NCBI RefSeq assembly: GCF_900105735.1
Contig: NZ_LT629793.1
Coordinates: 2,542,001 to 2,606,000, forward strand
Length of the DNA: 64,000 nt
Direction of reading: 5' to 3'
DNA from: Pseudomonas yamanorum
Lineage (GTDB): Bacteria > Pseudomonadota > Gammaproteobacteria > Pseudomonadales > Pseudomonadaceae
Shown piece by piece: positions 1 to 64,000 of this stretch. The notes beneath the pieces are model-generated. The model did no database searches. It saw nothing but the letters and a program-made list of their open reading frames with translations, and was not told where the DNA came from. The translations under genes and the position numbers were made by a program. Position 1 is the first letter of the stretch, and the number at the start of each line of letters is the position of its first letter.

Positions 1-60
1 ACCAATATGTAACAGCCATAGGCCGCCAACCCAAAGCATCTGGGCAAACTGCCAAAGCAT
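1..60 (-). CDS. Partial DUF4149-like membrane protein (N-terminus only)
   Basis: An open frame starts at the ATG at 60 and runs off the window edge, giving 20 residues beginning MLWQFAQMLWVGGLWLLHIG. A hydrophobic N-terminus with a WVGGLWLLH-type motif is what I remember from DUF4149 membrane proteins, and such a gene usually follows greA in pseudomonads. No clear Shine-Dalgarno precedes the ATG, and the greA hairpin ends right before it. The start is therefore uncertain and the gene is cut by the window. Confidence 0.5.
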   Translation of the reverse strand, partial: MLWQFAQMLWVGGLWLLHIG

Positions 61-83
61 GGCGCCCGCACGAAGCGGGCGCC
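61..83 (-). terminator. Hairpin after greA
   Basis: A perfect 9-bp inverted repeat (61-69 and 75-83, GGCGCCCGC with loop acgaa) lies directly after the greA stop. The T-tract on the minus strand is weak, so it may be only a partial terminator or an mRNA-stabilising structure. Confidence 0.5.
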
Positions 84-88
84 GTCTT

Positions 89-565
89 TCAGATGTGACG
101 AACTTCGACAATCTCGTACTCGATCACGCCACCAGGCGTCTTGACGGCCACCACATCGCCCTCTTCCTTGGCAATCAAGGCGCGGGCCAGCGGCGAACCG
201 ACGGAGATCTTGCCGAGTTTGAAGTCGGCCTCGTCTTCACCCACGATGTGGTAAACCACGCTTTCGTCAGTCTCGACGTTGGCGATTTCCACGGTGGTGC
301 CGAAAATCACCTTGCCGGTATGCGGGATGGTCGTGACGTCGATAACCACCGAGTTCTGCAGGCGGCCTTCGATGTCACGGATCCGCGCCTCGACCATACC
401 TTGCTGCTCGCGGGCAGCATGATATTCAGCGTTTTCCTTCAGATCACCCAATTCCCGGGCCGTACCGATGTCCTGGCTCAGCTTCGGACGGACGACCTTG
501 GTCAGGTGGGCGTGTTCTTCTTCCAGGGCTTTTGCGCCCTGAACGGTCATTGGGTATTTGATCAT
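89..565 (-). CDS. greA: Transcription elongation factor GreA
   Basis: GreA rescues backtracked RNA polymerase by stimulating cleavage of the transcript 3' end in the secondary channel. The 158-residue product has the normal family length. It has an N-terminal coiled coil carrying the acidic tip in GDLKENAEY (Asp41 and Glu44), which coordinates the catalytic Mg2+, and a C-terminal FKBP-like domain. The start ATG at 565 overlaps the carB stop as ATGA, so translation is probably coupled to carB. Gene order carA-carB-greA is standard in Pseudomonas. Confidence 0.97.
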
Positions 566-3500
566 GCCTTCAATCCTGCGTGTAGATCCTGCAAGCGACG
601 CACGGTTTTTTCAGGACCGAACTTGAGCGCCTCGCAGATAGCTTCGCCAGCAGCAATGGTAGTGGTGCAGTAGATCTTGTGCTGCAAGGCGTTACGACGA
701 ATGGAGTAGGAGTCCGCGATCGACTGACGACCTTCAGTGGTGTTGATGATCAGGGTGACTTCGTCATTCTTGATCATGTCGACTACGTGTGGACGGCCTT
801 CCGTCACCTTGTTCACGCGACGTACTTTCAGGCCGGCAGCCTCGATCAGCTTGGCGGTCCCGGCAGTAGCCACGACTTCGAAGCCCAAGTTGATCAGATC
901 ACGGGCCACGCCTGCAACCAGTGGCTTGTCATCATCGCGCACGCTGATGAACGCAGTACCGCCGGTCGGCAGCACTTCGCTGGCGCCCATCTGGGCTTTG
1001 GCGAATGCTTCACCGAAGGTATCGCCCACGCCCATCACTTCACCGGTGGACTTCATCTCTGGGCCCAGGATCGGGTCCACGCCAGGGAATTTGGCGAATG
1101 GGAACACCGCCTCTTTCACACTGTAGAAGTTCGGAATGATTTCCTTGGTGAAACCGATTTCCTTCAAGGTCTTGCCAGCCATCACACGGGCAGCAATCAT
1201 CGCCAGGGAAACACCGATGCACTTGGAAACAAACGGCACGGTACGCGAGGCGCGCGGGTTGACTTCGATGACGTAGATGTCTTCGCCTTGCAGCGCCAAC
1301 TGTACGTTCATCAGGCCGACCACGCCCAGTTCCAGGGCCATTTTCTTGACCTGTTCGCGCATCTCGTCCTGGATGTGCGCAGGCAGCGAGTATGGCGGCA
1401 GCGAGCAAGCGGAGTCACCGGAGTGAACGCCAGCCTGTTCGATGTGCTGCATGATCGCGCCGATCACCACGTCGGTGCCGTCGCAGACCGCATCCACGTC
1501 CATCTCGATGGCGCAATTGAGGAAGTGATCCAGCAGCACCGGGCTGTCGTTGGACACTTTTACCGCATCACGCAGGTAACGCTTGAGTTCGTCTTCTTCG
1601 TAGACGATTTCCATCGCCCGTCCGCCCAGTACGTAGGACGGACGCACCACCAGCGGGTAACCGATCTTGCTGGCTGCGCGGATCGCTTCGTCTTCGCTGC
1701 GCACAGTGGCGTTTGGCGGCTGACGCAGGTTCAGGCGCTCAACCATCTGCTGGAAGCGCTCACGGTCTTCAGCACGGTCGATAGCGTCAGGGCTGGTGCC
1801 GATGATCGGTACGCCAGCAGCTTCGAGTGCGCGAGCCAGTTTCAACGGGGTTTGGCCGCCGTACTGGACGATCACGCCTTTTGGCTTCTCGACGCGGCAG
1901 ATTTCCAGTACGTCTTCCAGCGTTACCGGCTCGAAGTACAGACGGTCGGAGGTGTCGTAGTCGGTGGAAACAGTTTCAGGGTTGCAGTTGACCATGATGG
2001 TCTCGTACCCGTCTTCGCGCAGGGCGAGAGCGGCGTGTACGCAGCAATAATCGAACTCGATGCCCTGGCCGATACGGTTTGGACCGCCACCCAGGATCAT
2101 GATTTTGTCGCGGCCCGACGGCGCTGCTTCGCACTCTTCCTCGTAGGTGGAGTACATATACGCGGTGTCGGTGGCGAACTCGGCCGCGCAGGTATCAACG
2201 CGCTTGTAGACCGGGAAGATATCCAGCTTGTGGCGATGGGTGCGCAGGTTCTTCTCGGTCACGCCCAGCAGCTTGGCCAAACGCATGTCGGAGAAGCCTT
2301 TGCGCTTGAGGCGGAACATCAGGTCGCGGTCGATGGAGGACAGACCGAGGGTCTTGACCTTCTCTTCTTCCTTGATCAGATCTTCGATCTGTACCAGAAA
2401 CCACGGGTCGATCATGTTCATGCCGAAGATGTCTTCGACGGTCATGCCGGCGCGGAAAGCATCGGCCACGTACCAGATACGCTCTGCACCCGGCACGGTC
2501 AGCTCGCGCTTGAGCACGCTCATGCTTTCCGGGTTGCTCAGGTCGAGTTTCTCATCCAGACCGCAAACGCCCACTTCCAGGCCGCGCAGGGCTTTCTGCA
2601 GGGACTCCTGGAAGGTCCGGCCGATGGCCATGACTTCACCGACCGACTTCATCTGAGTGGTCAGGCGGGCGTCGGCTTTCGGGAATTTCTCGAAAGCGAA
2701 GCGTGGCAGCTTGGTGACGACGTAGTCGATCGACGGCTCGAAGGACGCCGGTGTTGCACCGCCCGTGATTTCGTTCTGCAGCTCGTCCAATGTGTAACCG
2801 ATCGCCAGTTTGGCAGCGATGCGCGCAATCGGGAAGCCGGTAGCTTTCGATGCCAGCGCCGAAGAGCGCGATACACGCGGGTTCATCTCGATCACAACCA
2901 TACGGCCAGTGTCCGGGCAGATGCCGAACTGGACGTTGGAGCCACCGGTTTCCACGCCGATCTCACGCAATACCGCCAACGAGGCGTTACGCATGATCTG
3001 GTATTCCTTGTCCGTCAGGGTCTGTGCTGGCGCAACAGTGATCGAGTCACCGGTGTGCACGCCCATCGGGTCAAAGTTTTCGATGGAGCAGACGATGATG
3101 CAGTTGTCCTTCTTATCGCGGACAACCTCCATCTCATATTCTTTCCAGCCGATCAGGGATTCGTCGATCAGCAGCTCTTTGGTCGGCGACAGGTCCAGGC
3201 CGCGGGCGCAGATTTCTTCGAACTCTTCACGGTTGTAAGCGATACCGCCGCCGGTGCCGCCCATGGTGAAGGACGGGCGGATGATGCACGGGAAGCCCAG
3301 GCGTTCGAGGACCGCGTTGGCCTCTTCCATGCTGTGGGCGATACCGGAACGCGGGCAGTCAAGGCCGATGGACTTCATGGCCTTGTCGAAACGCGAACGG
3401 TCTTCAGCCTTGTCGATGGTGTCGGCATTGGCGCCGATCATCTCTACGCCGAACTTCTCCAGGACGCCTTCGCGCTCCAGGTCCAGTGCGCAGTTCAGGG

Positions 3501-3783
3501 CAGTCTGGCCACCCATGGTTGGCAGCAACGCGTCCGGACGTTCTTTCTCGATGATCTTGGCAACGGTCTGCCACTTGATCGGCTCGATGTAGGTGGCGTC
3601 GGCCATGTCCGGGTCGGTCATGATGGTGGCCGGGTTGGAGTTCACCAGGATGACGCGGTAACCCTCTTCGCGCAGGGCTTTACAGGCCTGGGCGCCGGAG
3701 TAGTCGAATTCGCAGGCCTGGCCGATCACGATCGGGCCAGCGCCGAGAATCAGGATGCTTTTTATGTCTGTACGTTTTGGCAT
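562..3783 (-). CDS. carB: Carbamoyl-phosphate synthase large subunit
   Basis: CarB makes carbamoyl phosphate from ammonia (delivered by CarA), bicarbonate and two ATP, feeding arginine and pyrimidine synthesis. The product is 1073 residues from the ATG at 3783 (MPKRTDIKS), the length usual for the family. A TTG five codons upstream (3798) is also open but has no better ribosome site. Two homologous ATP-grasp halves are visible, each opening with an ILGAGP or ILGGGP dinucleotide-binding turn, followed by an oligomerisation segment and a C-terminal MGS-like allosteric domain. It is separated from carA by about 105 bp that contain a hairpin. Confidence 0.97.
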
Positions 3784-3842
3784 GGGTTTGTCACTCAAAT
3801 CCGCAGGTCAGTCGGCAAGCCGTCTTGAACAATCTTTGAAGA

Positions 3843-3881
3843 GCCCGAGGGGGCCGCCGGTTTCCCGGGCCACCCTCGGGC
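3843..3881 (-). other. carA-carB intergenic hairpin
   Basis: GCCCGAGGG at 3843-3851 and its exact complement at 3873-3881 form a 9-bp stem around a GC-rich 21-nt loop in the spacer between carA and carB. There is no U-tract, so I read it as an mRNA processing or stability element that sets the CarA:CarB ratio, not a terminator. The function is inferred. Confidence 0.45.
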
Positions 3882-3888
3882 CGCTCAC

Positions 3889-5025
3889 TTAGCGTCGCTT
3901 GGCCATCTCATTGATGAAACGGTCGAACAGCGGCGCTACGTCGTTCGGGCCCGGGCTTGCTTCAGGGTGGCCCTGGAAGCTGAACGCGCTCTTGTCGGTG
4001 CGCTCGATGCCTTGCAGGGAACCGTCGAACAGCGACTTGTGAATCGCCCGGACGTTGCCCGGCAAGGTCGCTTCATCCACTGCAAAACCGTGGTTCTGGC
4101 TGGTGATCATCACGATGCCAGTGTCCAGATCCTGTACCGGGTGGTTGGCACCGTGGTGGCCGTGGCCCATTTTCAGGGTCTTGGCGCCGGAGGCCAGGGC
4201 CAGCAACTGGTGGCCGAGGCAGATACCGAATACCGGAATCTCGGTTTCCAGCACTTCCTTGATCGCCTTGATGGCGTAATCGCAAGGCTCCGGGTCACCG
4301 GGGCCGTTGGACAGGAACACACCGTCCGGCTGCAAGGCCAGTACATCACTGGCCGGGGTTTGCGCCGGCACCACGGTCACGCGGCAACCGCGCTCGACCA
4401 GCATGCGCAGGATGTTGTGCTTGATACCGTAGTCGTAGGCCACAACGTGGTACGGCAACTCGGAAGCTTCGATGGTCGCGTGGCTGTCGGTCTTCAAGTC
4501 CCAGACAGTGGAGCGCCACTCGTACTTTTCCTTGGTGCTGACGACTTTCGCCAGGTCCATGCCTTTCAGGCCAGGGAAACCTTGGGCCGCTGCAATCGCT
4601 GCTTCTTCGGAGATGTTGTCACCGGCCATGATGCAGCCGTTCTGCGAACCTTTTTCACGCAGGATGCGTGTCAGGCGACGCGTATCGATACCGGCGATCG
4701 CCACAACGTTGTTGGCTTTCAGGTAATCGGACAGGGACATCGTGTTACGCCAGTTGCTCGCTACCAGTGGCAGGTCACGGATGACCAGGCCAGCCGACCA
4801 GACACGATCAGACTCGGCGTCTTCCGGCGTAGTACCGGTGTTGCCGATGTGCGGATAGGTCAGGGTAACGATCTGTTGGGCGTAGGAAGGATCAGTAAGG
4901 ATTTCCTGATAGCCGGTCATGGCGGTGTTGAACACCACCTCTCCAACGGTCTGACCGTCGGCTCCAATGGCTTCGCCGCGAAAAATGCTGCCATCAGCAA
5001 GGGCGAGTATGGCTGGCTTAGTCAA
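3889..5025 (-). CDS. carA: Carbamoyl-phosphate synthase small (glutaminase) subunit
   Basis: CarA hydrolyses glutamine and passes ammonia to CarB. The 378-residue product has an N-terminal CarA-specific domain and a C-terminal class I glutamine amidotransferase domain. The nucleophile is Cys269 in FGICLGHQ, with His353 and Glu355 in [11 protein letters not shown]. The start is a TTG at 5025, supported by GGGAGG seven bases upstream. That TTG overlaps the TGA of an upstream leader ORF (TTGA), suggesting translational coupling. The leader also contains an attenuator-like hairpin. Confidence 0.96.
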
Positions 5026-5174
5026 GAAGACCTCCCGTAAATAAAGCCTGAAAGGGCGATCGCAGGTTGTAAAAAAGCGGAGTGACGTATGGACACGTCA
5101 CCCCGCTTCTTCACTGAATTATTCTGCGCGCTTTTAGTGGACACACTAAAGCTGTAGCTTACAGAAAAAGGCAT
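5022..5174 (-). CDS. carA leader ORF (50 codons), candidate attenuation peptide
   Basis: This frame begins with an ATG at 5174 preceded by GGTGG at a good distance. It stays open for 50 codons and ends in a TGA that overlaps the carA UUG start. The peptide begins [17 protein letters not shown], and its first dozen codons are U-rich Phe, Ser and Tyr codons. A hairpin followed by six U residues sits inside the frame. Pyrimidine-biased leaders with internal terminators are known from pyrBI-type attenuation, and from memory carAB of P. aeruginosa has been reported to use a leader-dependent control. A TGTCGC ArgR-type half-site lies upstream (5214-5219). Translation of the leader is inferred, not shown. 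Confidence 0.6.
5069..5108 (-). promoter_or_regulatory. Attenuator-like terminator in carA leader
   Basis: On the minus strand a 14-bp stem with one G-T pair (arms 5095-5108 and 5075-5088, six-base loop) is followed at once by a run of T. This is a textbook intrinsic terminator, but it lies upstream of carA, inside the leader ORF. It is best explained as an attenuator, because dapB has its own terminator further upstream. Confidence 0.7.
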
Positions 5175-5235
5175 TTTTGGTCCACCGCTAATGAGCCTTA
5201 AAGGCAGGGGAATGCGACAGGACGTCGCTTAGCGG

Positions 5236-5272
5236 GTAAAAACGGGGGCTTAGGATATTCCTGAGCCCCCGT
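5236..5272 (-). terminator. dapB terminator
   Basis: The inverted repeat at 5242-5272 (ACGGGGGCT arms with a small internal mismatch) is flanked by A/T runs on both sides. On the minus strand it ends in TTTTT, directly after dapB, so the carA transcript must start downstream of it, between about 5235 and 5175. Confidence 0.75.
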
Positions 5273-5284
5273 TTTAGCTACTTC

Positions 5285-7226
<1,942 letters not shown>

Positions 7227-7542
7227 AAGTCTTTGCACTCTTAAGGACGTTCGGCAAAACCCTCCTGAGTCTTGCCAAACTCGTTGAGCCCCAATACAGG
7301 CCCGGACCCAACTCACGTCAATTCAACGATCCTGGTCGTTACTGCTTTCAGCCGACAACCGGCCAAAAACGCGGTGACTGTCGTCCGGAAAGCAGGAGCA
7401 TTCCCGATCACACCGCCAGCATCCGAGCGTCGTCGCATGCTGTAAAAATTCGCGTACCCCAGACACGCCAACGCGGGAGCAAGCTCCCGCGCGGCGACAT
7501 CCTACCAGTCACCGCTTGTGAGCGGTCAACCGGGCGACCAAG
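7227..7542. other. dnaK-dnaJ spacer with REP-like palindrome
   Basis: This 315-bp spacer has no convincing gene. It contains the palindrome CGCGGGAGCaaGCTCCCGCG (7472-7491), similar to the head of Pseudomonas REP sequences, and a 6-bp hairpin just after dnaK (ACCGCT at 7511-7516, AGCGGT at 7521-7526) that may act in termination. I see no sigma-32 promoter specific to dnaJ. Confidence 0.5.
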
Positions 7543-9459
<1,917 letters not shown>

Positions 9460-9538
9460 GATTTACTCTCCCGAAACTTAGATTTTGTTGCCACAGCAGT
9501 GGTGGCTAACTGCGGCAGTACTTAAACGCTTGACTTAT

Positions 9539-9566
9539 AGATGGGGCCGTTACGACTTATTTCAAG
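9539..9566 (-). promoter_or_regulatory. Sigma-32 heat-shock promoter of dnaK
   Basis: On the minus strand CTTGAA (9561-9566) is followed after 14 bp by CCCCATCT (9539-9546), an essentially perfect RpoH consensus. The -35 element overlaps the grpE stop codon, so dnaK can be induced separately from grpE. Confidence 0.85.
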
Positions 9567-10122
9567 CCTGCTCATCAATAGAAGGTGCAACCGGTGCAGG
9601 AGCCTTGCTCACCACAACCATTGCCGGGCGCAGCAAGCGACCGTTGAGCTGGTAACCCTTCTGGAACACCTTCAACACGCTGTTCGGCTCAAGATCAGCG
9701 TTTTCCTGCATCGCCATCGCCTGATGATGCTCGGCATTGAACGGCTCGCCGCCTTGTGGATCGATGGCTTCCAACTGATAACGCTTCAGGGTGTCCTGGA
9801 ACATTTTCAGGGTCAGTTCGATCCCTTCGCGCATTGGGCGGATGTTTTCGTCGTCCGGGTTGGACAACTCAAGGCCACGTTCCAGGCTGTCGATAATCGG
9901 CAGCAGATCACCGGCAAATTTTTCCAGGGCGAACTTGTGAGCCTTTTCTACATCCTGCTCGGCGCGGCGGCGGACGTTCTGCAGATCAGCGGCAACACGC
10001 AACGATTGATCCTGTGCGCCGGCCAATTGCTCTTCGAGCACTTGCACACGAGCTGCCAGATCTTCACCTGCGGCCTGGTTGGCGTCTGGATTTTGCGTAT
10101 CCTGCGTCTGTTCGTCAGCCAT
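9562..10122 (-). CDS. grpE: Nucleotide exchange factor GrpE
   Basis: GrpE releases ADP from DnaK. The 186-residue product has the acidic, Gln/Asp-rich disordered N-terminus, a long coiled-coil helix (about residues 22-80), and a C-terminal beta domain ([29 protein letters not shown]) typical of the family. AGGAG lies just upstream of the ATG. It is first in the grpE-dnaK-dnaJ heat-shock cluster and is preceded by a sigma-32 promoter. Confidence 0.96.
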
Positions 10123-10175
10123 AGATTTCTCCTTTCAAAATCATGCGCGAACTCGACTCGCGCTTCTGTTCCGGT

Positions 10176-10203
10176 ATATGGGGCCACAATTTTCAGGTTC
10201 AAG
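10176..10203 (-). promoter_or_regulatory. Sigma-32 heat-shock promoter of grpE
   Basis: CTTGAA (10198-10203, minus strand) and CCCCATAT (10176-10183) are spaced by 14 bp, matching the RpoH consensus. The grpE ATG lies about 50 bp downstream. Confidence 0.85.
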
Positions 10204-10335
10204 GGCTGGGGCGTTACCAAAAGTCTTTCACTTGTCCTGGATCAATTTCCCCCGATCATTCCCTGTCGCACTTAAAAAGACAGTTATTCAAGCAAATCGG
10301 ACTAAGCATCAGGATTGTCACCCTCAAACAAAACA

Positions 10336-10351
10336 CTGTATAAATAACCAG
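10336..10351 (+). promoter_or_regulatory. LexA box of recN
   Basis: CTGT-N8-CCAG with an AT-rich core (ataaataa) lies 25 bp before the recN start. It differs from the gamma-proteobacterial SOS box CTGT-N8-ACAG at one base. recN is a classic SOS gene, so LexA control is expected. Confidence 0.75.
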
Positions 10352-10375
10352 ACCTAAAGCCTGGGAGCGGCCGTC

Positions 10376-12049
10376 ATGCTGGTGCACCTGTCCGTACATA
10401 ACTACGCCATCGTTGAACATCTGGATCTTGAACTGGATCGCGGGATGAGCGTAATCACAGGCGAAACCGGCGCCGGCAAGTCGATCATGCTCGACGCCCT
10501 GGGCCTGACCCTGGGCGATCGTGCCGACAGCGGCGTGGTACGCCCTGGCGCCGACAAAGCCGACATCCTCGCCACCTTTGACCTGGCCGACATCCCGGAA
10601 GCCGAGGCTTGGCTTGCCGAGCGCGACCTTAATAATGAAGGCCCGTGCATCCTGCGCCGGGTGATCACTGTCGAAGGGCGCTCCCGCGGCTATATAAATG
10701 GCACCCCCTGCCCCCTCGGCGACTTGAAAGCCCTGGGCGAGCTGCTGATCGACATCCACAGCCAGCATGAACACCAGTCCCTGCTGAAAACCGACACCCA
10801 TCGCCGACTCCTCGACGAGTACGCCGGCGCCACGGACCTTGCGCGCCAAGTGCAACTGGCTGCGCAGCGCTGGCGCCAGACGCGCCAGGAACTGGAGCGT
10901 CTCTCCAACTCCGGCGATGAGCAGCGGGCCCGTCACCAATTGCTCAGCTACCAACTGGAAGAGCTGGAAAGCCTGGGGCTCGGTGAGACAGAACTGGAGC
11001 AACTGGAACAGGAACACAAGAACCTCACCAACGCCGAAACCCTGCTGGGCATCTGCCGGCAAGTGGTGGAGCAGTGCAGCGAAAGTGATTCCGGCAATGT
11101 GCTCAACGCCCTGACGGCCAGCCTCAATCGCCTGTCCAGTGTGAACAATGCCTCCGGCTCACTGAATGAAGCCACCACACTGCTCACCAGCGCACAAATC
11201 CAGGTAGAAGAAGCCGTGGGCGAGTTGAACCGCTTCCTCGATCACTTCGATGCCGACCCGGCACGCTTGCAAGATATAGAAGAGCGCCTGGACACCATCT
11301 ATACCTTGGCGCGCAAACACCGGATCCAGCCGACCGAAGTAGCAACCATGCAGCAAAAGCTGCTGGATGAAATCGAAACCCTGAACGCCAACGATGAGTC
11401 CATCGAGCGACTGGGTGAAGAACTAGCGTCGTTTGCTCGCCATTATCAAGAGAAAGCCCGAGAACTCAGCGACCTGCGCCATCAGGCGGCGACGGGCCTG
11501 GCCAGCGCGGTGGAACAAGAGATCCAGCGCCTGGGAATGCCCGGCGGGCGCTTCACCATCGAGCTGCACACCAACACCAGCAATGAGCTGCTGCCTAATG
11601 GTCTCGAACAGGTAGAACTGCTGGTCAGCGCAAACCCGGGCCAGCCATTGAAGGCACTGGCAAAAGTAGCGTCCGGCGGCGAGCTGTCACGGATCAGCCT
11701 GGCGATCCAGGTGATCACCGCCCAGACCTCACGCGTGCCAACGCTGGTATTCGATGAAGTGGACGTAGGGATCGGTGGCCCGACTGCCGAGATCGTTGGC
11801 CAACTGCTGCGCCGACTGGGCGATCGTGGCCAGGTGCTGACCGTCACTCACTTGCCACAAGTAGCCGCCCAAGGACATCAACACTTGTTCGTGCACAAGG
11901 TACGTGGCAGCGATGCGACCCATACCGCCGTGTCCAAGCTGAACAAGACCGAACGGGTAGAAGAAGTGGCACGGATGCTCGGCGGCATTGACCTGACCAA
12001 GGAGTCCTTGGCTCACGCGAAGAAAATGGTGGTAACCGCGAAGGTCTGA
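10376..12049 (+). CDS. recN: DNA repair protein RecN
   Basis: RecN is an SMC-like ATPase that helps repair double-strand breaks. The 557-residue product has a Walker A motif GETGAGKS (residues 29-36), a long central coiled coil, and a C-terminal ABC signature (VASGGELSRISLA) with Walker B (PTLVFDEVDVGIGG). It is divergent from grpE and carries a LexA box in its promoter, as expected for an SOS gene. Confidence 0.97.
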   Translation: MLVHLSVHNYAIVEHLDLELDRGMSVITGETGAGKSIMLDALGLTLGDRADSGVVRPGADKADILATFDLADIPEAEAWLAERDLNNEGPCILRRVITVEGRSRGYINGTPCPLGDLKALGELLIDIHSQHEHQSLLKTDTHRRLLDEYAGATDLARQVQLAAQRWRQTRQELERLSNSGDEQRARHQLLSYQLEELESLGLGETELEQLEQEHKNLTNAETLLGICRQVVEQCSESDSGNVLNALTASLNRLSSVNNASGSLNEATTLLTSAQIQVEEAVGELNRFLDHFDADPARLQDIEERLDTIYTLARKHRIQPTEVATMQQKLLDEIETLNANDESIERLGEELASFARHYQEKARELSDLRHQAATGLASAVEQEIQRLGMPGGRFTIELHTNTSNELLPNGLEQVELLVSANPGQPLKALAKVASGGELSRISLAIQVITAQTSRVPTLVFDEVDVGIGGPTAEIVGQLLRRLGDRGQVLTVTHLPQVAAQGHQHLFVHKVRGSDATHTAVSKLNKTERVEEVARMLGGIDLTKESLAHAKKMVVTAKV

Positions 12050-12088
12050 AGCCTGGCTTACTGAGTATTTTCTTTCTATAGAAAGCAC

Positions 12089-12112
12089 GAAGGCGACCCT
12101 AGGGTCGCCTTC
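12089..12112. terminator. Hairpin between recN and fur
   Basis: A perfect 24-bp palindrome (GAAGGCGACCCT and its complement) lies 40 bp after recN and about 35 bp after the convergent fur stop. It probably ends transcription from both sides. Confidence 0.65.
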
Positions 12113-12145
12113 GATCGTTTCGCAGAGCGAATCTGCGTAGCTTTC

Positions 12146-12550
12146 TTACTTTTTCTTACGTATGTAGAGAACCAGATTGTGGTCCACCAAATCGAATCCA
12201 TGTTGCTCAGCGATCATGTGCTGGAGCTTCTCGATTTCCGGACTGGTGAACTCGATAACCTCATTGGTATCCAGGTCAACCATGTGGTCGTGATGACCGC
12301 CGTCAGCCAATTCGAACACTGCATGACCGCCGTCGAAATTATGACGAACCACCAGTCCTGCTGCTTCAAACTGGGTCAGAACACGGTAAACCGTGGCCAG
12401 GCCGACGTCCTCGTTAGACTCCATCAGCGCCTTGTATACATCCTCGGCACTCATGTGGCGCTGCTCAGCAGAATCGAGCATTTGTAGAATCTTGACTCGT
12501 GGCAGAGTCACTTTAAGACCGGCTTTGCGTAGTTCGCTATTTTCAACCAT
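12146..12550 (-). CDS. fur: Ferric uptake regulator Fur
   Basis: Fur is the iron-dependent repressor of siderophore and iron-uptake genes. The 134-residue product has the usual winged-helix N-terminus (LRKAGLKVTLPRVKIL) and the His-rich metal site GGHHDHM. The ATG at 12550 gives the conserved MVENSELRKAG start. The protein contains no cysteine at all, unlike E. coli Fur, so no structural Cys4-type zinc site is possible. It is divergent from bamE. Confidence 0.97.
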   Translation of the reverse strand: MVENSELRKAGLKVTLPRVKILQMLDSAEQRHMSAEDVYKALMESNEDVGLATVYRVLTQFEAAGLVVRHNFDGGHAVFELADGGHHDHMVDLDTNEVIEFTSPEIEKLQHMIAEQHGFDLVDHNLVLYIRKKK

Positions 12551-12648
12551 GGTTAGCTTTCTCGCGGATGCTGCTTCGCAGCTTCTCTTAATACGGGTAT
12601 GATCGGCGTTTACGTTGTCCCAGCCAAGATAGTGGAAGTCGCCCACCG

Positions 12649-13176
12649 ATGCAAAACACCAAGCTCTTGCTAACCAGTTTCACCTTTGTGGGACTGCTCG
12701 CACTCGCCGGTTGTTCATTCCCCGGGGTTTACAAAATCGACATCCAGCAGGGCAATGTCGTCACGCAGGACATGATAGACCAGTTACGCCCGGGAATGAC
12801 CCGACGGCAAGTACGGTTTATCATGGGCAATCCCCTGCTGACCGACACATTCCATGCCGATCGCTGGGATTATCTCTATAGCATCCAACCTGGTGGCGGT
12901 GAACGCCAGCAGGAGCGGGTCAGTGTCATCTTCAATGGCAATGACCAGCTCGTCAGCCTGTCGGGGGACTTCAAACCGGGCGTAAGCCGCGATGAAGCCT
13001 TGCTGGGCAAGGACAACGGCACCACTGCTCCTGCGCCCGCGCAGAACGAGGAGAAGCCGAAGTCCGAAGTACCGGCCAAGCCTGGCTCCTTACTGGACGA
13101 GATCCAGAAAGGCGTCGACGGCGTACAAACCGTTCCAGTGCCGACTCCAGAACCTCTGGACTCGAGCCCGCAGTAA
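12649..13176 (+). CDS. bamE: Outer-membrane assembly lipoprotein BamE (OmlA/SmpA)
   Basis: BamE is a small lipoprotein of the BAM complex that inserts beta-barrel proteins. The 175-residue product has a lipoprotein signal with lipobox LAGC (Cys22) and the BamE fold signature ([20 protein letters not shown]...WDYLY). A Pro/Ala-rich tail follows. It is divergent from fur, a conserved pairing in Pseudomonas, and ends at a strong terminator. Confidence 0.95.
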
Positions 13177-13192
13177 GTTTGTAACGCACGAT

Positions 13193-13218
13193 AAAAAGCC
13201 CGGCATGCCGGGCTTTTT
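13193..13218. terminator. Bidirectional terminator after bamE
   Basis: An AAAAAGCCCGG / CCGGGCTTTTT stem with a four-base turn serves bamE on the plus strand and rnfH on the minus strand. Confidence 0.9.
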
Positions 13219-13238
13219 GTTGCCTGCTGTTTAGCAAA

Positions 13239-13553
13239 CTATGGGTTTTGCTGTTTTGCCTTGGCAGCCTTCGCCGCACGCAAGCGACGTATCTCCATCG
13301 GATCTGCCAACAACGGCCGGTAGATCTCGATTCGATCTCCAGCCTGCACAACACGCACATCAGCGTCCGCTACCACCTTGCCGAAAATTCCCAAAGGGCA
13401 ACTCTCCAGATTCAGCTCCGGGAATTGCGCAGCCATTCCCGAGCCCAACACCGCCGCCCTGAGGCTGCAGCCCGGCGCTACTGCCAGGCTCATCAACGCC
13501 TGGCGATCCACCGCGGCGTACACCACCTCGATTTCAACCAATGGCTCAGCCAT
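13239..13553 (-). CDS. rnfH: RnfH-family ubiquitin-like protein
   Basis: The 104-residue product belongs to the RnfH/YfjF family, a small beta-grasp fold of unknown biochemical role. Visible features are the N-terminal strand pattern (VEIEVVYA) and the RVVQAGDRIEIYRPLLADPMEIRR-type C-terminal motif, then a Lys/Ala-rich tail. The start overlaps the ratA stop by 8 bp, so translation is coupled. The ratA-rnfH pair next to smpB is conserved in gamma-proteobacteria. Confidence 0.9.
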   Translation of the reverse strand: MAEPLVEIEVVYAAVDRQALMSLAVAPGCSLRAAVLGSGMAAQFPELNLESCPLGIFGKVVADADVRVVQAGDRIEIYRPLLADPMEIRRLRAAKAAKAKQQNP

Positions 13554-13980
13554 GCATTTGCTTGGCGCGTTGGCAGAACGCGTCCACCAGGGTATTGGCA
13601 GCTTGATTGAACAACGGGCCCAAGGTGGCACGCACGATAGGGCCGGCATAATCGAACGACAGGTCCAGGCTGATCTTGCAGGCCTTCTCGTTCAACGCCT
13701 TGAACACCCACACACCATGCAACTGAGTGAACGGGCCTTCTTCGAGATTCATCTCAATGGACTGCCCGGGCACCAGCGTGTTGCGCGTGACAAAGTGCTG
13801 GCTCAAGCCGCCCTTTGCCACACCCACGCTGGCAACCATATGCTCATCACTGCTCTCCAACACCTCGGCAGTCGAACACCAAGGCAGGAACTCCGGGTAA
13901 CGCGCCACGTCGTTGACCAGGTCATAGAGCGCCTGCGCCGGGTAGGGCAACAGGGCCGAACGTTGAATATGCGTCGTCAT
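13546..13980 (-). CDS. ratA: RatA/YfjG START-like (coenzyme Q-binding COQ10 family) protein
   Basis: The 144-residue product has the polyketide-cyclase/START-like family pattern (LPYPAQALYDLVNDVARYPEFLPWC). In E. coli the homologue was described as the RatA toxin that blocks ribosome subunit joining; its relation to COQ10 suggests quinone or lipid binding, so the true role is open. The ATG at 13980 (MTTHIQRSALLPY) is preferred over a longer open extension. It is divergent from smpB. Confidence 0.88.
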   Translation of the reverse strand: MTTHIQRSALLPYPAQALYDLVNDVARYPEFLPWCSTAEVLESSDEHMVASVGVAKGGLSQHFVTRNTLVPGQSIEMNLEEGPFTQLHGVWVFKALNEKACKISLDLSFDYAGPIVRATLGPLFNQAANTLVDAFCQRAKQMHG

Positions 13981-14147
13981 GTGAGCGTTATTTCCACAGC
14001 TGAGCGGCAAACATCGCGAAAGGACAACAGGATTCGCGAAAGAAAAAATCAAAAACCAGCCTGCATTGTCCGGGATTCATTCAACACGCTCAAGCACGCA
14101 GGTTGACCGTAGCCGACGCGCTCGCAACTCCCTATAATGCCGCCCCT

Positions 14148-14630
14148 ATGGCTAAACAAAAGAAACACCCAACAGGGACCATCGCGCAAAATAAAAAGGC
14201 GCGACACGATTACTTCATCGAACATCGGTTCGAGGCTGGTCTGGTCCTGGCCGGCTGGGAAGTAAAAAGTCTGCGTGCCAGCAAGCTGCAACTGGTCGAC
14301 AGTTACGTGCTGCTCAAAGACGGTGAGGCATGGCTGCTCGGCAGTCATATCACGCCGCTGATGACTGCCAGCACCCACGTCATTGCCGACCCGGTGCGCA
14401 CGCGCAAGCTGCTGCTCAATGCTCGCGAGCTGGAAAAACTCCAAGCTGCCGTGCAGCAAAAAGGCTACGCCTGCGTTTGCCTGTCGTGGTACTGGAGCAA
14501 GCACCTGGTCAAGTGCGAGATCGCACTGGGCAAGGGCAAGAAGGAATACGACAAGCGTGACACCGAGCGCGAACGCGATTCCAACCGGGAATTGCAGCGC
14601 GCCGTGCGTAACAAGGGCAAGGAAGATTGA
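14148..14630 (+). CDS. smpB: SsrA-binding protein SmpB
   Basis: SmpB binds tmRNA and carries it to stalled ribosomes for trans-translation. The 160-residue product has the family motifs [29 protein letters not shown] and a basic C-terminal tail ([25 protein letters not shown]) that occupies the empty mRNA channel. The ATG at 14148 ([10 protein letters not shown]) is the conserved start, and a TATAAT lies just upstream at 14133-14138. Its RNA partner ssrA is 6 kb away in this window. Confidence 0.97.
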
Positions 14631-14647
14631 ATTTCTTGTGACTTGAT

Positions 14648-14677
14648 GTGGCTGAGGGAGCCCGCTCCCTCAGCCAC
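14648..14677. terminator. Convergent terminator smpB/lldR
   Basis: A perfect 14-bp inverted repeat (14648-14661 and 14664-14677) with a 2-base turn lies between two convergent genes. Confidence 0.75.
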
Positions 14678-14685
14678 AACAATTG

Positions 14686-15453
14686 CTAGATCCCTTTGCG
14701 CCGCTCCGCCCGCGCCATGCGCTGAACCTCCTGACGCACTTCTTCCAGCACTTCCTGCACATACAGCAGGTGACGTGTTGAAACCTCCCGCGCCTGCTCG
14801 GCACGCCCTTCGATAATCGCCAGGTACAGATCACGGTGCTGATTGATCAGCATGTCCCGTGTTTCGGTACGCTGCTGATACATGCCACCAATGTTGGTCA
14901 CCACGTTACGCTTGAGCAGATCGAACAGGCCGCGAATGGTATGCAGCAATACCGCGTTATGGCTGGCCTCGGCGATGGCCAGGTGAAACCTCGCATCCGC
15001 CGCGCCCTCTTCCGCCCGGCTCACTTCGTCTGACCGCGTATAGCAATCCTGCAGCTCTTCGAAGGCTGCCGTCAGTCGCTCGCGGTCCACCTCAGTGGCA
15101 CGCAACGCTGCGTAATACGCGCACGAGGCTTCCAGGGTCTGACGAAACTCCAAAAGGTCGCGCTGTGCCTCGGGATTATTTTCCAGCAGATGCAGCAGCG
15201 GATCGCTGAAGGTTGAACCCAGCGACTCCACCACATAATTGCCCCCACCCTGACGGCTGATCAGCAAACCTTTGGCCGCCAGCTTCTGGATCGCCTCACG
15301 CAACGACGGACGCGACACCCCGAACTGCTCGGCCAGTGCGCGCTCGGCCGGCAAGCGCTCGCCCGACTTCAGCGTGCCCTCAAGGATCATGCCCTCAAGC
15401 TGCTCGACGATATCGTCAGACAAACGGCGCTGACGCACCTGATCAAACCCCAT
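14686..15453 (-). CDS. lldR: FadR-subfamily GntR regulator, probable lactate regulator LldR
   Basis: The 255-residue product has an N-terminal GntR winged helix (ERLPAERALAEQFGVSRPSLREAI) and an all-helical FCD ligand-binding domain (ASCAYYAALRA ... HLAIAEASHNAVLL). It is divergent from lldP, and the gap contains a perfect palindrome of the PdhR/LldR type. By family and context it should repress lldP-dld and be released by lactate. GGAGA lies before the start. Confidence 0.88.
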   Translation of the reverse strand: MGFDQVRQRRLSDDIVEQLEGMILEGTLKSGERLPAERALAEQFGVSRPSLREAIQKLAAKGLLISRQGGGNYVVESLGSTFSDPLLHLLENNPEAQRDLLEFRQTLEASCAYYAALRATEVDRERLTAAFEELQDCYTRSDEVSRAEEGAADARFHLAIAEASHNAVLLHTIRGLFDLLKRNVVTNIGGMYQQRTETRDMLINQHRDLYLAIIEGRAEQAREVSTRHLLYVQEVLEEVRQEVQRMARAERRKGI

Positions 15454-15645
15454 AACTCACTCTCCACCATCCCGACCACTCGCCGGGGCCCCTATTCTGG
15501 CCTATTGCCGTGTATCCGGCACCTATCAGAACGTCCTCGTTTCAGCCGATCAGCATCCGTTCAAGCCAACCTACGACCAAAGATTCGCAAGCGGCAAATT
15601 GACACATCCCCCTGAAGGCTTTTAACCTAGCCAACGGTGATTGTA

Positions 15646-15662
15646 AATTGGTAATACCAATT
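15646..15662. promoter_or_regulatory. LldR operator
   Basis: AATTGGTAaTACCAATT is a perfect 17-bp palindrome with the TGGT/ACCA half-sites used by LldR and PdhR. It lies 52 bp before lldP and about 190 bp before lldR, consistent with control of the divergent promoters. Confidence 0.8.
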
Positions 15663-15714
15663 ATCCAAATCACCAAAGCAGTGCCTGACCAACAACAATT
15701 AGGGGCCACCCCAT

Positions 15715-17409
15715 ATGCAAACCTGGCAACAGCTCTACAGCCCGCTCGGCAGCCTTGGCCTGTCCGCACTGGCCGCCGTTATTCCCATCGTATTTTTCTT
15801 CCTGGCCCTGGCGGTGTTTCGCCTCAAAGGCCACGTTGCGGGCAGCATCACCTTGGCACTGTCGATCCTGGTGGCGATCTTTGCCTTCCAGATGCCGGTC
15901 GACATGGCGCTCGCCGCCGCCGGTTACGGCTTTGCCTACGGCCTGTGGCCCATCGCCTGGATCATCGTCGCCGCCGTATTCCTCTATAAACTGACGGTCA
16001 AGAGCGGCCAGTTCGAGATCATCCGCAGCTCCGTGCTGTCGATTACCGACGACCAGCGCCTACAAGTGCTGCTGATCGGCTTCTGCTTCGGCGCGTTCCT
16101 GGAAGGTGCGGCCGGCTTCGGCGCACCGGTGGCGATTACTGCCGCATTGCTGGTAGGACTGGGCTTCAACCCGCTGTACGCCGCCGGCCTGTGCCTGATT
16201 GCCAACACCGCACCCGTCGCGTTCGGCGCGCTGGGGATTCCGATCATCGTGGCCGGCCAAGTGACGGGCATCGACGCGTTCAAGATCGGCGCCATGGCTG
16301 GCCGCCAGTTGCCGCTGCTGTCGCTGTTCGTGCCGTTCTGGCTGGTGTTCATGATGGACGGCCTGCGCGGTGTCAAAGAAACCTGGCCAGCCGCACTGGT
16401 TGCGGGTTTGAGCTTTGCCGTGACCCAGTTCTTCACCTCGAACTTCATCGGCCCGGAACTGCCGGACATCACCTCGGCCCTGGCCAGCCTGATTTCCCTG
16501 ACCCTGTTCCTGAAAGTCTGGCAGCCCAAGCGCAGTGCCGGCGCGCAAATCGCTGGCGCAACGTCCGGCACTGCCGTCACTGCCAGCGCCGGTGGCTTCG
16601 GACTGCCTCGCAACACCCTGGCTTCGCCTTACAGCCTGGGGGAAATTTTCAAGGCCTGGTCGCCGTTCCTGATCCTGACCGTGCTGGTCACCATCTGGAC
16701 CCTGAAGCCGTTCAAGGCGATGTTCGCCGCTGGCGGCGCGATGTACAGCTCGGTGTTCAACTTTGCGATTCCGTACCTGGATCAACTGGTGATCAAGGTT
16801 GCGCCCATCGTTGCTACGCCAACAGCCATCCCTGCGGTATTCAAGCTGGATCCGATTTCCGCGACCGGCACGGCGATTTTCTTCTCCGCCCTGGTATCGA
16901 TGCTGGTGCTGAAGATCGATTTCAAAACTGGTCTGACCACCTTGAAAGAAACCTTTTATGAGCTGCGCTGGCCGATCCTGTCCATCGGCATGGTGCTGGC
17001 CTTTGCGTTCGTCACCAACTACTCGGGTATGTCATCGACCATGGCCCTGGTACTGGCGGCTACCGGCGCGGCATTCCCGTTCTTCTCGCCATTCCTCGGC
17101 TGGCTCGGTGTGTTTCTGACGGGTTCCGACACCTCGTCCAACGCGCTGTTCAGCTCGCTGCAAGCCACCACCGCCCACCAGATCGGCGTCAACGACGTCT
17201 TGCTGGTGGCGGCGAACACCAGCGGCGGCGTGACCGGCAAGATGATCTCGCCGCAGTCGATCGCCGTGGCATGCGCCGCGACTGGCCTGGTGGGCAAGGA
17301 ATCTGACCTGTTCCGCTTCACCCTCAAGCACAGCCTGTTCTTCGCGACGATTGTCGGGCTGATCACTTTGGCCCAGGCCTACTGGTTCACCGGTATGCTG
17401 GTGCACTAA
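15715..17409 (+). CDS. lldP: L-lactate permease
   Basis: LldP is a proton-coupled lactate (and glycolate) importer of the inner membrane. The 564-residue product is of family length and very hydrophobic, with about a dozen membrane segments. It contains the LctP signature [20 protein letters not shown] and a C-terminal [14 protein letters not shown] motif. It is divergent from lldR and followed after 70 bp by a D-lactate dehydrogenase gene. A hairpin (17436-17460) in that gap may reduce downstream expression. Confidence 0.93.
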
Positions 17410-17435
17410 GACCTGCACGTAATAGGGTAAGAACC

Positions 17436-17460
17436 GACGCCGGACAGCGATTCCGGCGTC
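17436..17460 (+). other. Hairpin between lldP and dld
   Basis: GACGCCGG (17436-17443) pairs with CCGGCGTC (17453-17460). It has no U-tract and lies 20 bp before the dld start, so it is probably a partial terminator or processing element. Confidence 0.45.
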
Positions 17461-17479
17461 AGCTATTTCTGGAGGACCG

Positions 17480-20290
17480 ATGAGCCTGCCTGCTGCTTTT
17501 CTGAGCGACGCCGCACAACTGATCCCGCAAGATCGTCGCTTCGACGATCCACTTTCCACCCTCGCCTTCGGCACCGACGCCAGTTTTTACCGACTGATCC
17601 CACAACTGGTGATCCGTGTTGAATCGGAAGATGAAGTCGTGGCCCTGCTGCAACTGGCCCAGCGCGACCGCGTGCCGGTGACCTTTCGTGCGGCGGGCAC
17701 CAGCCTTTCGGGACAGGCCATCAGCGACTCGGTACTGATCGTGCTGGGGGACAATTGGAACGGGCGCGAGATTCGCGGCCAGGGCACACAAATCCGCTTG
17801 CAGCCCGGCGTGATCGGCGCGCAAGCCAACGCCTGGCTGGCGCCGTTCGGACGCAAGATCGGCCCGGACCCGGCGTCGATCAATGCCTGCAAGATTGGCG
17901 GCATCGTCGCCAACAATGCCAGCGGCATGTGCTGTGGCACGGCGCAGAATACCTACCACACCCTGGCGGGCATCCGCCTGGTGCTGGCCGACGGCAGCCG
18001 CCTGGACACGGAAGATCCGGCCAGTGTTTCAGCCTTTCGCCAACGTCACGGCGACCTGCTTGAACGCCTGGCGACCCTGGGCCGCGAAACGCGGGCCAAT
18101 GCCGAATTGGCTGCGAAAATCCGCCACAAATACCGCCTGAAAAACACCACCGGCTTGTCACTCAACGCCCTGGTGGATTTCGACGAGCCACTGGATATCC
18201 TCAGCCATCTGCTGGTGGGCTCCGAAGGTACCCTGGGTTTTATCAGCGCAGTGACCTACGACACGGTGATCGACCACCCGAACAAAGCCTCGGCCCTGAT
18301 CGTGTTCCCGGATGTGGAAACCTGCTGCAACGCGGTGACGGTACTCAAATCCCAACCTGTTTCAGCGGTTGAACTGCTGGACCGCCGCAGCATGCGTTCG
18401 GTGCAGGACAAACCCGGCATGCCGGCTTTCGTACAGCAGCTATCGGAAAATGCCTGCGCCCTGCTGATCGAATCCCGCGCCGCCTCGCCCTCGCTGCTGC
18501 AGGAGCAACTGGCGCTGATCATGGCCTCCCTGGCCAGCTTCCCGGTGGAGAAACAAGTCGACTTCACCGAAGACCCGATTGAAAACGCCCGCCTGTGGGC
18601 GATCCGCAAAGACACCTTCCCCGCCGTGGGCGCCGTGCGTAAAACCGGCACCACCGTGATCATCGAAGACGTGACCTTCCCGGTGGAACAACTGGCTATT
18701 GGCGTTAACCGCCTGATCGAGTTGTTCGACAAACATCACTACGACGAAGCGATCCTTTTCGGACACGCCCTGGAAGGCAATCTGCACTTTGTGTTCACTC
18801 AAGGCTTCAACAGCGCGGAAGAAGTCGCACGTTACCAGGCGTTCATGGACGACGTCGCCCAGTTGGTGGCCGTGGAGTTTGGCGGCTCGCTGAAGGCCGA
18901 GCACGGTACCGGTCGCAACATGGCACCCTTCGTCGAACTGGAATGGGGCAGCGATGCCTACCAGTTGATGTGGCAACTCAAGCGCCTGCTCGACCCCAAC
19001 GGCATTCTCAACCCGGACGTGGTGCTCAGCGAAGACCCGCAAATCCACCTCAAGCACCTCAAGCCACTGCCCGCCGCGGACGAGCTTGTGGATAAGTGCA
19101 TCGAGTGCGGTTTCTGCGAACCTGTATGCCCGTCGAAAGGACTGACCCTGAGCCCGCGCCAGCGCATTGTGATCTGGCGCGATATCCAGGCCCGAAAACG
19201 CGCCGGCATCGATACCACCGAACTGGAAGCGGCCTATCAATACCAAGGCATCGACACCTGCGCGGCCACCGGGCTTTGCGCCCAACGCTGCCCGGTAGGC
19301 ATCAATACCGGCGACCTGGTGAAAAAGCTACGCAGCCGCGACGCCGACCGCACCAAAACCGCCGAATGGCTGTCGACGCACTTCGCCACGGCACTGCAAG
19401 GTGCGCGCTTCACCCTGCACGTGGCCAACGGTGCGCGCATGCTGCTGGGCGCGCCGCGACTGGCGAAGCTCTCCGCCACGGTAACCCGCCTGTCCAAGGG
19501 GCAAATCCCCCAGTGGACCAACGCCATGCCGCAACCGGAAAAGGCCATTCGTTTCAGCCCCGCCGTGAGCGACGAGCGACCACGGGTGGTGTACCTCGCT
19601 GCCTGCGTATCACGCGCCATGGGCCCGGCAGCCGGCGACCACGAGCAGATGTCGCTGTACGACAAAACCCGCGGCCTGCTGGAAAAAGCCGGTTACCAGG
19701 TAGTCTTCCCCGACAATCAGGACAACCTCTGCTGCGGCCAGCCTTTCGCATCCAAGGGCTACGCCGAACAAGCCGAACACAAACGCCAGGAACTGATCGG
19801 CGCCCTGCTCCACGCCAGCCGTGGCGGCCTCGACCCGATCTACTGCGACACCAGCCCGTGCACCCTGCGCCTGGTCCAGGACCTGGCCGAAACCCGCCTC
19901 GACCTCTACGACCCGGTACGCTTTATCCGCACGCACCTGATGGACCGCCTCGACTTCACCCCCCAGGAAGCCCCGATCGCCGTGCACGTCACCTGCAGCA
20001 CCCAGCACCTGGGAGAAAGCCAGGCGCTGATCGACCTGGCCAGGCAGTGCAGCAAAAACGTGGTGATCCCCGAAGGCATTCATTGCTGTGGGTTTGCCGG
20101 CGACAAAGGCTTCACCACGCCGGAGCTGAACGCGCACTCACTGCGCAGCCTGAAGGACGCCGTGCAGTCTTGCAGCGAGGGCATTTCCACCAGCCGTACG
20201 TGTGAGATTGGTCTGACGCAACATGGTGGAATTGATTACCACGGCCTGGTGTACCTGGTGGACCGAGTGACCCAGGCGCGGGCCCATTAG
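17480..20290 (+). CDS. FAD- and Fe-S-dependent D-lactate dehydrogenase (LldE/Dld-II type)
   Basis: This enzyme oxidises D-lactate to pyruvate and passes electrons to the respiratory chain. The 936-residue product has an N-terminal FAD_binding_4 domain (FRAAGTSLSGQAISDS, IGGIVANNASGMCCG), an FAD-oxidase C-terminal domain (EHGTGRNMAPFVELEWG), two ferredoxin clusters (CIECGFCEPVCP and CAATGLCAQRCPVG), and a C-terminal CCG part (NLCCGQPFASKG, HCCGFAGDKGF). GGAGGACCG precedes the ATG. The FMN-type L-lactate dehydrogenase gene lldD, commonly between lldP and this gene in pseudomonads, is absent. Confidence 0.92.
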   Translation: MSLPAAFLSDAAQLIPQDRRFDDPLSTLAFGTDASFYRLIPQLVIRVESEDEVVALLQLAQRDRVPVTFRAAGTSLSGQAISDSVLIVLGDNWNGREIRGQGTQIRLQPGVIGAQANAWLAPFGRKIGPDPASINACKIGGIVANNASGMCCGTAQNTYHTLAGIRLVLADGSRLDTEDPASVSAFRQRHGDLLERLATLGRETRANAELAAKIRHKYRLKNTTGLSLNALVDFDEPLDILSHLLVGSEGTLGFISAVTYDTVIDHPNKASALIVFPDVETCCNAVTVLKSQPVSAVELLDRRSMRSVQDKPGMPAFVQQLSENACALLIESRAASPSLLQEQLALIMASLASFPVEKQVDFTEDPIENARLWAIRKDTFPAVGAVRKTGTTVIIEDVTFPVEQLAIGVNRLIELFDKHHYDEAILFGHALEGNLHFVFTQGFNSAEEVARYQAFMDDVAQLVAVEFGGSLKAEHGTGRNMAPFVELEWGSDAYQLMWQLKRLLDPNGILNPDVVLSEDPQIHLKHLKPLPAADELVDKCIECGFCEPVCPSKGLTLSPRQRIVIWRDIQARKRAGIDTTELEAAYQYQGIDTCAATGLCAQRCPVGINTGDLVKKLRSRDADRTKTAEWLSTHFATALQGARFTLHVANGARMLLGAPRLAKLSATVTRLSKGQIPQWTNAMPQPEKAIRFSPAVSDERPRVVYLAACVSRAMGPAAGDHEQMSLYDKTRGLLEKAGYQVVFPDNQDNLCCGQPFASKGYAEQAEHKRQELIGALLHASRGGLDPIYCDTSPCTLRLVQDLAETRLDLYDPVRFIRTHLMDRLDFTPQEAPIAVHVTCSTQHLGESQALIDLARQCSKNVVIPEGIHCCGFAGDKGFTTPELNAHSLRSLKDAVQSCSEGISTSRTCEIGLTQHGGIDYHGLVYLVDRVTQARAH

Positions 20291-20476
20291 AGCCGCCCCT
20301 TTTTGGTGCCAAACCTAATGACTTCGGGGTTTTTCGACTAATCCAGCGACAAAACAGAACCCCTGCGCGCCGGCGTAGTCATCTGCATAGGCCTCGACAA
20401 ACGAGGCTCATCAGTGACCTCGCTGGCTGCACGGAAAACCGGCAGCATCGAGCCCTATTTGCACAAGGAGATACCC

Positions 20477-20761
20477 ATGAAGCGTTCCGCTCTTGCTGGT
20501 TTGTTCATTACCGCTGCGATGCTGGCGTCCCCCGCGTTTGCCGCCGGAACAAAAGACGATCTGTGCCAAATCAACCTGGACAAAATCAACAACGGGAAAG
20601 CCTTGCTCGCCACCGACACCAGCGGCAAAGCCGGCGAAATTGACACCGCCGTCTCCCAAGCCAAGGCAGCCCATGCGGCAGGCGATGACAAGAAGTGCAT
20701 CGAGATCACCTCCAAGGCGCTGCAAAGCCTGCAAGACACGGACAAAGGCGGTAATCAGTAA
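20477..20761 (+). CDS. Small exported protein of unknown function
   Basis: The 94-residue product has a clear signal peptide (cleavage after AFA, about residue 22). The mature part is helical and Ala/Lys/Asp-rich, with two cysteines (DDLCQINLDKI and KKCIEITSKAL). It should end up in the periplasm. AAGGAG lies 8 bp before the ATG at 20477. I do not recognise a function. A terminator follows, and ssrA begins 100 bp downstream. Confidence 0.8.
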   Translation: MKRSALAGLFITAAMLASPAFAAGTKDDLCQINLDKINNGKALLATDTSGKAGEIDTAVSQAKAAHAAGDDKKCIEITSKALQSLQDTDKGGNQ

Positions 20762-20774
20762 CCTGTCACCGCTC

Positions 20775-20798
20775 AAGGCCAACCTTCGGGTTGGCCTT
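20775..20798 (+). terminator. Terminator after the 94-residue exported protein gene
   Basis: A 10-bp perfect stem (AAGGCCAACC / GGTTGGCCTT) is closed by a UUCG tetraloop. It is followed by CTGTAAG and not a T-run, so termination is likely but unproven. Confidence 0.6.
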
Positions 20799-20863
20799 CT
20801 GTAAGTGATTGGCGTACACTGCACAGGCTTGTCACTCACTAAGAAACAACGAGTTACAAGCAC

Positions 20864-21261
20864 GGGGCCGTTTAGGATTCGACGCCGGTTGCGAAACTTT
20901 AGGTGCATGCCGAGTTGGTAACAGAACTCGTAAATCCACTGTTGCAACTTCTTATAGTTGCCAATGACGAAACCTACGGCCAGGAATTCTCTCTCGCTGC
21001 GTAAGCAGCTTTAGATCCTGAGCTTCTGGTACCTTCGGGTCCAGCAATCACCAGGGGATGTCTGTAAACCCAAAGTGATTGTCATATAGAACAGAATCGC
21101 CGTGCAGTACGTTGTGGACGAATCGGCTAAAACTTACACAACTCGCCCAAAGCACCCTGCCCTTCGGGTCGCTGAGGGTTAACTTAATAGATACGGCTAA
21201 GCATGTAGTACCGACAGCGGAGTACTGGCGGACGGGGGTTCAAATCCCCCCGGCTCCACCA
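20864..21261 (+). ncRNA. ssrA: Transfer-messenger RNA
   Basis: tmRNA rescues stalled ribosomes with SmpB. The 5' end GGGGCCG (20864-20870) pairs with CGGCTCC before ACCA at the 3' end (21251-21261). A T-arm (GGGGG-TTCAAAT-CCCCC) is present. The tag reading frame starts at 20960 and ends at the TAA at 21002-21004, encoding ANDETYGQEFSLAA. The 3' end is the insertion site of the genomic island that follows. Confidence 0.97.
21239..21261 (+). repeat. attL: tmRNA 3' end used as integration site
   Basis: These 23 bases of the T-arm and acceptor stem recur imperfectly at 37246-37267 (19 matching columns of 23 with one gap). An integrase gene lies 190 bp downstream, the standard layout for tmRNA-targeting islands. 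Confidence 0.7.
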
Positions 21262-21272
21262 AATTATCATCT

Positions 21273-21294
21273 AAAGACGTCCACGGACGTCTTT
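21273..21294 (+). terminator. Terminator directly after ssrA, supplied by the island
   Basis: AAAGACGTCC pairs with GGACGTCTTT and is followed by TTTT. It lies 12 bp after the tmRNA end, so the island brings its own ssrA terminator; a different terminator-like hairpin lies past the right end. Confidence 0.85.
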
Positions 21295-21374
21295 TTTTGT
21301 GCCTGAAATCCAGTAAATACGGGGGTTTCAGGGCCACAGGAGGCTTTCCAGGCTTTGTGAATTCCAGGCAGTTT

Positions 21375-21424
21375 GGTATTCCCAATGGTATTCCCGGCTA
21401 CACGGCGCTAATCTTGGGAATACC
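21375..21424. repeat. Left integrase arm-site cluster
   Basis: GGTATTCC occurs at 21375-21382 and 21387-21394, and in inverted orientation at 21417-21424. The direct pair has a 12-bp period, the same as the pair near the right end. They are likely integrase N-domain binding sites; the role is inferred. Confidence 0.6.
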
Positions 21425-21448
21425 AAAAGGTGTCATGGAGTACTTCTC

Positions 21449-22705
21449 ATGTGCGCTCAAACCACCCGCCTCTCCGACCGCCAGCTCAAGGCGGTCAAAC
21501 CGAAAGACAAGGATTACGTCCTCACGGATGGCGACGGGCTCCAACTGCGAGTCAGGGTCAATCGCTCGATGCAGTGGAATTTCAACTACCGGCATCCCGT
21601 CACCAAAAATCGAATCAACATGGCACTCGGCTCTTATCCCGAGGTTTCTCTTGCGCAAGCGAGGAAGAAAACCGTTGAGGCAAGAGAGCTGCTTGCACAG
21701 GGCATCGACCCAAAAGCTCAGCGTAATGAGCTACAGGAAGCCAAACGAGCGGAAACGGAACACACCTTCGAGAACGTGGCCACTGCCTGGTTCGAGCTGA
21801 AGAAGGATTCCGTCACGCCGGCGTATGCCGAAGACATTTGGCGCTCCCTCACACTGCATGTTTTTCCGAGCATGAAATCAACGCCTCTCTCCGAAGTCAG
21901 CGCCCCAATGGTCATCAAGCTCCTTCGTCCGATTGAGGCCAAAGGCAGCCTCGAGACAGTTAAGCGAGTGAGCCAGCGCCTTAACGAGATAATGACCTAC
22001 GGGGTCAATTCCGGAATGATCTTTGCCAACCCTCTCAGCGGTATTCGAGCGGTGTTCAAGAAACCTAAGAAAGAGAACATGGCAGCTCTACCACCAGATG
22101 AGCTTCCGGAGCTCATGATGGAAATCGCGAACGCCAGCATTAAGCGGACGACCCGCTGCCTGATCGAATGGCAGCTACACACTATGACCCGCCCTGCCGA
22201 AGCGGCGACTACCCGATGGGCAGACATCGACTTCGAAAAACGCATCTGGGCCATCCCTCCGGAGCGAATGAAAAAGCGTCGTCCGCACACAATCCCGCTG
22301 ACCGAACATGCACTCTCGTTATTGAAGACGCTTAAGCCCCATAGCGGCCACAGGGAATATGTGTTCCCGTCAGATAGAAATCCGCGCACCCACGCGAATA
22401 GCCAGACAGCCAACATGGCATTGAAACGAATGGGCTTTCAGGACCGCTTAGTCAGCCACGGCATGCGCTCCATGGCCAGCACAATTCTGAATGAGCATGG
22501 ATGGGATCCGGAGCTAATCGAAGTCGCGCTGGCGCATGTCGATAAAGACGAAGTTCGAAGCGCCTACAACCGGGCGGATTACATCGAACGCCGGCGTCCG
22601 ATGATGGCCTGGTGGAGTGAACATATCCAGAAGGCAGCCACCGGCAGCCTGTCGGCATCCGCCATCAATCAAAACAGGGACCGTAACGTCGTGCCGATAC
22701 GCTGA
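21449..22705 (+). CDS. P4-type tyrosine recombinase (island integrase)
   Basis: The 418-residue product has an N-terminal arm-DNA-binding DUF4102-like domain (LSDRQLKAVKPKDKDYVLTDGDGLQLRV), a central core-binding domain, and a C-terminal catalytic domain. Active-site residues can be read: Arg in MTRPAEA, the HxxR box in SHGMRSMA, His in ALAHVDKDE and the Tyr nucleophile in RSAYNRA. It excises and inserts the island at ssrA. It lies 190 bp from attL and reads away from it. The ATG at 21449 follows a weak ribosome site. Confidence 0.93.
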   Translation: MCAQTTRLSDRQLKAVKPKDKDYVLTDGDGLQLRVRVNRSMQWNFNYRHPVTKNRINMALGSYPEVSLAQARKKTVEARELLAQGIDPKAQRNELQEAKRAETEHTFENVATAWFELKKDSVTPAYAEDIWRSLTLHVFPSMKSTPLSEVSAPMVIKLLRPIEAKGSLETVKRVSQRLNEIMTYGVNSGMIFANPLSGIRAVFKKPKKENMAALPPDELPELMMEIANASIKRTTRCLIEWQLHTMTRPAEAATTRWADIDFEKRIWAIPPERMKKRRPHTIPLTEHALSLLKTLKPHSGHREYVFPSDRNPRTHANSQTANMALKRMGFQDRLVSHGMRSMASTILNEHGWDPELIEVALAHVDKDEVRSAYNRADYIERRRPMMAWWSEHIQKAATGSLSASAINQNRDRNVVPIR

Positions 22706-22790
22706 GCAAGCGACAATTCGTGCCGTGCAGCAGGGCGACTGAAGTGGCGACTGTCGCTAAATCAGCCGCATGCCTGCGCTTCTTCGGCCA

Positions 22791-22835
22791 AGCCCCTAAG
22801 TATGGGAAGGCTCCGCATTCCCATACTTAGGGGCT
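22791..22835. terminator. 18-bp perfect hairpin between convergent integrase and module genes
   Basis: The arms at 22791-22808 and 22818-22835 are exactly complementary over 18 bp around a 9-base loop. There is no long T-run. It lies between two convergent transcription units and is probably a bidirectional terminator. Confidence 0.6.
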
Positions 22836-22851
22836 CACGCTTAAAGATCTA

Positions 22852-23121
22852 TCAGACAACCACGAGTTGCGCCTTTCTGCGGCGGATCAGCCCTGCTGTT
22901 AACTCATAGTAATAGATGGTCGCTGGTGCTGAGCAACGCAGGTAGTGCTCTAAAAACCATCTGGTGTGCTTTTCCTTCCAGGACCAAGGAGTCGCACAAC
23001 TCCAGCGTTCACGAATCGCCTCGTGCATCCTTTCTGCCTGCCTGATATGCCGCTGCCGCGTGGCATGCGCACCTTTGAGCACGGGGCTCAGAAACAACGC
23101 CATATCGAACTCGGACTTCAT
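22852..23121 (-). CDS. Hypothetical 89-residue protein coupled to recombinase
   Basis: This is a small basic protein (MKSEFDMALFLSPVLKGAHATRQRHIRQAERMH ... AGLIRRRKAQLVVV) with many Arg/His/Trp residues and no motif I recognise. Its ATG overlaps the stop of the upstream recombinase gene (ATGA), so translation is coupled. By position it may assist recombination or DNA binding, which is inference only. Confidence 0.65.
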   Translation of the reverse strand: MKSEFDMALFLSPVLKGAHATRQRHIRQAERMHEAIRERWSCATPWSWKEKHTRWFLEHYLRCSAPATIYYYELTAGLIRRRKAQLVVV

Positions 23122-24098
23122 CGACGACCTCCGATGTAGGCACTCACCACGTCGATGCGGTTATGCCCCAACTCGTGGCTGATCTGCTGACGTGCACGCT
23201 GATCGAGTGCTCCATCCTCTCGTTGACCACGACCGCCATTGATGGGCGCGGAGAAGCCGGTCAGTTGTTCATAGCGCTCACAGGCGTAAGCGGCCCGCAG
23301 TTCATGAAAGCCTTTCAATCCATGCTCATGCATGATGTCCCGCGCCGGTCGTACGATTGTCTGTAAGAAATCTTTGTAGCTTTCATCAGGTGTTAACAGA
23401 TTCTGACTGCCCTTGGGTGAGGCCTCGCTGGCCCTGTCGAGGGCGCCACGAACTTGATCCGTGACCGCAATCCAACGCGGTGCCGATGCGCCTGATCGAC
23501 CGCCTTTGGTGCCGTCCTGGATATTGATCTTGCCCAGTTGCCGAGCCTCACGTTGCAGCCGGGGCAAGTCCGCCAAGATCGCTTCACGCAGGCGCATGCC
23601 GGTCTCCCGAGCGAGGAGCACGATGGCACTCACCCTCAGTTGCTGTCGCTCTGACAGCGCTTGCGCAATCAGACTGACCTGCACACGGTCTTGGCCTTGT
23701 GGCACCCCACTACGCACGCTTGAGCGCTGCAAGCCAAGCGCCTTACTCGGACTCGGGATTTTGACGTATTGATCACCGCGCAGCGCAGCCATCGTTCGGT
23801 TCACGCTGGACAGTCGGTTCTGCGCGGCAGCTATGCCGACGTTGCCCTGATCAACCTGCTCCCGCACGTGTACGGCGTACCGCATTAGGACTTCGCGGTC
23901 GATCTGTCGCGCATCATTGAGCCTCGGTCCCTCCTCGGATAGACACCAACGCACAAAGGCCTTCCAGCGATCACTATGGGCTTTGACGGTAGCAAAATGG
24001 CCATCGCCAAACAGGTCTTTCAGTGCTTGCGGTCCGGCATAGCTGAGCTGGCGACCGAAGCCGAAGTTACGCCCTGCTCGCTTACCGACCCGAGCCAT
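23118..24098 (-). CDS. Second tyrosine recombinase (integrase_1-like family)
   Basis: The 326-residue product from the ATG at 24098 (MARVGKRAGRNFGFGRQLSY) resembles the integrase-domain proteins found in Pseudomonas islands. The catalytic set is present: Arg in ETGMRLREAIL, HELRAAYACER, the box HELGHNRIDVVSAYIGG and its terminal Tyr. It has a different architecture from the P4-type enzyme at 21449 and sits in an operon with a DUF3987 protein, so it may act on another site or be the remains of a second element. About 19 further upstream codons are open. Confidence 0.85.
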   Translation of the reverse strand: MARVGKRAGRNFGFGRQLSYAGPQALKDLFGDGHFATVKAHSDRWKAFVRWCLSEEGPRLNDARQIDREVLMRYAVHVREQVDQGNVGIAAAQNRLSSVNRTMAALRGDQYVKIPSPSKALGLQRSSVRSGVPQGQDRVQVSLIAQALSERQQLRVSAIVLLARETGMRLREAILADLPRLQREARQLGKINIQDGTKGGRSGASAPRWIAVTDQVRGALDRASEASPKGSQNLLTPDESYKDFLQTIVRPARDIMHEHGLKGFHELRAAYACERYEQLTGFSAPINGGRGQREDGALDQRARQQISHELGHNRIDVVSAYIGGRR

Positions 24099-24435
24099 TT
24101 TTCTGTTCCTGATCGGCTGCTGCGAGATCATGCAAAAGGGCTCGCCAGTGCGCACTTACAATCGCGAACTGAGCCCAATCAGTCGGGCGAAAACACAGCG
24201 TGTTGGCGGTGACGTAAAGATGCGCGCCCTGCTCTTCCAACCATTGGATAATGGAGGTCGTCGATGTGATAGTTCTATGGAGGGTGGCGACACCGGCGAC
24301 ACCGGCGACAACCCTTGCCTTGCCTGCCTTTGAGCGTGGCGACAAAGTGGCGACAGTACCTGCGACAAATCGCACTTTCGGCTCCTTTTGGCGTTGAGCC
24401 AGATGGTTGCGCAGCGCTTCATCAAGATTGAACAT
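24082..24435 (-). CDS. Hypothetical 117-residue protein of the DUF3987/recombinase module
   Basis: GAGGTG precedes the ATG, which lies inside the end of the DUF3987 gene (14-bp overlap). Its 3' end overlaps the recombinase start by 17 bp. The protein contains a low-complexity stretch (VATLSP...VVAGVAGVATL) encoded by tandem GGCGACACC repeats at about 24285-24320. The C-terminal half has a predicted helical region with LRxPTDW-like residues. Its function is unknown; it may be a DNA-binding partner. Confidence 0.65.
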   Translation of the reverse strand: MFNLDEALRNHLAQRQKEPKVRFVAGTVATLSPRSKAGKARVVAGVAGVATLHRTITSTTSIIQWLEEQGAHLYVTANTLCFRPTDWAQFAIVSAHWRALLHDLAAADQEQKNGSGR

Positions 24436-25828
24436 GGCGCACCTCGAAGGTGTGGCCGTCGGAGATCAACCACTGATGATCAATCAACTCGACCAGCAGC
24501 TTTGCGGCATGACTACTGCTCTTGCGGGCAAAGCGGGGACCGTTGCGATTCAGATCTCGAATACTGAAGCGCTTCCAATCCTTGACCTGCAGCCAGCGCA
24601 ACAGCCGGTCCGCCTCTTCTTTTACCCTGCACACCGGCTCCTGCTCGGTCAGGCGCTGGATCTCGGAGAGGTAGTAGCCAACTAAGGCCGAGGCCCGCTG
24701 GATATGGTCGACCTCCACGACACTGCTCTCCTCCACAACGGCCAAAATGCCGGCGACGCGCAAAAGGTTGTCGGCGGCCTTCGAACCGCTGGGCCGCACG
24801 CTGGCCAGCTCGCCAAACTCACCCAGTTGAGCTTCGATAGCATCATGCAAATCAATCCAGCGACGACGCGCGAGCGGACTGAGGCTCAGCTTTGACAGTT
24901 GCAAGGCTCCGTCAGCGGAAAGTGACCAAGGCTGATAAAACAGAGCCGAAAGGCGGTGATGATAGCGCTTGAGGACAGCGTCTTTGGACAAGTCGACAGC
25001 CTGGTAGCTACGTTGCCCGGCTAGACTGGTGGGCCAGGTCATCAAGCAGCGCCCTAGAACGCCCTGCCCCTGCAGCAACGGGTCACTGAGTAACTGCATG
25101 GCCAAATACGGTTGCAGCATCAGGTGCAGGCTCAAGCGTCGGTCATAGGCTCGCAAGCTTTCACCAACCATGGAACGCGCGCGATCTATCGGGCTGCCAT
25201 CCCAGAGTGACGACAAGGTCGTGACCGCTTTCAAACGGTTATCCCGACTCATGGTGCTGCTGCCGAGGAATTGTCCACCTTCATCACAGAACAGACCCAT
25301 GCTAGGCAGGTCATGACAGAGCCCCTTGATCAGGGCCTCGATAGTCGGGTCCGTGGTGATCAGTCTAGGGGCTGAGGGCTCCGCTTCGAGCGACATTCCG
25401 TTTGCGGGCTCAGGATCGCCAGGCTTGATACGCTGCGCGTGTCGCTGTGCGGCACGGTACCGGGCAAGTTGTTCGCGATAGCGCTGCCACTGTTCACGCT
25501 CCCATTGCCGTGCCGGCAGCAATGCACATCGGTCTGCGGCGGTCTTGCGATCACCTGACGCGGCCACCGTGATCAGGTACAGCGACAGGGGATAATTTCT
25601 CCCGTCGAGCTGTAAGCCCGCATGACCTTGAGTGGCCAGCGCCGAGGCACCCAACACTGATTGCGCGGCCAGTGCCTGGGCCACGCCGATGACCTCGGCC
25701 ATTCGCTCTACCGCAGGCCCAAGAATCCCACCCAGTGCCTGCACCGGATAAGGCTGGGCCACGGGATTCGACTCAATCAGCGGTCGAGGTGGTTGCGGTA
25801 GTTCAAGCTTCGGATCTAACTGCTGCAT
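24422..25828 (-). CDS. DUF3987 (YfjI-like) protein, primase/helicase-associated
   Basis: The 468-residue product resembles DUF3987 proteins of integrative elements. A degenerate P-loop (ITVAASGDRKTAAD, residues 86-99) and an acidic motif FCDEGGQFLG (DEGG 182-185) support a P-loop ATPase core. A Gln/Arg-rich insertion lies at 103-135, and the C-terminus looks like a winged helix (SSHAAKLLVELIDHQWLI). GAGGAGAGGG precedes the ATG. It is first in a four-gene overlapping operon with a recombinase. It could serve in replication or phage interference; the role is not established. Confidence 0.8.
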   Translation of the reverse strand: MQQLDPKLELPQPPRPLIESNPVAQPYPVQALGGILGPAVERMAEVIGVAQALAAQSVLGASALATQGHAGLQLDGRNYPLSLYLITVAASGDRKTAADRCALLPARQWEREQWQRYREQLARYRAAQRHAQRIKPGDPEPANGMSLEAEPSAPRLITTDPTIEALIKGLCHDLPSMGLFCDEGGQFLGSSTMSRDNRLKAVTTLSSLWDGSPIDRARSMVGESLRAYDRRLSLHLMLQPYLAMQLLSDPLLQGQGVLGRCLMTWPTSLAGQRSYQAVDLSKDAVLKRYHHRLSALFYQPWSLSADGALQLSKLSLSPLARRRWIDLHDAIEAQLGEFGELASVRPSGSKAADNLLRVAGILAVVEESSVVEVDHIQRASALVGYYLSEIQRLTEQEPVCRVKEEADRLLRWLQVKDWKRFSIRDLNRNGPRFARKSSSHAAKLLVELIDHQWLISDGHTFEVRHVQS

Positions 25829-26251
25829 GGGCCCTCTCCTCGTTCATTGCTGGTTGTCCTCACGTAGTCCCGCCACGGACGTTGAGTGTTATCAGGGATC
25901 AAGGCCCCTGCAGCCTGTGAGGTGTTCACTGACGTGGAACGAACGGCTCCTTATGACCGGGAGCAAGGGCATGACCGCATGAATCTGACCTCCTTAGACG
26001 CATCCGAAGATGCGGGCGGGTGGAGGCTGTACCGACTGACGAGTTCGACACCTGGAGATCCTGAGCGGGAGAAGGCAACAACATCGACACCTGGGGCATG
26101 CCTGACTGTCAGTCAGGTGCAGTCTTTCCATAGGCTGCGGCACCGGCGCCTGTGTCGTTGCGGATTACGACGAATCGGATTTGTCAGGCCGATTGTCACG
26201 AGGAGAGATGCGGCAATGCCTTTTGCGACGGGGCTTGCAGCAGTGGTACGA

Positions 26252-26286
26252 GTGCCCGTCTCTTTCCAGAAGAAAGAGACGGGCAC
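26252..26286. repeat. 15-bp perfect inverted repeat
   Basis: GTGCCCGTCTCTTTC and its exact complement flank a 5-base loop (cagaa). There is no gene next to it and no T-run. It could be a recombination or replication hairpin of the element. Confidence 0.6.
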
Positions 26287-26814
26287 AGTCTGGCGCAGCG
26301 AAGTGCGTCGAGAGGTGAGGTTGCTGCAGCGCAGCGAGGAGGGTCCATCGTCTGCCGCAGTGGACAGATAAGTCGAGTAGGCATCCTTCACTCTTGGGGA
26401 GTGACCGTGCGAGCCGCCGGACGCTAATCGCACTTCGGGAGAACCACCACACAAGTGGCGTAGCCTTAAAGGTTCTGGCTACCTGGGCAGGTGCTGTCAA
26501 CGACAGCGATCCGTGCGCCAATTTTTATACTCACTCGAAAAGGCGGTCAAGCGTCACTGCCGAAGTGCTCAGAAAGTGGCGACTGTCGCCAGTATTGTCG
26601 CCATGCTCCAAGCCACGTTCTACGTGGGTTGTCGCCGGCGTCGCCGCTGTCGCCAAACCTATATCCATGCCCAACGAAAAGATTCGCACATACACTGAAA
26701 TGGCGCTGCGCTTGATAAAGGTTGCAGGGAATTACTGACGGGGGAAAGCAAGCGTGGCGCTCGTCAAATTGAAAATGGGAGGGTGGAACGCCGCGGCTTC
26801 GAGAAAAGCGAATG

Positions 26815-26858
26815 AACCCTCCGATCGGCGCGATCAAAGATCGCTTGATCGGAGGGTT
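26815..26858. terminator. Nested hairpin downstream of the 178-residue protein gene
   Basis: The outer arms AACCCTCCGATC (26815-26826) and GATCGGAGGGTT (26847-26858) enclose an inner GCGATC-aaa-GATCGC stem. It lies about 37 bp past the stop of the minus-strand gene at 26896 and probably ends that transcript. Confidence 0.55.
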
Positions 26859-26895
26859 TGGCGGGAAAAGCAAATCTCAAACGTCAATTACAGAC

Positions 26896-27432
26896 TCAGG
26901 CATCAAAGCGGGTTGATTGAGAAGTGACGGCCTCACGTCGCATGATCAGCGTCTGCTGCAACCGAAGCAAAAAACCTGCTTCAAATGCTTCTTGGGGATC
27001 ACCTGGACGATGATGCTTTCGGTTTTGCGCCAGTGCCCACCACAGCGGCAATGATGAGCCATCGAGCCAGGTCTCAGCGCACCGGACGCCGTCTTCAATC
27101 ATCGGGCGGAATTCATTTCCCCATGGTGTTCGAAGACCAGGACAGCCTTCAGCTGAAGGGACAGAGACGTACTCACCAACCTGTTGATGAACGCGCTGCG
27201 CTGGGATACCGGACAAACATCGAAACGCCTTGTCGAACAACACAGCCGCGTCGTCCAATAGCTCTACCGCCAGCTCAACATCCTGTGGAAAATGAAGCAG
27301 GACGCTCTGTGCTCCATTAAGCCGAAGTATTGCAGCCTGCCGTAGTTTAATCGCTGCATCTTCAGGGGTAAGCGATGAAGTATCGATGCTGTTAGGTTTG
27401 GGGAGGCCAATGAGAAGCGAAAGATCAAACAT
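26896..27432 (-). CDS. Hypothetical 178-residue protein
   Basis: GGAGG lies 8 bp before the ATG at 27432, supporting translation. The predicted protein is soluble and mostly helical (LTPEDAAIKLRQAAILRLNGAQSVLLHFPQDVELAVELLDDAAVLFDKAFRCL ...). Its composition is neither basic nor membrane-like, and I recognise no family. It is a single gene flanked by hairpin-rich spacers inside the island. Confidence 0.65.
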   Translation of the reverse strand: MFDLSLLIGLPKPNSIDTSSLTPEDAAIKLRQAAILRLNGAQSVLLHFPQDVELAVELLDDAAVLFDKAFRCLSGIPAQRVHQQVGEYVSVPSAEGCPGLRTPWGNEFRPMIEDGVRCAETWLDGSSLPLWWALAQNRKHHRPGDPQEAFEAGFLLRLQQTLIMRREAVTSQSTRFDA

Positions 27433-27966
27433 CGCGGAATCCTCCGAGATGGTTTGCAGCTTGAATCATTTGACCGGGGTGGCGCACGAGCTTAAAAGGG
27501 GGACAGGTCATTTTCCTTATCTCCTCGGACAGTTAAGGAGCCGTCCACCCAGCCGTTCTGACACGAAATGGGTGGCGGACCGTACGGGGGTCAGAAACCG
27601 GCGTCCGAGGGAACCGGCCAGGCCGAAGCCTGCCCCGCACGGACCGCCATAGAAAAGCAGCAGCTAAGCCTCTGTAAGCACCTAATAGCTGGCTATGGCG
27701 CTATGCGCCTCGAACAATTCAGGTTCTGACACCCGGCCACGGGATTGACCGTGGCGGGACAAAGCGTAAATGTGAAGCAGTGATAAAACAAGCATGCAGT
27801 ATCAATAAGCTATACATCCGAATGAAGCTGCCGGCCAGACGATGACGCCCGACGGTAACTGGTGGCAATCCACCGCTTCAGGTCTGACCTAGCGACGACT
27901 ACTGCAGAGTCCGACTACGCTGATAGAATCGGCATGGTTGTATATAACGCCCTTCTGAGAAATGTT
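27433..27966. other. 534-bp spacer rich in RNA-like hairpins
   Basis: Several short perfect stems follow each other: CCACCC/GGGTGG (27545-27550, 27570-27575), GTCCG/CGGAC (27603-27607, 27640-27644) enclosing CAGGC-cgaa-GCCTG (27619-27632), and GCCACGG/CCGTGGC (27736-27742, 27749-27755). Nested stems closed by a tetraloop suggest a structured RNA. The strand and identity are unknown. Confidence 0.35.
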
Positions 27967-28299
27967 ATGAATACAGAATTGACGGAAGAAGAAATGCGCC
28001 GGGCGCTATTCGGTGACTCTCAGTCCCCTGCGCCAGCAATTAACACACACGTGCAAGACAACGTCCCGGATGTCGTGATGGTACAACCGGTAAACGCAGC
28101 GAAGAAAAAGAAAGTCTCAAAAGGCTTCACGCCTAGGTTGAGAGTCACGCTGCGGGTGGGAAATGAATTTGAAGGCAACATGCACGAGATGATACATGAG
28201 GCCGACACACTGAGCTCCCTAGTAGCAGAGCAAGATGCTACTAAGGCGGCCAGAAAAAAATTCAGATTCGTGCAAGTGGTATCGATCAAATCAATGTAA
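27967..28299 (+). CDS. Hypothetical 110-residue island protein
   Basis: The likely start is the ATG at 27967 (MNTELTEEEMRRALFGDSQ). Another in-frame ATG at 27934 and a longer open stretch exist, but I remember proteins starting MNTELTEEEMRRALFG from other pseudomonads. A Lys-rich hinge (AAKKKKVSKGF) separates an acidic N-terminus from a C-terminal part (TPRLRVTLRVGNEFEGNMHEMIHEADTLSSLVAEQDATKAARKKFRFVQVVSI). Its function is unknown. A hairpin-rich 530-bp leader region precedes it. Confidence 0.65.
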   Translation: MNTELTEEEMRRALFGDSQSPAPAINTHVQDNVPDVVMVQPVNAAKKKKVSKGFTPRLRVTLRVGNEFEGNMHEMIHEADTLSSLVAEQDATKAARKKFRFVQVVSIKSM

Positions 28300-28658
28300 G
28301 AGGACACTTTCACTAGACATTAAACCGAGTTCAGCTATCGCGAGTCACAAAAGCGACTAGCTCGCTCACATCATCAGCCACAAACCTATCATACTGGCCC
28401 GCCTTCACACACACCAAATTGAAAACTCTTTAGCCAAAAAATATATGATAGCTTACTTCACGCCAGCGTTGAAAACTTACCCTCTCAATGCTGAAACTCG
28501 CTTTAAGCCTAAAAACATAATAAGCTGACGCTAGAAATCCCCATACTGAGTTGTTCGATATCGCCGAGAAATTTACCGCTATAAATTTTCACCCGATTTC
28601 GAAAACAGAAGAAAAACCATAAACAGTCTAATTAACACTTTGGAACGAGTCGAGAATC
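28300..28658. other. AT-rich intergenic region before the SLATT-like gene
   Basis: This 359-bp stretch has no gene that I can support. It is clearly more AT-rich than the chromosome and marks the start of the foreign cargo. It presumably holds the promoter of the gene at 28659, but I cannot point to a convincing -35/-10 pair. Confidence 0.5.
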
Positions 28659-29354
28659 ATGGACAGAAACAAATACCTCCTCCTAGAATTGGCCAATCTT
28701 GAAGTAGACTCAAAAATCGGAAAAGATAGACACTTTATCGCTGCAGATCGTAAAAACATCAGAAGAATAGCACTTGGTCTTTTTTCAGTAATAGGGACAG
28801 CCATTATTGCATCCAAAGCCATAAAAGACGTATTTCAAGCTATCACACCAATTTCTGGCTATGAAGCCTTATTTATTTCAACCATTTCATTATTAGTAGG
28901 CGTATCCACGGCAATACTTGGTTTTTTAGGTCTTGAAAAACAAGTATCACAGCACAGGCTGGTGGGAAACATGTACATTGAAGTGTCTCGAAAAGCAAGA
29001 CGCCTAATAAATCGGCTTCATGAAGGAGAAGACGCAGACATTATAAAAAGCGAGTTTCAAACTATACTAACCGAATACCTGAGCATAAACAAAGAGGGCG
29101 AATCGTGTCCTACCTCCAAGAAAGACTCGATCAAGTCACTTGCCCAAAATAGCTCTTCTAGGGGAAAAATCAAAAGCGAGATAAAAAAACAGGATGATCA
29201 AGCGATGCAGTTGACATCACCACCTAAAATACACTCTCTAAAAAAGCTTGTAAGCAACGGTTTGAAAATTCGCGCAGCAGAGTTTTTTTGTTATGTGAAA
29301 TTAATTAGCATTTCAAATCGTGACATTTACATAGAAACAGTTGCAAAAAAATAA
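28659..29354 (+). CDS. SLATT-like two-transmembrane-helix protein
   Basis: The 231-residue product has the SLATT layout: a charged N-terminal helix (KDRHFIAADRKNIRR), two membrane helices (about residues 36-54 and 70-91) separated by a short loop, then a conserved amphipathic stretch (EKQVSQHRLVGNMYIEVSRKARRLINRL) and a soluble tail. SLATT proteins are predicted pore-forming effectors that accompany nucleotide-signal or NAD-sensing defence genes. Here the neighbour, convergent across a shared terminator, is an operon with a GGDEF nucleotidyl-cyclase domain. The family assignment is by pattern and moderately sure. Confidence 0.65.
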   Translation: MDRNKYLLLELANLEVDSKIGKDRHFIAADRKNIRRIALGLFSVIGTAIIASKAIKDVFQAITPISGYEALFISTISLLVGVSTAILGFLGLEKQVSQHRLVGNMYIEVSRKARRLINRLHEGEDADIIKSEFQTILTEYLSINKEGESCPTSKKDSIKSLAQNSSSRGKIKSEIKKQDDQAMQLTSPPKIHSLKKLVSNGLKIRAAEFFCYVKLISISNRDIYIETVAKK

Positions 29355-29370
29355 ACCAATTAAAAGTAAA

Positions 29371-29398
29371 AGCTCCCGCAATAAGCATTACGGGAGCT
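29371..29398. terminator. Shared terminator of the SLATT-like gene and the five-gene operon
   Basis: AGCTCCCG (29371-29378) pairs with CGGGAGCT (29391-29398). On the minus strand the stem is followed by TTTTACTTTT, so it ends the methylase operon; it can also stop the plus-strand gene. Confidence 0.75.
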
Positions 29399-29419
29399 AC
29401 ACATACACAATGGAGCAAG

Positions 29420-31180
29420 TTAATTTTTAATCAAAATCGCATACTCTCTTACAGCTTTCGACTTATGCTTTCCTTGTCCCTTATATGAGTGCCCCATGCC
29501 AAACACATCTATCTTCCTTCCCCCAGTAGATATACGATCAAGAATATTTTCAACTGACGCGACTCCAACACTTGAGTAGCTCCATAGGCAAGACCAACCT
29601 TTACTCAAGGACGTCTCGATAATATCAACAATTAAATCCTCGATCAGCCTAGTGTTTCTAGTCGCAAATGATGATGCAAACCTACCAGCATCACCTCTCT
29701 TAGGCATTGATGCCTTGTCCTGAACAACAGGATAGTCATATCTTACTAGCGTTTCTAAGATGTGATAATAACGACTATATTCATCACGCGTATAAGGTGG
29801 ATCTAGGTAGACACAGACTGATTTACCGGCAAGATCATTTTCAGCTTCTTTAACGGCATTCTCCCAAGGACCAGGGACCGACTTTACTCCGTAACGAGTT
29901 TTAGAGCTTTCCTCCCCCAAACTTGTAAGCCGCACAAAAAACTCGTGCGAAATCGATAACCCTCTACATACGACTAAATCAGACGCAAGCAAGCTCAAGC
30001 GCGCCTCGTCAACACCATCAAATTTAGGTTGCGCAAAATGACCGCCATATGAATATGCACACGAACTAGTGGCACACAATAGTGCACCTAAAGCCCATGA
30101 ACGCTCCTCCTCATCCTCGAGCTGATCAATAGCGTAACGTAAACTATCAATTTCAGCTGACTGCCTGACTCCAAAGAAGAGATTCGCATAATACGTGCTG
30201 AACAAAAGGTATGGAGCAGTGTGATTATCAATCTGCCGTTCAGCCACCAAATCAGAAATGGTCTGCGCCGTTTCTATTTTAGAATTATTGATCCTAGCGT
30301 ATTCAGAAATCCATTTATACAACTGACTTTTAACTGAAGGAGACAATTCGGAAGCTAAAAAGTCATTCTCAATATCTATATTAGCCTTGACGTAATCAGG
30401 AAGGCTCTCATAATGAGAGCGAGCCAATACTAAAACTTCATCGGCTACCTTCAGTGCTCGCTGAGCATCGAAGCCTCCCCCTTGCACTTTTGCAAGTAAT
30501 CTCGAAAACTCCTGCGCATCGGACGCGAGAGTAACCCACTCACGACTAAAATATCCCGACGCTGCCCCTGACCCACACATTAGATCAATGACTACCGTGT
30601 CTGAAGCAAGAAGGGTGTGCATAATTTCGGAAAGATATGGAGCAAAAAAAGCTTTGGATCCCATGTAATGTGCAGAACGAGAAAATTGGGTCGTTCTAGA
30701 GTTAAGCAAAGATGATGTTCTTTTCTTAGCGCTACGCACTCGCTCCAGCAAAGAAGGAAATCGACTATTTATATCATAAGCCCCGAGCAACACTTGCCCC
30801 CAAACCTCAACATCCTTATTTCCAGTATAGGATTTTTGTTCCGATTGAATCCAGTAAGGTAGAAGTTGGAGTAATATTTCTTCTCCCTCTGTATCTCCAT
30901 CAGTCTGCGCAAGACCGTCACTAATTACAGTCCCTTCTCCTAACAAGAGCTCCTCCGCGCTAGGAAATAAGGAACTTGGGTGAGGATTAATATAAGGATT
31001 AAGCTCAGCCTGTAGCGCTAGCGCCTCTACACGATCAAACTGAGCAGAAGAGCAAATAAAATTATCTCTAGCTTCTATTTTCGCCAATACCGACCTGGAA
31101 AACCATGTACCAGATTTTCCAGTATGCTCATCAATCACTTTGACAAGTGGCCGTCGCTCGGAGGTATCTCGCTTGCTCAT
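29420..31180 (-). CDS. Large D12-class DNA adenine methylase with N-terminal extension
   Basis: The 586-residue product is much longer than ordinary Dam-type enzymes (about 270-300). About 165 extra N-terminal residues precede the D12 core: YMGSK (172-176), SAM motif I VIDLMCGSGA (197-206) and catalytic motif DPPY (460-463) followed by TRDEYSRYYHILETL. N6-adenine methylation is therefore plausible. The insertion between motif I and DPPY is large and helical and may carry target recognition. Its ATG overlaps the upstream stop (ATGA). It is the last gene of the operon, ending at a terminator shared with the SLATT-like gene. Confidence 0.85.
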   Translation of the reverse strand: MSKRDTSERRPLVKVIDEHTGKSGTWFSRSVLAKIEARDNFICSSAQFDRVEALALQAELNPYINPHPSSLFPSAEELLLGEGTVISDGLAQTDGDTEGEEILLQLLPYWIQSEQKSYTGNKDVEVWGQVLLGAYDINSRFPSLLERVRSAKKRTSSLLNSRTTQFSRSAHYMGSKAFFAPYLSEIMHTLLASDTVVIDLMCGSGAASGYFSREWVTLASDAQEFSRLLAKVQGGGFDAQRALKVADEVLVLARSHYESLPDYVKANIDIENDFLASELSPSVKSQLYKWISEYARINNSKIETAQTISDLVAERQIDNHTAPYLLFSTYYANLFFGVRQSAEIDSLRYAIDQLEDEEERSWALGALLCATSSCAYSYGGHFAQPKFDGVDEARLSLLASDLVVCRGLSISHEFFVRLTSLGEESSKTRYGVKSVPGPWENAVKEAENDLAGKSVCVYLDPPYTRDEYSRYYHILETLVRYDYPVVQDKASMPKRGDAGRFASSFATRNTRLIEDLIVDIIETSLSKGWSCLWSYSSVGVASVENILDRISTGGRKIDVFGMGHSYKGQGKHKSKAVREYAILIKN

Positions 31181-31932
31181 TCCTCACCAACCTTTCGTAC
31201 GTACATCATATCTCCAAACACCGAAGGAGAAGTTATAATCTCAGCATTCGGATAGACTGATAGCAACTCCGAAAACCATATAACCCCCTGGGATTTATGG
31301 AAGTTGGCCGCCCATATACCGCCCACTCGTATACGGTCGAAAACCTTAGCTATTATCTCTGCACTCACTGATCTGTAATGCAGCACATAGCAACACACCA
31401 CTAAATCAAAGCACTCAAGTTGAAGCGCATCCAATTGCTGTTCATTTAATACCTCCAGACCTATCGCACTTGCATAGTCGCGATTTTCTTGAACAAAATC
31501 AAACCCAAGAAGATTATCAAGATTCCGGTATACAGCACTAGCGAGTACTGTCCCCGGTCCGCAGCCAAAATCAAGTACGTTCTTAATAGGAAATGCGCAT
31601 AGTTTACGAGCCCCTTCATAAAGAGATTCGTAACAGCCGACATTTATTCCCTTATCAATGGTCGCATTATATGTATCACCAGCAATTTCAAAAAACAATA
31701 AATGGATCACTTCTTGGCGATGCGCACTTTGTAAGCGTTGAACTACAAAACAGGATTCAAAAATCCTATTATACCCTCTTACCTCCAACTCCAAAAATTG
31801 CTCACGTGTAATATCGCCAATGCATTTCCATAGCGAAAAATTGGCGCTATGATTAACGACTTTAAAGTCCATTGTGAGTAAGGAAGCATTTGGGGGATCA
31901 TCATGCTTATAACCAACAATAAACGTCGCCAT
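31177..31932 (-). CDS. Class I SAM-dependent methyltransferase
   Basis: The 251-residue product has a Rossmann methyltransferase core: motif I VLDFGCGPGTVL (119-130), an acidic residue after strand 2 (LLGFDFVQENRDYA), and motif IV (CFDLVVCCYVLHY). About 110 residues precede the core. The substrate is unknown; it has no DPPY, so it is not an amino-type DNA methylase. Its start shares one base with the stop of the GGDEF gene (TGATG) and its stop overlaps the next start (ATGA), showing strict translational coupling. Confidence 0.8.
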   Translation of the reverse strand: MATFIVGYKHDDPPNASLLTMDFKVVNHSANFSLWKCIGDITREQFLELEVRGYNRIFESCFVVQRLQSAHRQEVIHLLFFEIAGDTYNATIDKGINVGCYESLYEGARKLCAFPIKNVLDFGCGPGTVLASAVYRNLDNLLGFDFVQENRDYASAIGLEVLNEQQLDALQLECFDLVVCCYVLHYRSVSAEIIAKVFDRIRVGGIWAANFHKSQGVIWFSELLSVYPNAEIITSPSVFGDMMYVRKVGEE

Positions 31933-34463
31933 CAGTCGCTAGCCATATCTACAATTTGTTTAGCAACCCGCGTATGAAACTCGTCGCTCCCGATGTGCAA
32001 GCTCAGAGCAACGTAATTCAACTCTCCAAGCTTGACTGTGTCTACCCCTAAACCTGCAGTCTCTGCAACTTTTTGAGTTAACTGTTCAGCCAACTGTATT
32101 GAACCATACAAACTGTAAGGCAGCCCAATAAACGCTTCGACTGTACGCCAAACGAATACAAAATCGAGCACAACGGAGTTAGACAAGAATCTGGGAGTTG
32201 ACCAAATTGATATCAAACCAAGAGGGCGAGGTTCTCCCTTATCGTCTGGAACATGAGGAACGACCAAACATGCTCTACGAGTTGAGCGTGGCGCGTGAAC
32301 TTGCCGCACATACTTAGCCAAGTACTTACAATAAGCTAAAACCTGAGAATCCTTATCCAACTCTTTTCTTATCACTCCGCCTTCTAACAAAAGGACAGAA
32401 CTAGCGTACTCGTTCAAATTTTGCTTTTGACGAACAAGGTAGTCTGGGACCTTATCTTCTGAAGGATTAGTCAACTTTAACTTAAATGCTATTAGCTCTC
32501 TTTGCTCCTGCCCAGAATCATCTGTCGCCAACCGGACATCATTAGTCTTACGCAGGGTATCTACAATAAGCGGATACGCGACTCTCGCAGTGGTGCAAAC
32601 GATTCCCTCACTCTGTTCTAAAGGCACTGCTTTTACCATAGGGCGCTGTAACGAAGGTTCTTCGCCCCGGGCATCACTAGCGATAGTTACTGTACTTCCA
32701 TAAAAAGCCTGATAGGAAGTATAAAGACTTTCAAGAAACTCCTCATCGTTCTTTACCACTAAAACATTTTCGTGGAGACGCGTGGCTAGATCCTGAACCA
32801 CATTAGTAGTAAGGCCAGTAAGGCTAGCGATTTCGTCATTTGTCCATGACTCGGGATCCGTCAACCGTTTATAAATCTCGGTAGTTTCGACATCTTCGCC
32901 CCATATAATAATTTTTGAAGGTTTATTAGCTTTATCCAGTGCAGAAACGACCTGTGCCAGCGCCGCCTGCCAAAAATCGGGAAGCCCGCCACCCGTTTTA
33001 GGCCTAACGTCTACACGAACATGATCGATCAGAAAATCTTCCGGTAGTTTTCTGCCGCCGGGAGTTCTCGGAATCTGATCGAAGCCTATTTGAACCCCTA
33101 CGGCTATACCTTCGAATTTATTTAATTCACCGTTAGAAACTAAATTACCAAAATTCAAAGAACCGTCTACCTCTGCTTCAACTCCTCCCCAAATCGGTGC
33201 CCCATTGAATATGACCTCGCACAACCCAGAACTATCACTCCAGTTGAGCGCCAGTGTGTCATCTGAGACGTCAGACCAAGAATATTTAACAGCGGCTTGA
33301 GATAAGGCATGCAAAATAGCGACTGTAACTGCGCCTTGCGAAATTTCTGACGCAGGACCGGATCGTGTGAGCAGCGAAAGCTCGTCACATTCTTTAGTAA
33401 GATTTGCACCAAACCATGTCAAAACCGCAGAAACAGCATCATTAACTTTAGCCGGATCAGGTGGATTATCCGAGAGAAGGCTAACCTCTTTTACTATTAG
33501 ATTTAGGCGCTCGTCTGCGAAGCAGTTTTCAATCTTATTTCGACTTTTCGAAAGACACAACCCTAACTTCAGATAGTTACTCAACTTTGCTTGATAACTG
33601 TATTCATCATCAATGGCCGGCTGTCTTCTTTCAAAATTTATTGTACCGCGTCGCTTTTTCTTTTGAACAGTTCCATCTTTAGTAAGTTCTTCGCAGATGT
33701 CTTTTATTGAAGAAAGGTCACGAGTTATTTCATCCAAGCTTCTAGTAACAACCCCTGCGGTCATACCTATGCGAAAATCCTTAGCTCCGAAGCTAAACTC
33801 TGCAACACGATTCTTAAGCTCCCAAAGCCGGGAACTTACATCCATTGCCTGATCGCAAGGTAAAACCAACAAAAACTCATCACCCCCATCAATTAATGCT
33901 AGCCCACCTAAGTCTTTACACAGCTTATGCATCTCTCCATAAACGAGCCTGATCGCTTTATTGCCTTCGCTATGGCTTGATTGGTCATTCACATTTTTAA
34001 AATTATCTAAATCTATGTAAATTACGGAAAACTCAACAACTCCATGAAGAATAGACATTGGCAAGAGTGATTCCAATAGCATTTCTTCTGCATCGGATGC
34101 TTGCATGTTGAGTGCACCATGCTTCCGATATTCCCGCCCCCATACATCAACAAGCGCCGTTATGAGGTGATGAAGCTGTTGTTGAACACTGAGTTCGGTA
34201 GCCTGTGCAGAATCACCGACGTAAAGGGCGAGATCCGTTCCGACTCCATCTAGGCTATGTCTGATGGCAGGACTACCAGTGCATAGTCCCCACTCATATT
34301 CGACATCTAGGACTTTAACCTGCAAACCGATTTTATCTATTCCCAAATGACTTCCTAACGCTTCCAGCCGTTTCTCTAAATCATAAGGCGATATAAAAAA
34401 AGACTGAGCATCACTTCTCAATTTGAGTATCGGATCCTTTGCTGCGCGCATTTTACTAATCAT
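31932..34463 (-). CDS. GGDEF nucleotidyl-cyclase domain fused to a thymidylate-synthase-like domain
   Basis: This 843-residue protein has at least three parts. Residues about 140-240 are a GGDEF-type domain with the metal-binding strand YIDLDNFKNVND (Asp151) and an intact GGDEF (193-197), so cyclic dinucleotide or related synthesis is possible. Residues 280-600 are unassigned. Residues about 625-830 resemble thymidylate synthase: TRRACLVVPHVP, GLPYSLYGSIQL (780-791) and ALSLHI (819-824). At the place of the TS nucleophile (PCT in TS) the sequence reads EPRPL (744-748), so normal TS catalysis is not expected. It is coupled to the HAD gene (ATGA) and the methyltransferase gene (TGATG). The GGDEF call is firm; the TS-like call is moderate. 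Confidence 0.75.
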   Translation of the reverse strand: MISKMRAAKDPILKLRSDAQSFFISPYDLEKRLEALGSHLGIDKIGLQVKVLDVEYEWGLCTGSPAIRHSLDGVGTDLALYVGDSAQATELSVQQQLHHLITALVDVWGREYRKHGALNMQASDAEEMLLESLLPMSILHGVVEFSVIYIDLDNFKNVNDQSSHSEGNKAIRLVYGEMHKLCKDLGGLALIDGGDEFLLVLPCDQAMDVSSRLWELKNRVAEFSFGAKDFRIGMTAGVVTRSLDEITRDLSSIKDICEELTKDGTVQKKKRRGTINFERRQPAIDDEYSYQAKLSNYLKLGLCLSKSRNKIENCFADERLNLIVKEVSLLSDNPPDPAKVNDAVSAVLTWFGANLTKECDELSLLTRSGPASEISQGAVTVAILHALSQAAVKYSWSDVSDDTLALNWSDSSGLCEVIFNGAPIWGGVEAEVDGSLNFGNLVSNGELNKFEGIAVGVQIGFDQIPRTPGGRKLPEDFLIDHVRVDVRPKTGGGLPDFWQAALAQVVSALDKANKPSKIIIWGEDVETTEIYKRLTDPESWTNDEIASLTGLTTNVVQDLATRLHENVLVVKNDEEFLESLYTSYQAFYGSTVTIASDARGEEPSLQRPMVKAVPLEQSEGIVCTTARVAYPLIVDTLRKTNDVRLATDDSGQEQRELIAFKLKLTNPSEDKVPDYLVRQKQNLNEYASSVLLLEGGVIRKELDKDSQVLAYCKYLAKYVRQVHAPRSTRRACLVVPHVPDDKGEPRPLGLISIWSTPRFLSNSVVLDFVFVWRTVEAFIGLPYSLYGSIQLAEQLTQKVAETAGLGVDTVKLGELNYVALSLHIGSDEFHTRVAKQIVDMASD

Positions 34464-35434
34464 GCCTTCCGTGTCCTTCCGAATAATCGTTGGGCGCGCC
34501 GAACAATTTCGAGCACCTCAATTGCGGCGTTACCTGCACCTTGATTAGAGTAAAACTTACTTGATGCCCTTGCTGCATCAGATGAGTTTTTCACACTTAC
34601 ACTTATTCCTGCCCATGATAATAGCTCAACATCATTGTCGTTATCGCCAACCGCGAGTACATTTTCGGGCAGAATGCGATATCTATCGCAGAGAACTTTT
34701 AATCCAATTGCCTTGGAAGATTTTTCCGGCCGAATTTCTACATATGTAGATCCACTTGCAGTGACCGAAATCCCTGACACGCTGGACAACGCGTTGACTA
34801 GCGCTATTTTCTGCTCGCTCAACGTGGCGCTCATCAATGCCGCAACCACTTTGTCACTAGCAAGATTCATATCCGAAAAAAGCTTTACTGGCATGCCATT
34901 GAAGTCCCTTTCTGGCTTGCTCTGAGGCGCCCCTACATAAAAAACACTTTCAATAGATGAAAGATCATTTATCAGCTTTGCCTCAGGGTCTACCGTATAT
35001 ATAAATAACGAAACGCTAGACAGGCCTTGTACTATTTTCAATATTTGAACAATAGAACACTCTGATATCTTTGTATGAGTGACCAAACTTTCGCTTTCCG
35101 GCTCAATAACAACGCTACCATTATATAAAACTAACGGAACTCGATTAAACCCTCCTAGCTGCTTAACTGTTGGAGACACGCCGGTAAGAGTTCTGCCTGT
35201 AGCGAGAGTCAATCGAACATTTCTACTCGGACCGCTCAGCAACCCAAACAAATGGATGAGGCGTTCGCCCAAGACTTCGCGCGGGCTAGATATAAGCGTT
35301 CCATCCAGATCAAAGGCTATGAGTTTTACCCGAGCAAACGGAAGTAGCTCCTGAGGGTTACAAAGAGCGTCGGGTAGGCAGCGAGGATCACTTGTTAATG
35401 ATGAAGACATGATGCATTTGCTGCCTTGTGCCAT
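34460..35434 (-). CDS. Cof-type HAD-superfamily phosphatase
   Basis: The 324-residue product has HAD motif I IAFDLDGTL (42-46 DLDGT), the Cof-type ATGRT (78-82), a capping domain, and motif IV AVGDNDNDVELL (263-268). Such enzymes hydrolyse sugar phosphates or nucleotides such as FMN and PLP. In this operon a nucleotide substrate is plausible but inferred. Start choice is open: the ATG at 35434 overlaps the upstream methylase by 47 bp, and a second ATG at 35410 overlaps by 23 bp; neither has a strong ribosome site. The stop overlaps the next start as ATGA. Confidence 0.85.
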   Translation of the reverse strand: MAQGSKCIMSSSLTSDPRCLPDALCNPQELLPFARVKLIAFDLDGTLISSPREVLGERLIHLFGLLSGPSRNVRLTLATGRTLTGVSPTVKQLGGFNRVPLVLYNGSVVIEPESESLVTHTKISECSIVQILKIVQGLSSVSLFIYTVDPEAKLINDLSSIESVFYVGAPQSKPERDFNGMPVKLFSDMNLASDKVVAALMSATLSEQKIALVNALSSVSGISVTASGSTYVEIRPEKSSKAIGLKVLCDRYRILPENVLAVGDNDNDVELLSWAGISVSVKNSSDAARASSKFYSNQGAGNAAIEVLEIVRRAQRLFGRTRKA

Positions 35435-36392
35435 TAGTCGACTGATATCCTAAAGCAGGAATTTCATGTACCTTGAGAGTACCCTGCGTGACCAGAGCTC
35501 GCTCTAACTCATTTAGGCAAATATGAGCTCCATCTGCGTATTGCACCACCAAGCGTTCCCAACTAACGGAGTTAATAAGATCCAAGAGATAAGGCAACCT
35601 CATTGCATTTCTTATTTGGCTGCCCATTGTCGAACGTACAACAGGCTGTCCACATTTGCTATTTGAATCAACTGAAACCTCTTCGAACTTAGCCAGAGTT
35701 TCAGGAAGATGATAATATCTAGAATAATCTCGTCCATTATAGGGAGGATCAAGATAAAGGACCTCGAACGCCTTATCACTTAGATAATTAAGGGCATCAC
35801 CTCTTACCGCTACCCCTCTAGGCCCTTCGACAAATCCCAGATACCATTCAAAACTGAATGTTTTCAATGCCTTCCTGTCCCAATTTTTCAAGTAGGCATA
35901 ATAGGTGCCCGCCGTATTCGCAACAGCATCCATACTATTCAACAAGGAAGCGATCAGAAACTTTTCTTCATCAACATCAATAAGCTCAAGAGTTTTCCAA
36001 GACTTAATCTCTAACCAAACAGCGCTTATTTTTGCTGCATTCTCGGTCGTAAAAAAACCACGTACTTCTGCGTACTCTTTTACAAACCAACTCTCATCAG
36101 AACAAAGAGAATTCAGATGAATTAACAAACCCTCTTGCGAACTCACGCTTAGAAACTTCCTAACTCTGCTGAAGTTCGGCAGAGCATCACAAACTAATCT
36201 TACGTGCTGAAATGCATTGGGGAAATGCAGCAAATCGCAGGCTGTGACTAAACACCCTCTTTTTTTGAATTCAGCGCCGATATTACCGAGCCCCCCGAAT
36301 GCATCCGCAACGGTGGCATTTTTATAGCCATCTAAAGCTATATCAGCAACAACCGGCGCCGTTGAGGCCTTAGACCCGAAATATCTAAACAT
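35388..36392 (-). CDS. D12-class DNA adenine methylase
   Basis: The 334-residue product begins almost directly with the D12 core: YFGSK (4-8), motif I VADAFGGLGNIGAEF (28-42) and DPPY (215-218) followed by NGRDYSRYYHLPETL. This last segment is closely similar to the larger methylase in the same operon, so the two are paralogous in their catalytic motif. It is the first gene of the five-gene operon. No restriction endonuclease gene is visible, so either an endonuclease is unrecognised or methylation serves another purpose. Confidence 0.87.
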   Translation of the reverse strand: MFRYFGSKASTAPVVADIALDGYKNATVADAFGGLGNIGAEFKKRGCLVTACDLLHFPNAFQHVRLVCDALPNFSRVRKFLSVSSQEGLLIHLNSLCSDESWFVKEYAEVRGFFTTENAAKISAVWLEIKSWKTLELIDVDEEKFLIASLLNSMDAVANTAGTYYAYLKNWDRKALKTFSFEWYLGFVEGPRGVAVRGDALNYLSDKAFEVLYLDPPYNGRDYSRYYHLPETLAKFEEVSVDSNSKCGQPVVRSTMGSQIRNAMRLPYLLDLINSVSWERLVVQYADGAHICLNELERALVTQGTLKVHEIPALGYQSTNGTRQQMHHVFIINK

Positions 36393-37245
36393 TCAATAAC
36401 TCGTTTTTTATAGCCTAATCGCTATAGCACAAAAATTCTCCCATCGTACCATATTCGACGGAAGGCCTACCTGATCCAGACAGGATTCCATCAAGGCTCC
36501 CGAAGATAAGTCGGTGGACATTGGTGATCACCGTGGCCCCCTGACCTTCACCTCGCAACCTATCGATACTCTCTCTAGGTATGGCCTGAAAAAGCCAGCC
36601 CTTGAAATATTCACCCCAGCAATCCTGCGGGTTACAGAGCGACTGCTTTGCAAATTCAGGGCTTTTTCAGATGATCCGTAGGGACGTTGAGTAGCATTTC
36701 CGCATCTAGGGACTCTATTTATTCAAACCGTGATGCGGGATGGCAGCTGATGCCCCGATCGAAACTGATTTTCAGGTCAGCACATCGCGCTTCGTTTTGG
36801 CTGTCCTAGGCTGAGGGGGAAGGAATTCAGGCGGACAGCACATCTATGCACTCGGAGCGTTGGGCAAGTCTCTCAGCGGGAAACTGAAACTCCCTGCTGA
36901 CCTCCGCTCCATTTCTATGAGACATCGTCGCTCCGCCCTAATGAAAGAAAATAAATGCCCCACAACGCTTCGGTACATTTGAGTTCAGCAGATAAAAAGC
37001 AACCTGTTACCCCATCTCGGCATCGTTTGCCGCTTAGGAATGCTTTAAAAGTCCATCTGCTTTGCGCAGCCACCTCTGTTTTCAATGAGCTCTTAACAGA
37101 AAAAACATAGAATCACACAGAATGACGGGATCCTTAAATATGAATCCAGCGATGGTGAAAAGATTTAGAGCGGTATTCCTATCGGTATTCCAACAAGAAT
37201 TCATATCTGATCAATCTATTTTAAATCAACAACATACTAAGTTGA
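36393..37245. other. 850-bp right-end region of the island without genes
   Basis: This stretch precedes the five-gene operon and must contain its promoter. No frame here looks like a real protein. Short segments (for example AAAAAGCC at 36588-36595 and GGGCTTTTT at 36660-36668) look like scattered inverted repeats, possibly remains of insertion sequences, but I cannot identify an element. Confidence 0.4.
37172..37191. repeat. Right integrase arm-site pair
   Basis: GGTATTCC occurs at 37172-37179 and 37184-37191, with the same 12-bp period as the pair next to the integrase at the left end. This supports 37.2-37.3 kb as the island boundary. Confidence 0.6.
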
Positions 37246-37267
37246 TTCAGATTACCCCGGCCCACCA
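37246..37267 (+). repeat. attR: degenerate copy of tmRNA 3' end
   Basis: TTCAGATTACCCCGGCCCACCA aligns with the tmRNA terminus at 19 columns. A second CACCACCA at 37277-37284 directly abuts the next hairpin, so the exact junction lies between 37246 and 37284. Confidence 0.6.
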
Positions 37268-37283
37268 TATACGAAGCACCACC

Positions 37284-37306
37284 AAAACCCGCCTTGTACG
37301 GGTTTT
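37284..37306 (+). terminator. Probable original ssrA terminator, now beyond the island
   Basis: AAAACCCG (37284-37291) pairs with CGGGTTTT (37299-37306) and is followed by GTTGTTTCT. No gene precedes it now. It is best explained as the chromosomal terminator of ssrA, displaced by the insertion. Confidence 0.6.
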
Positions 37307-37443
37307 GTTGTTTCTGGGCTCCTGAAAACACACCGCCGAATGAACCTTCGGATTTTTCCCGCAAGACATCGCGCCCTTGGTGAACTGGTGCTCATCAATC
37401 GACACGACTAGCCTTGAAACGTCGCTGCAAAATCAGCGACCGG

Positions 37444-37620
37444 GTTTAGCAGCTCGGTTAATATCAAGGCATGCAATGCCACCATCTGTCCAAGCGAAGC
37501 ATCGTGCGTCCGCTTGTCCACGTTATGGCGGCTGTGCGTGGGGCACTTTCGAGTGCGCTGGGTTCCTTGATTCCTGGTCTGCTAACCCGCGTACGGTCGC
37601 CACCCTTTTCGTTTAGCAGC
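37444..37620 (+). other. Structured leader region upstream of the DUF6124 gene
   Basis: A GCACT-ttcg-AGTGC hairpin with UUCG tetraloop (37543-37556) is followed by a GGGTT/AACCC stem (37560-37564, 37584-37588). The decamer GTTTAGCAGC is repeated at 37444-37453 and 37611-37620. Together these suggest a structured 5' leader or small RNA ahead of the gene at 37658. Confidence 0.35.
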
Positions 37621-37657
37621 GATGTCTGGCGACTCCACCAATCAAGGAGTTGCACTC

Positions 37658-37951
37658 ATGAAAAAGAACAGTCCCAATCCTCCGAGCCCGAGCCAATCCT
37701 GCACGGATATCTTCTGCATCGCTCAAGGCATCGACCCAGAAACCCTGCTCGTACAGGCCTGCGAAACCCTCGTCTCACTAAACGCGCTTACTACTGACCT
37801 CGCTTTCGAACTTGACGGAGCCTTTCGCCATAAACTTCTGGCCACCCAGCAATTGAGCGTCCTGGGTGAGTTGCTGGTAACTCGCGCACTGGACATTCTT
37901 GTGCCAACAGCAGACTCGAAAACGCAGGGAAGGACAGCTTCCGAGTATTAA
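37658..37951 (+). CDS. DUF6124-family protein
   Basis: The 97-residue product starts MKKNSPNPPSPSQS and contains GIDPETLLVQACETL and TDLAFELDGAFRHKLLATQQLSVLGELLVTRALD, the pattern of a small helical family common and multicopy in pseudomonads (annotated DUF6124 or DUF3077). AAGGAG lies before the ATG at 37658. Its function is unknown. It lies just outside the island. Confidence 0.8.
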   Translation: MKKNSPNPPSPSQSCTDIFCIAQGIDPETLLVQACETLVSLNALTTDLAFELDGAFRHKLLATQQLSVLGELLVTRALDILVPTADSKTQGRTASEY

Positions 37952-38129
37952 AAATAGCGACTCAGCAGGAAAGCGCCAAAAAGTAACCAAAGGGTGAGCG
38001 GGTTATTTTCTTCGAAAATAAATCCGTCACCTTTTTCTATTGAGGATGGTTGTGATACTTCTCCATCCCGTGCCCAGCACAGCTCCACCTCAATTCGCCT
38101 CTATCAGACAACCGGAAGTCCGATACCTC

Positions 38130-39158
38130 ATGCTCAAGCCCTGTTTATTCCTGGCCCTCGCCACGCTCTCCACGCTCGCCAACGCCGACCTCGCTGGGGT
38201 CTGGCAAGGCTCGCTCGGCAAGACGACGATCACCGCCTGTTTCAACGCCGCGCCCAACACCGGCGGGAGCTACTACTATCAGCGCTTCCTGACACCGATC
38301 CAGCTCACCCAGGAAACACCCGATGCTCCCTGGGTCGAAGAAGGCAACAGCGGTGTCTGGCAATTGGAGGTGCCACAGGGCGACTCGCTCAAGGGCGTCT
38401 GGAGCAAAACCAAGGGCGGCAATCCACTGTCCCTGGCATTGCAGCGCGTGGCAACGCCGCCCGAAGGTTGTGCCAGCGATGCGTATAACGCTCCCATGGA
38501 AGCCGCGCCCCTACCGGTCAAGACGCAGAAGCAATCCTTCGCCGGGCACAGCTACCAGCTAAAGACCCAAGGCGCCCAGGTGACGCTCAAGCTTGAGGGC
38601 GACAGCCCGGCAATTCAGAAGATCAACCGGCAGTTGGCGAGCCTGGCGATCAGCGCCGATGGTCAAGCCGACTACTTCAGCGAACGACGTGAATACCTGG
38701 GGCGCAACGGCGCAGCCTATACCAGCGAAATCAGCGTCGAACCCACGTACTGGTCATCCCAGTGGATCACCGTCAGGTTTTACCGATGGGCCGCCGGTAC
38801 GGGCGCCAGGGGTATCAGTTGGGGGCTGCATTCCTGGAACCTGCAAACCGGCGAGAGCGTCGATCCATGGACTTGGCTCGGCGGGCACCAGGAATGGTAT
38901 GACGCTTACTCCGGCCATCTGAAACTGCCCGCTACATTCAGCGCCTGGCTGGAGAAGCAAACCACCACCGATGAAGGTTGCCCGGCGATCACCAGTTACT
39001 CGAGCTTCGACCTGAGCTTCGACACTCAAGGCATGAAGCTGTCGACACCGGCCAATGGCGACGGTTGCGACAATGACCTGAGCTTCACCTGGGAGCAGTT
39101 GGCGCCTGTTTTGTCGGCCAAGGGTAAAGCCGCACTTGCCAGCTTGAAGATGCCTTGA
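38130..39158 (+). CDS. Exported protein with RsiV/DUF3298-like C-terminal part
   Basis: The 342-residue product from the ATG at 38130 has a signal peptide (MLKPCLFLALATLSTLANA). The N-terminal part (AGVWQGSLGKTTITACFN) looks like a small beta domain; the C-terminal part (EISVEPTYWSSQWITVRFYRWAAGTGARG...GLHSWNLQTGESVDPWTWLG) has the rhythm of DUF3298/RsiV domains. It is probably periplasmic or surface-attached. It ends directly at the GTG of the next gene (TGAGTG), suggesting an operon. Confidence 0.7.
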   Translation: MLKPCLFLALATLSTLANADLAGVWQGSLGKTTITACFNAAPNTGGSYYYQRFLTPIQLTQETPDAPWVEEGNSGVWQLEVPQGDSLKGVWSKTKGGNPLSLALQRVATPPEGCASDAYNAPMEAAPLPVKTQKQSFAGHSYQLKTQGAQVTLKLEGDSPAIQKINRQLASLAISADGQADYFSERREYLGRNGAAYTSEISVEPTYWSSQWITVRFYRWAAGTGARGISWGLHSWNLQTGESVDPWTWLGGHQEWYDAYSGHLKLPATFSAWLEKQTTTDEGCPAITSYSSFDLSFDTQGMKLSTPANGDGCDNDLSFTWEQLAPVLSAKGKAALASLKMP

Positions 39159-39713
39159 GTGCATAACCATCACGCGATGGTGCAGATGCTGATCGGGGGC
39201 GATCCTTTGCGCTGGCACTTGCTGGACGTCGTCCGCGCCCTCGCGCTCCCCGATTGCTGGATCGGCGCCGGCTTTGTACGTAACGCCGTGTGGGATCACC
39301 TGCACGGTCGCGCGCTATCGCCACTGACGAGTGACGTCGACGTACTGTGGTTCGACCCCACCTGCACCAACCCCAGCGAAGACCGCCGCCTCGAAGCCCT
39401 GTTACATGCAGCAGAACCTTCCATCGACTGGTCCGTTAAAAACCAGGCCCGCATGCACCTGCGAAACGGCGATGCGCCCTATCGCGACGCCAGCGATGCC
39501 ATGCGCTTCTGGCCGGAGACCGCCACCGCAGTCGCCGTCAGAAGAACCGCAGCGGACGTATGCGAAGTTTCAGCGCCACTTGGCCTGGAGGACTTGTTCA
39601 ATCTGCAACTCAGGCCCACCCACCGCTTTGTCGAAGAGAAACACGCCATTTACCAACAACGCATCACCTCCAAACGCTGGCTAACCCATTGGCCACTGCT
39701 GAAACAACCCTGA
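39159..39713 (+). CDS. Nucleotidyltransferase-family protein
   Basis: The 184-residue product contains WIGAGFVRNAVWDHLHG and TSDVDVLWFDP, the Gly-x-x-Arg-Asn and Asp-x-Asp motifs of the NTP_transf_6 (formerly DUF925) branch of the polymerase-beta fold. The substrate is unknown. The GTG start at 39159 abuts the previous stop; an ATG six codons later (39177) is an alternative. Confidence 0.8.
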   Translation: MHNHHAMVQMLIGGDPLRWHLLDVVRALALPDCWIGAGFVRNAVWDHLHGRALSPLTSDVDVLWFDPTCTNPSEDRRLEALLHAAEPSIDWSVKNQARMHLRNGDAPYRDASDAMRFWPETATAVAVRRTAADVCEVSAPLGLEDLFNLQLRPTHRFVEEKHAIYQQRITSKRWLTHWPLLKQP

Positions 39714-39824
39714 CCCCACAAAAACCTCACACTCATTCACGAATTATTAAGAATCCCCCTCGTATACTCACCGATTGCCCGGACTGTTCCCCCGAACGGT
39801 CCCCTGCCCCGGTAGCCAGAATCC

Positions 39825-41282
39825 ATGACGCGTTCCGCCCCTCTGCTGCTCCTGCTTACTGCGCTGTTGTTCTTCTTCGCCCTTGGCAATCACGAGTTGC
39901 AAGGCTCGACCGAGGCCCGTGTGGCCGGGATCGCCATGGCCATGCACCTGGATAACGACTGGGTGGTGCCGCGACTGTTCCGTGAACCCTTCCTGGAGAA
40001 ACCGCCACTGAGCCTGTGGCTCGACGCCGGGGCGATCCGGCTGTTTGGCGGTACCACATGGGCAGTGCGCCTGGCGTCAGCCTTTGCCGGGCTGTTCAGT
40101 GTGATGCTGCTGTACGGGATGCTGCGCAAGTTTGGCCGGCCCAAGACCCTGGCGTTTGTCGCGGCACTGATGCTGGCGACCATGGCCAGTTACTGGAGCA
40201 ACGTACGCGGTGTGGGTGAAGATTCGCTGCTCACCCTCGGGGTCACCATGGCCCTGCTGGCGTTCTATCAGGCCAACCGCCCCGAGTCGGAGCGCGACCG
40301 TTCCAACCTGGGCACCTGGTTGCTGTTCACCTTGGGGATGGTCATCGCCACCTTGAGCAAAGGTGTACTGGGCCTGGCCATGCCGGGCGTCGTGATCTTC
40401 GTCTATCTGGCCAGCACCAGCCTGATGGATAAACGGTTCAAGCTCGGCGATTGGATCAAACCCGGGCTGTTCACGCTGCTGGCGCTGGTGCCGCTGATGA
40501 TCTGGCTGGGGTTCCTGTACCAGCGCGACGGGCTGCAAGCAGTACGTGAAGTGCTGCTGACCAACAGTGTCGGGCGCTTCAGCGGTTCGTTTGTCGAAGC
40601 CGGTCACTACGAGCCGTTCTATTACTACATCGTCAAACTGCCTGAAGCTTTTTTGCCCTGGAATATCCTGGTGTACCTGGGGCTGTGGCACTTCCGTAAA
40701 AGCCTGGTGCGCAACCGCTACCGGCTGTTTTTCAGCGTGTGGCTGGTGGCGCAGTTCACCCTGCTGACGCTCGCCTCCAGCAAGCGCACGGTTTACCTGA
40801 TGGCACTAACGCCCGCCGGCGCAGTGCTGGCCGCCGAGTATGGTGGCGTCTTGCTGGGCTGGCTGAAAAGCCGCGGGCAGGTTTCCAACGTTGCCGAGCA
40901 CGTTTATGGCCACCGCCGCGGCCTGGTGGGTGGCTTCTTCACCATGGTGGTGGCCTGCTACCTGATTGCCGCCTTCTGGTTCGCACCCAAGGCCGATGTG
41001 CGTCAGTCGTTTGTGCCGGTGATCAGCCAGATCCAGGCGATGCAGGCGCAGGGCAAAGAGGTGGTGCTGTATCAGGCCAACGAGCGAATCGCCGGGGCCG
41101 GGGTGTTTTACATGCAGGGTTATTTGACGATTCTGCAAACGCCGGAAGAACTCAAGAGCTACCTCGCGGCCAAGCCCGGCAACGTGGCATTGGTGGACAA
41201 TACTGACCGGCTGAACGTACCGGTGACAGTGGTCAAGGAGATGGCGATTAACCGTCAGCCGTACTATTTCATCGAGCAGTGA
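39825..41282 (+). CDS. ArnT-like membrane glycosyltransferase (GT39/PMT family)
   Basis: The 485-residue product has an N-terminal signal-anchor, then NHELQGSTEARVAGIA with the catalytic acidic residue, and EPFLEKPPLSLWL, typical of the ArnT/PMT superfamily. About ten membrane helices follow, then a periplasmic C-terminal domain (VVLYQANERIAGAGVFYMQGYL). Such enzymes transfer sugars from polyprenyl-phosphate donors to lipid A, glycans or proteins in the periplasm. It stands alone, without arn genes, so the acceptor is unknown. Confidence 0.85.
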   Translation: MTRSAPLLLLLTALLFFFALGNHELQGSTEARVAGIAMAMHLDNDWVVPRLFREPFLEKPPLSLWLDAGAIRLFGGTTWAVRLASAFAGLFSVMLLYGMLRKFGRPKTLAFVAALMLATMASYWSNVRGVGEDSLLTLGVTMALLAFYQANRPESERDRSNLGTWLLFTLGMVIATLSKGVLGLAMPGVVIFVYLASTSLMDKRFKLGDWIKPGLFTLLALVPLMIWLGFLYQRDGLQAVREVLLTNSVGRFSGSFVEAGHYEPFYYYIVKLPEAFLPWNILVYLGLWHFRKSLVRNRYRLFFSVWLVAQFTLLTLASSKRTVYLMALTPAGAVLAAEYGGVLLGWLKSRGQVSNVAEHVYGHRRGLVGGFFTMVVACYLIAAFWFAPKADVRQSFVPVISQIQAMQAQGKEVVLYQANERIAGAGVFYMQGYLTILQTPEELKSYLAAKPGNVALVDNTDRLNVPVTVVKEMAINRQPYYFIEQ

Positions 41283-41374
41283 TGAAAGAGGCGCCTGCCA
41301 CGAGTAACTAACTACCGCCATCGACACTGCAAGACTGCGCACCCTCAGGGATCAATCCACCCTGAGGACCGGCC

Positions 41375-44300
41375 ATGCCCGCCCTGCCCCCGAACACATC
41401 ACCACTCACCCCCGAACAACTGAACAACTACCTGCTGCAAATCGGTCATCGCTTGCAGGTTTTCCCCAATGGCCAGGCGCCCGCTGCGCAGTCCTCTGCC
41501 GAGTTGCTGGAGATGCAGGCGCTGCACGCAGCCCTGGCAGAAGAGAGCCGCTGGAGCCTGCAGAACGCACAAGTGCATTACACCGTCCCCGGCAATTGGG
41601 TGATCCAGGGCGAACCCGGCCGATTGAACCGCACGCGCATCAGCCAGGCATTGCACAAGAAGTTGGCCGCCCTGGAAATCGAACGGCGGCCCAACGGCCA
41701 TTTACGCAAGAACTGGATACTCGACAGCCATCAGCCGATGCTGGAGGCCGAGGCCAGGCTGAAGGTCAAGGATCGCCTGCTCAGCCCTGCCGACCAGTTG
41801 CTGGTGACGAATATCGTCAGCGGCCCCGAGCTGCGCCCGGGCATCCATCGCCTGACGTTTCGCTACCGTCAGCAGACCATCGAGTTCGCCGGGGTGTTCG
41901 TCCTCACGCGCAGCCAAACACCGGCCACCCACCTGGAGATCGAGGACGGCGATGTATTGCTGTTCACCCCGTCCAGAGGACTGGAGGCTTTCACCTCGCT
42001 CAAACACCTGGATCGCACGCTGCAAGAGCGTATGAAGCAGGCGGCCTGGCGCCAGGAACTGCTGCAACACTTGCCGCGCCGTTACCAGCACTTGCGCGCG
42101 GCGAGTATCTGGCCGCTGGTGCCAGAGCCTATCGACAGCCTCCCGCTGAACGAACACACCTACAACGCCCTGCAGGACAAACAACATCAGGACATCGCGT
42201 TTGCCCTTGGCCTGGACGGCCACCCAGCGCCGGCAGACGTCGCCAGAATGACCCTCGAACTGGACCAGGCGCTGCGCTGCTCGCCTTGGGACCTGGCCTC
42301 GCGCCTGGAACTGCGCGCGCAACAATTACTGGAAAAACTGCTCCACGAATCAGCCCCCGACTGGTACCGTAGCGCCAATGAAGCTCAGCGCAAAACCCTC
42401 GCCGAACACCTGCGTACTTACGAACACCTCAGCCTGCAAGTGCTGGCGCTGCTCGGCCCGGCGGCCTCGCCCGAGACCATGGCACGCCTGCAATTGCTTG
42501 AGCACCTGGATGACGACCTGGATATCCAGGGCCTGATCCCCGAGCAACTGCAGATCGGCACCGAGCGCACCCTTAAGTCAGGCAACTCGTACAACCAGCA
42601 CAACAACCTGGTGCAACTGGCGGTACGTGGCTTGCACCGTGGCGATGAACAAGCCGGTTCCGAGTTTCTCGAGCACACCCAACTGACCTACGCCCAGCAG
42701 CCATTGCCGCCCGAGTTCCAGGACGTCACCCCGGCCTACCTCGCCGAGCTGCTGGCCAAGGTTCAACCAAGCCTGACCTTCGCCGAAGAACAAAAACGTG
42801 CCCACAGTTTGCCCGCCGTACAGGAAGCCATGCAGCAGATGCTCGACAGCCGCCTGCACGCGCTGGCCTACAGTGCGTCGTTGCAAAACCATATCAGTGC
42901 AGATGACTACGCACTGATCCAGACCCTGAGTGAAGGGCCATCGCCCACACTCACCGCCTGCTGCCTGTTCCTGCACAAGGCTCCGCTCAAAGACCTGTGG
43001 GTGCTGCGCCAGACCGATGCAATGGGTGCGGTCAAACGCTTGCTGCTGTGCACGCCTCACGCGCCGCGCGCCGAACAGTTCCAGGCCTTTGGCAGCGAGC
43101 GGGAATTGCAGGCGCACATCCTCGGCTGGAGCCAGGAGGTAGCGTCCGTCCCCGGTTCGCGCAGCATGAAAGACTACCTGCTTGAACAACTGGTCAGCCG
43201 GATCCGGCCCAAATACAGCGCGATGCTTTCCGCCCTGGGTTTTACCCCGGCCAGCCTTGAGTATTTGATGATCAGTTTCGGCGCGCCCTCCACCTATGAG
43301 GCCTGCCTGGTGGAAATGAGCACCACGACGCTGGCCATGCAGGCCGATGAATACCTGCATCAGATGCCCAAGTGGCTGAGCCAGGCATCGGCAGCCGACC
43401 GACAGAAACTCGCCGACCTCAAGGAACAGGCACAGGGCGCTGCACAGGCCTACGCCGCAAGCCCGGGTAGCCCACAACAGTTTCCCGACTTCGACAGTTA
43501 CTTGCACAAGGCGGCAAAAACTGCCCTCAACCAACTGCTCGGCAACCCGATCCCGACGGTAGACCCAAACCTCGTGGGCGTGATCACCCCGCGCGAACGC
43601 GTCAGCTACACCACGCTGTACCGCAACGGCTACGACGCCAGCCTGGGCTTTATCAACCCCGACGCCAGCACCACCGCGCAGTTCAAGGGACCGCCCGGCG
43701 TCGACCTGAATCGACTCACCGCGCAAACGGTGAGCAACTCGGTCAGAGGCACCTGGATCGGTGATCGCTATGTCGCCGAGGTCGAGAAAACCCTGCTGGA
43801 CCCACAAGCCCCCCACTATGCATGGCGCCGCAATATGGCCCTGGAGGTTACCCAACTGCACATGCACGTCGCCGCGCTTGAGTGCTGCCTGCAAGGCTGT
43901 CTGGCAACAAGCGACCTGGCCTGGCTGGAAAAAAGCATCGACAGCCTGGCCGATAACAGCGATGCCGTGCGCAATCGGCATCGGCTCTATCCCCTGCAAA
44001 TCAGCGGGCAAGTGATCGATGGCTGCTACCTGTTCCACCATGCCGACGACCTGCCCCTGCTCTACACCCCGCACGCACCGGATGGCATCGCCTTCAGGCC
44101 GCAACAGGAATTCAACGAACGCCTGAAAAACCTTGAAGGCATGGACACCTACTACATCAGCCGGGTCGCCAGCGTTGAGCGCACGGCGTTCGAGCCGAGG
44201 TTGCATGCTTTGGTGGCCGGCCTGCCGGCACAGCTCAAGGGGGTGTATTCCAAGCCGGTGTTCGACGAAGTGCCTCGCACCGCACTGTCGCTCAAGAACC

Positions 44301-47119
44301 TGCATTACCACACCTACGACAAAAAGCTGCGTCACCGTATCGACGAAGTCAAAAGCACCACCACCGGGCGCTTGCAGATGATCATGGAGCTGGTCAGCGT
44401 GATCGGCGAAATCACCATTGCCGTGCTGACCGCGCCCTTCCCGACACTGAGCCTGGCCTTGGGCGGCTTGCTGGTGTTCAAGGATTCGATGCTCGCCCTG
44501 CATGCCTACAGCCGCAACGACACCGCCGCCGCGCTGGGACACTATCTGGGCGCGCTGCTCAATGCCGGCGGGGCGTTGTTGACCGACCTGCGGCCCCTGC
44601 TCTTCGCCCCCGTCAAGCTCGCCCGTCCGCCATTGCGCCATGTTGCGCGGGTGGCCAAGGATCAGCAGGCCATGACCTTGATCAAGCAACTGCAACCGCA
44701 ACCCCCATTGCCTCAGGGCATGCAGCCCGTGCTGTTTGCTGGCGACAACCTGTGGGCCTCGCATACCCCGGACAGCCTGGGACGATTCCTGTTATTTCGC
44801 TATGACAACACCAGCGGGCAATTGCGCTCCACCGGCAAGCTGGTGAACCAGACGGTGGACGGCCAGTGGCAGCGCTCCGGTGTCATCGGTGGCATGCCAG
44901 ACCCTGAAAGGCTCGGGCAGCCCTATGAGTTGTCGAAAAAATATCGCAGGGACGTAGCGGCCATCATCGCCCCCGAGGACAGGTCGGCGCTTTTCCAGCA
45001 GATCGCCTATCTGGATCGAGATCTCAATACTCACACCATCTGGATCTCGCGCCGGCAACTCGACCCGGCACTCAGGCAACACCTGGACAACGTCAGGGCA
45101 CTGACGGATGACGCCGACGCATTTTTTGCACGGTTGCCCGCCGTGGTTCCCCGGGCCGAAACCCTGAACCCAGCGCCAGACATTGCCGTGCGTGACTTGC
45201 TCAAGCTGCTGATCGATGACGCGCACAACCTGGTGGTGGGCGAGGCTCCGTTTTCCACCGTGGCTAAACAGGTGCTGATCGAAAACATGCAGTACCTGCG
45301 CGAACTGAACGTGACGGTTCTCTATATCGAGCCGCTGTGGCGCGACATTCATCACCTGAAAACCCATTCACGGTTTTCCAGTGGTTTCTCCAAACGGGCC
45401 GAGGGCCAGCTCAAATCCCTCGACAAGGAAAATTACCGCGACCCCGAAGGGTTGCATGGCCACTGGATGCTGGTAAAAACCGCACAACAGCACGGGATAG
45501 AGGTTCGGCCGTTGAACGCCTCAAGCTCCTACGATCTGGAAAACACCCTGTGCCTGCTTGATTCACGCCCGGCACCGATTCGCTCCAACCGGCTGACCAA
45601 CTTTTACTCCCACACCCTCATCAACGACGACCAGGCCAAAAAACCGGGCGAACGCTGGATAGCGTTGGTTGATCAAAAACGCATGAGTACCTATCGCGGC
45701 ACGCCGGGCCTGGCCGACCTGCAAAAGAGCATTGCCCTGCGGGTCGACGACGCCTTCGACCAACCCACCCGAGTCATCGCCGATGTGGCCGGCGGCATTC
45801 CCGGCGATGCCCTGGCCAAGGGCGACCTGAAGCTGTCGTTGTACACGGCAAGCCAACCGGCACCGCGTCCGGGCTCCTCGGTGGAGCGCTCATACTCGCT
45901 ACGGCCAACGCGCCCCCTGCCTGCGGAAGCGCCGCATCACTTCAGCACCTTTGACCTGCCGCATGAACACCTGAACCTGATCAGCGATGAAATCACCCTG
46001 CCGATAGGCACGCGTGAAGCGCTCTTCGCCACCGCCTACAGGGAGACCGCCAGTAGCCGTCGCGCGGCACAAACCACGTTCGACCAGACCCGCAAAAAAC
46101 TTCAGACCCAGGCCCAGGCATTTTTTACCGAACACACGCCGCCTGCGCGGGGAGCACTGCTTGCGGTCGACCCGGCCGTGGATGAGGTGAAGTTTATCGA
46201 TCAACTGCTGGACACCGCCGATGGCCTGGTAGTCGGCGAATCCCACGCCGGTACGTCGAGCAAAGGCTTCCTCAGCCGGCACATGGAATACCTGAAGGGC
46301 CAGCGCGAAGTAAAAACCCTGTACATGGAGCAACTCACCACCGAGCTGCATCAGGCCGACCTGGATATCGTCCACAGCCTGGGCTTTATGCCCGATGAGC
46401 TGTGGAGTTACCTCAACGCATTGGACAAAGGCCACGGCGTACCGGCCGACAGCCCCTACAGCTTTGTCAGCCTGGTGCAGGTGGCGATGAAGCATAACGT
46501 GCGGATCCGCGCACTCGACTGTGTCGCCAGCTTGCGGGTGGACGGCATGACCGCCTCCAGGACATCAATGTTCAACTACTTTGCGACCCAGGTGATCCGC
46601 GCCGATCAGCTTCAACAGGGGCCACACAAGTGGGTCGCGCTGGTGGGCGAAACGCACGCCAATACCCATCGCGGCGTGCCGGGCATTGCCGAGCTCAACA
46701 ACGGCATCAGTTTACTGTTGGACGATGTGCCTCCGGGGTCGGCCAGCGGCTTTGTGCGTGAGCCCGCCAGCGTCCAGGCGCTACCGCGCGAGCAGCAATG
46801 GCCATTGGTGCGCTACGACTTCAAGAAAAACGTCAAAGTCGCCGGTGCGCCATTGCCGCCACCGGTCGCGCCCGCGCCATCCCTCAGCCTCGAACAACGC
46901 CTGCGGCGCAAAGGCGATTACCTGCTTCAGCGCACCTTGGACGACGGGTTGGAGATGGTCCATAAAAACCGCGAAGGTGTACTGGTCCACACCTCGTTGC
47001 AGCAGGATGCCAGGGGTCACTTCGTCAATCGCTGGAACCTGGATGACCGCCGTTTCAGCAGCAGGGAAGCGTTGATCGACATCATCACCACCAGCAAAAG
47101 AATGCGCCAAGTCCATTGA
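41375..47119 (+). CDS. Giant toxin-like protein (DUF6543/membrane-targeted effector type) with two EreA/ChaN-like domains
   Basis: The 1914-residue product resembles the large dermonecrotic-toxin-like proteins of pseudomonads. The N-terminal two thirds is a helical DUF6543-type region; a hydrophobic stretch at about 1003-1040 (VIGEITIAVLTAPFPTLSLALGGLLVF) may insert into membranes. The C-terminus has two similar modules of the EreA/ChaN/PMT-C type. The second keeps GESHAG (Glu1622, His1624) and GETHANTHRG (Glu1759, His1761). The first reads GEAPFS (1289-1294) and DQKRMSTYRG (from 1433), so it has lost these residues. There is no signal peptide; the secretion route is unknown. A strong terminator follows. 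Confidence 0.75.
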   Translation: MPALPPNTSPLTPEQLNNYLLQIGHRLQVFPNGQAPAAQSSAELLEMQALHAALAEESRWSLQNAQVHYTVPGNWVIQGEPGRLNRTRISQALHKKLAALEIERRPNGHLRKNWILDSHQPMLEAEARLKVKDRLLSPADQLLVTNIVSGPELRPGIHRLTFRYRQQTIEFAGVFVLTRSQTPATHLEIEDGDVLLFTPSRGLEAFTSLKHLDRTLQERMKQAAWRQELLQHLPRRYQHLRAASIWPLVPEPIDSLPLNEHTYNALQDKQHQDIAFALGLDGHPAPADVARMTLELDQALRCSPWDLASRLELRAQQLLEKLLHESAPDWYRSANEAQRKTLAEHLRTYEHLSLQVLALLGPAASPETMARLQLLEHLDDDLDIQGLIPEQLQIGTERTLKSGNSYNQHNNLVQLAVRGLHRGDEQAGSEFLEHTQLTYAQQPLPPEFQDVTPAYLAELLAKVQPSLTFAEEQKRAHSLPAVQEAMQQMLDSRLHALAYSASLQNHISADDYALIQTLSEGPSPTLTACCLFLHKAPLKDLWVLRQTDAMGAVKRLLLCTPHAPRAEQFQAFGSERELQAHILGWSQEVASVPGSRSMKDYLLEQLVSRIRPKYSAMLSALGFTPASLEYLMISFGAPSTYEACLVEMSTTTLAMQADEYLHQMPKWLSQASAADRQKLADLKEQAQGAAQAYAASPGSPQQFPDFDSYLHKAAKTALNQLLGNPIPTVDPNLVGVITPRERVSYTTLYRNGYDASLGFINPDASTTAQFKGPPGVDLNRLTAQTVSNSVRGTWIGDRYVAEVEKTLLDPQAPHYAWRRNMALEVTQLHMHVAALECCLQGCLATSDLAWLEKSIDSLADNSDAVRNRHRLYPLQISGQVIDGCYLFHHADDLPLLYTPHAPDGIAFRPQQEFNERLKNLEGMDTYYISRVASVERTAFEPRLHALVAGLPAQLKGVYSKPVFDEVPRTALSLKNLHYHTYDKKLRHRIDEVKSTTTGRLQMIMELVSVIGEITIAVLTAPFPTLSLALGGLLVFKDSMLALHAYSRNDTAAALGHYLGALLNAGGALLTDLRPLLFAPVKLARPPLRHVARVAKDQQAMTLIKQLQPQPPLPQGMQPVLFAGDNLWASHTPDSLGRFLLFRYDNTSGQLRSTGKLVNQTVDGQWQRSGVIGGMPDPERLGQPYELSKKYRRDVAAIIAPEDRSALFQQIAYLDRDLNTHTIWISRRQLDPALRQHLDNVRALTDDADAFFARLPAVVPRAETLNPAPDIAVRDLLKLLIDDAHNLVVGEAPFSTVAKQVLIENMQYLRELNVTVLYIEPLWRDIHHLKTHSRFSSGFSKRAEGQLKSLDKENYRDPEGLHGHWMLVKTAQQHGIEVRPLNASSSYDLENTLCLLDSRPAPIRSNRLTNFYSHTLINDDQAKKPGERWIALVDQKRMSTYRGTPGLADLQKSIALRVDDAFDQPTRVIADVAGGIPGDALAKGDLKLSLYTASQPAPRPGSSVERSYSLRPTRPLPAEAPHHFSTFDLPHEHLNLISDEITLPIGTREALFATAYRETASSRRAAQTTFDQTRKKLQTQAQAFFTEHTPPARGALLAVDPAVDEVKFIDQLLDTADGLVVGESHAGTSSKGFLSRHMEYLKGQREVKTLYMEQLTTELHQADLDIVHSLGFMPDELWSYLNALDKGHGVPADSPYSFVSLVQVAMKHNVRIRALDCVASLRVDGMTASRTSMFNYFATQVIRADQLQQGPHKWVALVGETHANTHRGVPGIAELNNGISLLLDDVPPGSASGFVREPASVQALPREQQWPLVRYDFKKNVKVAGAPLPPPVAPAPSLSLEQRLRRKGDYLLQRTLDDGLEMVHKNREGVLVHTSLQQDARGHFVNRWNLDDRRFSSREALIDIITTSKRMRQVH

Positions 47120-47124
47120 CCCTC

Positions 47125-47151
47125 GCACCGCCCTCTGCATGAGGGCGGTGC
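47125..47151 (+). terminator. Terminator after the giant toxin-like gene
   Basis: GCACCGCCCTC and GAGGGCGGTGC form a perfect 11-bp stem around tgcat, 6 bp past the stop codon. There is no clear T-run. Confidence 0.7.
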
Positions 47152-47303
47152 GACCGCTCGTCGCTCACGGTCCATAAATCTTCCCCTCACGAAAAAACCG
47201 TTTCAGCTCTCGCCAGGGCTGCCGATACCTCCTGACTACCCATCGGCTGGTCGCTACTTCCAGCAACCGGATGTACCCGCAAATCTGTTCCTGGAGGAAT
47301 GCG

Positions 47304-49223
47304 ATGAATAGTTGGTTCGGCAACATCAGCGTCAATATGAAACTGGGCCTGGGCTTCGGCCTGGTACTGGTCCTCACCTCGATCCTCGCGCTCACCGGCT
47401 GGACCAGCCTGGGCGGCCTGATCGACCGCAGTAACTGGATGAGCGACATCACCCAGCTCAACGCTTCGCTGACCAAACTGCGGATCGTGCGCCTGCAATA
47501 CATGTTGGCCAACGGCGACGAAGCCGTGGCGCAAAACGTACAGACCAACCTCGACGGTTTTGTCGCCCAACAACAGAAGCTGCTGGACAGCTTCAAGAGC
47601 CCGGACAACCTCAAGCTGCTCAACGATCAAAAAGCGATCATCACCGCTTACCAGCAGTCCTTGAACAAAATGCGCGAGGCCTACCGCAACGGTAACGCCG
47701 CGCGCCAGGTCATGGGCGACAAGGCAGACATCGCCAACACACAGATCGACGCCCTGGATTCCAGCGTGCGCCAGATGCCCGATAGCGCCGAGCGCTTTGC
47801 CCAGTTCGAGGCCGTGACCACCGCCAAGGAACAGTTCCAGTTGGCCCGCTACGAAGTGCGCGGCTACACCGGCAACGTCAACGCCGAGACTGAAGCCCGT
47901 GCCGCCGCGCAAATCGAGAAAGCCATCGACGGTTTGAAAGGCCTGCATGTCGCGTTTGGCGCCAGCCAACAGTCCGCACTGACTGCCCTGGAAACCGCCC
48001 TCGGTGCTTATCGCAGCGCGGTGCAGAACTACAAGGCGGCCAACGCCAACATCGTCTCGGCCCGGGCAGAAATGACCACCCAGGGTACCGACATCGTCAC
48101 CATCAGCGACAAGCTGTACGACATTCAGCTGCAACGTCGTGACGCGGAAAGCGCCCAGGCCCGCAGCCTGCAACTGATCAGCACGCTGCTGGCGTTGCTG
48201 GTGGGCATCGTGGCAGCCGTGATCATCACTCGCCAGATCACCCGCCCATTGCGCGAGACCCTCGCCGTGGTAGAGCGCATCGCTTCCGGCGACCTTAGCC
48301 ACAACATCCAGGTGACGCGCCGCGACGAACTCGGCGTATTGCAACAAGGCATCCAGCGCATGGGCACCACCCTGCGTGAACTGATCAGCGGCATCCGCGA
48401 CGGCGTGACCCAGATCGCCGCTGCCGCCGAAGAGCTGTCGGCCGTGACCGAACAGACCAGCGCCGGGGTTAACAGCCAGAAGATCGAGACCGATCAAGTG
48501 GCCACCGCCATGCACGAAATGACCGCCACAGTGCAGGAAGTCGCACGCAACGCCGAACAAGCGTCTCAGGCTGCCTCGGCCGCCGACGGTGAAGCCCGTG
48601 CCGGTGACAAGGTGGTGGCCGAAGCCATCGCCCAGATCGAGCGTTTGGCAGCCGAAGTGGCGCGCTCCACCGACGCCATGACGCACCTGCAACAAGAGAG
48701 CAACAAGATCGGCAGCGTGATGGACGTGATCAAGGCCGTGGCCGAACAGACCAACCTGCTGGCACTCAACGCCGCCATCGAAGCGGCCCGTGCCGGTGAA
48801 GCCGGTCGGGGTTTTGCGGTGGTCGCCGACGAAGTCCGTGGCCTGGCCCAGCGCACCCAGAAATCCACCGAAGAAATCGAAGGCCTGGTGGCCGGTTTGC
48901 AGAACGGCACCCAGCAAGTGGCTGCCGTGATGAACAACAGCCGCAGCCTCACCGACAGCAGCGTCGAACTGACGCGCAAGGCCGGTGTATCACTGGAAAA
49001 CATCACCCGTACGGTGTCGAATATCCAGTCGATGAACCAGCAGATCGCCGCGGCCGCCGAGCAGCAAAGTGCCGTGGCTGAAGAGATCAGCCGCAGCATC
49101 GTGAATGTGCGGGACGTGTCGGAGCAGACCGCAGCGGCCAGTGACGAGACGGCCAAGTCGAGTGTGGAACTGGCGCGCTTGGGCGGGCAGTTGCAGCAGA
49201 TGGTCAGCCATTTCCGGGTGTAA
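47304..49223 (+). CDS. Methyl-accepting chemotaxis protein (HBM-type sensor)
   Basis: The 639-residue product starts at the ATG at 47304, eight bases after GGAGGA. TM1 (about residues 12-30), a roughly 240-residue all-helical periplasmic sensor, TM2 ([19 protein letters not shown]), a HAMP domain ([22 protein letters not shown]), and the signalling hairpin [32 protein letters not shown] are in order. The sensor length fits the helical bimodular (HBM) class of McpS-like receptors for organic acids. The ligand cannot be read from sequence. Confidence 0.92.
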
Positions 49224-49240
49224 ATCCCAGGCATAAAAAA

Positions 49241-49266
49241 GCCGCCCCGGTCGAAACCAGGGCGGC
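49241..49266 (-). terminator. Terminator of the 32-residue mini-gene
   Basis: A GCCGCCC(C/T)GG stem with loop is followed on the minus strand by TTTTTT. It lies 15 bp after the mini-gene stop and also closes off the chemoreceptor gene on the plus strand. Confidence 0.8.
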
Positions 49267-49280
49267 CCACTTCTCAGACC

Positions 49281-49379
49281 TTAACGGTCATCGAAGCTAT
49301 CCCGCAGGAATTTCCACACGTGATAAACACGCAGGGAGTTCACTACGAGGTCCCACGTACGTCGTGCAAACTTGGACAT
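49281..49379 (-). CDS. 32-residue basic mini-protein
   Basis: A complete frame runs from the ATG at 49379 to the TAA at 49281, with GGAGGG 6 bases before the start and a strong intrinsic terminator just downstream. The peptide begins MSKFARRTWDLVVNSLRVYH and ends FLRDSFDDR. It is an amphipathic, Trp-containing helix candidate that could lie on a membrane. The full expression signals around so short a frame argue for a real gene. Its function is unknown. Confidence 0.7.
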   Translation of the reverse strand: MSKFARRTWDLVVNSLRVYHVWKFLRDSFDDR

Positions 49380-49443
49380 ACTCGGCCCTCCATCAGTTGG
49401 GCCTACCTCCAGCGCACTTACCGGAACACGTGAGCCTTCGGAC

Positions 49444-49512
49444 GCAGGTCAATGCTTCGCCTTGCGTGATGCCTGAACCGACAGTAGTATCCGGTCAGCA
49501 GGTCAATGCTTC
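49444..49512. repeat. Direct repeat pair upstream of the mini-gene
   Basis: GCAGGTCAATGCTTC occurs exactly at 49444-49458 and 49498-49512, 54 bp apart (about five helical turns), in the promoter region of the 32-residue mini-gene. It is a candidate regulator binding pair or part of a small RNA. Confidence 0.45.
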
Positions 49513-49550
49513 CGGTGAGGCGCAACCCCAGCCACTAAACTGGGTTTGCA

Positions 49551-49579
49551 AAAAAACCGCCCTACTAAGGCGGTTTTTT
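49551..49579. terminator. Bidirectional terminator
   Basis: AAAAAACCGCC (49551-49561) and GGCGGTTTTTT (49569-49579) form a strong stem with A/T tracts on both sides. It ends the glyoxalase-fold gene on the minus strand. No annotated plus-strand gene needs it, which hints at a plus-strand small RNA. Confidence 0.85.
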
Positions 49580-49605
49580 ATTGCCTGCGATTTATGCGCG
49601 CAGCC

Positions 49606-49974
49606 TCAGCCGCTGACTTCTTCAACAAACACCAACCGGTTTCCCGACGGGTCGCTGATGCTCATTTCGCGGCTGCCCCATGGCGTGTCTTCAATCCCCG
49701 GCTTGGCGTTGCGGTAATGCTTGGCCAGCAACTGTTGCTGGTACGCTTCCAGCCCTTGAGCCTGAATCCGCACCGCTGCACCCGGCGTGCAATCGCCATG
49801 GTGCTCGGACAGGTGCAGCACACATTCCCCAAGCGACACCTGCAAGTACAGCGGAAAGTTGTCTTCAAACCGGTGCTGCCAATCGACCTTGAACCCCAGG
49901 AAATCGACGTAGAACTCCAACGTTTTGGCCTCGTCAAAACTGCGCAAAATGGGAGTGACTTTTCCTAAGTGCAT
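49606..49974 (-). CDS. Glyoxalase/bleomycin-resistance superfamily (VOC) protein
   Basis: The 122-residue product from the ATG at 49974 (MHLGKVTPILRSFDEAKTLEFYVDFLGFKVDW) has two beta-alpha-beta-beta-beta modules and the C-terminal ISDPSGNRLVFVEE typical of the vicinal oxygen chelate fold. His2, a Ser/His mid region and Glu near the end could bind metal. The substrate is unknown. It lies 29 bp downstream of the D-aminoacylase gene and may be cotranscribed. Confidence 0.8.
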   Translation of the reverse strand: MHLGKVTPILRSFDEAKTLEFYVDFLGFKVDWQHRFEDNFPLYLQVSLGECVLHLSEHHGDCTPGAAVRIQAQGLEAYQQQLLAKHYRNAKPGIEDTPWGSREMSISDPSGNRLVFVEEVSG

Positions 49975-50003
49975 GGCGATTGCTCCGTGTTTGAGAGCGG
50001 CCA

Positions 50004-51467
50004 CTATACGGCCGCAAACCCCTTTCGCAAATCCCCGCTGCGCGCCAGGAATCGTCCGGACCGCTGCCCATTGGCCTGCCCGTCGCTGTAGCTCAGCACG
50101 CCATTGACCCACACACCGTCAATCCCTTCCGCCGCGCGCTGCGGCGCCTTGAAGTCCGCCACATCCCGCACCCGCAACGGATCGAACAGGACCAGGTCGG
50201 CCCAATGCCCTTCACGGATTTCACCGCGTTCAGCCAAGCCAAAGCGCGCTGCCGACAAGCCAGTCATCTTGTGCACGGCGGTGTGCAGCGGGAACAAGCC
50301 AAGGTCCCGGCTGAAGTGCCCCAGTACCCGGGGAAACGCGCCCCACAAACGCGGATGAGGAAACGGATCTTCCGGCAAACCATCCGAACCAATCATCGAC
50401 AGTGGATGCGCCAGGATGCGCTGCACGTCGGTCTCATCCATCCCGTAATACACCGCCCCGGCGGGTTGCAGGCGACGGGCCGCGTCTATCAACGGCATCG
50501 CCCACTCGGTAGCGATGTCCTGCAAATCCCGCCCGCCCATTTCAGGGTGCGGCGTGGACCAGGTGATGGTGATGCGAAACGCATCGGTGACTTGCTTGAG
50601 GTCCAGGGTCGAAGAGCTGGCCGCATAGGGATAGCAATCGCAGCCCACCGGGTGAGTCTTCGCCGCGTGTTCCAGAGAAGCCAACAGTTGCGGGCTGCGC
50701 CCCCAGTTACCGGCGCCCGCGCATTTGAGGTGGGAAATGATCACCGGCGCCTTGGCATGACGGCCGATCATAAACGCCTCGTCCATGGCTTCCAGCACCG
50801 GTTCGAATTCGCTGCGCAAATGGGTGGTGTACACCGCGCCATAAGCCGTCAGTTCTTCGCTCAACTGCAGCACTTCATCAGTCTCGGCGTTGAAGGCGCT
50901 GGCGTACGCAAGCCCGGTGGATAACCCAAGGGCACCGTGCGCCAGACTCTCCTGCAACTGCACGCGCATGGCGGCAATTTCACCGGGCGTGGCAGTACGG
51001 TGCAGATCGTCCATATGGTTGCTGCGCAGTGCCGTGTGACCGATCAGCGCCGCCACGTTGACTGCCGGGTGGGCACTTTCCACCGCCGCGCGGTAATCGG
51101 CAAAACGCGGATAGGCGAAGGCGTCGCGCTTGCCCAACAGGTTCATCGGGTCCGGCGGATCGGCCCGCAGGCTGACCGGCGAAGCGCTGATGCCGCAGTT
51201 GCCGACGATCACCGTAGTCACGCCCTGGCTGAGCTTGGGCAGCATCTGCGGGTGACGGATCACTACCGTGTCATCGTGGGTGTGCACGTCGATAAACCCC
51301 GGCGCCAATACGCGCCCGGTAGCGTCGATTTCATGCTCGGCGCTGTCCCGGGACAGGTCGCCGATCTTCTCGATACGCCCCTCGTGCACTGCCACATCGG
51401 CGATATAGCCGGGGGTGTTGCTGCCATCAATGATCAGCGCCTGGCGGATCAACGTGTGGTACTTCAT
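50004..51467 (-). CDS. N-acyl-D-amino-acid deacylase (D-aminoacylase)
   Basis: The 487-residue product is an amidohydrolase that removes the acyl group from N-acyl-D-amino acids. Visible motifs are APGFIDVHTHDD (first metal His pair), GNCGISASP, THLRSE, HLKCAG and IGSDGLPEDPFPHPRLWG. The ATG at 51467 (MKYHTLIRQALIIDG) follows GGAGA. The gene begins one base after the RpiR regulator stop and forms an operon with gntP-type transport. The context suggests scavenging of N-acylated D-amino acids, for example from cell-wall or lipopeptide sources. Confidence 0.9.
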   Translation of the reverse strand: MKYHTLIRQALIIDGSNTPGYIADVAVHEGRIEKIGDLSRDSAEHEIDATGRVLAPGFIDVHTHDDTVVIRHPQMLPKLSQGVTTVIVGNCGISASPVSLRADPPDPMNLLGKRDAFAYPRFADYRAAVESAHPAVNVAALIGHTALRSNHMDDLHRTATPGEIAAMRVQLQESLAHGALGLSTGLAYASAFNAETDEVLQLSEELTAYGAVYTTHLRSEFEPVLEAMDEAFMIGRHAKAPVIISHLKCAGAGNWGRSPQLLASLEHAAKTHPVGCDCYPYAASSSTLDLKQVTDAFRITITWSTPHPEMGGRDLQDIATEWAMPLIDAARRLQPAGAVYYGMDETDVQRILAHPLSMIGSDGLPEDPFPHPRLWGAFPRVLGHFSRDLGLFPLHTAVHKMTGLSAARFGLAERGEIREGHWADLVLFDPLRVRDVADFKAPQRAAEGIDGVWVNGVLSYSDGQANGQRSGRFLARSGDLRKGFAAV

Positions 51468-51468
51468 T

Positions 51469-52329
51469 TCAATCTCCAAGCGGCAGGCTGTCGGGGCCGC
51501 CGCGATAATCGTCCAGGGCCAGCTTGATCCGTCGCAGGCGTTCCTGATTGTCGTCGGGCATGGCCAAGGCCAGCTCGGTAGCGAGCACGTCGATGGCCAA
51601 CAGCATTCCGTAGCGCGCCGCCGTTGGCTTGTAGATAAAACTGGTTTCCGCCGGTTGCAGCGGCAGCAGCACATCGGCCAACTGCGCCAGCGGAGAATCC
51701 GGCAAGGTGATCGCGATGATTTTTGCGCCGTAGTTACGCGCCAGCGCCACCACTCCCAACACTTCCGGGGTGATACCGGTCAGCGAGCAGACGATCAGCG
51801 CATGCTCCTGGCCCAGGGTGGCGGCGGTCACGCGCATCATCACCGGGTCGTGGCAGGCGGCAATCGAGTAGCCCAGGCGCACCAGGCGCACTTGCAACTC
51901 ATCGCTGCACAGGCTCGATGGCCCGCCCATGCCGAACGCGTGGATCATCCGCGCTTTGCCCAGCAGGCTCACGGCGTCGATAAAACTGCGCTGGTTGAAA
52001 CCGGACAAATGCCGGCGCAACGTCGATTCGATATCGCTGAGAATCTGCCGGTGAAAGGCCGACTGCTCAGGCAGGCCCGCCGGGTCGAGAAAGCGGCTGC
52101 CGACACCGCTGGCCTGGGCCAGTTGCAGGCGCAGGTCACGCAGGTCGCGGCAACCGACGCTGCGGGCAAAACGCGACAAGGTGGCGGTGCTGACCTCGGC
52201 CCGTTGGGACAACGCTTCCAGGCTGGCGGACGCTGCAAAGCCGACATCATCGAGCATCAGCTTGGCGATACGCCCTTCGCCGGCGCTGAAGGAATCCTGG
52301 CGGGCGCGGATCTGGTAGAGGATGTCCAT
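51469..52329 (-). CDS. RpiR/MurR-family transcriptional regulator
   Basis: The 286-residue product has an N-terminal helix-turn-helix (LEALSQRAEVSTATLSRFARSVGC) and a C-terminal SIS sugar-phosphate-binding domain (IHAFGMGGPSSL ... IVCSLTGITPEVL). It sits between the transporter and deacylase genes with 15-bp and 1-bp gaps, so it most likely controls its own operon. The effector may be an N-acyl compound or a sugar phosphate; this is inference. Confidence 0.88.
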   Translation of the reverse strand: MDILYQIRARQDSFSAGEGRIAKLMLDDVGFAASASLEALSQRAEVSTATLSRFARSVGCRDLRDLRLQLAQASGVGSRFLDPAGLPEQSAFHRQILSDIESTLRRHLSGFNQRSFIDAVSLLGKARMIHAFGMGGPSSLCSDELQVRLVRLGYSIAACHDPVMMRVTAATLGQEHALIVCSLTGITPEVLGVVALARNYGAKIIAITLPDSPLAQLADVLLPLQPAETSFIYKPTAARYGMLLAIDVLATELALAMPDDNQERLRRIKLALDDYRGGPDSLPLGD

Positions 52330-52344
52330 CGGTTGGGCTCCGGG

Positions 52345-53694
52345 TTACAAGATGCAGGACAAACCATAAGTCAGACCGAAGGCGACCACCGAAATCAGGG
52401 TCTCCAGCACGGTCCAGGTCTTGAAGGTCTGGATCACCGTCATATTGAAGTATTCCTTGATCAGCCAGAAGCCGCCGTCGTTCACGTGGGAAAAGATCAC
52501 CGAACCCGCACCGGTGGCCAACACCAGCAATTCCGGGTGGGGATAACCCAGGCCCATGGCAACCGGCGCTACCACGCCCGAGGCAGTGGTCATGGCTACC
52601 GTGGCCGAGCCCGTGGCGATACGCATCAACGCGGCGAACAGCCAACCCATTACCAAGGGCGACAGGTTGAAGGCATGGGCCAGGCCGAGGATTTCATTGG
52701 TGACACCAGCGTCTACCAGAATCCGGTTCAAACCACCGCCCGCGCCCACCAGCAAGGTGATGCTGGCCGTTGGTGCCAGGCATTCGTTGGTGAACTTGAG
52801 GATCGATTCGCGGTTGAAACCCTGGGCCAGGCCCAGCGTCCAGAAACTCACCAGGGTCGCCACCAGCAGCGCGATGACCGAGTTGCCGATAAACAACAGG
52901 AACTGGTTGAACGCGGTGCCCGGTGTGGAAATCAGGTTAGCCCAACCGCCGATCATCATCAGCACCACCGGCAACAGGATGGTGCCCATGGTCAGGGCGA
53001 AACTCGGCAAACGGGTACGCGGTTCGCGGTCGATGAACTGGCGTTCCAGCGGGTTTTCCGCTGGCAGGTGAATGTGCGGCACGATGAACTTGGCGTACAG
53101 CGGACCGGCAATGATCGCGGTCGGAATACCGATCAAAATCGCGTACAACACCGTTTGCCCGACAGACGCGTTATAGGCCAACACCGCCATCATCGCTGCC
53201 GGATGCGGCGGCACCAGCGCATGCACCACCGACAAGCCGGCCACCATCGGCAGTCCGACCATCAGGATCGATACGCCTACCCGCCGCGCCACCGTAAACG
53301 CGATCGGCACCAGCAACACAAAACCGACCTCGAAAAACAGCGGAAGCCCCACCAGGAACGCAATACACACCATTGCCCAGTGCGCATTCCGCTCGCCAAA
53401 CCGGTTGATCAGCGTGCGCGCCACCTGCTCGGCGCCGCCGGACTCGGCCATCATCTTGCCGAGCATGGTGCCCAGCGCGACCACCAGCGCAATATGCCCC
53501 AGCGTCTTGCCGACACCCGCCTCGTAGGAGCCCATGATCGTATCCGCCGGCATCCCGGCCAACAGCGCCAGGCCGATAGACACCAGGGTGATGACGATAA
53601 ACGGGTTGAGCCGGTAACGCGCGATCAATACGATCAATGCAATGATGGCGATGGCGGCGTAGATCAACAGCCAATACCCCGGTGATGCGGCCAT
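52345..53694 (-). CDS. GntP-family proton symporter
   Basis: The 449-residue product has about twelve membrane segments and GntP-family motifs (ALGTMLGKMMAESGGAEQVA, GLPLFFEVGFVLLVPI, VPPHPAAMMAVLAYNASVGQT, GSVIFSHVNDGGFWLIKEYF). The ATG at 53694 is supported by GAGGAG. The family imports gluconate and related acids, but linkage to D-aminoacylase suggests an N-acyl or D-amino-acid substrate here. It is the first gene of the three-gene operon. Confidence 0.9.
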   Translation of the reverse strand: MAASPGYWLLIYAAIAIIALIVLIARYRLNPFIVITLVSIGLALLAGMPADTIMGSYEAGVGKTLGHIALVVALGTMLGKMMAESGGAEQVARTLINRFGERNAHWAMVCIAFLVGLPLFFEVGFVLLVPIAFTVARRVGVSILMVGLPMVAGLSVVHALVPPHPAAMMAVLAYNASVGQTVLYAILIGIPTAIIAGPLYAKFIVPHIHLPAENPLERQFIDREPRTRLPSFALTMGTILLPVVLMMIGGWANLISTPGTAFNQFLLFIGNSVIALLVATLVSFWTLGLAQGFNRESILKFTNECLAPTASITLLVGAGGGLNRILVDAGVTNEILGLAHAFNLSPLVMGWLFAALMRIATGSATVAMTTASGVVAPVAMGLGYPHPELLVLATGAGSVIFSHVNDGGFWLIKEYFNMTVIQTFKTWTVLETLISVVAFGLTYGLSCIL

Positions 53695-53941
53695 GCGGTA
53701 CTCCTCGGAAAGGGTCACGTCGAATAGGTTGTGAAAGTCATAAATCATTACCGAGGTGGATTTTCAATTTTTATGAAAGTAATTTTCGCCCACAGACAAG
53801 CCATGTCGCACAGGGATATGCCCGGGGTCAGCGGATGAAAATCCGGGGGGCGTTCTTACATGAAGATTGGCGGGGCTGGAAACTCAACTGCGCAGGCCTA
53901 GTCTTAGACTGCACACCGACTCATGACCAGGAAAACCCAGA

Positions 53942-54334
53942 ATGAATCGTAAACACCTGCTTGTTCCTTTCGCCGCCGGCGCGCTGCTGCTGGCCTTGGG
54001 CGGCACGGCTTCGGCCGATGAGAACGCGGCGCTGAAAAAATGCATGGACGGCGCCAACACCACCGCCGACATGGTCGATTGCAACGCCAAGGAAACCAAG
54101 GTGCAGGACGCACGCCTGAACACCGCCTACAAAGCCGCCATGACGGCGATGGAAGGCAACCGCAAGCAGCAGCTGCAAGACGTACAGCGCCAGTGGCTCA
54201 AGTTTCGCGATGCGAACTGCGGCTTCATCGGCTCGGCAACCGGCGGCACCATTGATCAGGTCAACGGCTCCGGCTGCGTGCTGGACATGACCCAGACCCG
54301 CGCCCAGGAACTGGAAAACCTGGTCGGCCCATGA
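53942..54334 (+). CDS. LprI-like exported protein (DUF1311)
   Basis: The 130-residue product has a signal peptide (cleavage near TASA-DE) and the DUF1311/LprI pattern: conserved cysteines in KKCMDGA, VDCNAKE, DANCGF and GSGCVLDM, and the central [14 protein letters not shown] helix ([15 protein letters not shown]...[11 protein letters not shown]). Some relatives inhibit lysozyme; here the role is presumed periplasmic protection. AGGAAAA precedes the ATG. Confidence 0.85.
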
Positions 54335-54337
54335 TCA

Positions 54338-54441
54338 CTCCCACGCTCTGCGTGGGAATGCATCCTGTGACGCCCCGCGTCACGACTTTAAGAGCGGACG
54401 CGGAGCGTCCAAAGCGGCGTTCCCACGCAGAGCATGGGAAC
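54338..54441. repeat. Imperfect inverted repeat element (104 bp)
   Basis: CCCACGCTCTGCGTGGGAA at the left end and its near-complement (TTCCCACGCAGAGCaTGGGAA) at the right end flank a segment with smaller GC-rich palindromes (GTGACGCCCCGCGTCAC, GGACGCGGAGCGTCC). This is an intergenic repeat type that I recognise as common in fluorescent pseudomonads. It lies between convergent genes. Confidence 0.7.
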
Positions 54442-54463
54442 GATCATTGCGCTTCAACAACTG

Positions 54464-55909
54464 TCAGTCGTGCTGCACCCGGGCGCGCTTGAGCAGTTTG
54501 CGGCAGCGCTCGGACAGGTGCAGCACCCGCAAATGCTTGCCGGCCTTGGTGTAGCGCTCGCGCAGGGTCATCAACGCGGCAATCGCTGAATAGTCGACGA
54601 AGCTCAAGTGACGGCAATCCAGCGTTACCTGGGCCGGGTCGTTGGCCGGATCGAACCGGTTCAGGAACGGCGTGGTCGAGGCAAAAAACAGCGTGCCGTG
54701 CACCCGATAGAGCTTGCTGCCATCCGCTTCCATATGCTCATCCGCGTACAGCTCACGCGCTTGCAGCCAGGCAAAGTTCAGCGCCGCAATCACAATCCCG
54801 CACAGCACCGCCGTCGCCAGGTCGGTGAACACGGTAATCACCGTCACCGCCATGATCACCAGCACGTCGTTGAGTGGCACCTTGTTGATCACCCGCAGGG
54901 ACGCCCAGGCAAACGTCTGCTGGGACACCACGAACATCACCCCTACCAGCGCCGCCAGCGGAATGCGCTCGATCAGCGGTGACAGAAACAGAATGAACAA
55001 CAGGATCATCACCCCGGCAAACACCCCGGAGAAGCGCCCACGCCCGCCGGAACTGAGGTTGATCACGGTTTGCCCGATCATCGCACAGCCGCCCATGCCG
55101 CCGAACAGGCCAGAGACCATATTGGCCGCGCCCAGGGCCACGCTTTCGCGGTCGGGGTAACCACGGGTTTCGGTGATTTCGTCGGTGAGGTTGAGGGTCA
55201 GCAGGGTTTCCAGCAGCCCGACCATGGCCATCAGGATCGCGTAGGGCGCGATGATGTGCAGGGTTTCGAGGGTCCAGGGAATCTGTGGCAACGCGAAGGT
55301 CGGCAGGCCACCGGCAATGTGGGCCATGTCGCCCAGGGTGCGGGTCGGCAGGCCGAGCAGGTACACCGCCAGGCCCACACCGAGGATCGCCACCAGGGCC
55401 GGTGGCACCGCGCGGGTCAGGCGCGGCAGCAGGTAGACAATGGTCATGGTTGCCGCGACCAGCCCGGTCATCACGTACAACGGCGTGCCGCTGAGCCAGG
55501 TGTCACCGCTCTTGAAATGCTCCAACTGCGCCAGGGCAATGATGATCGCCAGTCCGTTGACGAACCCGAGCATCACCGGGTGCGGCACCATGCGCACCAG
55601 CTTGCCCAGGCGCAACAGGCCGAAAGCGACCATGATCAAGCCGCCCAGCAACACCGTGGCCACCAGGTACTGCACGCCGTGCTGCACCACCAGTGCAACG
55701 ATCACCACGGCCATCGAACCGGCGGCACCGGAGACCATACCGGGCCGGCCGCCGAACAGCGCGGTGAGGGTGCAGATGATGAACGCGCCATAGAGGCCCA
55801 TCAGCGGGTTGAGGTGAGCCACCAGGGCAAAGGCGATGCATTCGGGCAGCAAGGCGAAAGACGTGGTGAGTCCGGCCAGGGCATCGGCGCGCAGACGGGT
55901 GAGGTTCAT
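54464..55909 (-). CDS. SulP-family anion transporter with STAS domain
   Basis: The 481-residue product from the ATG at 55909 ([41 protein letters not shown]) has the SulP core of about 11-12 membrane helices ([45 protein letters not shown]) and a C-terminal STAS domain ([19 protein letters not shown]). It may carry sulfate or bicarbonate; the [12 protein letters not shown] variant resembles BicA-type carriers. The neighbours give no clue to the substrate. Confidence 0.88.
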
Positions 55910-56007
55910 TGAAGTACCGGGGAGTTGCGGGGATAAGGCGGGGGATGGTACGGAATTGGGCGGGGTGGGGCTAGTGTTGGGTAAGACCGTTGGACCGAGT
56001 CGCCCCT

Positions 56008-56089
56008 TTCGCGAGCAAGCCCGCTCCCACACTTAATCGAGTTCCAACTTTGGAACTCGGTCAAATGTGGGAGCGGGCTTGCTCGCGAA
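56008..56089. repeat. REPIN (two inverted REP sequences)
   Basis: TTCGCGAGCAAGCCCGCTCC begins the left REP (56008-56030), and its 23-bp complement ends the right one (56067-56089). A GAGTTCCA/TGGAACTC hairpin sits between them. It is a typical mobile intergenic REPIN of P. fluorescens genomes. Confidence 0.9.
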
Positions 56090-56115
56090 GGGCTCGCCTC
56101 GGTCTCAAGCGAACA

Positions 56116-57009
56116 TCAAACCATCTCGTTGCGAATCCACTCGACTACAGAAGTCCGCTTCGGCGCCCACCCCAGCAATTCCCGCGCATGCTTGCCGCGC
56201 ACACGGCTGTTGGAGCCCAGGCCATAGTTGGCCATTTCATAACCCCACTCGGCCTCGGCGTCGGCCAATGGCCAATCCTGCGGTTTACCCAGCTTCAACG
56301 CTTCGGCAATCGCGGTGGTCATGTCGACAAACGCCGCTTCGCCACTTTCCACAAAGTAGAACGTGCCCGGCACATTCTTCTCCAGCGCCAGCAGGTACAG
56401 CGCGACCACGTCTTCAATGTGCACGTTGGACCAGATGTTCTGCCCGGTGCCCACATGCCGCACTACACCGCTTTTGCGCGCCTGTTTGAGCAAGCGCGGC
56501 AACTGCACGCTGTCGCGCTTAACGCCCAGGCTGTGGCCGTAGATCAGGGTGTTGCAGATCACCGCCGAGTTCACGCCGTCTTGGGCGGCAGCGAGAATCA
56601 GGTTGTCGATGGCCACGCGAGCGGCCTTGTCGACAGTCGGCTCCGGCAAGTTGTCTTCGTAGTAGATGACATCGCTGGACTTACCGCCCGACGCATCGCC
56701 GACGATGCTCGAACCGCTGGTGTGCAGGAAGGTTTTGTTGGAGCCGCGCAGTGCGGCCAGCAACGTTTCCACGGCACCGCGATGGTCGCTGCTGGCGGCG
56801 TTGATGACGGCGTCTGCTCTCTTCGCTTGCTCGGTCAACAGCGCACTGTCATCCAGCGTGCCGATCACCGGCGTGATGCCCAGTGCAGTCATTTCTTCGG
56901 CTTGTTCGGCGCTGCGCACCAGGCCGGTGACGTTATGGCCGGCCTTGACCAGGCCAGTGGCGATGGAGCCGCCGATAAAACCGGCAGCGCCGGTAATGAA
57001 TACGTTCAT
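56116..57009 (-). CDS. NAD(P)-dependent epimerase/reductase (extended SDR)
   Basis: The 297-residue product has the Rossmann motif FITGAAGFIGGSIA at the N-terminus, VINAASSD in the cofactor region, and TSGSSIVGDASGG as the active-site Ser region. The Tyr/Lys catalytic pair expected as YxxxK is replaced by NTLIYGHSLGVKRDS, as in atypical SDR proteins. The substrate is unknown. It is followed in the same direction by nothing closely spaced and preceded by a LysR gene. Confidence 0.8.
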   Translation of the reverse strand: MNVFITGAAGFIGGSIATGLVKAGHNVTGLVRSAEQAEEMTALGITPVIGTLDDSALLTEQAKRADAVINAASSDHRGAVETLLAALRGSNKTFLHTSGSSIVGDASGGKSSDVIYYEDNLPEPTVDKAARVAIDNLILAAAQDGVNSAVICNTLIYGHSLGVKRDSVQLPRLLKQARKSGVVRHVGTGQNIWSNVHIEDVVALYLLALEKNVPGTFYFVESGEAAFVDMTTAIAEALKLGKPQDWPLADAEAEWGYEMANYGLGSNSRVRGKHARELLGWAPKRTSVVEWIRNEMV

Positions 57010-57113
57010 GGAGGTGTCTCCCTGCGTGAGTAATTGATGGCGTCAGTATTGCGGACCTATCCATGCGGAATAAGTCCGTATTGCCCAATTCAATCTTGCG
57101 CAGGGGTCACGAA

Positions 57114-58010
57114 TCAGCTGGCGTAACTGGCCAGCTTGCCCTGGATAAAGTCCAGGAAACACTGGATGCGCAAGGCCAATTGCGAGTTGCGGTAGTACAC
57201 GGCGTTGATCGGCTGGCGATAGCCGCTGTTGAACTCGGCCAGCACCGGTATCAGGCGTCCGGTCTTGATGTCCTGGGCGGTCATGAAGTCCGACAGACAG
57301 GTGATGCCCTGCCCTTCCAGTGCCAGCTGGCGCAAGGTTTCGCCGCTGGAGGCGGCAACGCCCGGCTGGATCTGCCAGCGATCCCCGTGCACATGGCGCA
57401 GTGGCCAATGGTTCAGGGTTTCGGTCTGGGTGAAACCGAGCAAAGTGTGTTCGGCCAGTTCGGCAACGGTGGCGGGCGTACCGTGCTGTTTCAGGTAAGC
57501 CGGGCTGGCGAGGATATGCAGCGGGCTGCAACCCAGTGAGCGGGCGTGAAGGGTCGAGTCGGCCAGGGCACCGATGCGGATCGCGATGTCGGTGCTCTGC
57601 TCCAGCAGGTCGATGATCAGGTCGTTACTGTTCAGTTCCAGCTGGATATCCGGGTACAGGCCACGAAACTCGGCGACGTACGGCACGATCGCATGCAACA
57701 TGAACGGCGACGCCGCGTTGATCCGCAGGCGCCCCGACGGTGTTTGCTGGCGCGACGACAGGCGCTCCTCCAGGTCGTCCATTTGCTCGAGGATCACTTT
57801 GGCCCGCTCGAAGAAATACTTGCCCTCTTCGGTCAGGTCCATGCGCCGGGTGGTGCGGTTGATCAGGGTGGTGTCGAGCTTGGCTTCCAGGCGCGACAAA
57901 GTGCGGCTGACCGCTGACGGCGTCTGCCCGACCTGCTCGGCTGCGGCGGAAATCGACCCGCATTCAATCACGCAGACAAAGATCTGTAGCTCATCGGATC
58001 GGGCTTTCAA
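57114..58010 (-). CDS. LysR-family transcriptional regulator
   Basis: The 298-residue product has the N-terminal LysR helix-turn-helix (GSISAAAEQVGQTPSAVSRTLSRLEAKLDTTLINRTTRRM) and a periplasmic-binding-like effector domain. It lies 41 bp downstream of mdaB and 104 bp upstream of the SDR gene on the same strand, so it may be cotranscribed with the quinone reductase and control redox or quinone stress genes. The signal is unknown. Confidence 0.88.
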   Translation of the reverse strand: MKARSDELQIFVCVIECGSISAAAEQVGQTPSAVSRTLSRLEAKLDTTLINRTTRRMDLTEEGKYFFERAKVILEQMDDLEERLSSRQQTPSGRLRINAASPFMLHAIVPYVAEFRGLYPDIQLELNSNDLIIDLLEQSTDIAIRIGALADSTLHARSLGCSPLHILASPAYLKQHGTPATVAELAEHTLLGFTQTETLNHWPLRHVHGDRWQIQPGVAASSGETLRQLALEGQGITCLSDFMTAQDIKTGRLIPVLAEFNSGYRQPINAVYYRNSQLALRIQCFLDFIQGKLASYAS

Positions 58011-58051
58011 CGTGAATCCTCTTTATAGCGGCTGCACGGATACTAGCTGCA

Positions 58052-58642
58052 TTACAGACTCAGGTTAAACACCTGTGCCAGATGCTGCTCATACCGCGCC
58101 ACGTCGGCTTCGATGGCTGGGCGCTTCATCACGTCCACGCACAGGAAGGTCGGCAGGCCGGTCATGCCGAGGAATTCGTTGGCTTTGTGGAACGGGAAAT
58201 ACACCGCGTCCACGCCCTTGGCTTCGAAGAAGTCGGTAGGGTCGTCAAAGGCTTGTTGCGGTGCGTTCCAAGTCAGGGACAGCATGTATTGCTTGCCCTG
58301 GATCAGGCCGCCGCTGCCGTATTTCTGCGATGCATCGGAGCGGGTGCGGCCGTCGCTGGCGTAGAGGCTGCCGTGGCCTTCGGTGAAGACTTCATCGATG
58401 TATTTCTTGACGATCCACGGGGCGCCCATCCACCAGCCGGGCATCTGGTAGATGATCACGTCGGCCCAGAGGAATTTGGCGACTTCTTCGGCCACGTCGT
58501 AGCCGGCGTCGATGTGGGTTTCCTTGACATCGATGCCACCACGGTCGAGCACCGCCAGCGCCGCTTCATGCAGGGTGCTGTTGTAGCGGCCGTCAGAGTG
58601 GGCAAATTTTTTACCGCCGTTGAGCAAGAGAACTTTCTTCAT
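58052..58642 (-). CDS. mdaB: NADPH-quinone reductase MdaB-like flavoprotein
   Basis: The 196-residue product is a flavodoxin-fold enzyme. MKKVLLLNGGKKFAHSDGRYNSTLHEAAL carries the FMN/FAD phosphate-binding region, and IIYQMPGWWMGAPWIVKKYIDEVF and GKQYMLSLTWNAP are MdaB signatures. It reduces quinones by two electrons, avoiding semiquinones. The LysR gene just downstream may be its regulator. Confidence 0.9.
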   Translation of the reverse strand: MKKVLLLNGGKKFAHSDGRYNSTLHEAALAVLDRGGIDVKETHIDAGYDVAEEVAKFLWADVIIYQMPGWWMGAPWIVKKYIDEVFTEGHGSLYASDGRTRSDASQKYGSGGLIQGKQYMLSLTWNAPQQAFDDPTDFFEAKGVDAVYFPFHKANEFLGMTGLPTFLCVDVMKRPAIEADVARYEQHLAQVFNLSL

Positions 58643-58759
58643 GGGGTGTGCCTAAAGATTAAAAATGTCTGAAGGCAGGGTAACGGGGCCGATGCTTTGG
58701 AATAAGCGTCGGAAAGGCAAAATACATTTGATTAAAAAGCACGAATCAACAGTTGATTC

Positions 58760-59524
58760 TTAACCACTGATCAGCAGATGACCTCCCAGCGCGGCCATGC
58801 CGACAAAGAACACCCGCTTGAACAGCACGGCACTGATGCGCTGGCGCAGGGCCTGGCCCAGCCACATCCCGAGCAGCGCGGGAAGCAGCGCCAGCAACGA
58901 GGCGTTCAATTCGCCGCCGCCCAGGCTGCCACGCCAGAATAGGCCGGCCGCCAGCGCCAGGGTCGACACGGTGAACGACAGCCCCAACGCCTGCACCAGT
59001 TGATCGCGATTCAAACCCAACGCTTGCAGATACGGCACCGCCGGAATCACGAACACGCCGGTGGCCGAGGTGATAATACCGGTCAGCACGCCGCACAACG
59101 GTCCCAGCCAACGCTCGGTGGCCGGGCTCACCTTGAAGGTCGGCAGAAACAACCCGCTTAGGGCATACATCAGCAATGCCCCGCCCAACGCCCGCACCAC
59201 CCAATGCCCGCCGTCCATGCCCAGCCACAACGAGCCCAGCCCGGTGCCGAGAAAAATCAGCAGGAGCATCGGCCACAGGCGTTTGATCAAGGCACTCAAA
59301 TGACCGCCGAACGCCAGTTGCCAGAGGTTGGTAACCGTCGACGGGATGATCAGCAAGGCCGCAGCCTGCGCCGGAAGCATAGCCAGGCCGAGCATGCCCA
59401 TCGCGACAGTGGGCAAGCCCAGACCGATGACGCCCTTGACCGTACCGGCCAGCAGGAAGGTGCCGATCACCAGCAATGTCAGGGCTGGACCGAGGTTTTG
59501 GTAGAACGCGAGTAAGGTATTCAT
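58760..59524 (-). CDS. TauE/SafE-family sulfite/anion exporter
   Basis: The 254-residue product from the ATG at 59524 (MNTLLAFYQNLGPALTLLVIGTFLLAGTVKGVIGLGLPTVAMGML) has about eight membrane helices and the two GxxxG-rich TauE repeats (VKGVIGLGLP, LTGIITSATGVFVIPAVPYLQALGL). The family exports sulfite, sulfoacetate or other organic anions. It is divergent from a LysR gene, with a REPIN in the gap; that regulator probably controls it. Confidence 0.87.
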   Translation of the reverse strand: MNTLLAFYQNLGPALTLLVIGTFLLAGTVKGVIGLGLPTVAMGMLGLAMLPAQAAALLIIPSTVTNLWQLAFGGHLSALIKRLWPMLLLIFLGTGLGSLWLGMDGGHWVVRALGGALLMYALSGLFLPTFKVSPATERWLGPLCGVLTGIITSATGVFVIPAVPYLQALGLNRDQLVQALGLSFTVSTLALAAGLFWRGSLGGGELNASLLALLPALLGMWLGQALRQRISAVLFKRVFFVGMAALGGHLLISG

Positions 59525-59610
59525 GGGTCGATTTTGCAGGTTTGGGTGATGTCTGAAAATTCGCCATATACTGAGGCAGCCTCTTGTTTTGCATGAGGCT
59601 GATGACGTCA

Positions 59611-59673
59611 TCGCAGGCAAGCCAGCGCCCACAGTTGATCGCATTCCAACTGTGGGAGCTGGCTTGCCTGCGA
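59611..59673. repeat. REPIN between TauE and LysR genes
   Basis: Inverted REPs of a second type (core GTGGGAGCTGGCTTGCCTGC) at 59611-59633 and 59651-59673 are separated by 17 bp. The left copy has one mismatch. Confidence 0.88.
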
Positions 59674-59707
59674 GGAGGCCGGTCCATCCACTCGGAAATC
59701 CCAGCCC

Positions 59708-60604
59708 ATGCACTTTGACCTGATCGACCTGCGCCTGTACCTGCACATCCTCGACACCGGCAACATCACCGCCGGCGCCAGCCGCAGCCATTTGTCCCTG
59801 GCGGCGGCGAGTGCACGGATCCGGGCGATGGAAGCCTCCCTGGGCATCGAGTTTCTTGAACGTGGCCGCCGTGGCGTCACCCCGACAGCGGCGGGCAAAG
59901 CCCTGGCCCGTCACGCCCGCCTGCTGCTGCAGCAAGCCGAGCACCTGCAACAAGACCTCGCGGAATACGCCAACGGCGTCAAAGGCCAGGTGCGCCTGCT
60001 GTGCAACACCACCGCCCTGAGCGAATACCTGCCGGAACTGTTGGCGGACTTTCTGCACGAGCACCCCAACCTCGACATCGACCTGCAGGAACTGCCGAGC
60101 CTGCGCATCACCCACGCCTTGCGCCAGGGCGCGGCAGACCTGGGGATCATTTCCGATGCGGTGGACACCCACGGCCTGCAAACCCTGCCCTTTCGTGACG
60201 ACCCGCTGGTGCTGATCATGCCGCTGGATCACCCGCTGGCCGGGCGCACCGTGAGTTTTATCGACAGCTTGCAGCACGACTACGTAGGCCTGGCCGCCGA
60301 CAGCGCGCTGGCGGTGTACCTGGAAGAACAGGCATTGCACGCAGGCTTTCGCTTGCAGACACGTATCCGTGCAGATGGGTTTGACGGGCTGATTCGCATG
60401 GTTGCCCGGGGCGCCGGGCTGGGCATAGTGCCCCTGGCCGCGCTGGAGCGCTGGCCGTTGGAACGGCGCTTCAAGGCCCAACCCCTGACCGAGGATTGGG
60501 CCTGTCGCAAACTGCTGTTATGCGCGCGCGAGTTCGAGCAATTACCGGGTTATGCCAAAGCCTTGTTCGACGCCTTGGCCGCGCCCTTGCGGAAAAATAC
60601 GTAG
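59708..60604 (+). CDS. LysR-family transcriptional regulator
   Basis: The 298-residue product has a LysR helix-turn-helix (NITAGASRSHLSLAAASARIRAMEASLGIEFLERGRRG) and an effector domain. It is divergent from the TauE/SafE exporter gene, its likely target. Its last 55 bp overlap the 3' end of the convergent permease gene, an unusual arrangement that allows RNA duplex formation between the two messages. Confidence 0.9.
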   Translation: MHFDLIDLRLYLHILDTGNITAGASRSHLSLAAASARIRAMEASLGIEFLERGRRGVTPTAAGKALARHARLLLQQAEHLQQDLAEYANGVKGQVRLLCNTTALSEYLPELLADFLHEHPNLDIDLQELPSLRITHALRQGAADLGIISDAVDTHGLQTLPFRDDPLVLIMPLDHPLAGRTVSFIDSLQHDYVGLAADSALAVYLEEQALHAGFRLQTRIRADGFDGLIRMVARGAGLGIVPLAALERWPLERRFKAQPLTEDWACRKLLLCAREFEQLPGYAKALFDALAAPLRKNT

Positions 60605-61956
60605 TACACCAGCGACAGAATCAGCAGGAATGGCACCCCGAACACCAGCGTCATCTTGAACGCATCGGTGAAGAACGTGGTGACCATCACCGCGCCCATC
60701 AGCACCAGGCCCAGCAACGTGCTGTAGGGAAACAGCGCCAGTTGGAACGACAGCTTCGGCCCGCCGTGACGCTTGCGGTAGCGGCGGAAAAACAGGTGCG
60801 TAAGGAAGATCATGAACCAGGTGAAGATCGCGCCAAACATCGAGATCGCCATCATCAAGGTGAATGAGCTTTCCGGGTACACCACGTTCAGCAGGGTTGC
60901 CAGGGCAATGCCCGAGCTGGACAGCAACAAGGCGTTCAACGGGATCCCGCTCTTGCTCAAGGCGCCCATGGACTTGGGCGCGAAGCCGGCGCGGGACAGG
61001 CTGAACATCATGCGGGTGGTGATGTAGAGCTGGCTGTTCATCGCCGACAAGGCGGCGATCAGGATCACAAAGTTCATCACCCCGGTGGCGCCGGGAATGC
61101 CGATGGTCTGCATCACCGTGACGAACGGGCTCTGGGCATGGCCGGCCTGGTTCCACGGCACGATGGCGAGCATCAGCGCCAGGGTCAGCAGGTAGAACAC
61201 CACCAGCCGCACGATGGTCGCGCGGAAGGCTTTCTTCACCGCCTGCTCCGGGTCGGCCGCTTCACCGGCGGCCACCGCGATCATTTCCACGCTCAGGTAA
61301 CTGAAGATCGAGACGATCACCGCGATCCACATGCCGCTCAACCCGTTCGGGAAAAAGCCGCCGTGGGCGGTGTAGTTCTGCACGCCGTAATCCGGATTGC
61401 CGGAGCCGAACACCACATACACCGCGAGGATGATGAAGCCAACGATGGCGCTGATCTTGATCGTGGAGAACCAGTACTCGAAGTTGCCGAAGGTCTTGAC
61501 GCTGATGGCGTTGAGCACGATCAACACGCTGGAGAACGAGACGATCCACACCCATTCCGGCACGTTGGCAAACCAGTACTTCATGTACATCGCCACCGCC
61601 GTGACCTCGGCGCCCACCGCCAGCACAATCGCCGCCCAGTACGCATAACGCACCAGGAAACCCGCCAGCGGGCTGACGTAAAACTCCGCATACGCGCCGA
61701 ACGAGCCCGAGGTGGAATGCGCCACGGTCATCTCTGCCAGGCAGCCCATCAGCAACAAGGTGATCAGTGCGCCGATGGCATAGCTCACCAGCACGCTGGG
61801 CCCGGCATAGCCGATGGCGTAGGCGCTGCCCATGAACAGCCCGGTGCCGATGGCGCCACCGATGGCGATCATGCTCATCTGGCCGGAAGTGAGCTGGCGC
61901 CTGAGGCCCAGTTCGCGATTGGTTATTTCGGCAAAGCCTTGGTCTGGCGTGGTCAC
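60550..61956 (-). CDS. Amino-acid permease (AAT family), kynurenine/tryptophan-linked
   Basis: The 468-residue product is an APC-superfamily permease: ELGLRRQLTSGQMSMIAIGGAIGTGLFMGSAYAIGYAGPSVLVSYA is the AAT-family N-terminus, with twelve membrane helices in all. The GTG at 61956 follows AGGGG and gives the conserved start region; longer open sequence upstream is REP DNA. It lies downstream of kynU, so transport of kynurenine, tryptophan or anthranilate-related compounds is plausible. A REPIN lies between the two genes. Its 3' end overlaps the convergent LysR gene by 55 bp. Confidence 0.88.
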   Translation of the reverse strand: MTTPDQGFAEITNRELGLRRQLTSGQMSMIAIGGAIGTGLFMGSAYAIGYAGPSVLVSYAIGALITLLLMGCLAEMTVAHSTSGSFGAYAEFYVSPLAGFLVRYAYWAAIVLAVGAEVTAVAMYMKYWFANVPEWVWIVSFSSVLIVLNAISVKTFGNFEYWFSTIKISAIVGFIILAVYVVFGSGNPDYGVQNYTAHGGFFPNGLSGMWIAVIVSIFSYLSVEMIAVAAGEAADPEQAVKKAFRATIVRLVVFYLLTLALMLAIVPWNQAGHAQSPFVTVMQTIGIPGATGVMNFVILIAALSAMNSQLYITTRMMFSLSRAGFAPKSMGALSKSGIPLNALLLSSSGIALATLLNVVYPESSFTLMMAISMFGAIFTWFMIFLTHLFFRRYRKRHGGPKLSFQLALFPYSTLLGLVLMGAVMVTTFFTDAFKMTLVFGVPFLLILSLVYYVFFRKGAAKASNKALA

Positions 61957-62010
61957 GTGGCGTGCCCCTTTATTATTGTGATTGCACTGTTTGTTGCTTG
62001 CCCTGAACCT

Positions 62011-62097
62011 TGTGGGAGCTGGCTTGCCTGCGATGGCATCACCTCGGTTTAACTGAAATACCGCGGTGTCTGCATCGCAGGCAAGCCAGCTCCCACA
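62011..62097. repeat. REPIN between kynU and permease gene
   Basis: TGTGGGAGCTGGCTTGCCTG opens the left REP (62011-62033), and the exact complement of that 23-mer lies at 62075-62097. It has the same type as the element at 59611. Confidence 0.9.
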
Positions 62098-62113
62098 GGG
62101 GTTTTGTGTTGTA

Positions 62114-63364
62114 TCAGGTGACGCTGTGGCGAACTTTGAATTGCGGCTGGTCCCAGGCTTTCTGATCGAGAATCTCACCCAGGATTTCCACCGCATCCCA
62201 CACTTCAGCAAAGCTGGTGTACAGCGGGGTAAAGCCGAACCGCATGATGCGCGGCTCACGATAATCACCAATCACGCCACGGGCGATCAAGGCCTGGATA
62301 ACCGCATAGCCTTCCGGGTGTTCGAAGCTGACATGGCTACCCCGTCGGGCATGCTCACGCGGGGTGATCAGGGTCAGGTCGTGGGCAGCGCAACGACTTT
62401 CCACCCGCTCGATAAACAGGTCAGTCAACGCCAGGGACTTAGCGCGCAGGCTGGCCATGTCGGTCTGGGCAAAAATATCCAGGCCACACTCCACCATCGC
62501 CAGCGAGGTAATCGGCTGGGTGCCGCACAGGTAGCGGGCGATGCCCTGGCTCGGCGCATAACGCGATTCCATGGCGAACTGTCGGGTATGCCCGAACCAG
62601 CCCGACAGCGGCTGCGTGACCACATCCACCAGCGCCGGATTGACCCACACAAACGCCTGGGAGCCCGGCCCGCCGTTGAGATACTTGTAGGTGCAGCCAA
62701 TCGCATAATCGGCCGCGGCTTGATGCAGATCGATCGGCACCGCCCCCGCCGAATGCGCCAGGTCCCAGATCGCCAGTGCGCCACATTCATGGCTCAAGGC
62801 AGTCTGGGCCTGCATGTCGTACATGTAGCCGGTCTTGTAGTTGACGTGGGTGAGCATCACCACGGCCGTGTCCTGGTCGATGGCTTGGGGCAGTTCGTCC
62901 GGGCTATTGACCAGGCGCAGGGAGTAGCCCTGTTGCAACAGTTCGGTCAGGCCTTCGGCGATGTACAGGTCGGTGGGGAAATTGCTCGCTTCGCTGACGA
63001 TCACCTTGCGGCTTGGCGCTCGCTCGCGTTGCACAGTCAACGCTGCGCTGAGCACTTTGAACAGGTTGATGGAGGTGGTATCGGTGATCACCACTTCACC
63101 GTCGCGAGCACCGATCAGCGGGGCCAGGCGGTTGCCCAGGCGCTGGGACAGGTCGGCCCAGCCGGCACTGTTCCAGCTGCGAATCAGGCCATTGCCCCAC
63201 TCCTCGGCGATCACCGCTTGCGCCCGCTCCAGTGCCGCTACCGGGCGCGCACCGAGGGAGTTGCCGTCGAAGTAGATCACCCCGGCCGGCAAGGCGAATT
63301 GGTTGCGCAATGGTGCCAGCGGATCCTGGGCGTCGAGGGTCAGGCAATGGGTGCGGGTGGTCAT
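62114..63364 (-). CDS. kynU: Kynureninase
   Basis: KynU is a PLP enzyme that cleaves kynurenine to anthranilate and alanine in tryptophan catabolism. The 416-residue product has [11 protein letters not shown], the cofactor region [15 protein letters not shown], and the PLP lysine in [19 protein letters not shown]. It is divergent from kynR and upstream of a permease. The kynurenine formamidase gene kynB, which often accompanies kynU in pseudomonads, is not present here. Confidence 0.96.
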
Positions 63365-63464
63365 GGTCAGTCCTGTTCTTGTAGTGACAATGAGCCAAAT
63401 AATGAACGAAGCTTTAGAGAATTTTCGTGCAAAGTGGCGGGCAACAGGCTAATTAAGCTGTAGG

Positions 63465-63476
63465 AAATTCGAATTT
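63465..63476. promoter_or_regulatory. Candidate KynR operator
   Basis: AAATTCGAATTT is a perfect 12-bp palindrome in the kynU-kynR gap, 31 bp before kynR. Lrp/AsnC proteins bind AT-rich palindromes, so this is a reasonable KynR site; no experimental support is available. Confidence 0.4.
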
Positions 63477-63506
63477 AACCCCCAAACACGCGGATTTATT
63501 CTAACC

Positions 63507-63980
63507 ATGATTCTCGACGCCACCGACCTGCGCCTTCTGCATTTCCTGCAACAGGATGGCCGTATCAGTAACCAGGAACTGGCGGAGAAAGTCGCCCTGT
63601 CGCCCTCGGCTTGCCTGCGGCGTTTGCGCCTGCTGGAGAGCGAAGGAATCATCAGCGGTTATCGAGCGGTGTTGAACGCCGAGCAGTTGGGGATTGAGCT
63701 GGAGGCCATCGTCCACCTGTCGTTGCGTCAGGATGTGGAGGATTGGCACGAGACGTTTATCAAGAAGGTGCAGGGGTGGCCGGAAGTGGCCAGTGCGTAT
63801 GTGATTACGGGGGCGAGCAATTATGTGCTGCGGGTGCAGGCGCGCAACCTCAAGCACTTTTCGGATTTCATTGTGAACCACCTGAACCGCACGGCGGGGG
63901 TGATGGATATTCGGTCGGAGATTGTGTTGCAGAAGATCAAGGATCGGGATGATTTGCTCGATCTGGTTGTTCGCAAATAG
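63507..63980 (+). CDS. kynR: Lrp/AsnC-family regulator KynR
   Basis: The 157-residue product has the Lrp helix-turn-helix (LQQDGRISNQELAEKVALSPSACLRRLRLLESEGII) and a C-terminal RAM ligand domain (VASAYVITGASNYVLRVQARNL). It is divergent from kynU, matching KynR, the kynurenine-responsive activator of kyn genes in P. aeruginosa. The complete gene ends 20 bp before the window edge. Confidence 0.88.
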   Translation: MILDATDLRLLHFLQQDGRISNQELAEKVALSPSACLRRLRLLESEGIISGYRAVLNAEQLGIELEAIVHLSLRQDVEDWHETFIKKVQGWPEVASAYVITGASNYVLRVQARNLKHFSDFIVNHLNRTAGVMDIRSEIVLQKIKDRDDLLDLVVRK

Positions 63981-64000
63981 CACGAACACCACACATCAAA

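Follow-up and report, generated by a model that had tools for sequence, protein, structure and literature searches.

Several described systems share parts with a five-gene cassette found in the window, a 64,000-nucleotide stretch of the Pseudomonas yamanorum genome that was analysed here, and Burroughs et al. 2015 is said to be the main survey of systems of this kind. The cassette resembles CBASS of the CapV type in that the same effector family is found directly in the operon at 5 of 15 places, in that a nucleotide cyclase adjoins an effector, and in its patchy distribution; the SLATT genes present at three of the 15 places also belong to the PADLOC class of CBASS 2TM effectors. Unlike CBASS, its synthase is a GGDEF protein and not a CD-NTase, and its obligate partners are two DNA methylases, a HAD phosphatase and a further methyltransferase. 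Panoptes, which combines the mCpol OptS with the S-2TMbeta protein OptE, likewise has a polymerase/cyclase of the palm type, a relative of GGDEF and Cas10, and the cassette cyclase is also paired with a two-TM membrane protein in some places. According to PMC12657218, the GGDEF motif is nearly absent in OptS, whereas that of the cassette is intact, and the protein is thus not a minimal mCpol lacking the motif; compared with that account, the two-TM protein of the cassette is either SLATT_4 or gives way to CapV, and a TS-fold domain (within a protein of 843 aa) and methylases are added.

In the available part of PMC6456294, Ser or Thr at the base-choice residue is the mark of the cGAMP-making Hypr GGDEF enzymes (GacA and relatives). 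Four clostridial CapV-linked copies of the cassette share this Ser/Thr + GDE[F] arrangement, but the window copy carries Asn, and that part of the paper describes no TS-fold fusion or defence neighbours. The closest solved TS-fold structures are those of the phage dCMP hydroxylase AfhB (9iqu) and the CMP hydroxymethylase MilA, from which the cassette protein differs in lacking a conserved Cys where TS has its nucleophile and in being fused to GGDEF. Two-methylase restriction-modification systems that act on asymmetric sites likewise have two different D12 methylases encoded in the same operon, and the two D12 proteins of the cassette are predicted by sequence to be DNA methylases of the type II restriction-modification kind; no restriction enzyme, however, was recognised in the cassette. 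The sequence-only reading knew of no named defence or modification system with this set, and PADLOC-DB 2023 and NCBIfam 2026 gave no match to a named multi-gene defence system. Full-text literature searches returned no description of it either, a mention in Burroughs et al. 2015 or in other papers outside those searches being possible.

Layout of the cassette

The five overlapping genes on the minus strand (29420..36392), described as coupled from the letters alone, were confirmed as real. They lie on an island whose insertion site is likely the tmRNA/integrase region (20864..22705). A candidate attachment repeat at 37246-37270, resembling the end of the tmRNA in degenerate form, was rejected as evidence, as its score of 25 is exceeded by shuffles, which reach 28 (60 shuffles); no exact words of 15 or more bases were found between 21600 and 45000. 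The features of the region are as follows.

20864-21261, plus strand: tmRNA (context)
21449-22705, plus strand: integrase adjoining the tmRNA (context)
28659..29354, plus strand: SLATT_4 two-TM protein, 231 aa, candidate effector, convergent with the operon (NCBIfam NF033632, E 2e-25, above cut-off; PADLOC 2TM effector, 2e-9)
29371..29398, no strand: 8-bp inverted repeat AGCTCCCG / CGGGAGCT, read by eye, between the stop codons of the convergent SLATT and D12b genes
29420..31180, minus strand: D12b, second D12-class methylase, 586 aa (PF02086, 1.8e-8), with an additional N-terminal region of ~165 residues
31177..31932, minus strand: predicted SAM-dependent methyltransferase of Methyltransf_25 type, 251 aa (PF13649, 7.9e-7)
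31932..34463, minus strand: GGDEF-TS protein, 843 aa, with GGDEF and thymidylate-synthase-fold domains
34460..35434, minus strand: HAD-IIB (Cof-type) phosphatase, 324 aa (PF08282, 7.7e-37)
35388..36392, minus strand: D12a, gene 1, D12-class adenine DNA methylase, 334 aa (PF02086, E 4e-11; PADLOC MTase_II PDLC03287, 4.1e-39)

The motifs of the partner enzymes are conserved. The DPPY motif of D12a is intact (D215 P216 P217 Y218) and shows no variation across all 14 aligned rows, nor do the HAD catalytic residues D42, D44, T79, K241, D264 and D268 (14/14 rows), and the GCGxG motif of the small methyltransferase (G123 C124 G125 G127) is invariant in 13 of 13 rows. The predicted structure of D12b has a methyltransferase fold (pLDDT 87.2, pTM 0.89). 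The inverted repeat at 29371..29398 is possibly a two-way terminator.

The GGDEF-TS protein

The 843-aa protein comprises an N-terminal region, a GGDEF domain (about 110-280), a middle region and a C-terminal TS-fold domain (about 616-843). The GGDEF domain is intact, with D151, D153, N159 and G194 D195 E196 in all 36 rows of alignment A1; GDE is present in every row and the complete GGDEF spelling in 24 of the 36. Both the catalytic Asp/Glu and the guanine-binding Asn expected of a diguanylate cyclase are present. The eight commonest sequence variants have no RxxD inhibitory motif ahead of the GGDEF motif. The canonical Asp occupies the base-choice position, residue 168, in 30 of the 36 rows of A1, and over 92 aligned rows, duplicates included, this position is D in 40, N in 9, S in 25, T in 9, G in 8 and a gap in 1. 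It is Ser or Thr in four of the five CapV-linked places (L019, L021, L022 and L112), Asp in the fifth (L020), and Asp or Asn in all nine aligned non-CapV places, with Asn in the window copy. Because the four Ser/Thr places form one clostridial branch, the link between Ser/Thr and CapV is not independent evidence.

The C-terminal domain was identified as a thymidylate synthase fold by fold comparison, the closest folds being nucleotide enzymes acting on dCMP or CMP (9iqu, MilA). This detection came from fold comparison only: a sequence profile of the TS part did not find TS in the PDB, and the host thyA gave a weak profile match over 56 columns, with a probability of 2.4%. With the catalytic site placed by sequence anchors and the weak alignment to host thyA, no Cys was present at 746-758, where the catalytic Cys of the PCH motif would lie, in any of the 36 rows of A1; in a wider set a few rows do have Cys at 754-755, scattered and not conserved. 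Since the domain keeps its nucleotide-site residues, signal synthesis may be set off by a nucleotide state that is modified or altered, as the sequence-only reading had suggested.

Distribution and neighbouring effector genes

Four phyla contain relatives of the cassette, at 15 distinct places in all. The complete order D12a–HAD–GGDEF/TS–methyltransferase–D12b is kept in 12 of these and is represented by a broken or cut copy in three; the five genes are a conserved unit. The check set by the sequence-only reading, that its hypothesis would fall if the partners did not co-occur, thus failed to refute that hypothesis. The cassette is patchy, being present in 2 of 398 Pseudomonas species genomes. 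A search of 57 related genomes gave 56 matches to the 843-aa protein; among the matches listed, only that of the window extends beyond the GGDEF part, and the others, being ordinary GGDEF proteins, were rejected as cassettes. Among 397 genomes from the family of genome G428 the only hit was G428 itself, D12b searched against 399 genomes from G421's family likewise hit only G421, and a near match to the 843-aa protein was not found in the E. coli genome set. Of 161 candidate viral loci 80 were kept, with a whole-length match in L025 only; the other 79, in which the match is confined by the listed ranges to the GGDEF part or its surroundings, were rejected, and L024 was likewise rejected as a cassette on its GGDEF-only match. 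None of 50,697 phage records held a full-length match (six were GGDEF-only), and 72,556 plasmid records held one, on a Bradyrhizobium plasmid. The clostridial query matched 1577 plasmid records, and the 20 listed are GGDEF-only except for the same Bradyrhizobium plasmid.

In 8 of the 15 places the cassette adjoins a gene of the CapV or SLATT family, both known to supply effectors in cyclic-nucleotide immunity. The five CapV-family phospholipase genes lie at most 26 bp upstream of the cassette (gaps of 12, 26, -4, 11 and -4 bp), and all five score 241-273 bits against NCBIfam NF041079, 'CBASS cGAMP-activated phospholipase', for which the cut-off is 200 bits; the L021 phospholipase matches CapV 8zr9 at 2.6e-39. 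In three places, the window included, the cassette has a SLATT 2TM gene no more than 65 bp away, which is the sole SLATT_4 copy in each of the three genomes. In L012 it has the same position as in the window, and since both share flanking island DNA the two count once. No SMODS CD-NTase (PF18144) was found near the cassette in any of the eight effector-linked genomes, or anywhere in four of the eight, which may be incomplete. A tree test required two changes each for CapV and SLATT, and shuffled labels did equally well in 196 and 194 of 500 trials; exchange of effectors is thus suggested rather than shown, and a single origin is still allowed. These neighbours, which the sequence-only reading had missed, lend support to the immune-signalling part of its anti-phage proposal.

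Neither CapV nor SLATT was seen in the remaining seven places (L011, L013, L014, L015, L016, L018 and L025), where either the effector lies elsewhere or is unrecognised, or the five genes act alone. An alpha/beta-hydrolase-like neighbour with hydrophobic stretches in L014 was not counted as an effector, as its Pfam hits were all below cut-off and PADLOC gave no hit, nor was a metallo-beta-lactamase-fold neighbour in L016 (PADLOC LmuA, 1.1e-12), which has an apparent signal peptide and an SH3 domain. The Herbaspirillum copy (L013) is flanked by a TetR-like gene and by riboflavin synthase and has no further notable gene beside it.

Proposed function and alternatives

On balance we favour a nucleotide-signalling immune cassette with a CBASS-like alarm, in which a GGDEF synthase would act with DNA methylases for self-marking or sensing and with exchangeable effectors. 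The cassette is probably an alarm system against viruses, its antiphage activity, signal and trigger being what we infer from the genes and their neighbours. The paired D12 methylases would act on a short host-DNA site, methylating both of its strands to mark self, and inspection of DNA may fall to D12b or to its N-terminal part. Infection, through unmethylated DNA and/or an altered nucleotide pool, would switch on the GGDEF-TS protein, with the TS-fold domain as its putative nucleotide-binding control domain, and the GGDEF domain would make a cyclic dinucleotide. For the clostridial CapV-linked form our guess at the product is 3',3'-cGAMP, and for the Pseudomonas form some guanine-containing dinucleotide. 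The signal would open the effector (CapV phospholipase or SLATT pore), so that the infected cell dies or stops; the HAD phosphatase may remove either the nucleotide that acts as trigger or the signal itself, and the small methyltransferase may modify the signal or a partner. Plain c-di-GMP from the Pseudomonas enzyme would present a cross-talk problem with the host's own GGDEF proteins, which would speak against an immune reading.

TS-fold, HAD and methyltransferase enzymes are found in base-modification pathways. It is conceivable, although we consider it unlikely, that the cassette is a modification system with no killing signal, in which the D12 pair marks DNA, the GGDEF-TS, HAD and small methyltransferase proteins make, salvage or edit a nucleotide that serves an unusual modification of DNA, or else deplete a nucleotide, and the effectors are defence-island neighbours. 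The dCMP and CMP substrates of the closest TS-fold structures would fit this, as would the seven places lacking a recognised effector and the Herbaspirillum copy with only its two neighbours; the GGDEF catalytic residues are invariant, however, the conserved Cys that TS enzymes need is missing, and the CapV genes overlap or abut gene 1, which would be rare for loose island neighbours.

A barrier of restriction-modification or BREX-like type, in which the methylases protect self, another cassette part blocks unmethylated DNA directly and the GGDEF-TS protein is structural or regulatory, is in our estimation improbable. Distant relatives of D12b do adjoin restriction enzymes: on an E. coli plasmid two D12 genes lie next to an enzyme of the LlaJI family, and one relative lies beside a BglII/BstYI-type enzyme. 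Against this, searches of the five proteins with Pfam, PADLOC and NCBIfam gave no hit to a nuclease, helicase or PglZ family (the D12b N-terminal part and the GGDEF-TS middle region being barely covered by fold), PADLOC found no BREX or DISARM signature gene (PglZ, helicase) in them or in the scanned window neighbours, the GGDEF active site is kept, and nucleotide-signalling effectors adjoin the cassette. That these are ordinary c-di-GMP signalling genes brought together on an island by chance is very hard to credit because the five-gene order is conserved across four phyla; the domain does score as a diguanylate cyclase, mostly with the canonical Asp, but it is fused to a TS fold, has no RxxD motif in the most frequent variants and has CapV or SLATT neighbours.

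Within the nucleotide-signalling immune reading, a more tentative proposal is that the cassette may form a distinct immune-signalling class in which a DNA mark is wired to a cyclic-dinucleotide alarm. The D12 pair would mark and inspect DNA, and the TS-fold receptor would read a pyrimidine or modified mononucleotide, either phage-made or freed from broken marked host DNA, upon which GGDEF would make the cyclic dinucleotide. The methyltransferase may tag this product apart from housekeeping c-di-GMP and HAD would reset the system, while effectors (CapV, SLATT and others) would be swapped between lineages, the base-choice residue changing to suit cGAMP-activated CapV. If this is true, GGDEF enzymes, whose known product is c-di-GMP, would double as immune alarm synthases that feed CBASS-type effectors, and the clostridial version predicts a GGDEF enzyme making cGAMP for CapV. 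With the thymidylate-synthase fold a new type of immune sensor would be added, and one operon would tie DNA methylation to second-messenger signalling, two principles of immunity that are otherwise kept separate.

Cassette and island in the window

The five ORFs placed by the sequence-only reading were found at the same positions on the minus strand (29420-36392), with successive overlaps of 47, 4, 1 and 4 bases. Pfam analysis gave, in order, a D12 methylase (D12a), a HAD-IIB phosphatase, a GGDEF protein, a SAM methyltransferase and a second D12 methylase (D12b); the GGDEF protein, 843 aa in length, has a C-terminal thymidylate-synthase-fold domain (GGDEF-TS). The block is indeed AT-rich, at 0.42-0.46 G+C against about 0.60, in a Pseudomonas genome of 7.09 Mb assembled as a single contig. 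A tmRNA and an integrase lie left of the operon; no right-hand attachment repeat rose above chance. The earlier inventory was correct for the five ORFs but had missed one neighbour:

28659-29354 (+), SLATT_4 two-TM gene, oriented convergently to the operon, whose end lies 65 bases away

The same island region encodes a 178-aa protein (26896-27432, minus strand) with a domain (PF18226, E 1.3e-10) of the LasR antiactivator QslA. A 468-aa DUF3987 protein (PF13148, 1.3e-73) is encoded at 24422-25828 (minus strand); this family is frequent on mobile elements.

Conservation of the five genes

A protein database search with the 843-aa protein gave 43 matches, 38 of the same family (P0001-P0038), and 36 of these were aligned (A1), with identity to the window's protein down to 23%. 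A1 was then used to scan species genomes, giving 13 loci (12 of the GGDEF-TS family), and viral contigs, giving one such locus (L025). Together with the window and a Bradyrhizobium plasmid (L011), and with L023 and L112 joined as one genome, the scan loci make 15 distinct places, in four phyla (Pseudomonadota, Bacteroidota, Lentisphaerota and Bacillota). The five genes are a conserved unit, and the suggested count of co-occurring partners did not refute the sequence-only reading: they are complete, in the same order and on the same strand, in 12 of the 15 (window, L012-L021, L025). Counted among the complete copies are L015, whose first and second genes are 1130 bp apart, L019, where a contig end cuts the last gene, and L020, where the last two genes form one ORF. 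The remaining three copies are broken or cut: L011 has a split D12b and an IS1380 transposase (12157-13494) between HAD and GGDEF, L022 is in fragments with HAD partly seen, and L112/L023 retains genes one to three, of which GGDEF-TS is interrupted by a stop codon, while unrelated genes follow the remaining piece of this copy. Among the 120 D12b clusters listed of 398, 14 of 35 GGDEF-TS clusters each had a counterpart with a longest contig of identical length, an independent sign of linkage, while nine pairs had lengths that differed by 1 to 25 bases. The cassette is rare in Pseudomonas (2 of 398 species genomes).

Neighbouring candidate effector genes

All-against-all comparison of cassette neighbours found two recurrent families, patatin-like phospholipases and SLATT_4, and an effector gene of nucleotide-signalling immunity adjoins the cassette in 8 of the 15 places. 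The phospholipase lies directly upstream of D12a on the same strand in L019, L020, L021, L022 and L112 (gaps of 12, 26, -4, 11 and -4 bp), in genomes with 2, 6, 2, 2 and 3 patatins, respectively. All five matched the NCBI 'CBASS cGAMP-activated phospholipase' model at 241-273 bits (cut-off 200), the four scanned with PADLOC matched its phospholipase effectors at 1.6e-87 or better, and among solved structures the L021 protein is most closely related to CapV. SLATT_4 is found 48 bp upstream of the cassette in L017, and downstream and convergent in the window and L012, which count as one event because they share further island DNA; in each of these three genomes it is the only copy. Neither family was present in 7 of the 15 places, where Pfam and PADLOC analysis of chosen neighbours gave no clear substitute. 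No SMODS CD-NTase was found near the cassette in any of the eight effector-linked genomes, nor anywhere in G429, G430, G424 and G419, some of which are incomplete MAGs.

Several other genes were observed. Elsewhere in the window's genome, about 0.9 Mb from the cassette, lies a SMODS (CD-NTase) gene (G000:C1:3471019-3471504). In L025, holin-like and VanY-type endolysin-like genes adjoin the cassette (11864-12891, minus strand), and this copy is apparently carried by a prophage. A 440-aa protein beside SLATT in L012 (15996-17318, minus strand) had no Pfam or PADLOC match. L014 encodes a hydrolase-like protein with hydrophobic stretches and Pfam matches below cut-off (15211-16467, minus strand), convergent with the cassette like SLATT in Pseudomonas, and L016 a metallo-beta-lactamase-fold protein beside the cassette (15206-16564, minus strand; PADLOC LmuA 1.1e-12) with an apparent signal peptide. 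Small related proteins just upstream of D12a in L014 (7705-8073, plus strand) and L016 (7682-8077, plus strand; sub-threshold HTH match) are possible regulators.

Active sites and proposed signalling

D151, D153, N159 and G194-D195-E196 of the GGDEF domain are kept in all 36 A1 rows. By our own count from N159, residue 168 was taken as the base-choice site, which selects the second base in GGDEF enzymes, and equated with GacA Ser347/348 and PleD Asp344. L019, L021, L022 and L112 carry Ser or Thr at this position and L020 carries Asp; the nine other aligned places have Asp or Asn, and L011, read by eye, has Asp. After a second search with distant members added 40 clusters, 92 aligned rows (duplicates included) gave 40 Asp, 9 Asn, 25 Ser, 9 Thr, 8 Gly and one gap. 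According to a paper on GacA (PMC6456294), Ser at this site marks Hypr GGDEFs, the S348D substitution converts GacA to a diguanylate cyclase, and naturally occurring enzymes with Ser or Thr here have the motif GGDE[F/Y]. Four of the five CapV-linked cyclases thus carry the putative cGAMP mark beside an effector family also named for cGAMP; since the four form one clostridial branch, the match amounts to a coherent prediction rather than independent statistical proof. The GGDEF domains of two GGDEF-TS relatives also match the Cas10/Cmr2 second palm domain PF22335 (P0172, 9.5e-6, just under cut-off; P0193, 8.1e-7, above it).

DPPY is kept in D12a and D-x-P-Y in D12b (DAPY in five of the more distant rows); the HAD and small methyltransferase motifs are intact. 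In the D12b structure model the fold is that of a methyltransferase, but enzymes acting on RNA and on small molecules are among the nearest solved chains, so that DNA is assigned as the substrate from the D12 family of the sequence. In two-methylase R-M systems a pair of unlike methylases goes with an asymmetric site, and by analogy the two unlike D12 methylases suggest such a site here. A distant D12 pair on an E. coli plasmid adjoins an LlaJI-family enzyme; no nuclease was recognised among the five cassette proteins by Pfam, PADLOC or NCBIfam.

As the sequence-only reading had supposed, no named system in PADLOC-DB 2023 or NCBIfam 2026 matched the set, and no description was found in a full-text literature search that did not extend to Burroughs and colleagues' 2015 survey. 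The cassette lacks the CD-NTase synthase that defines CBASS and is not CBASS by that criterion, although it would work alike if the signalling reading holds. Nor is it Panoptes (PMC12657218), given its intact GGDEF motif and its other effectors. On balance we consider the conserved cassette to be probably, if by no means surely, a nucleotide-signalling immune system. In such a system, methylation by the cassette would mark self, a trigger would set off signalling, the cyclic dinucleotide produced would activate the effector, and the cassette may serve an antiphage role.
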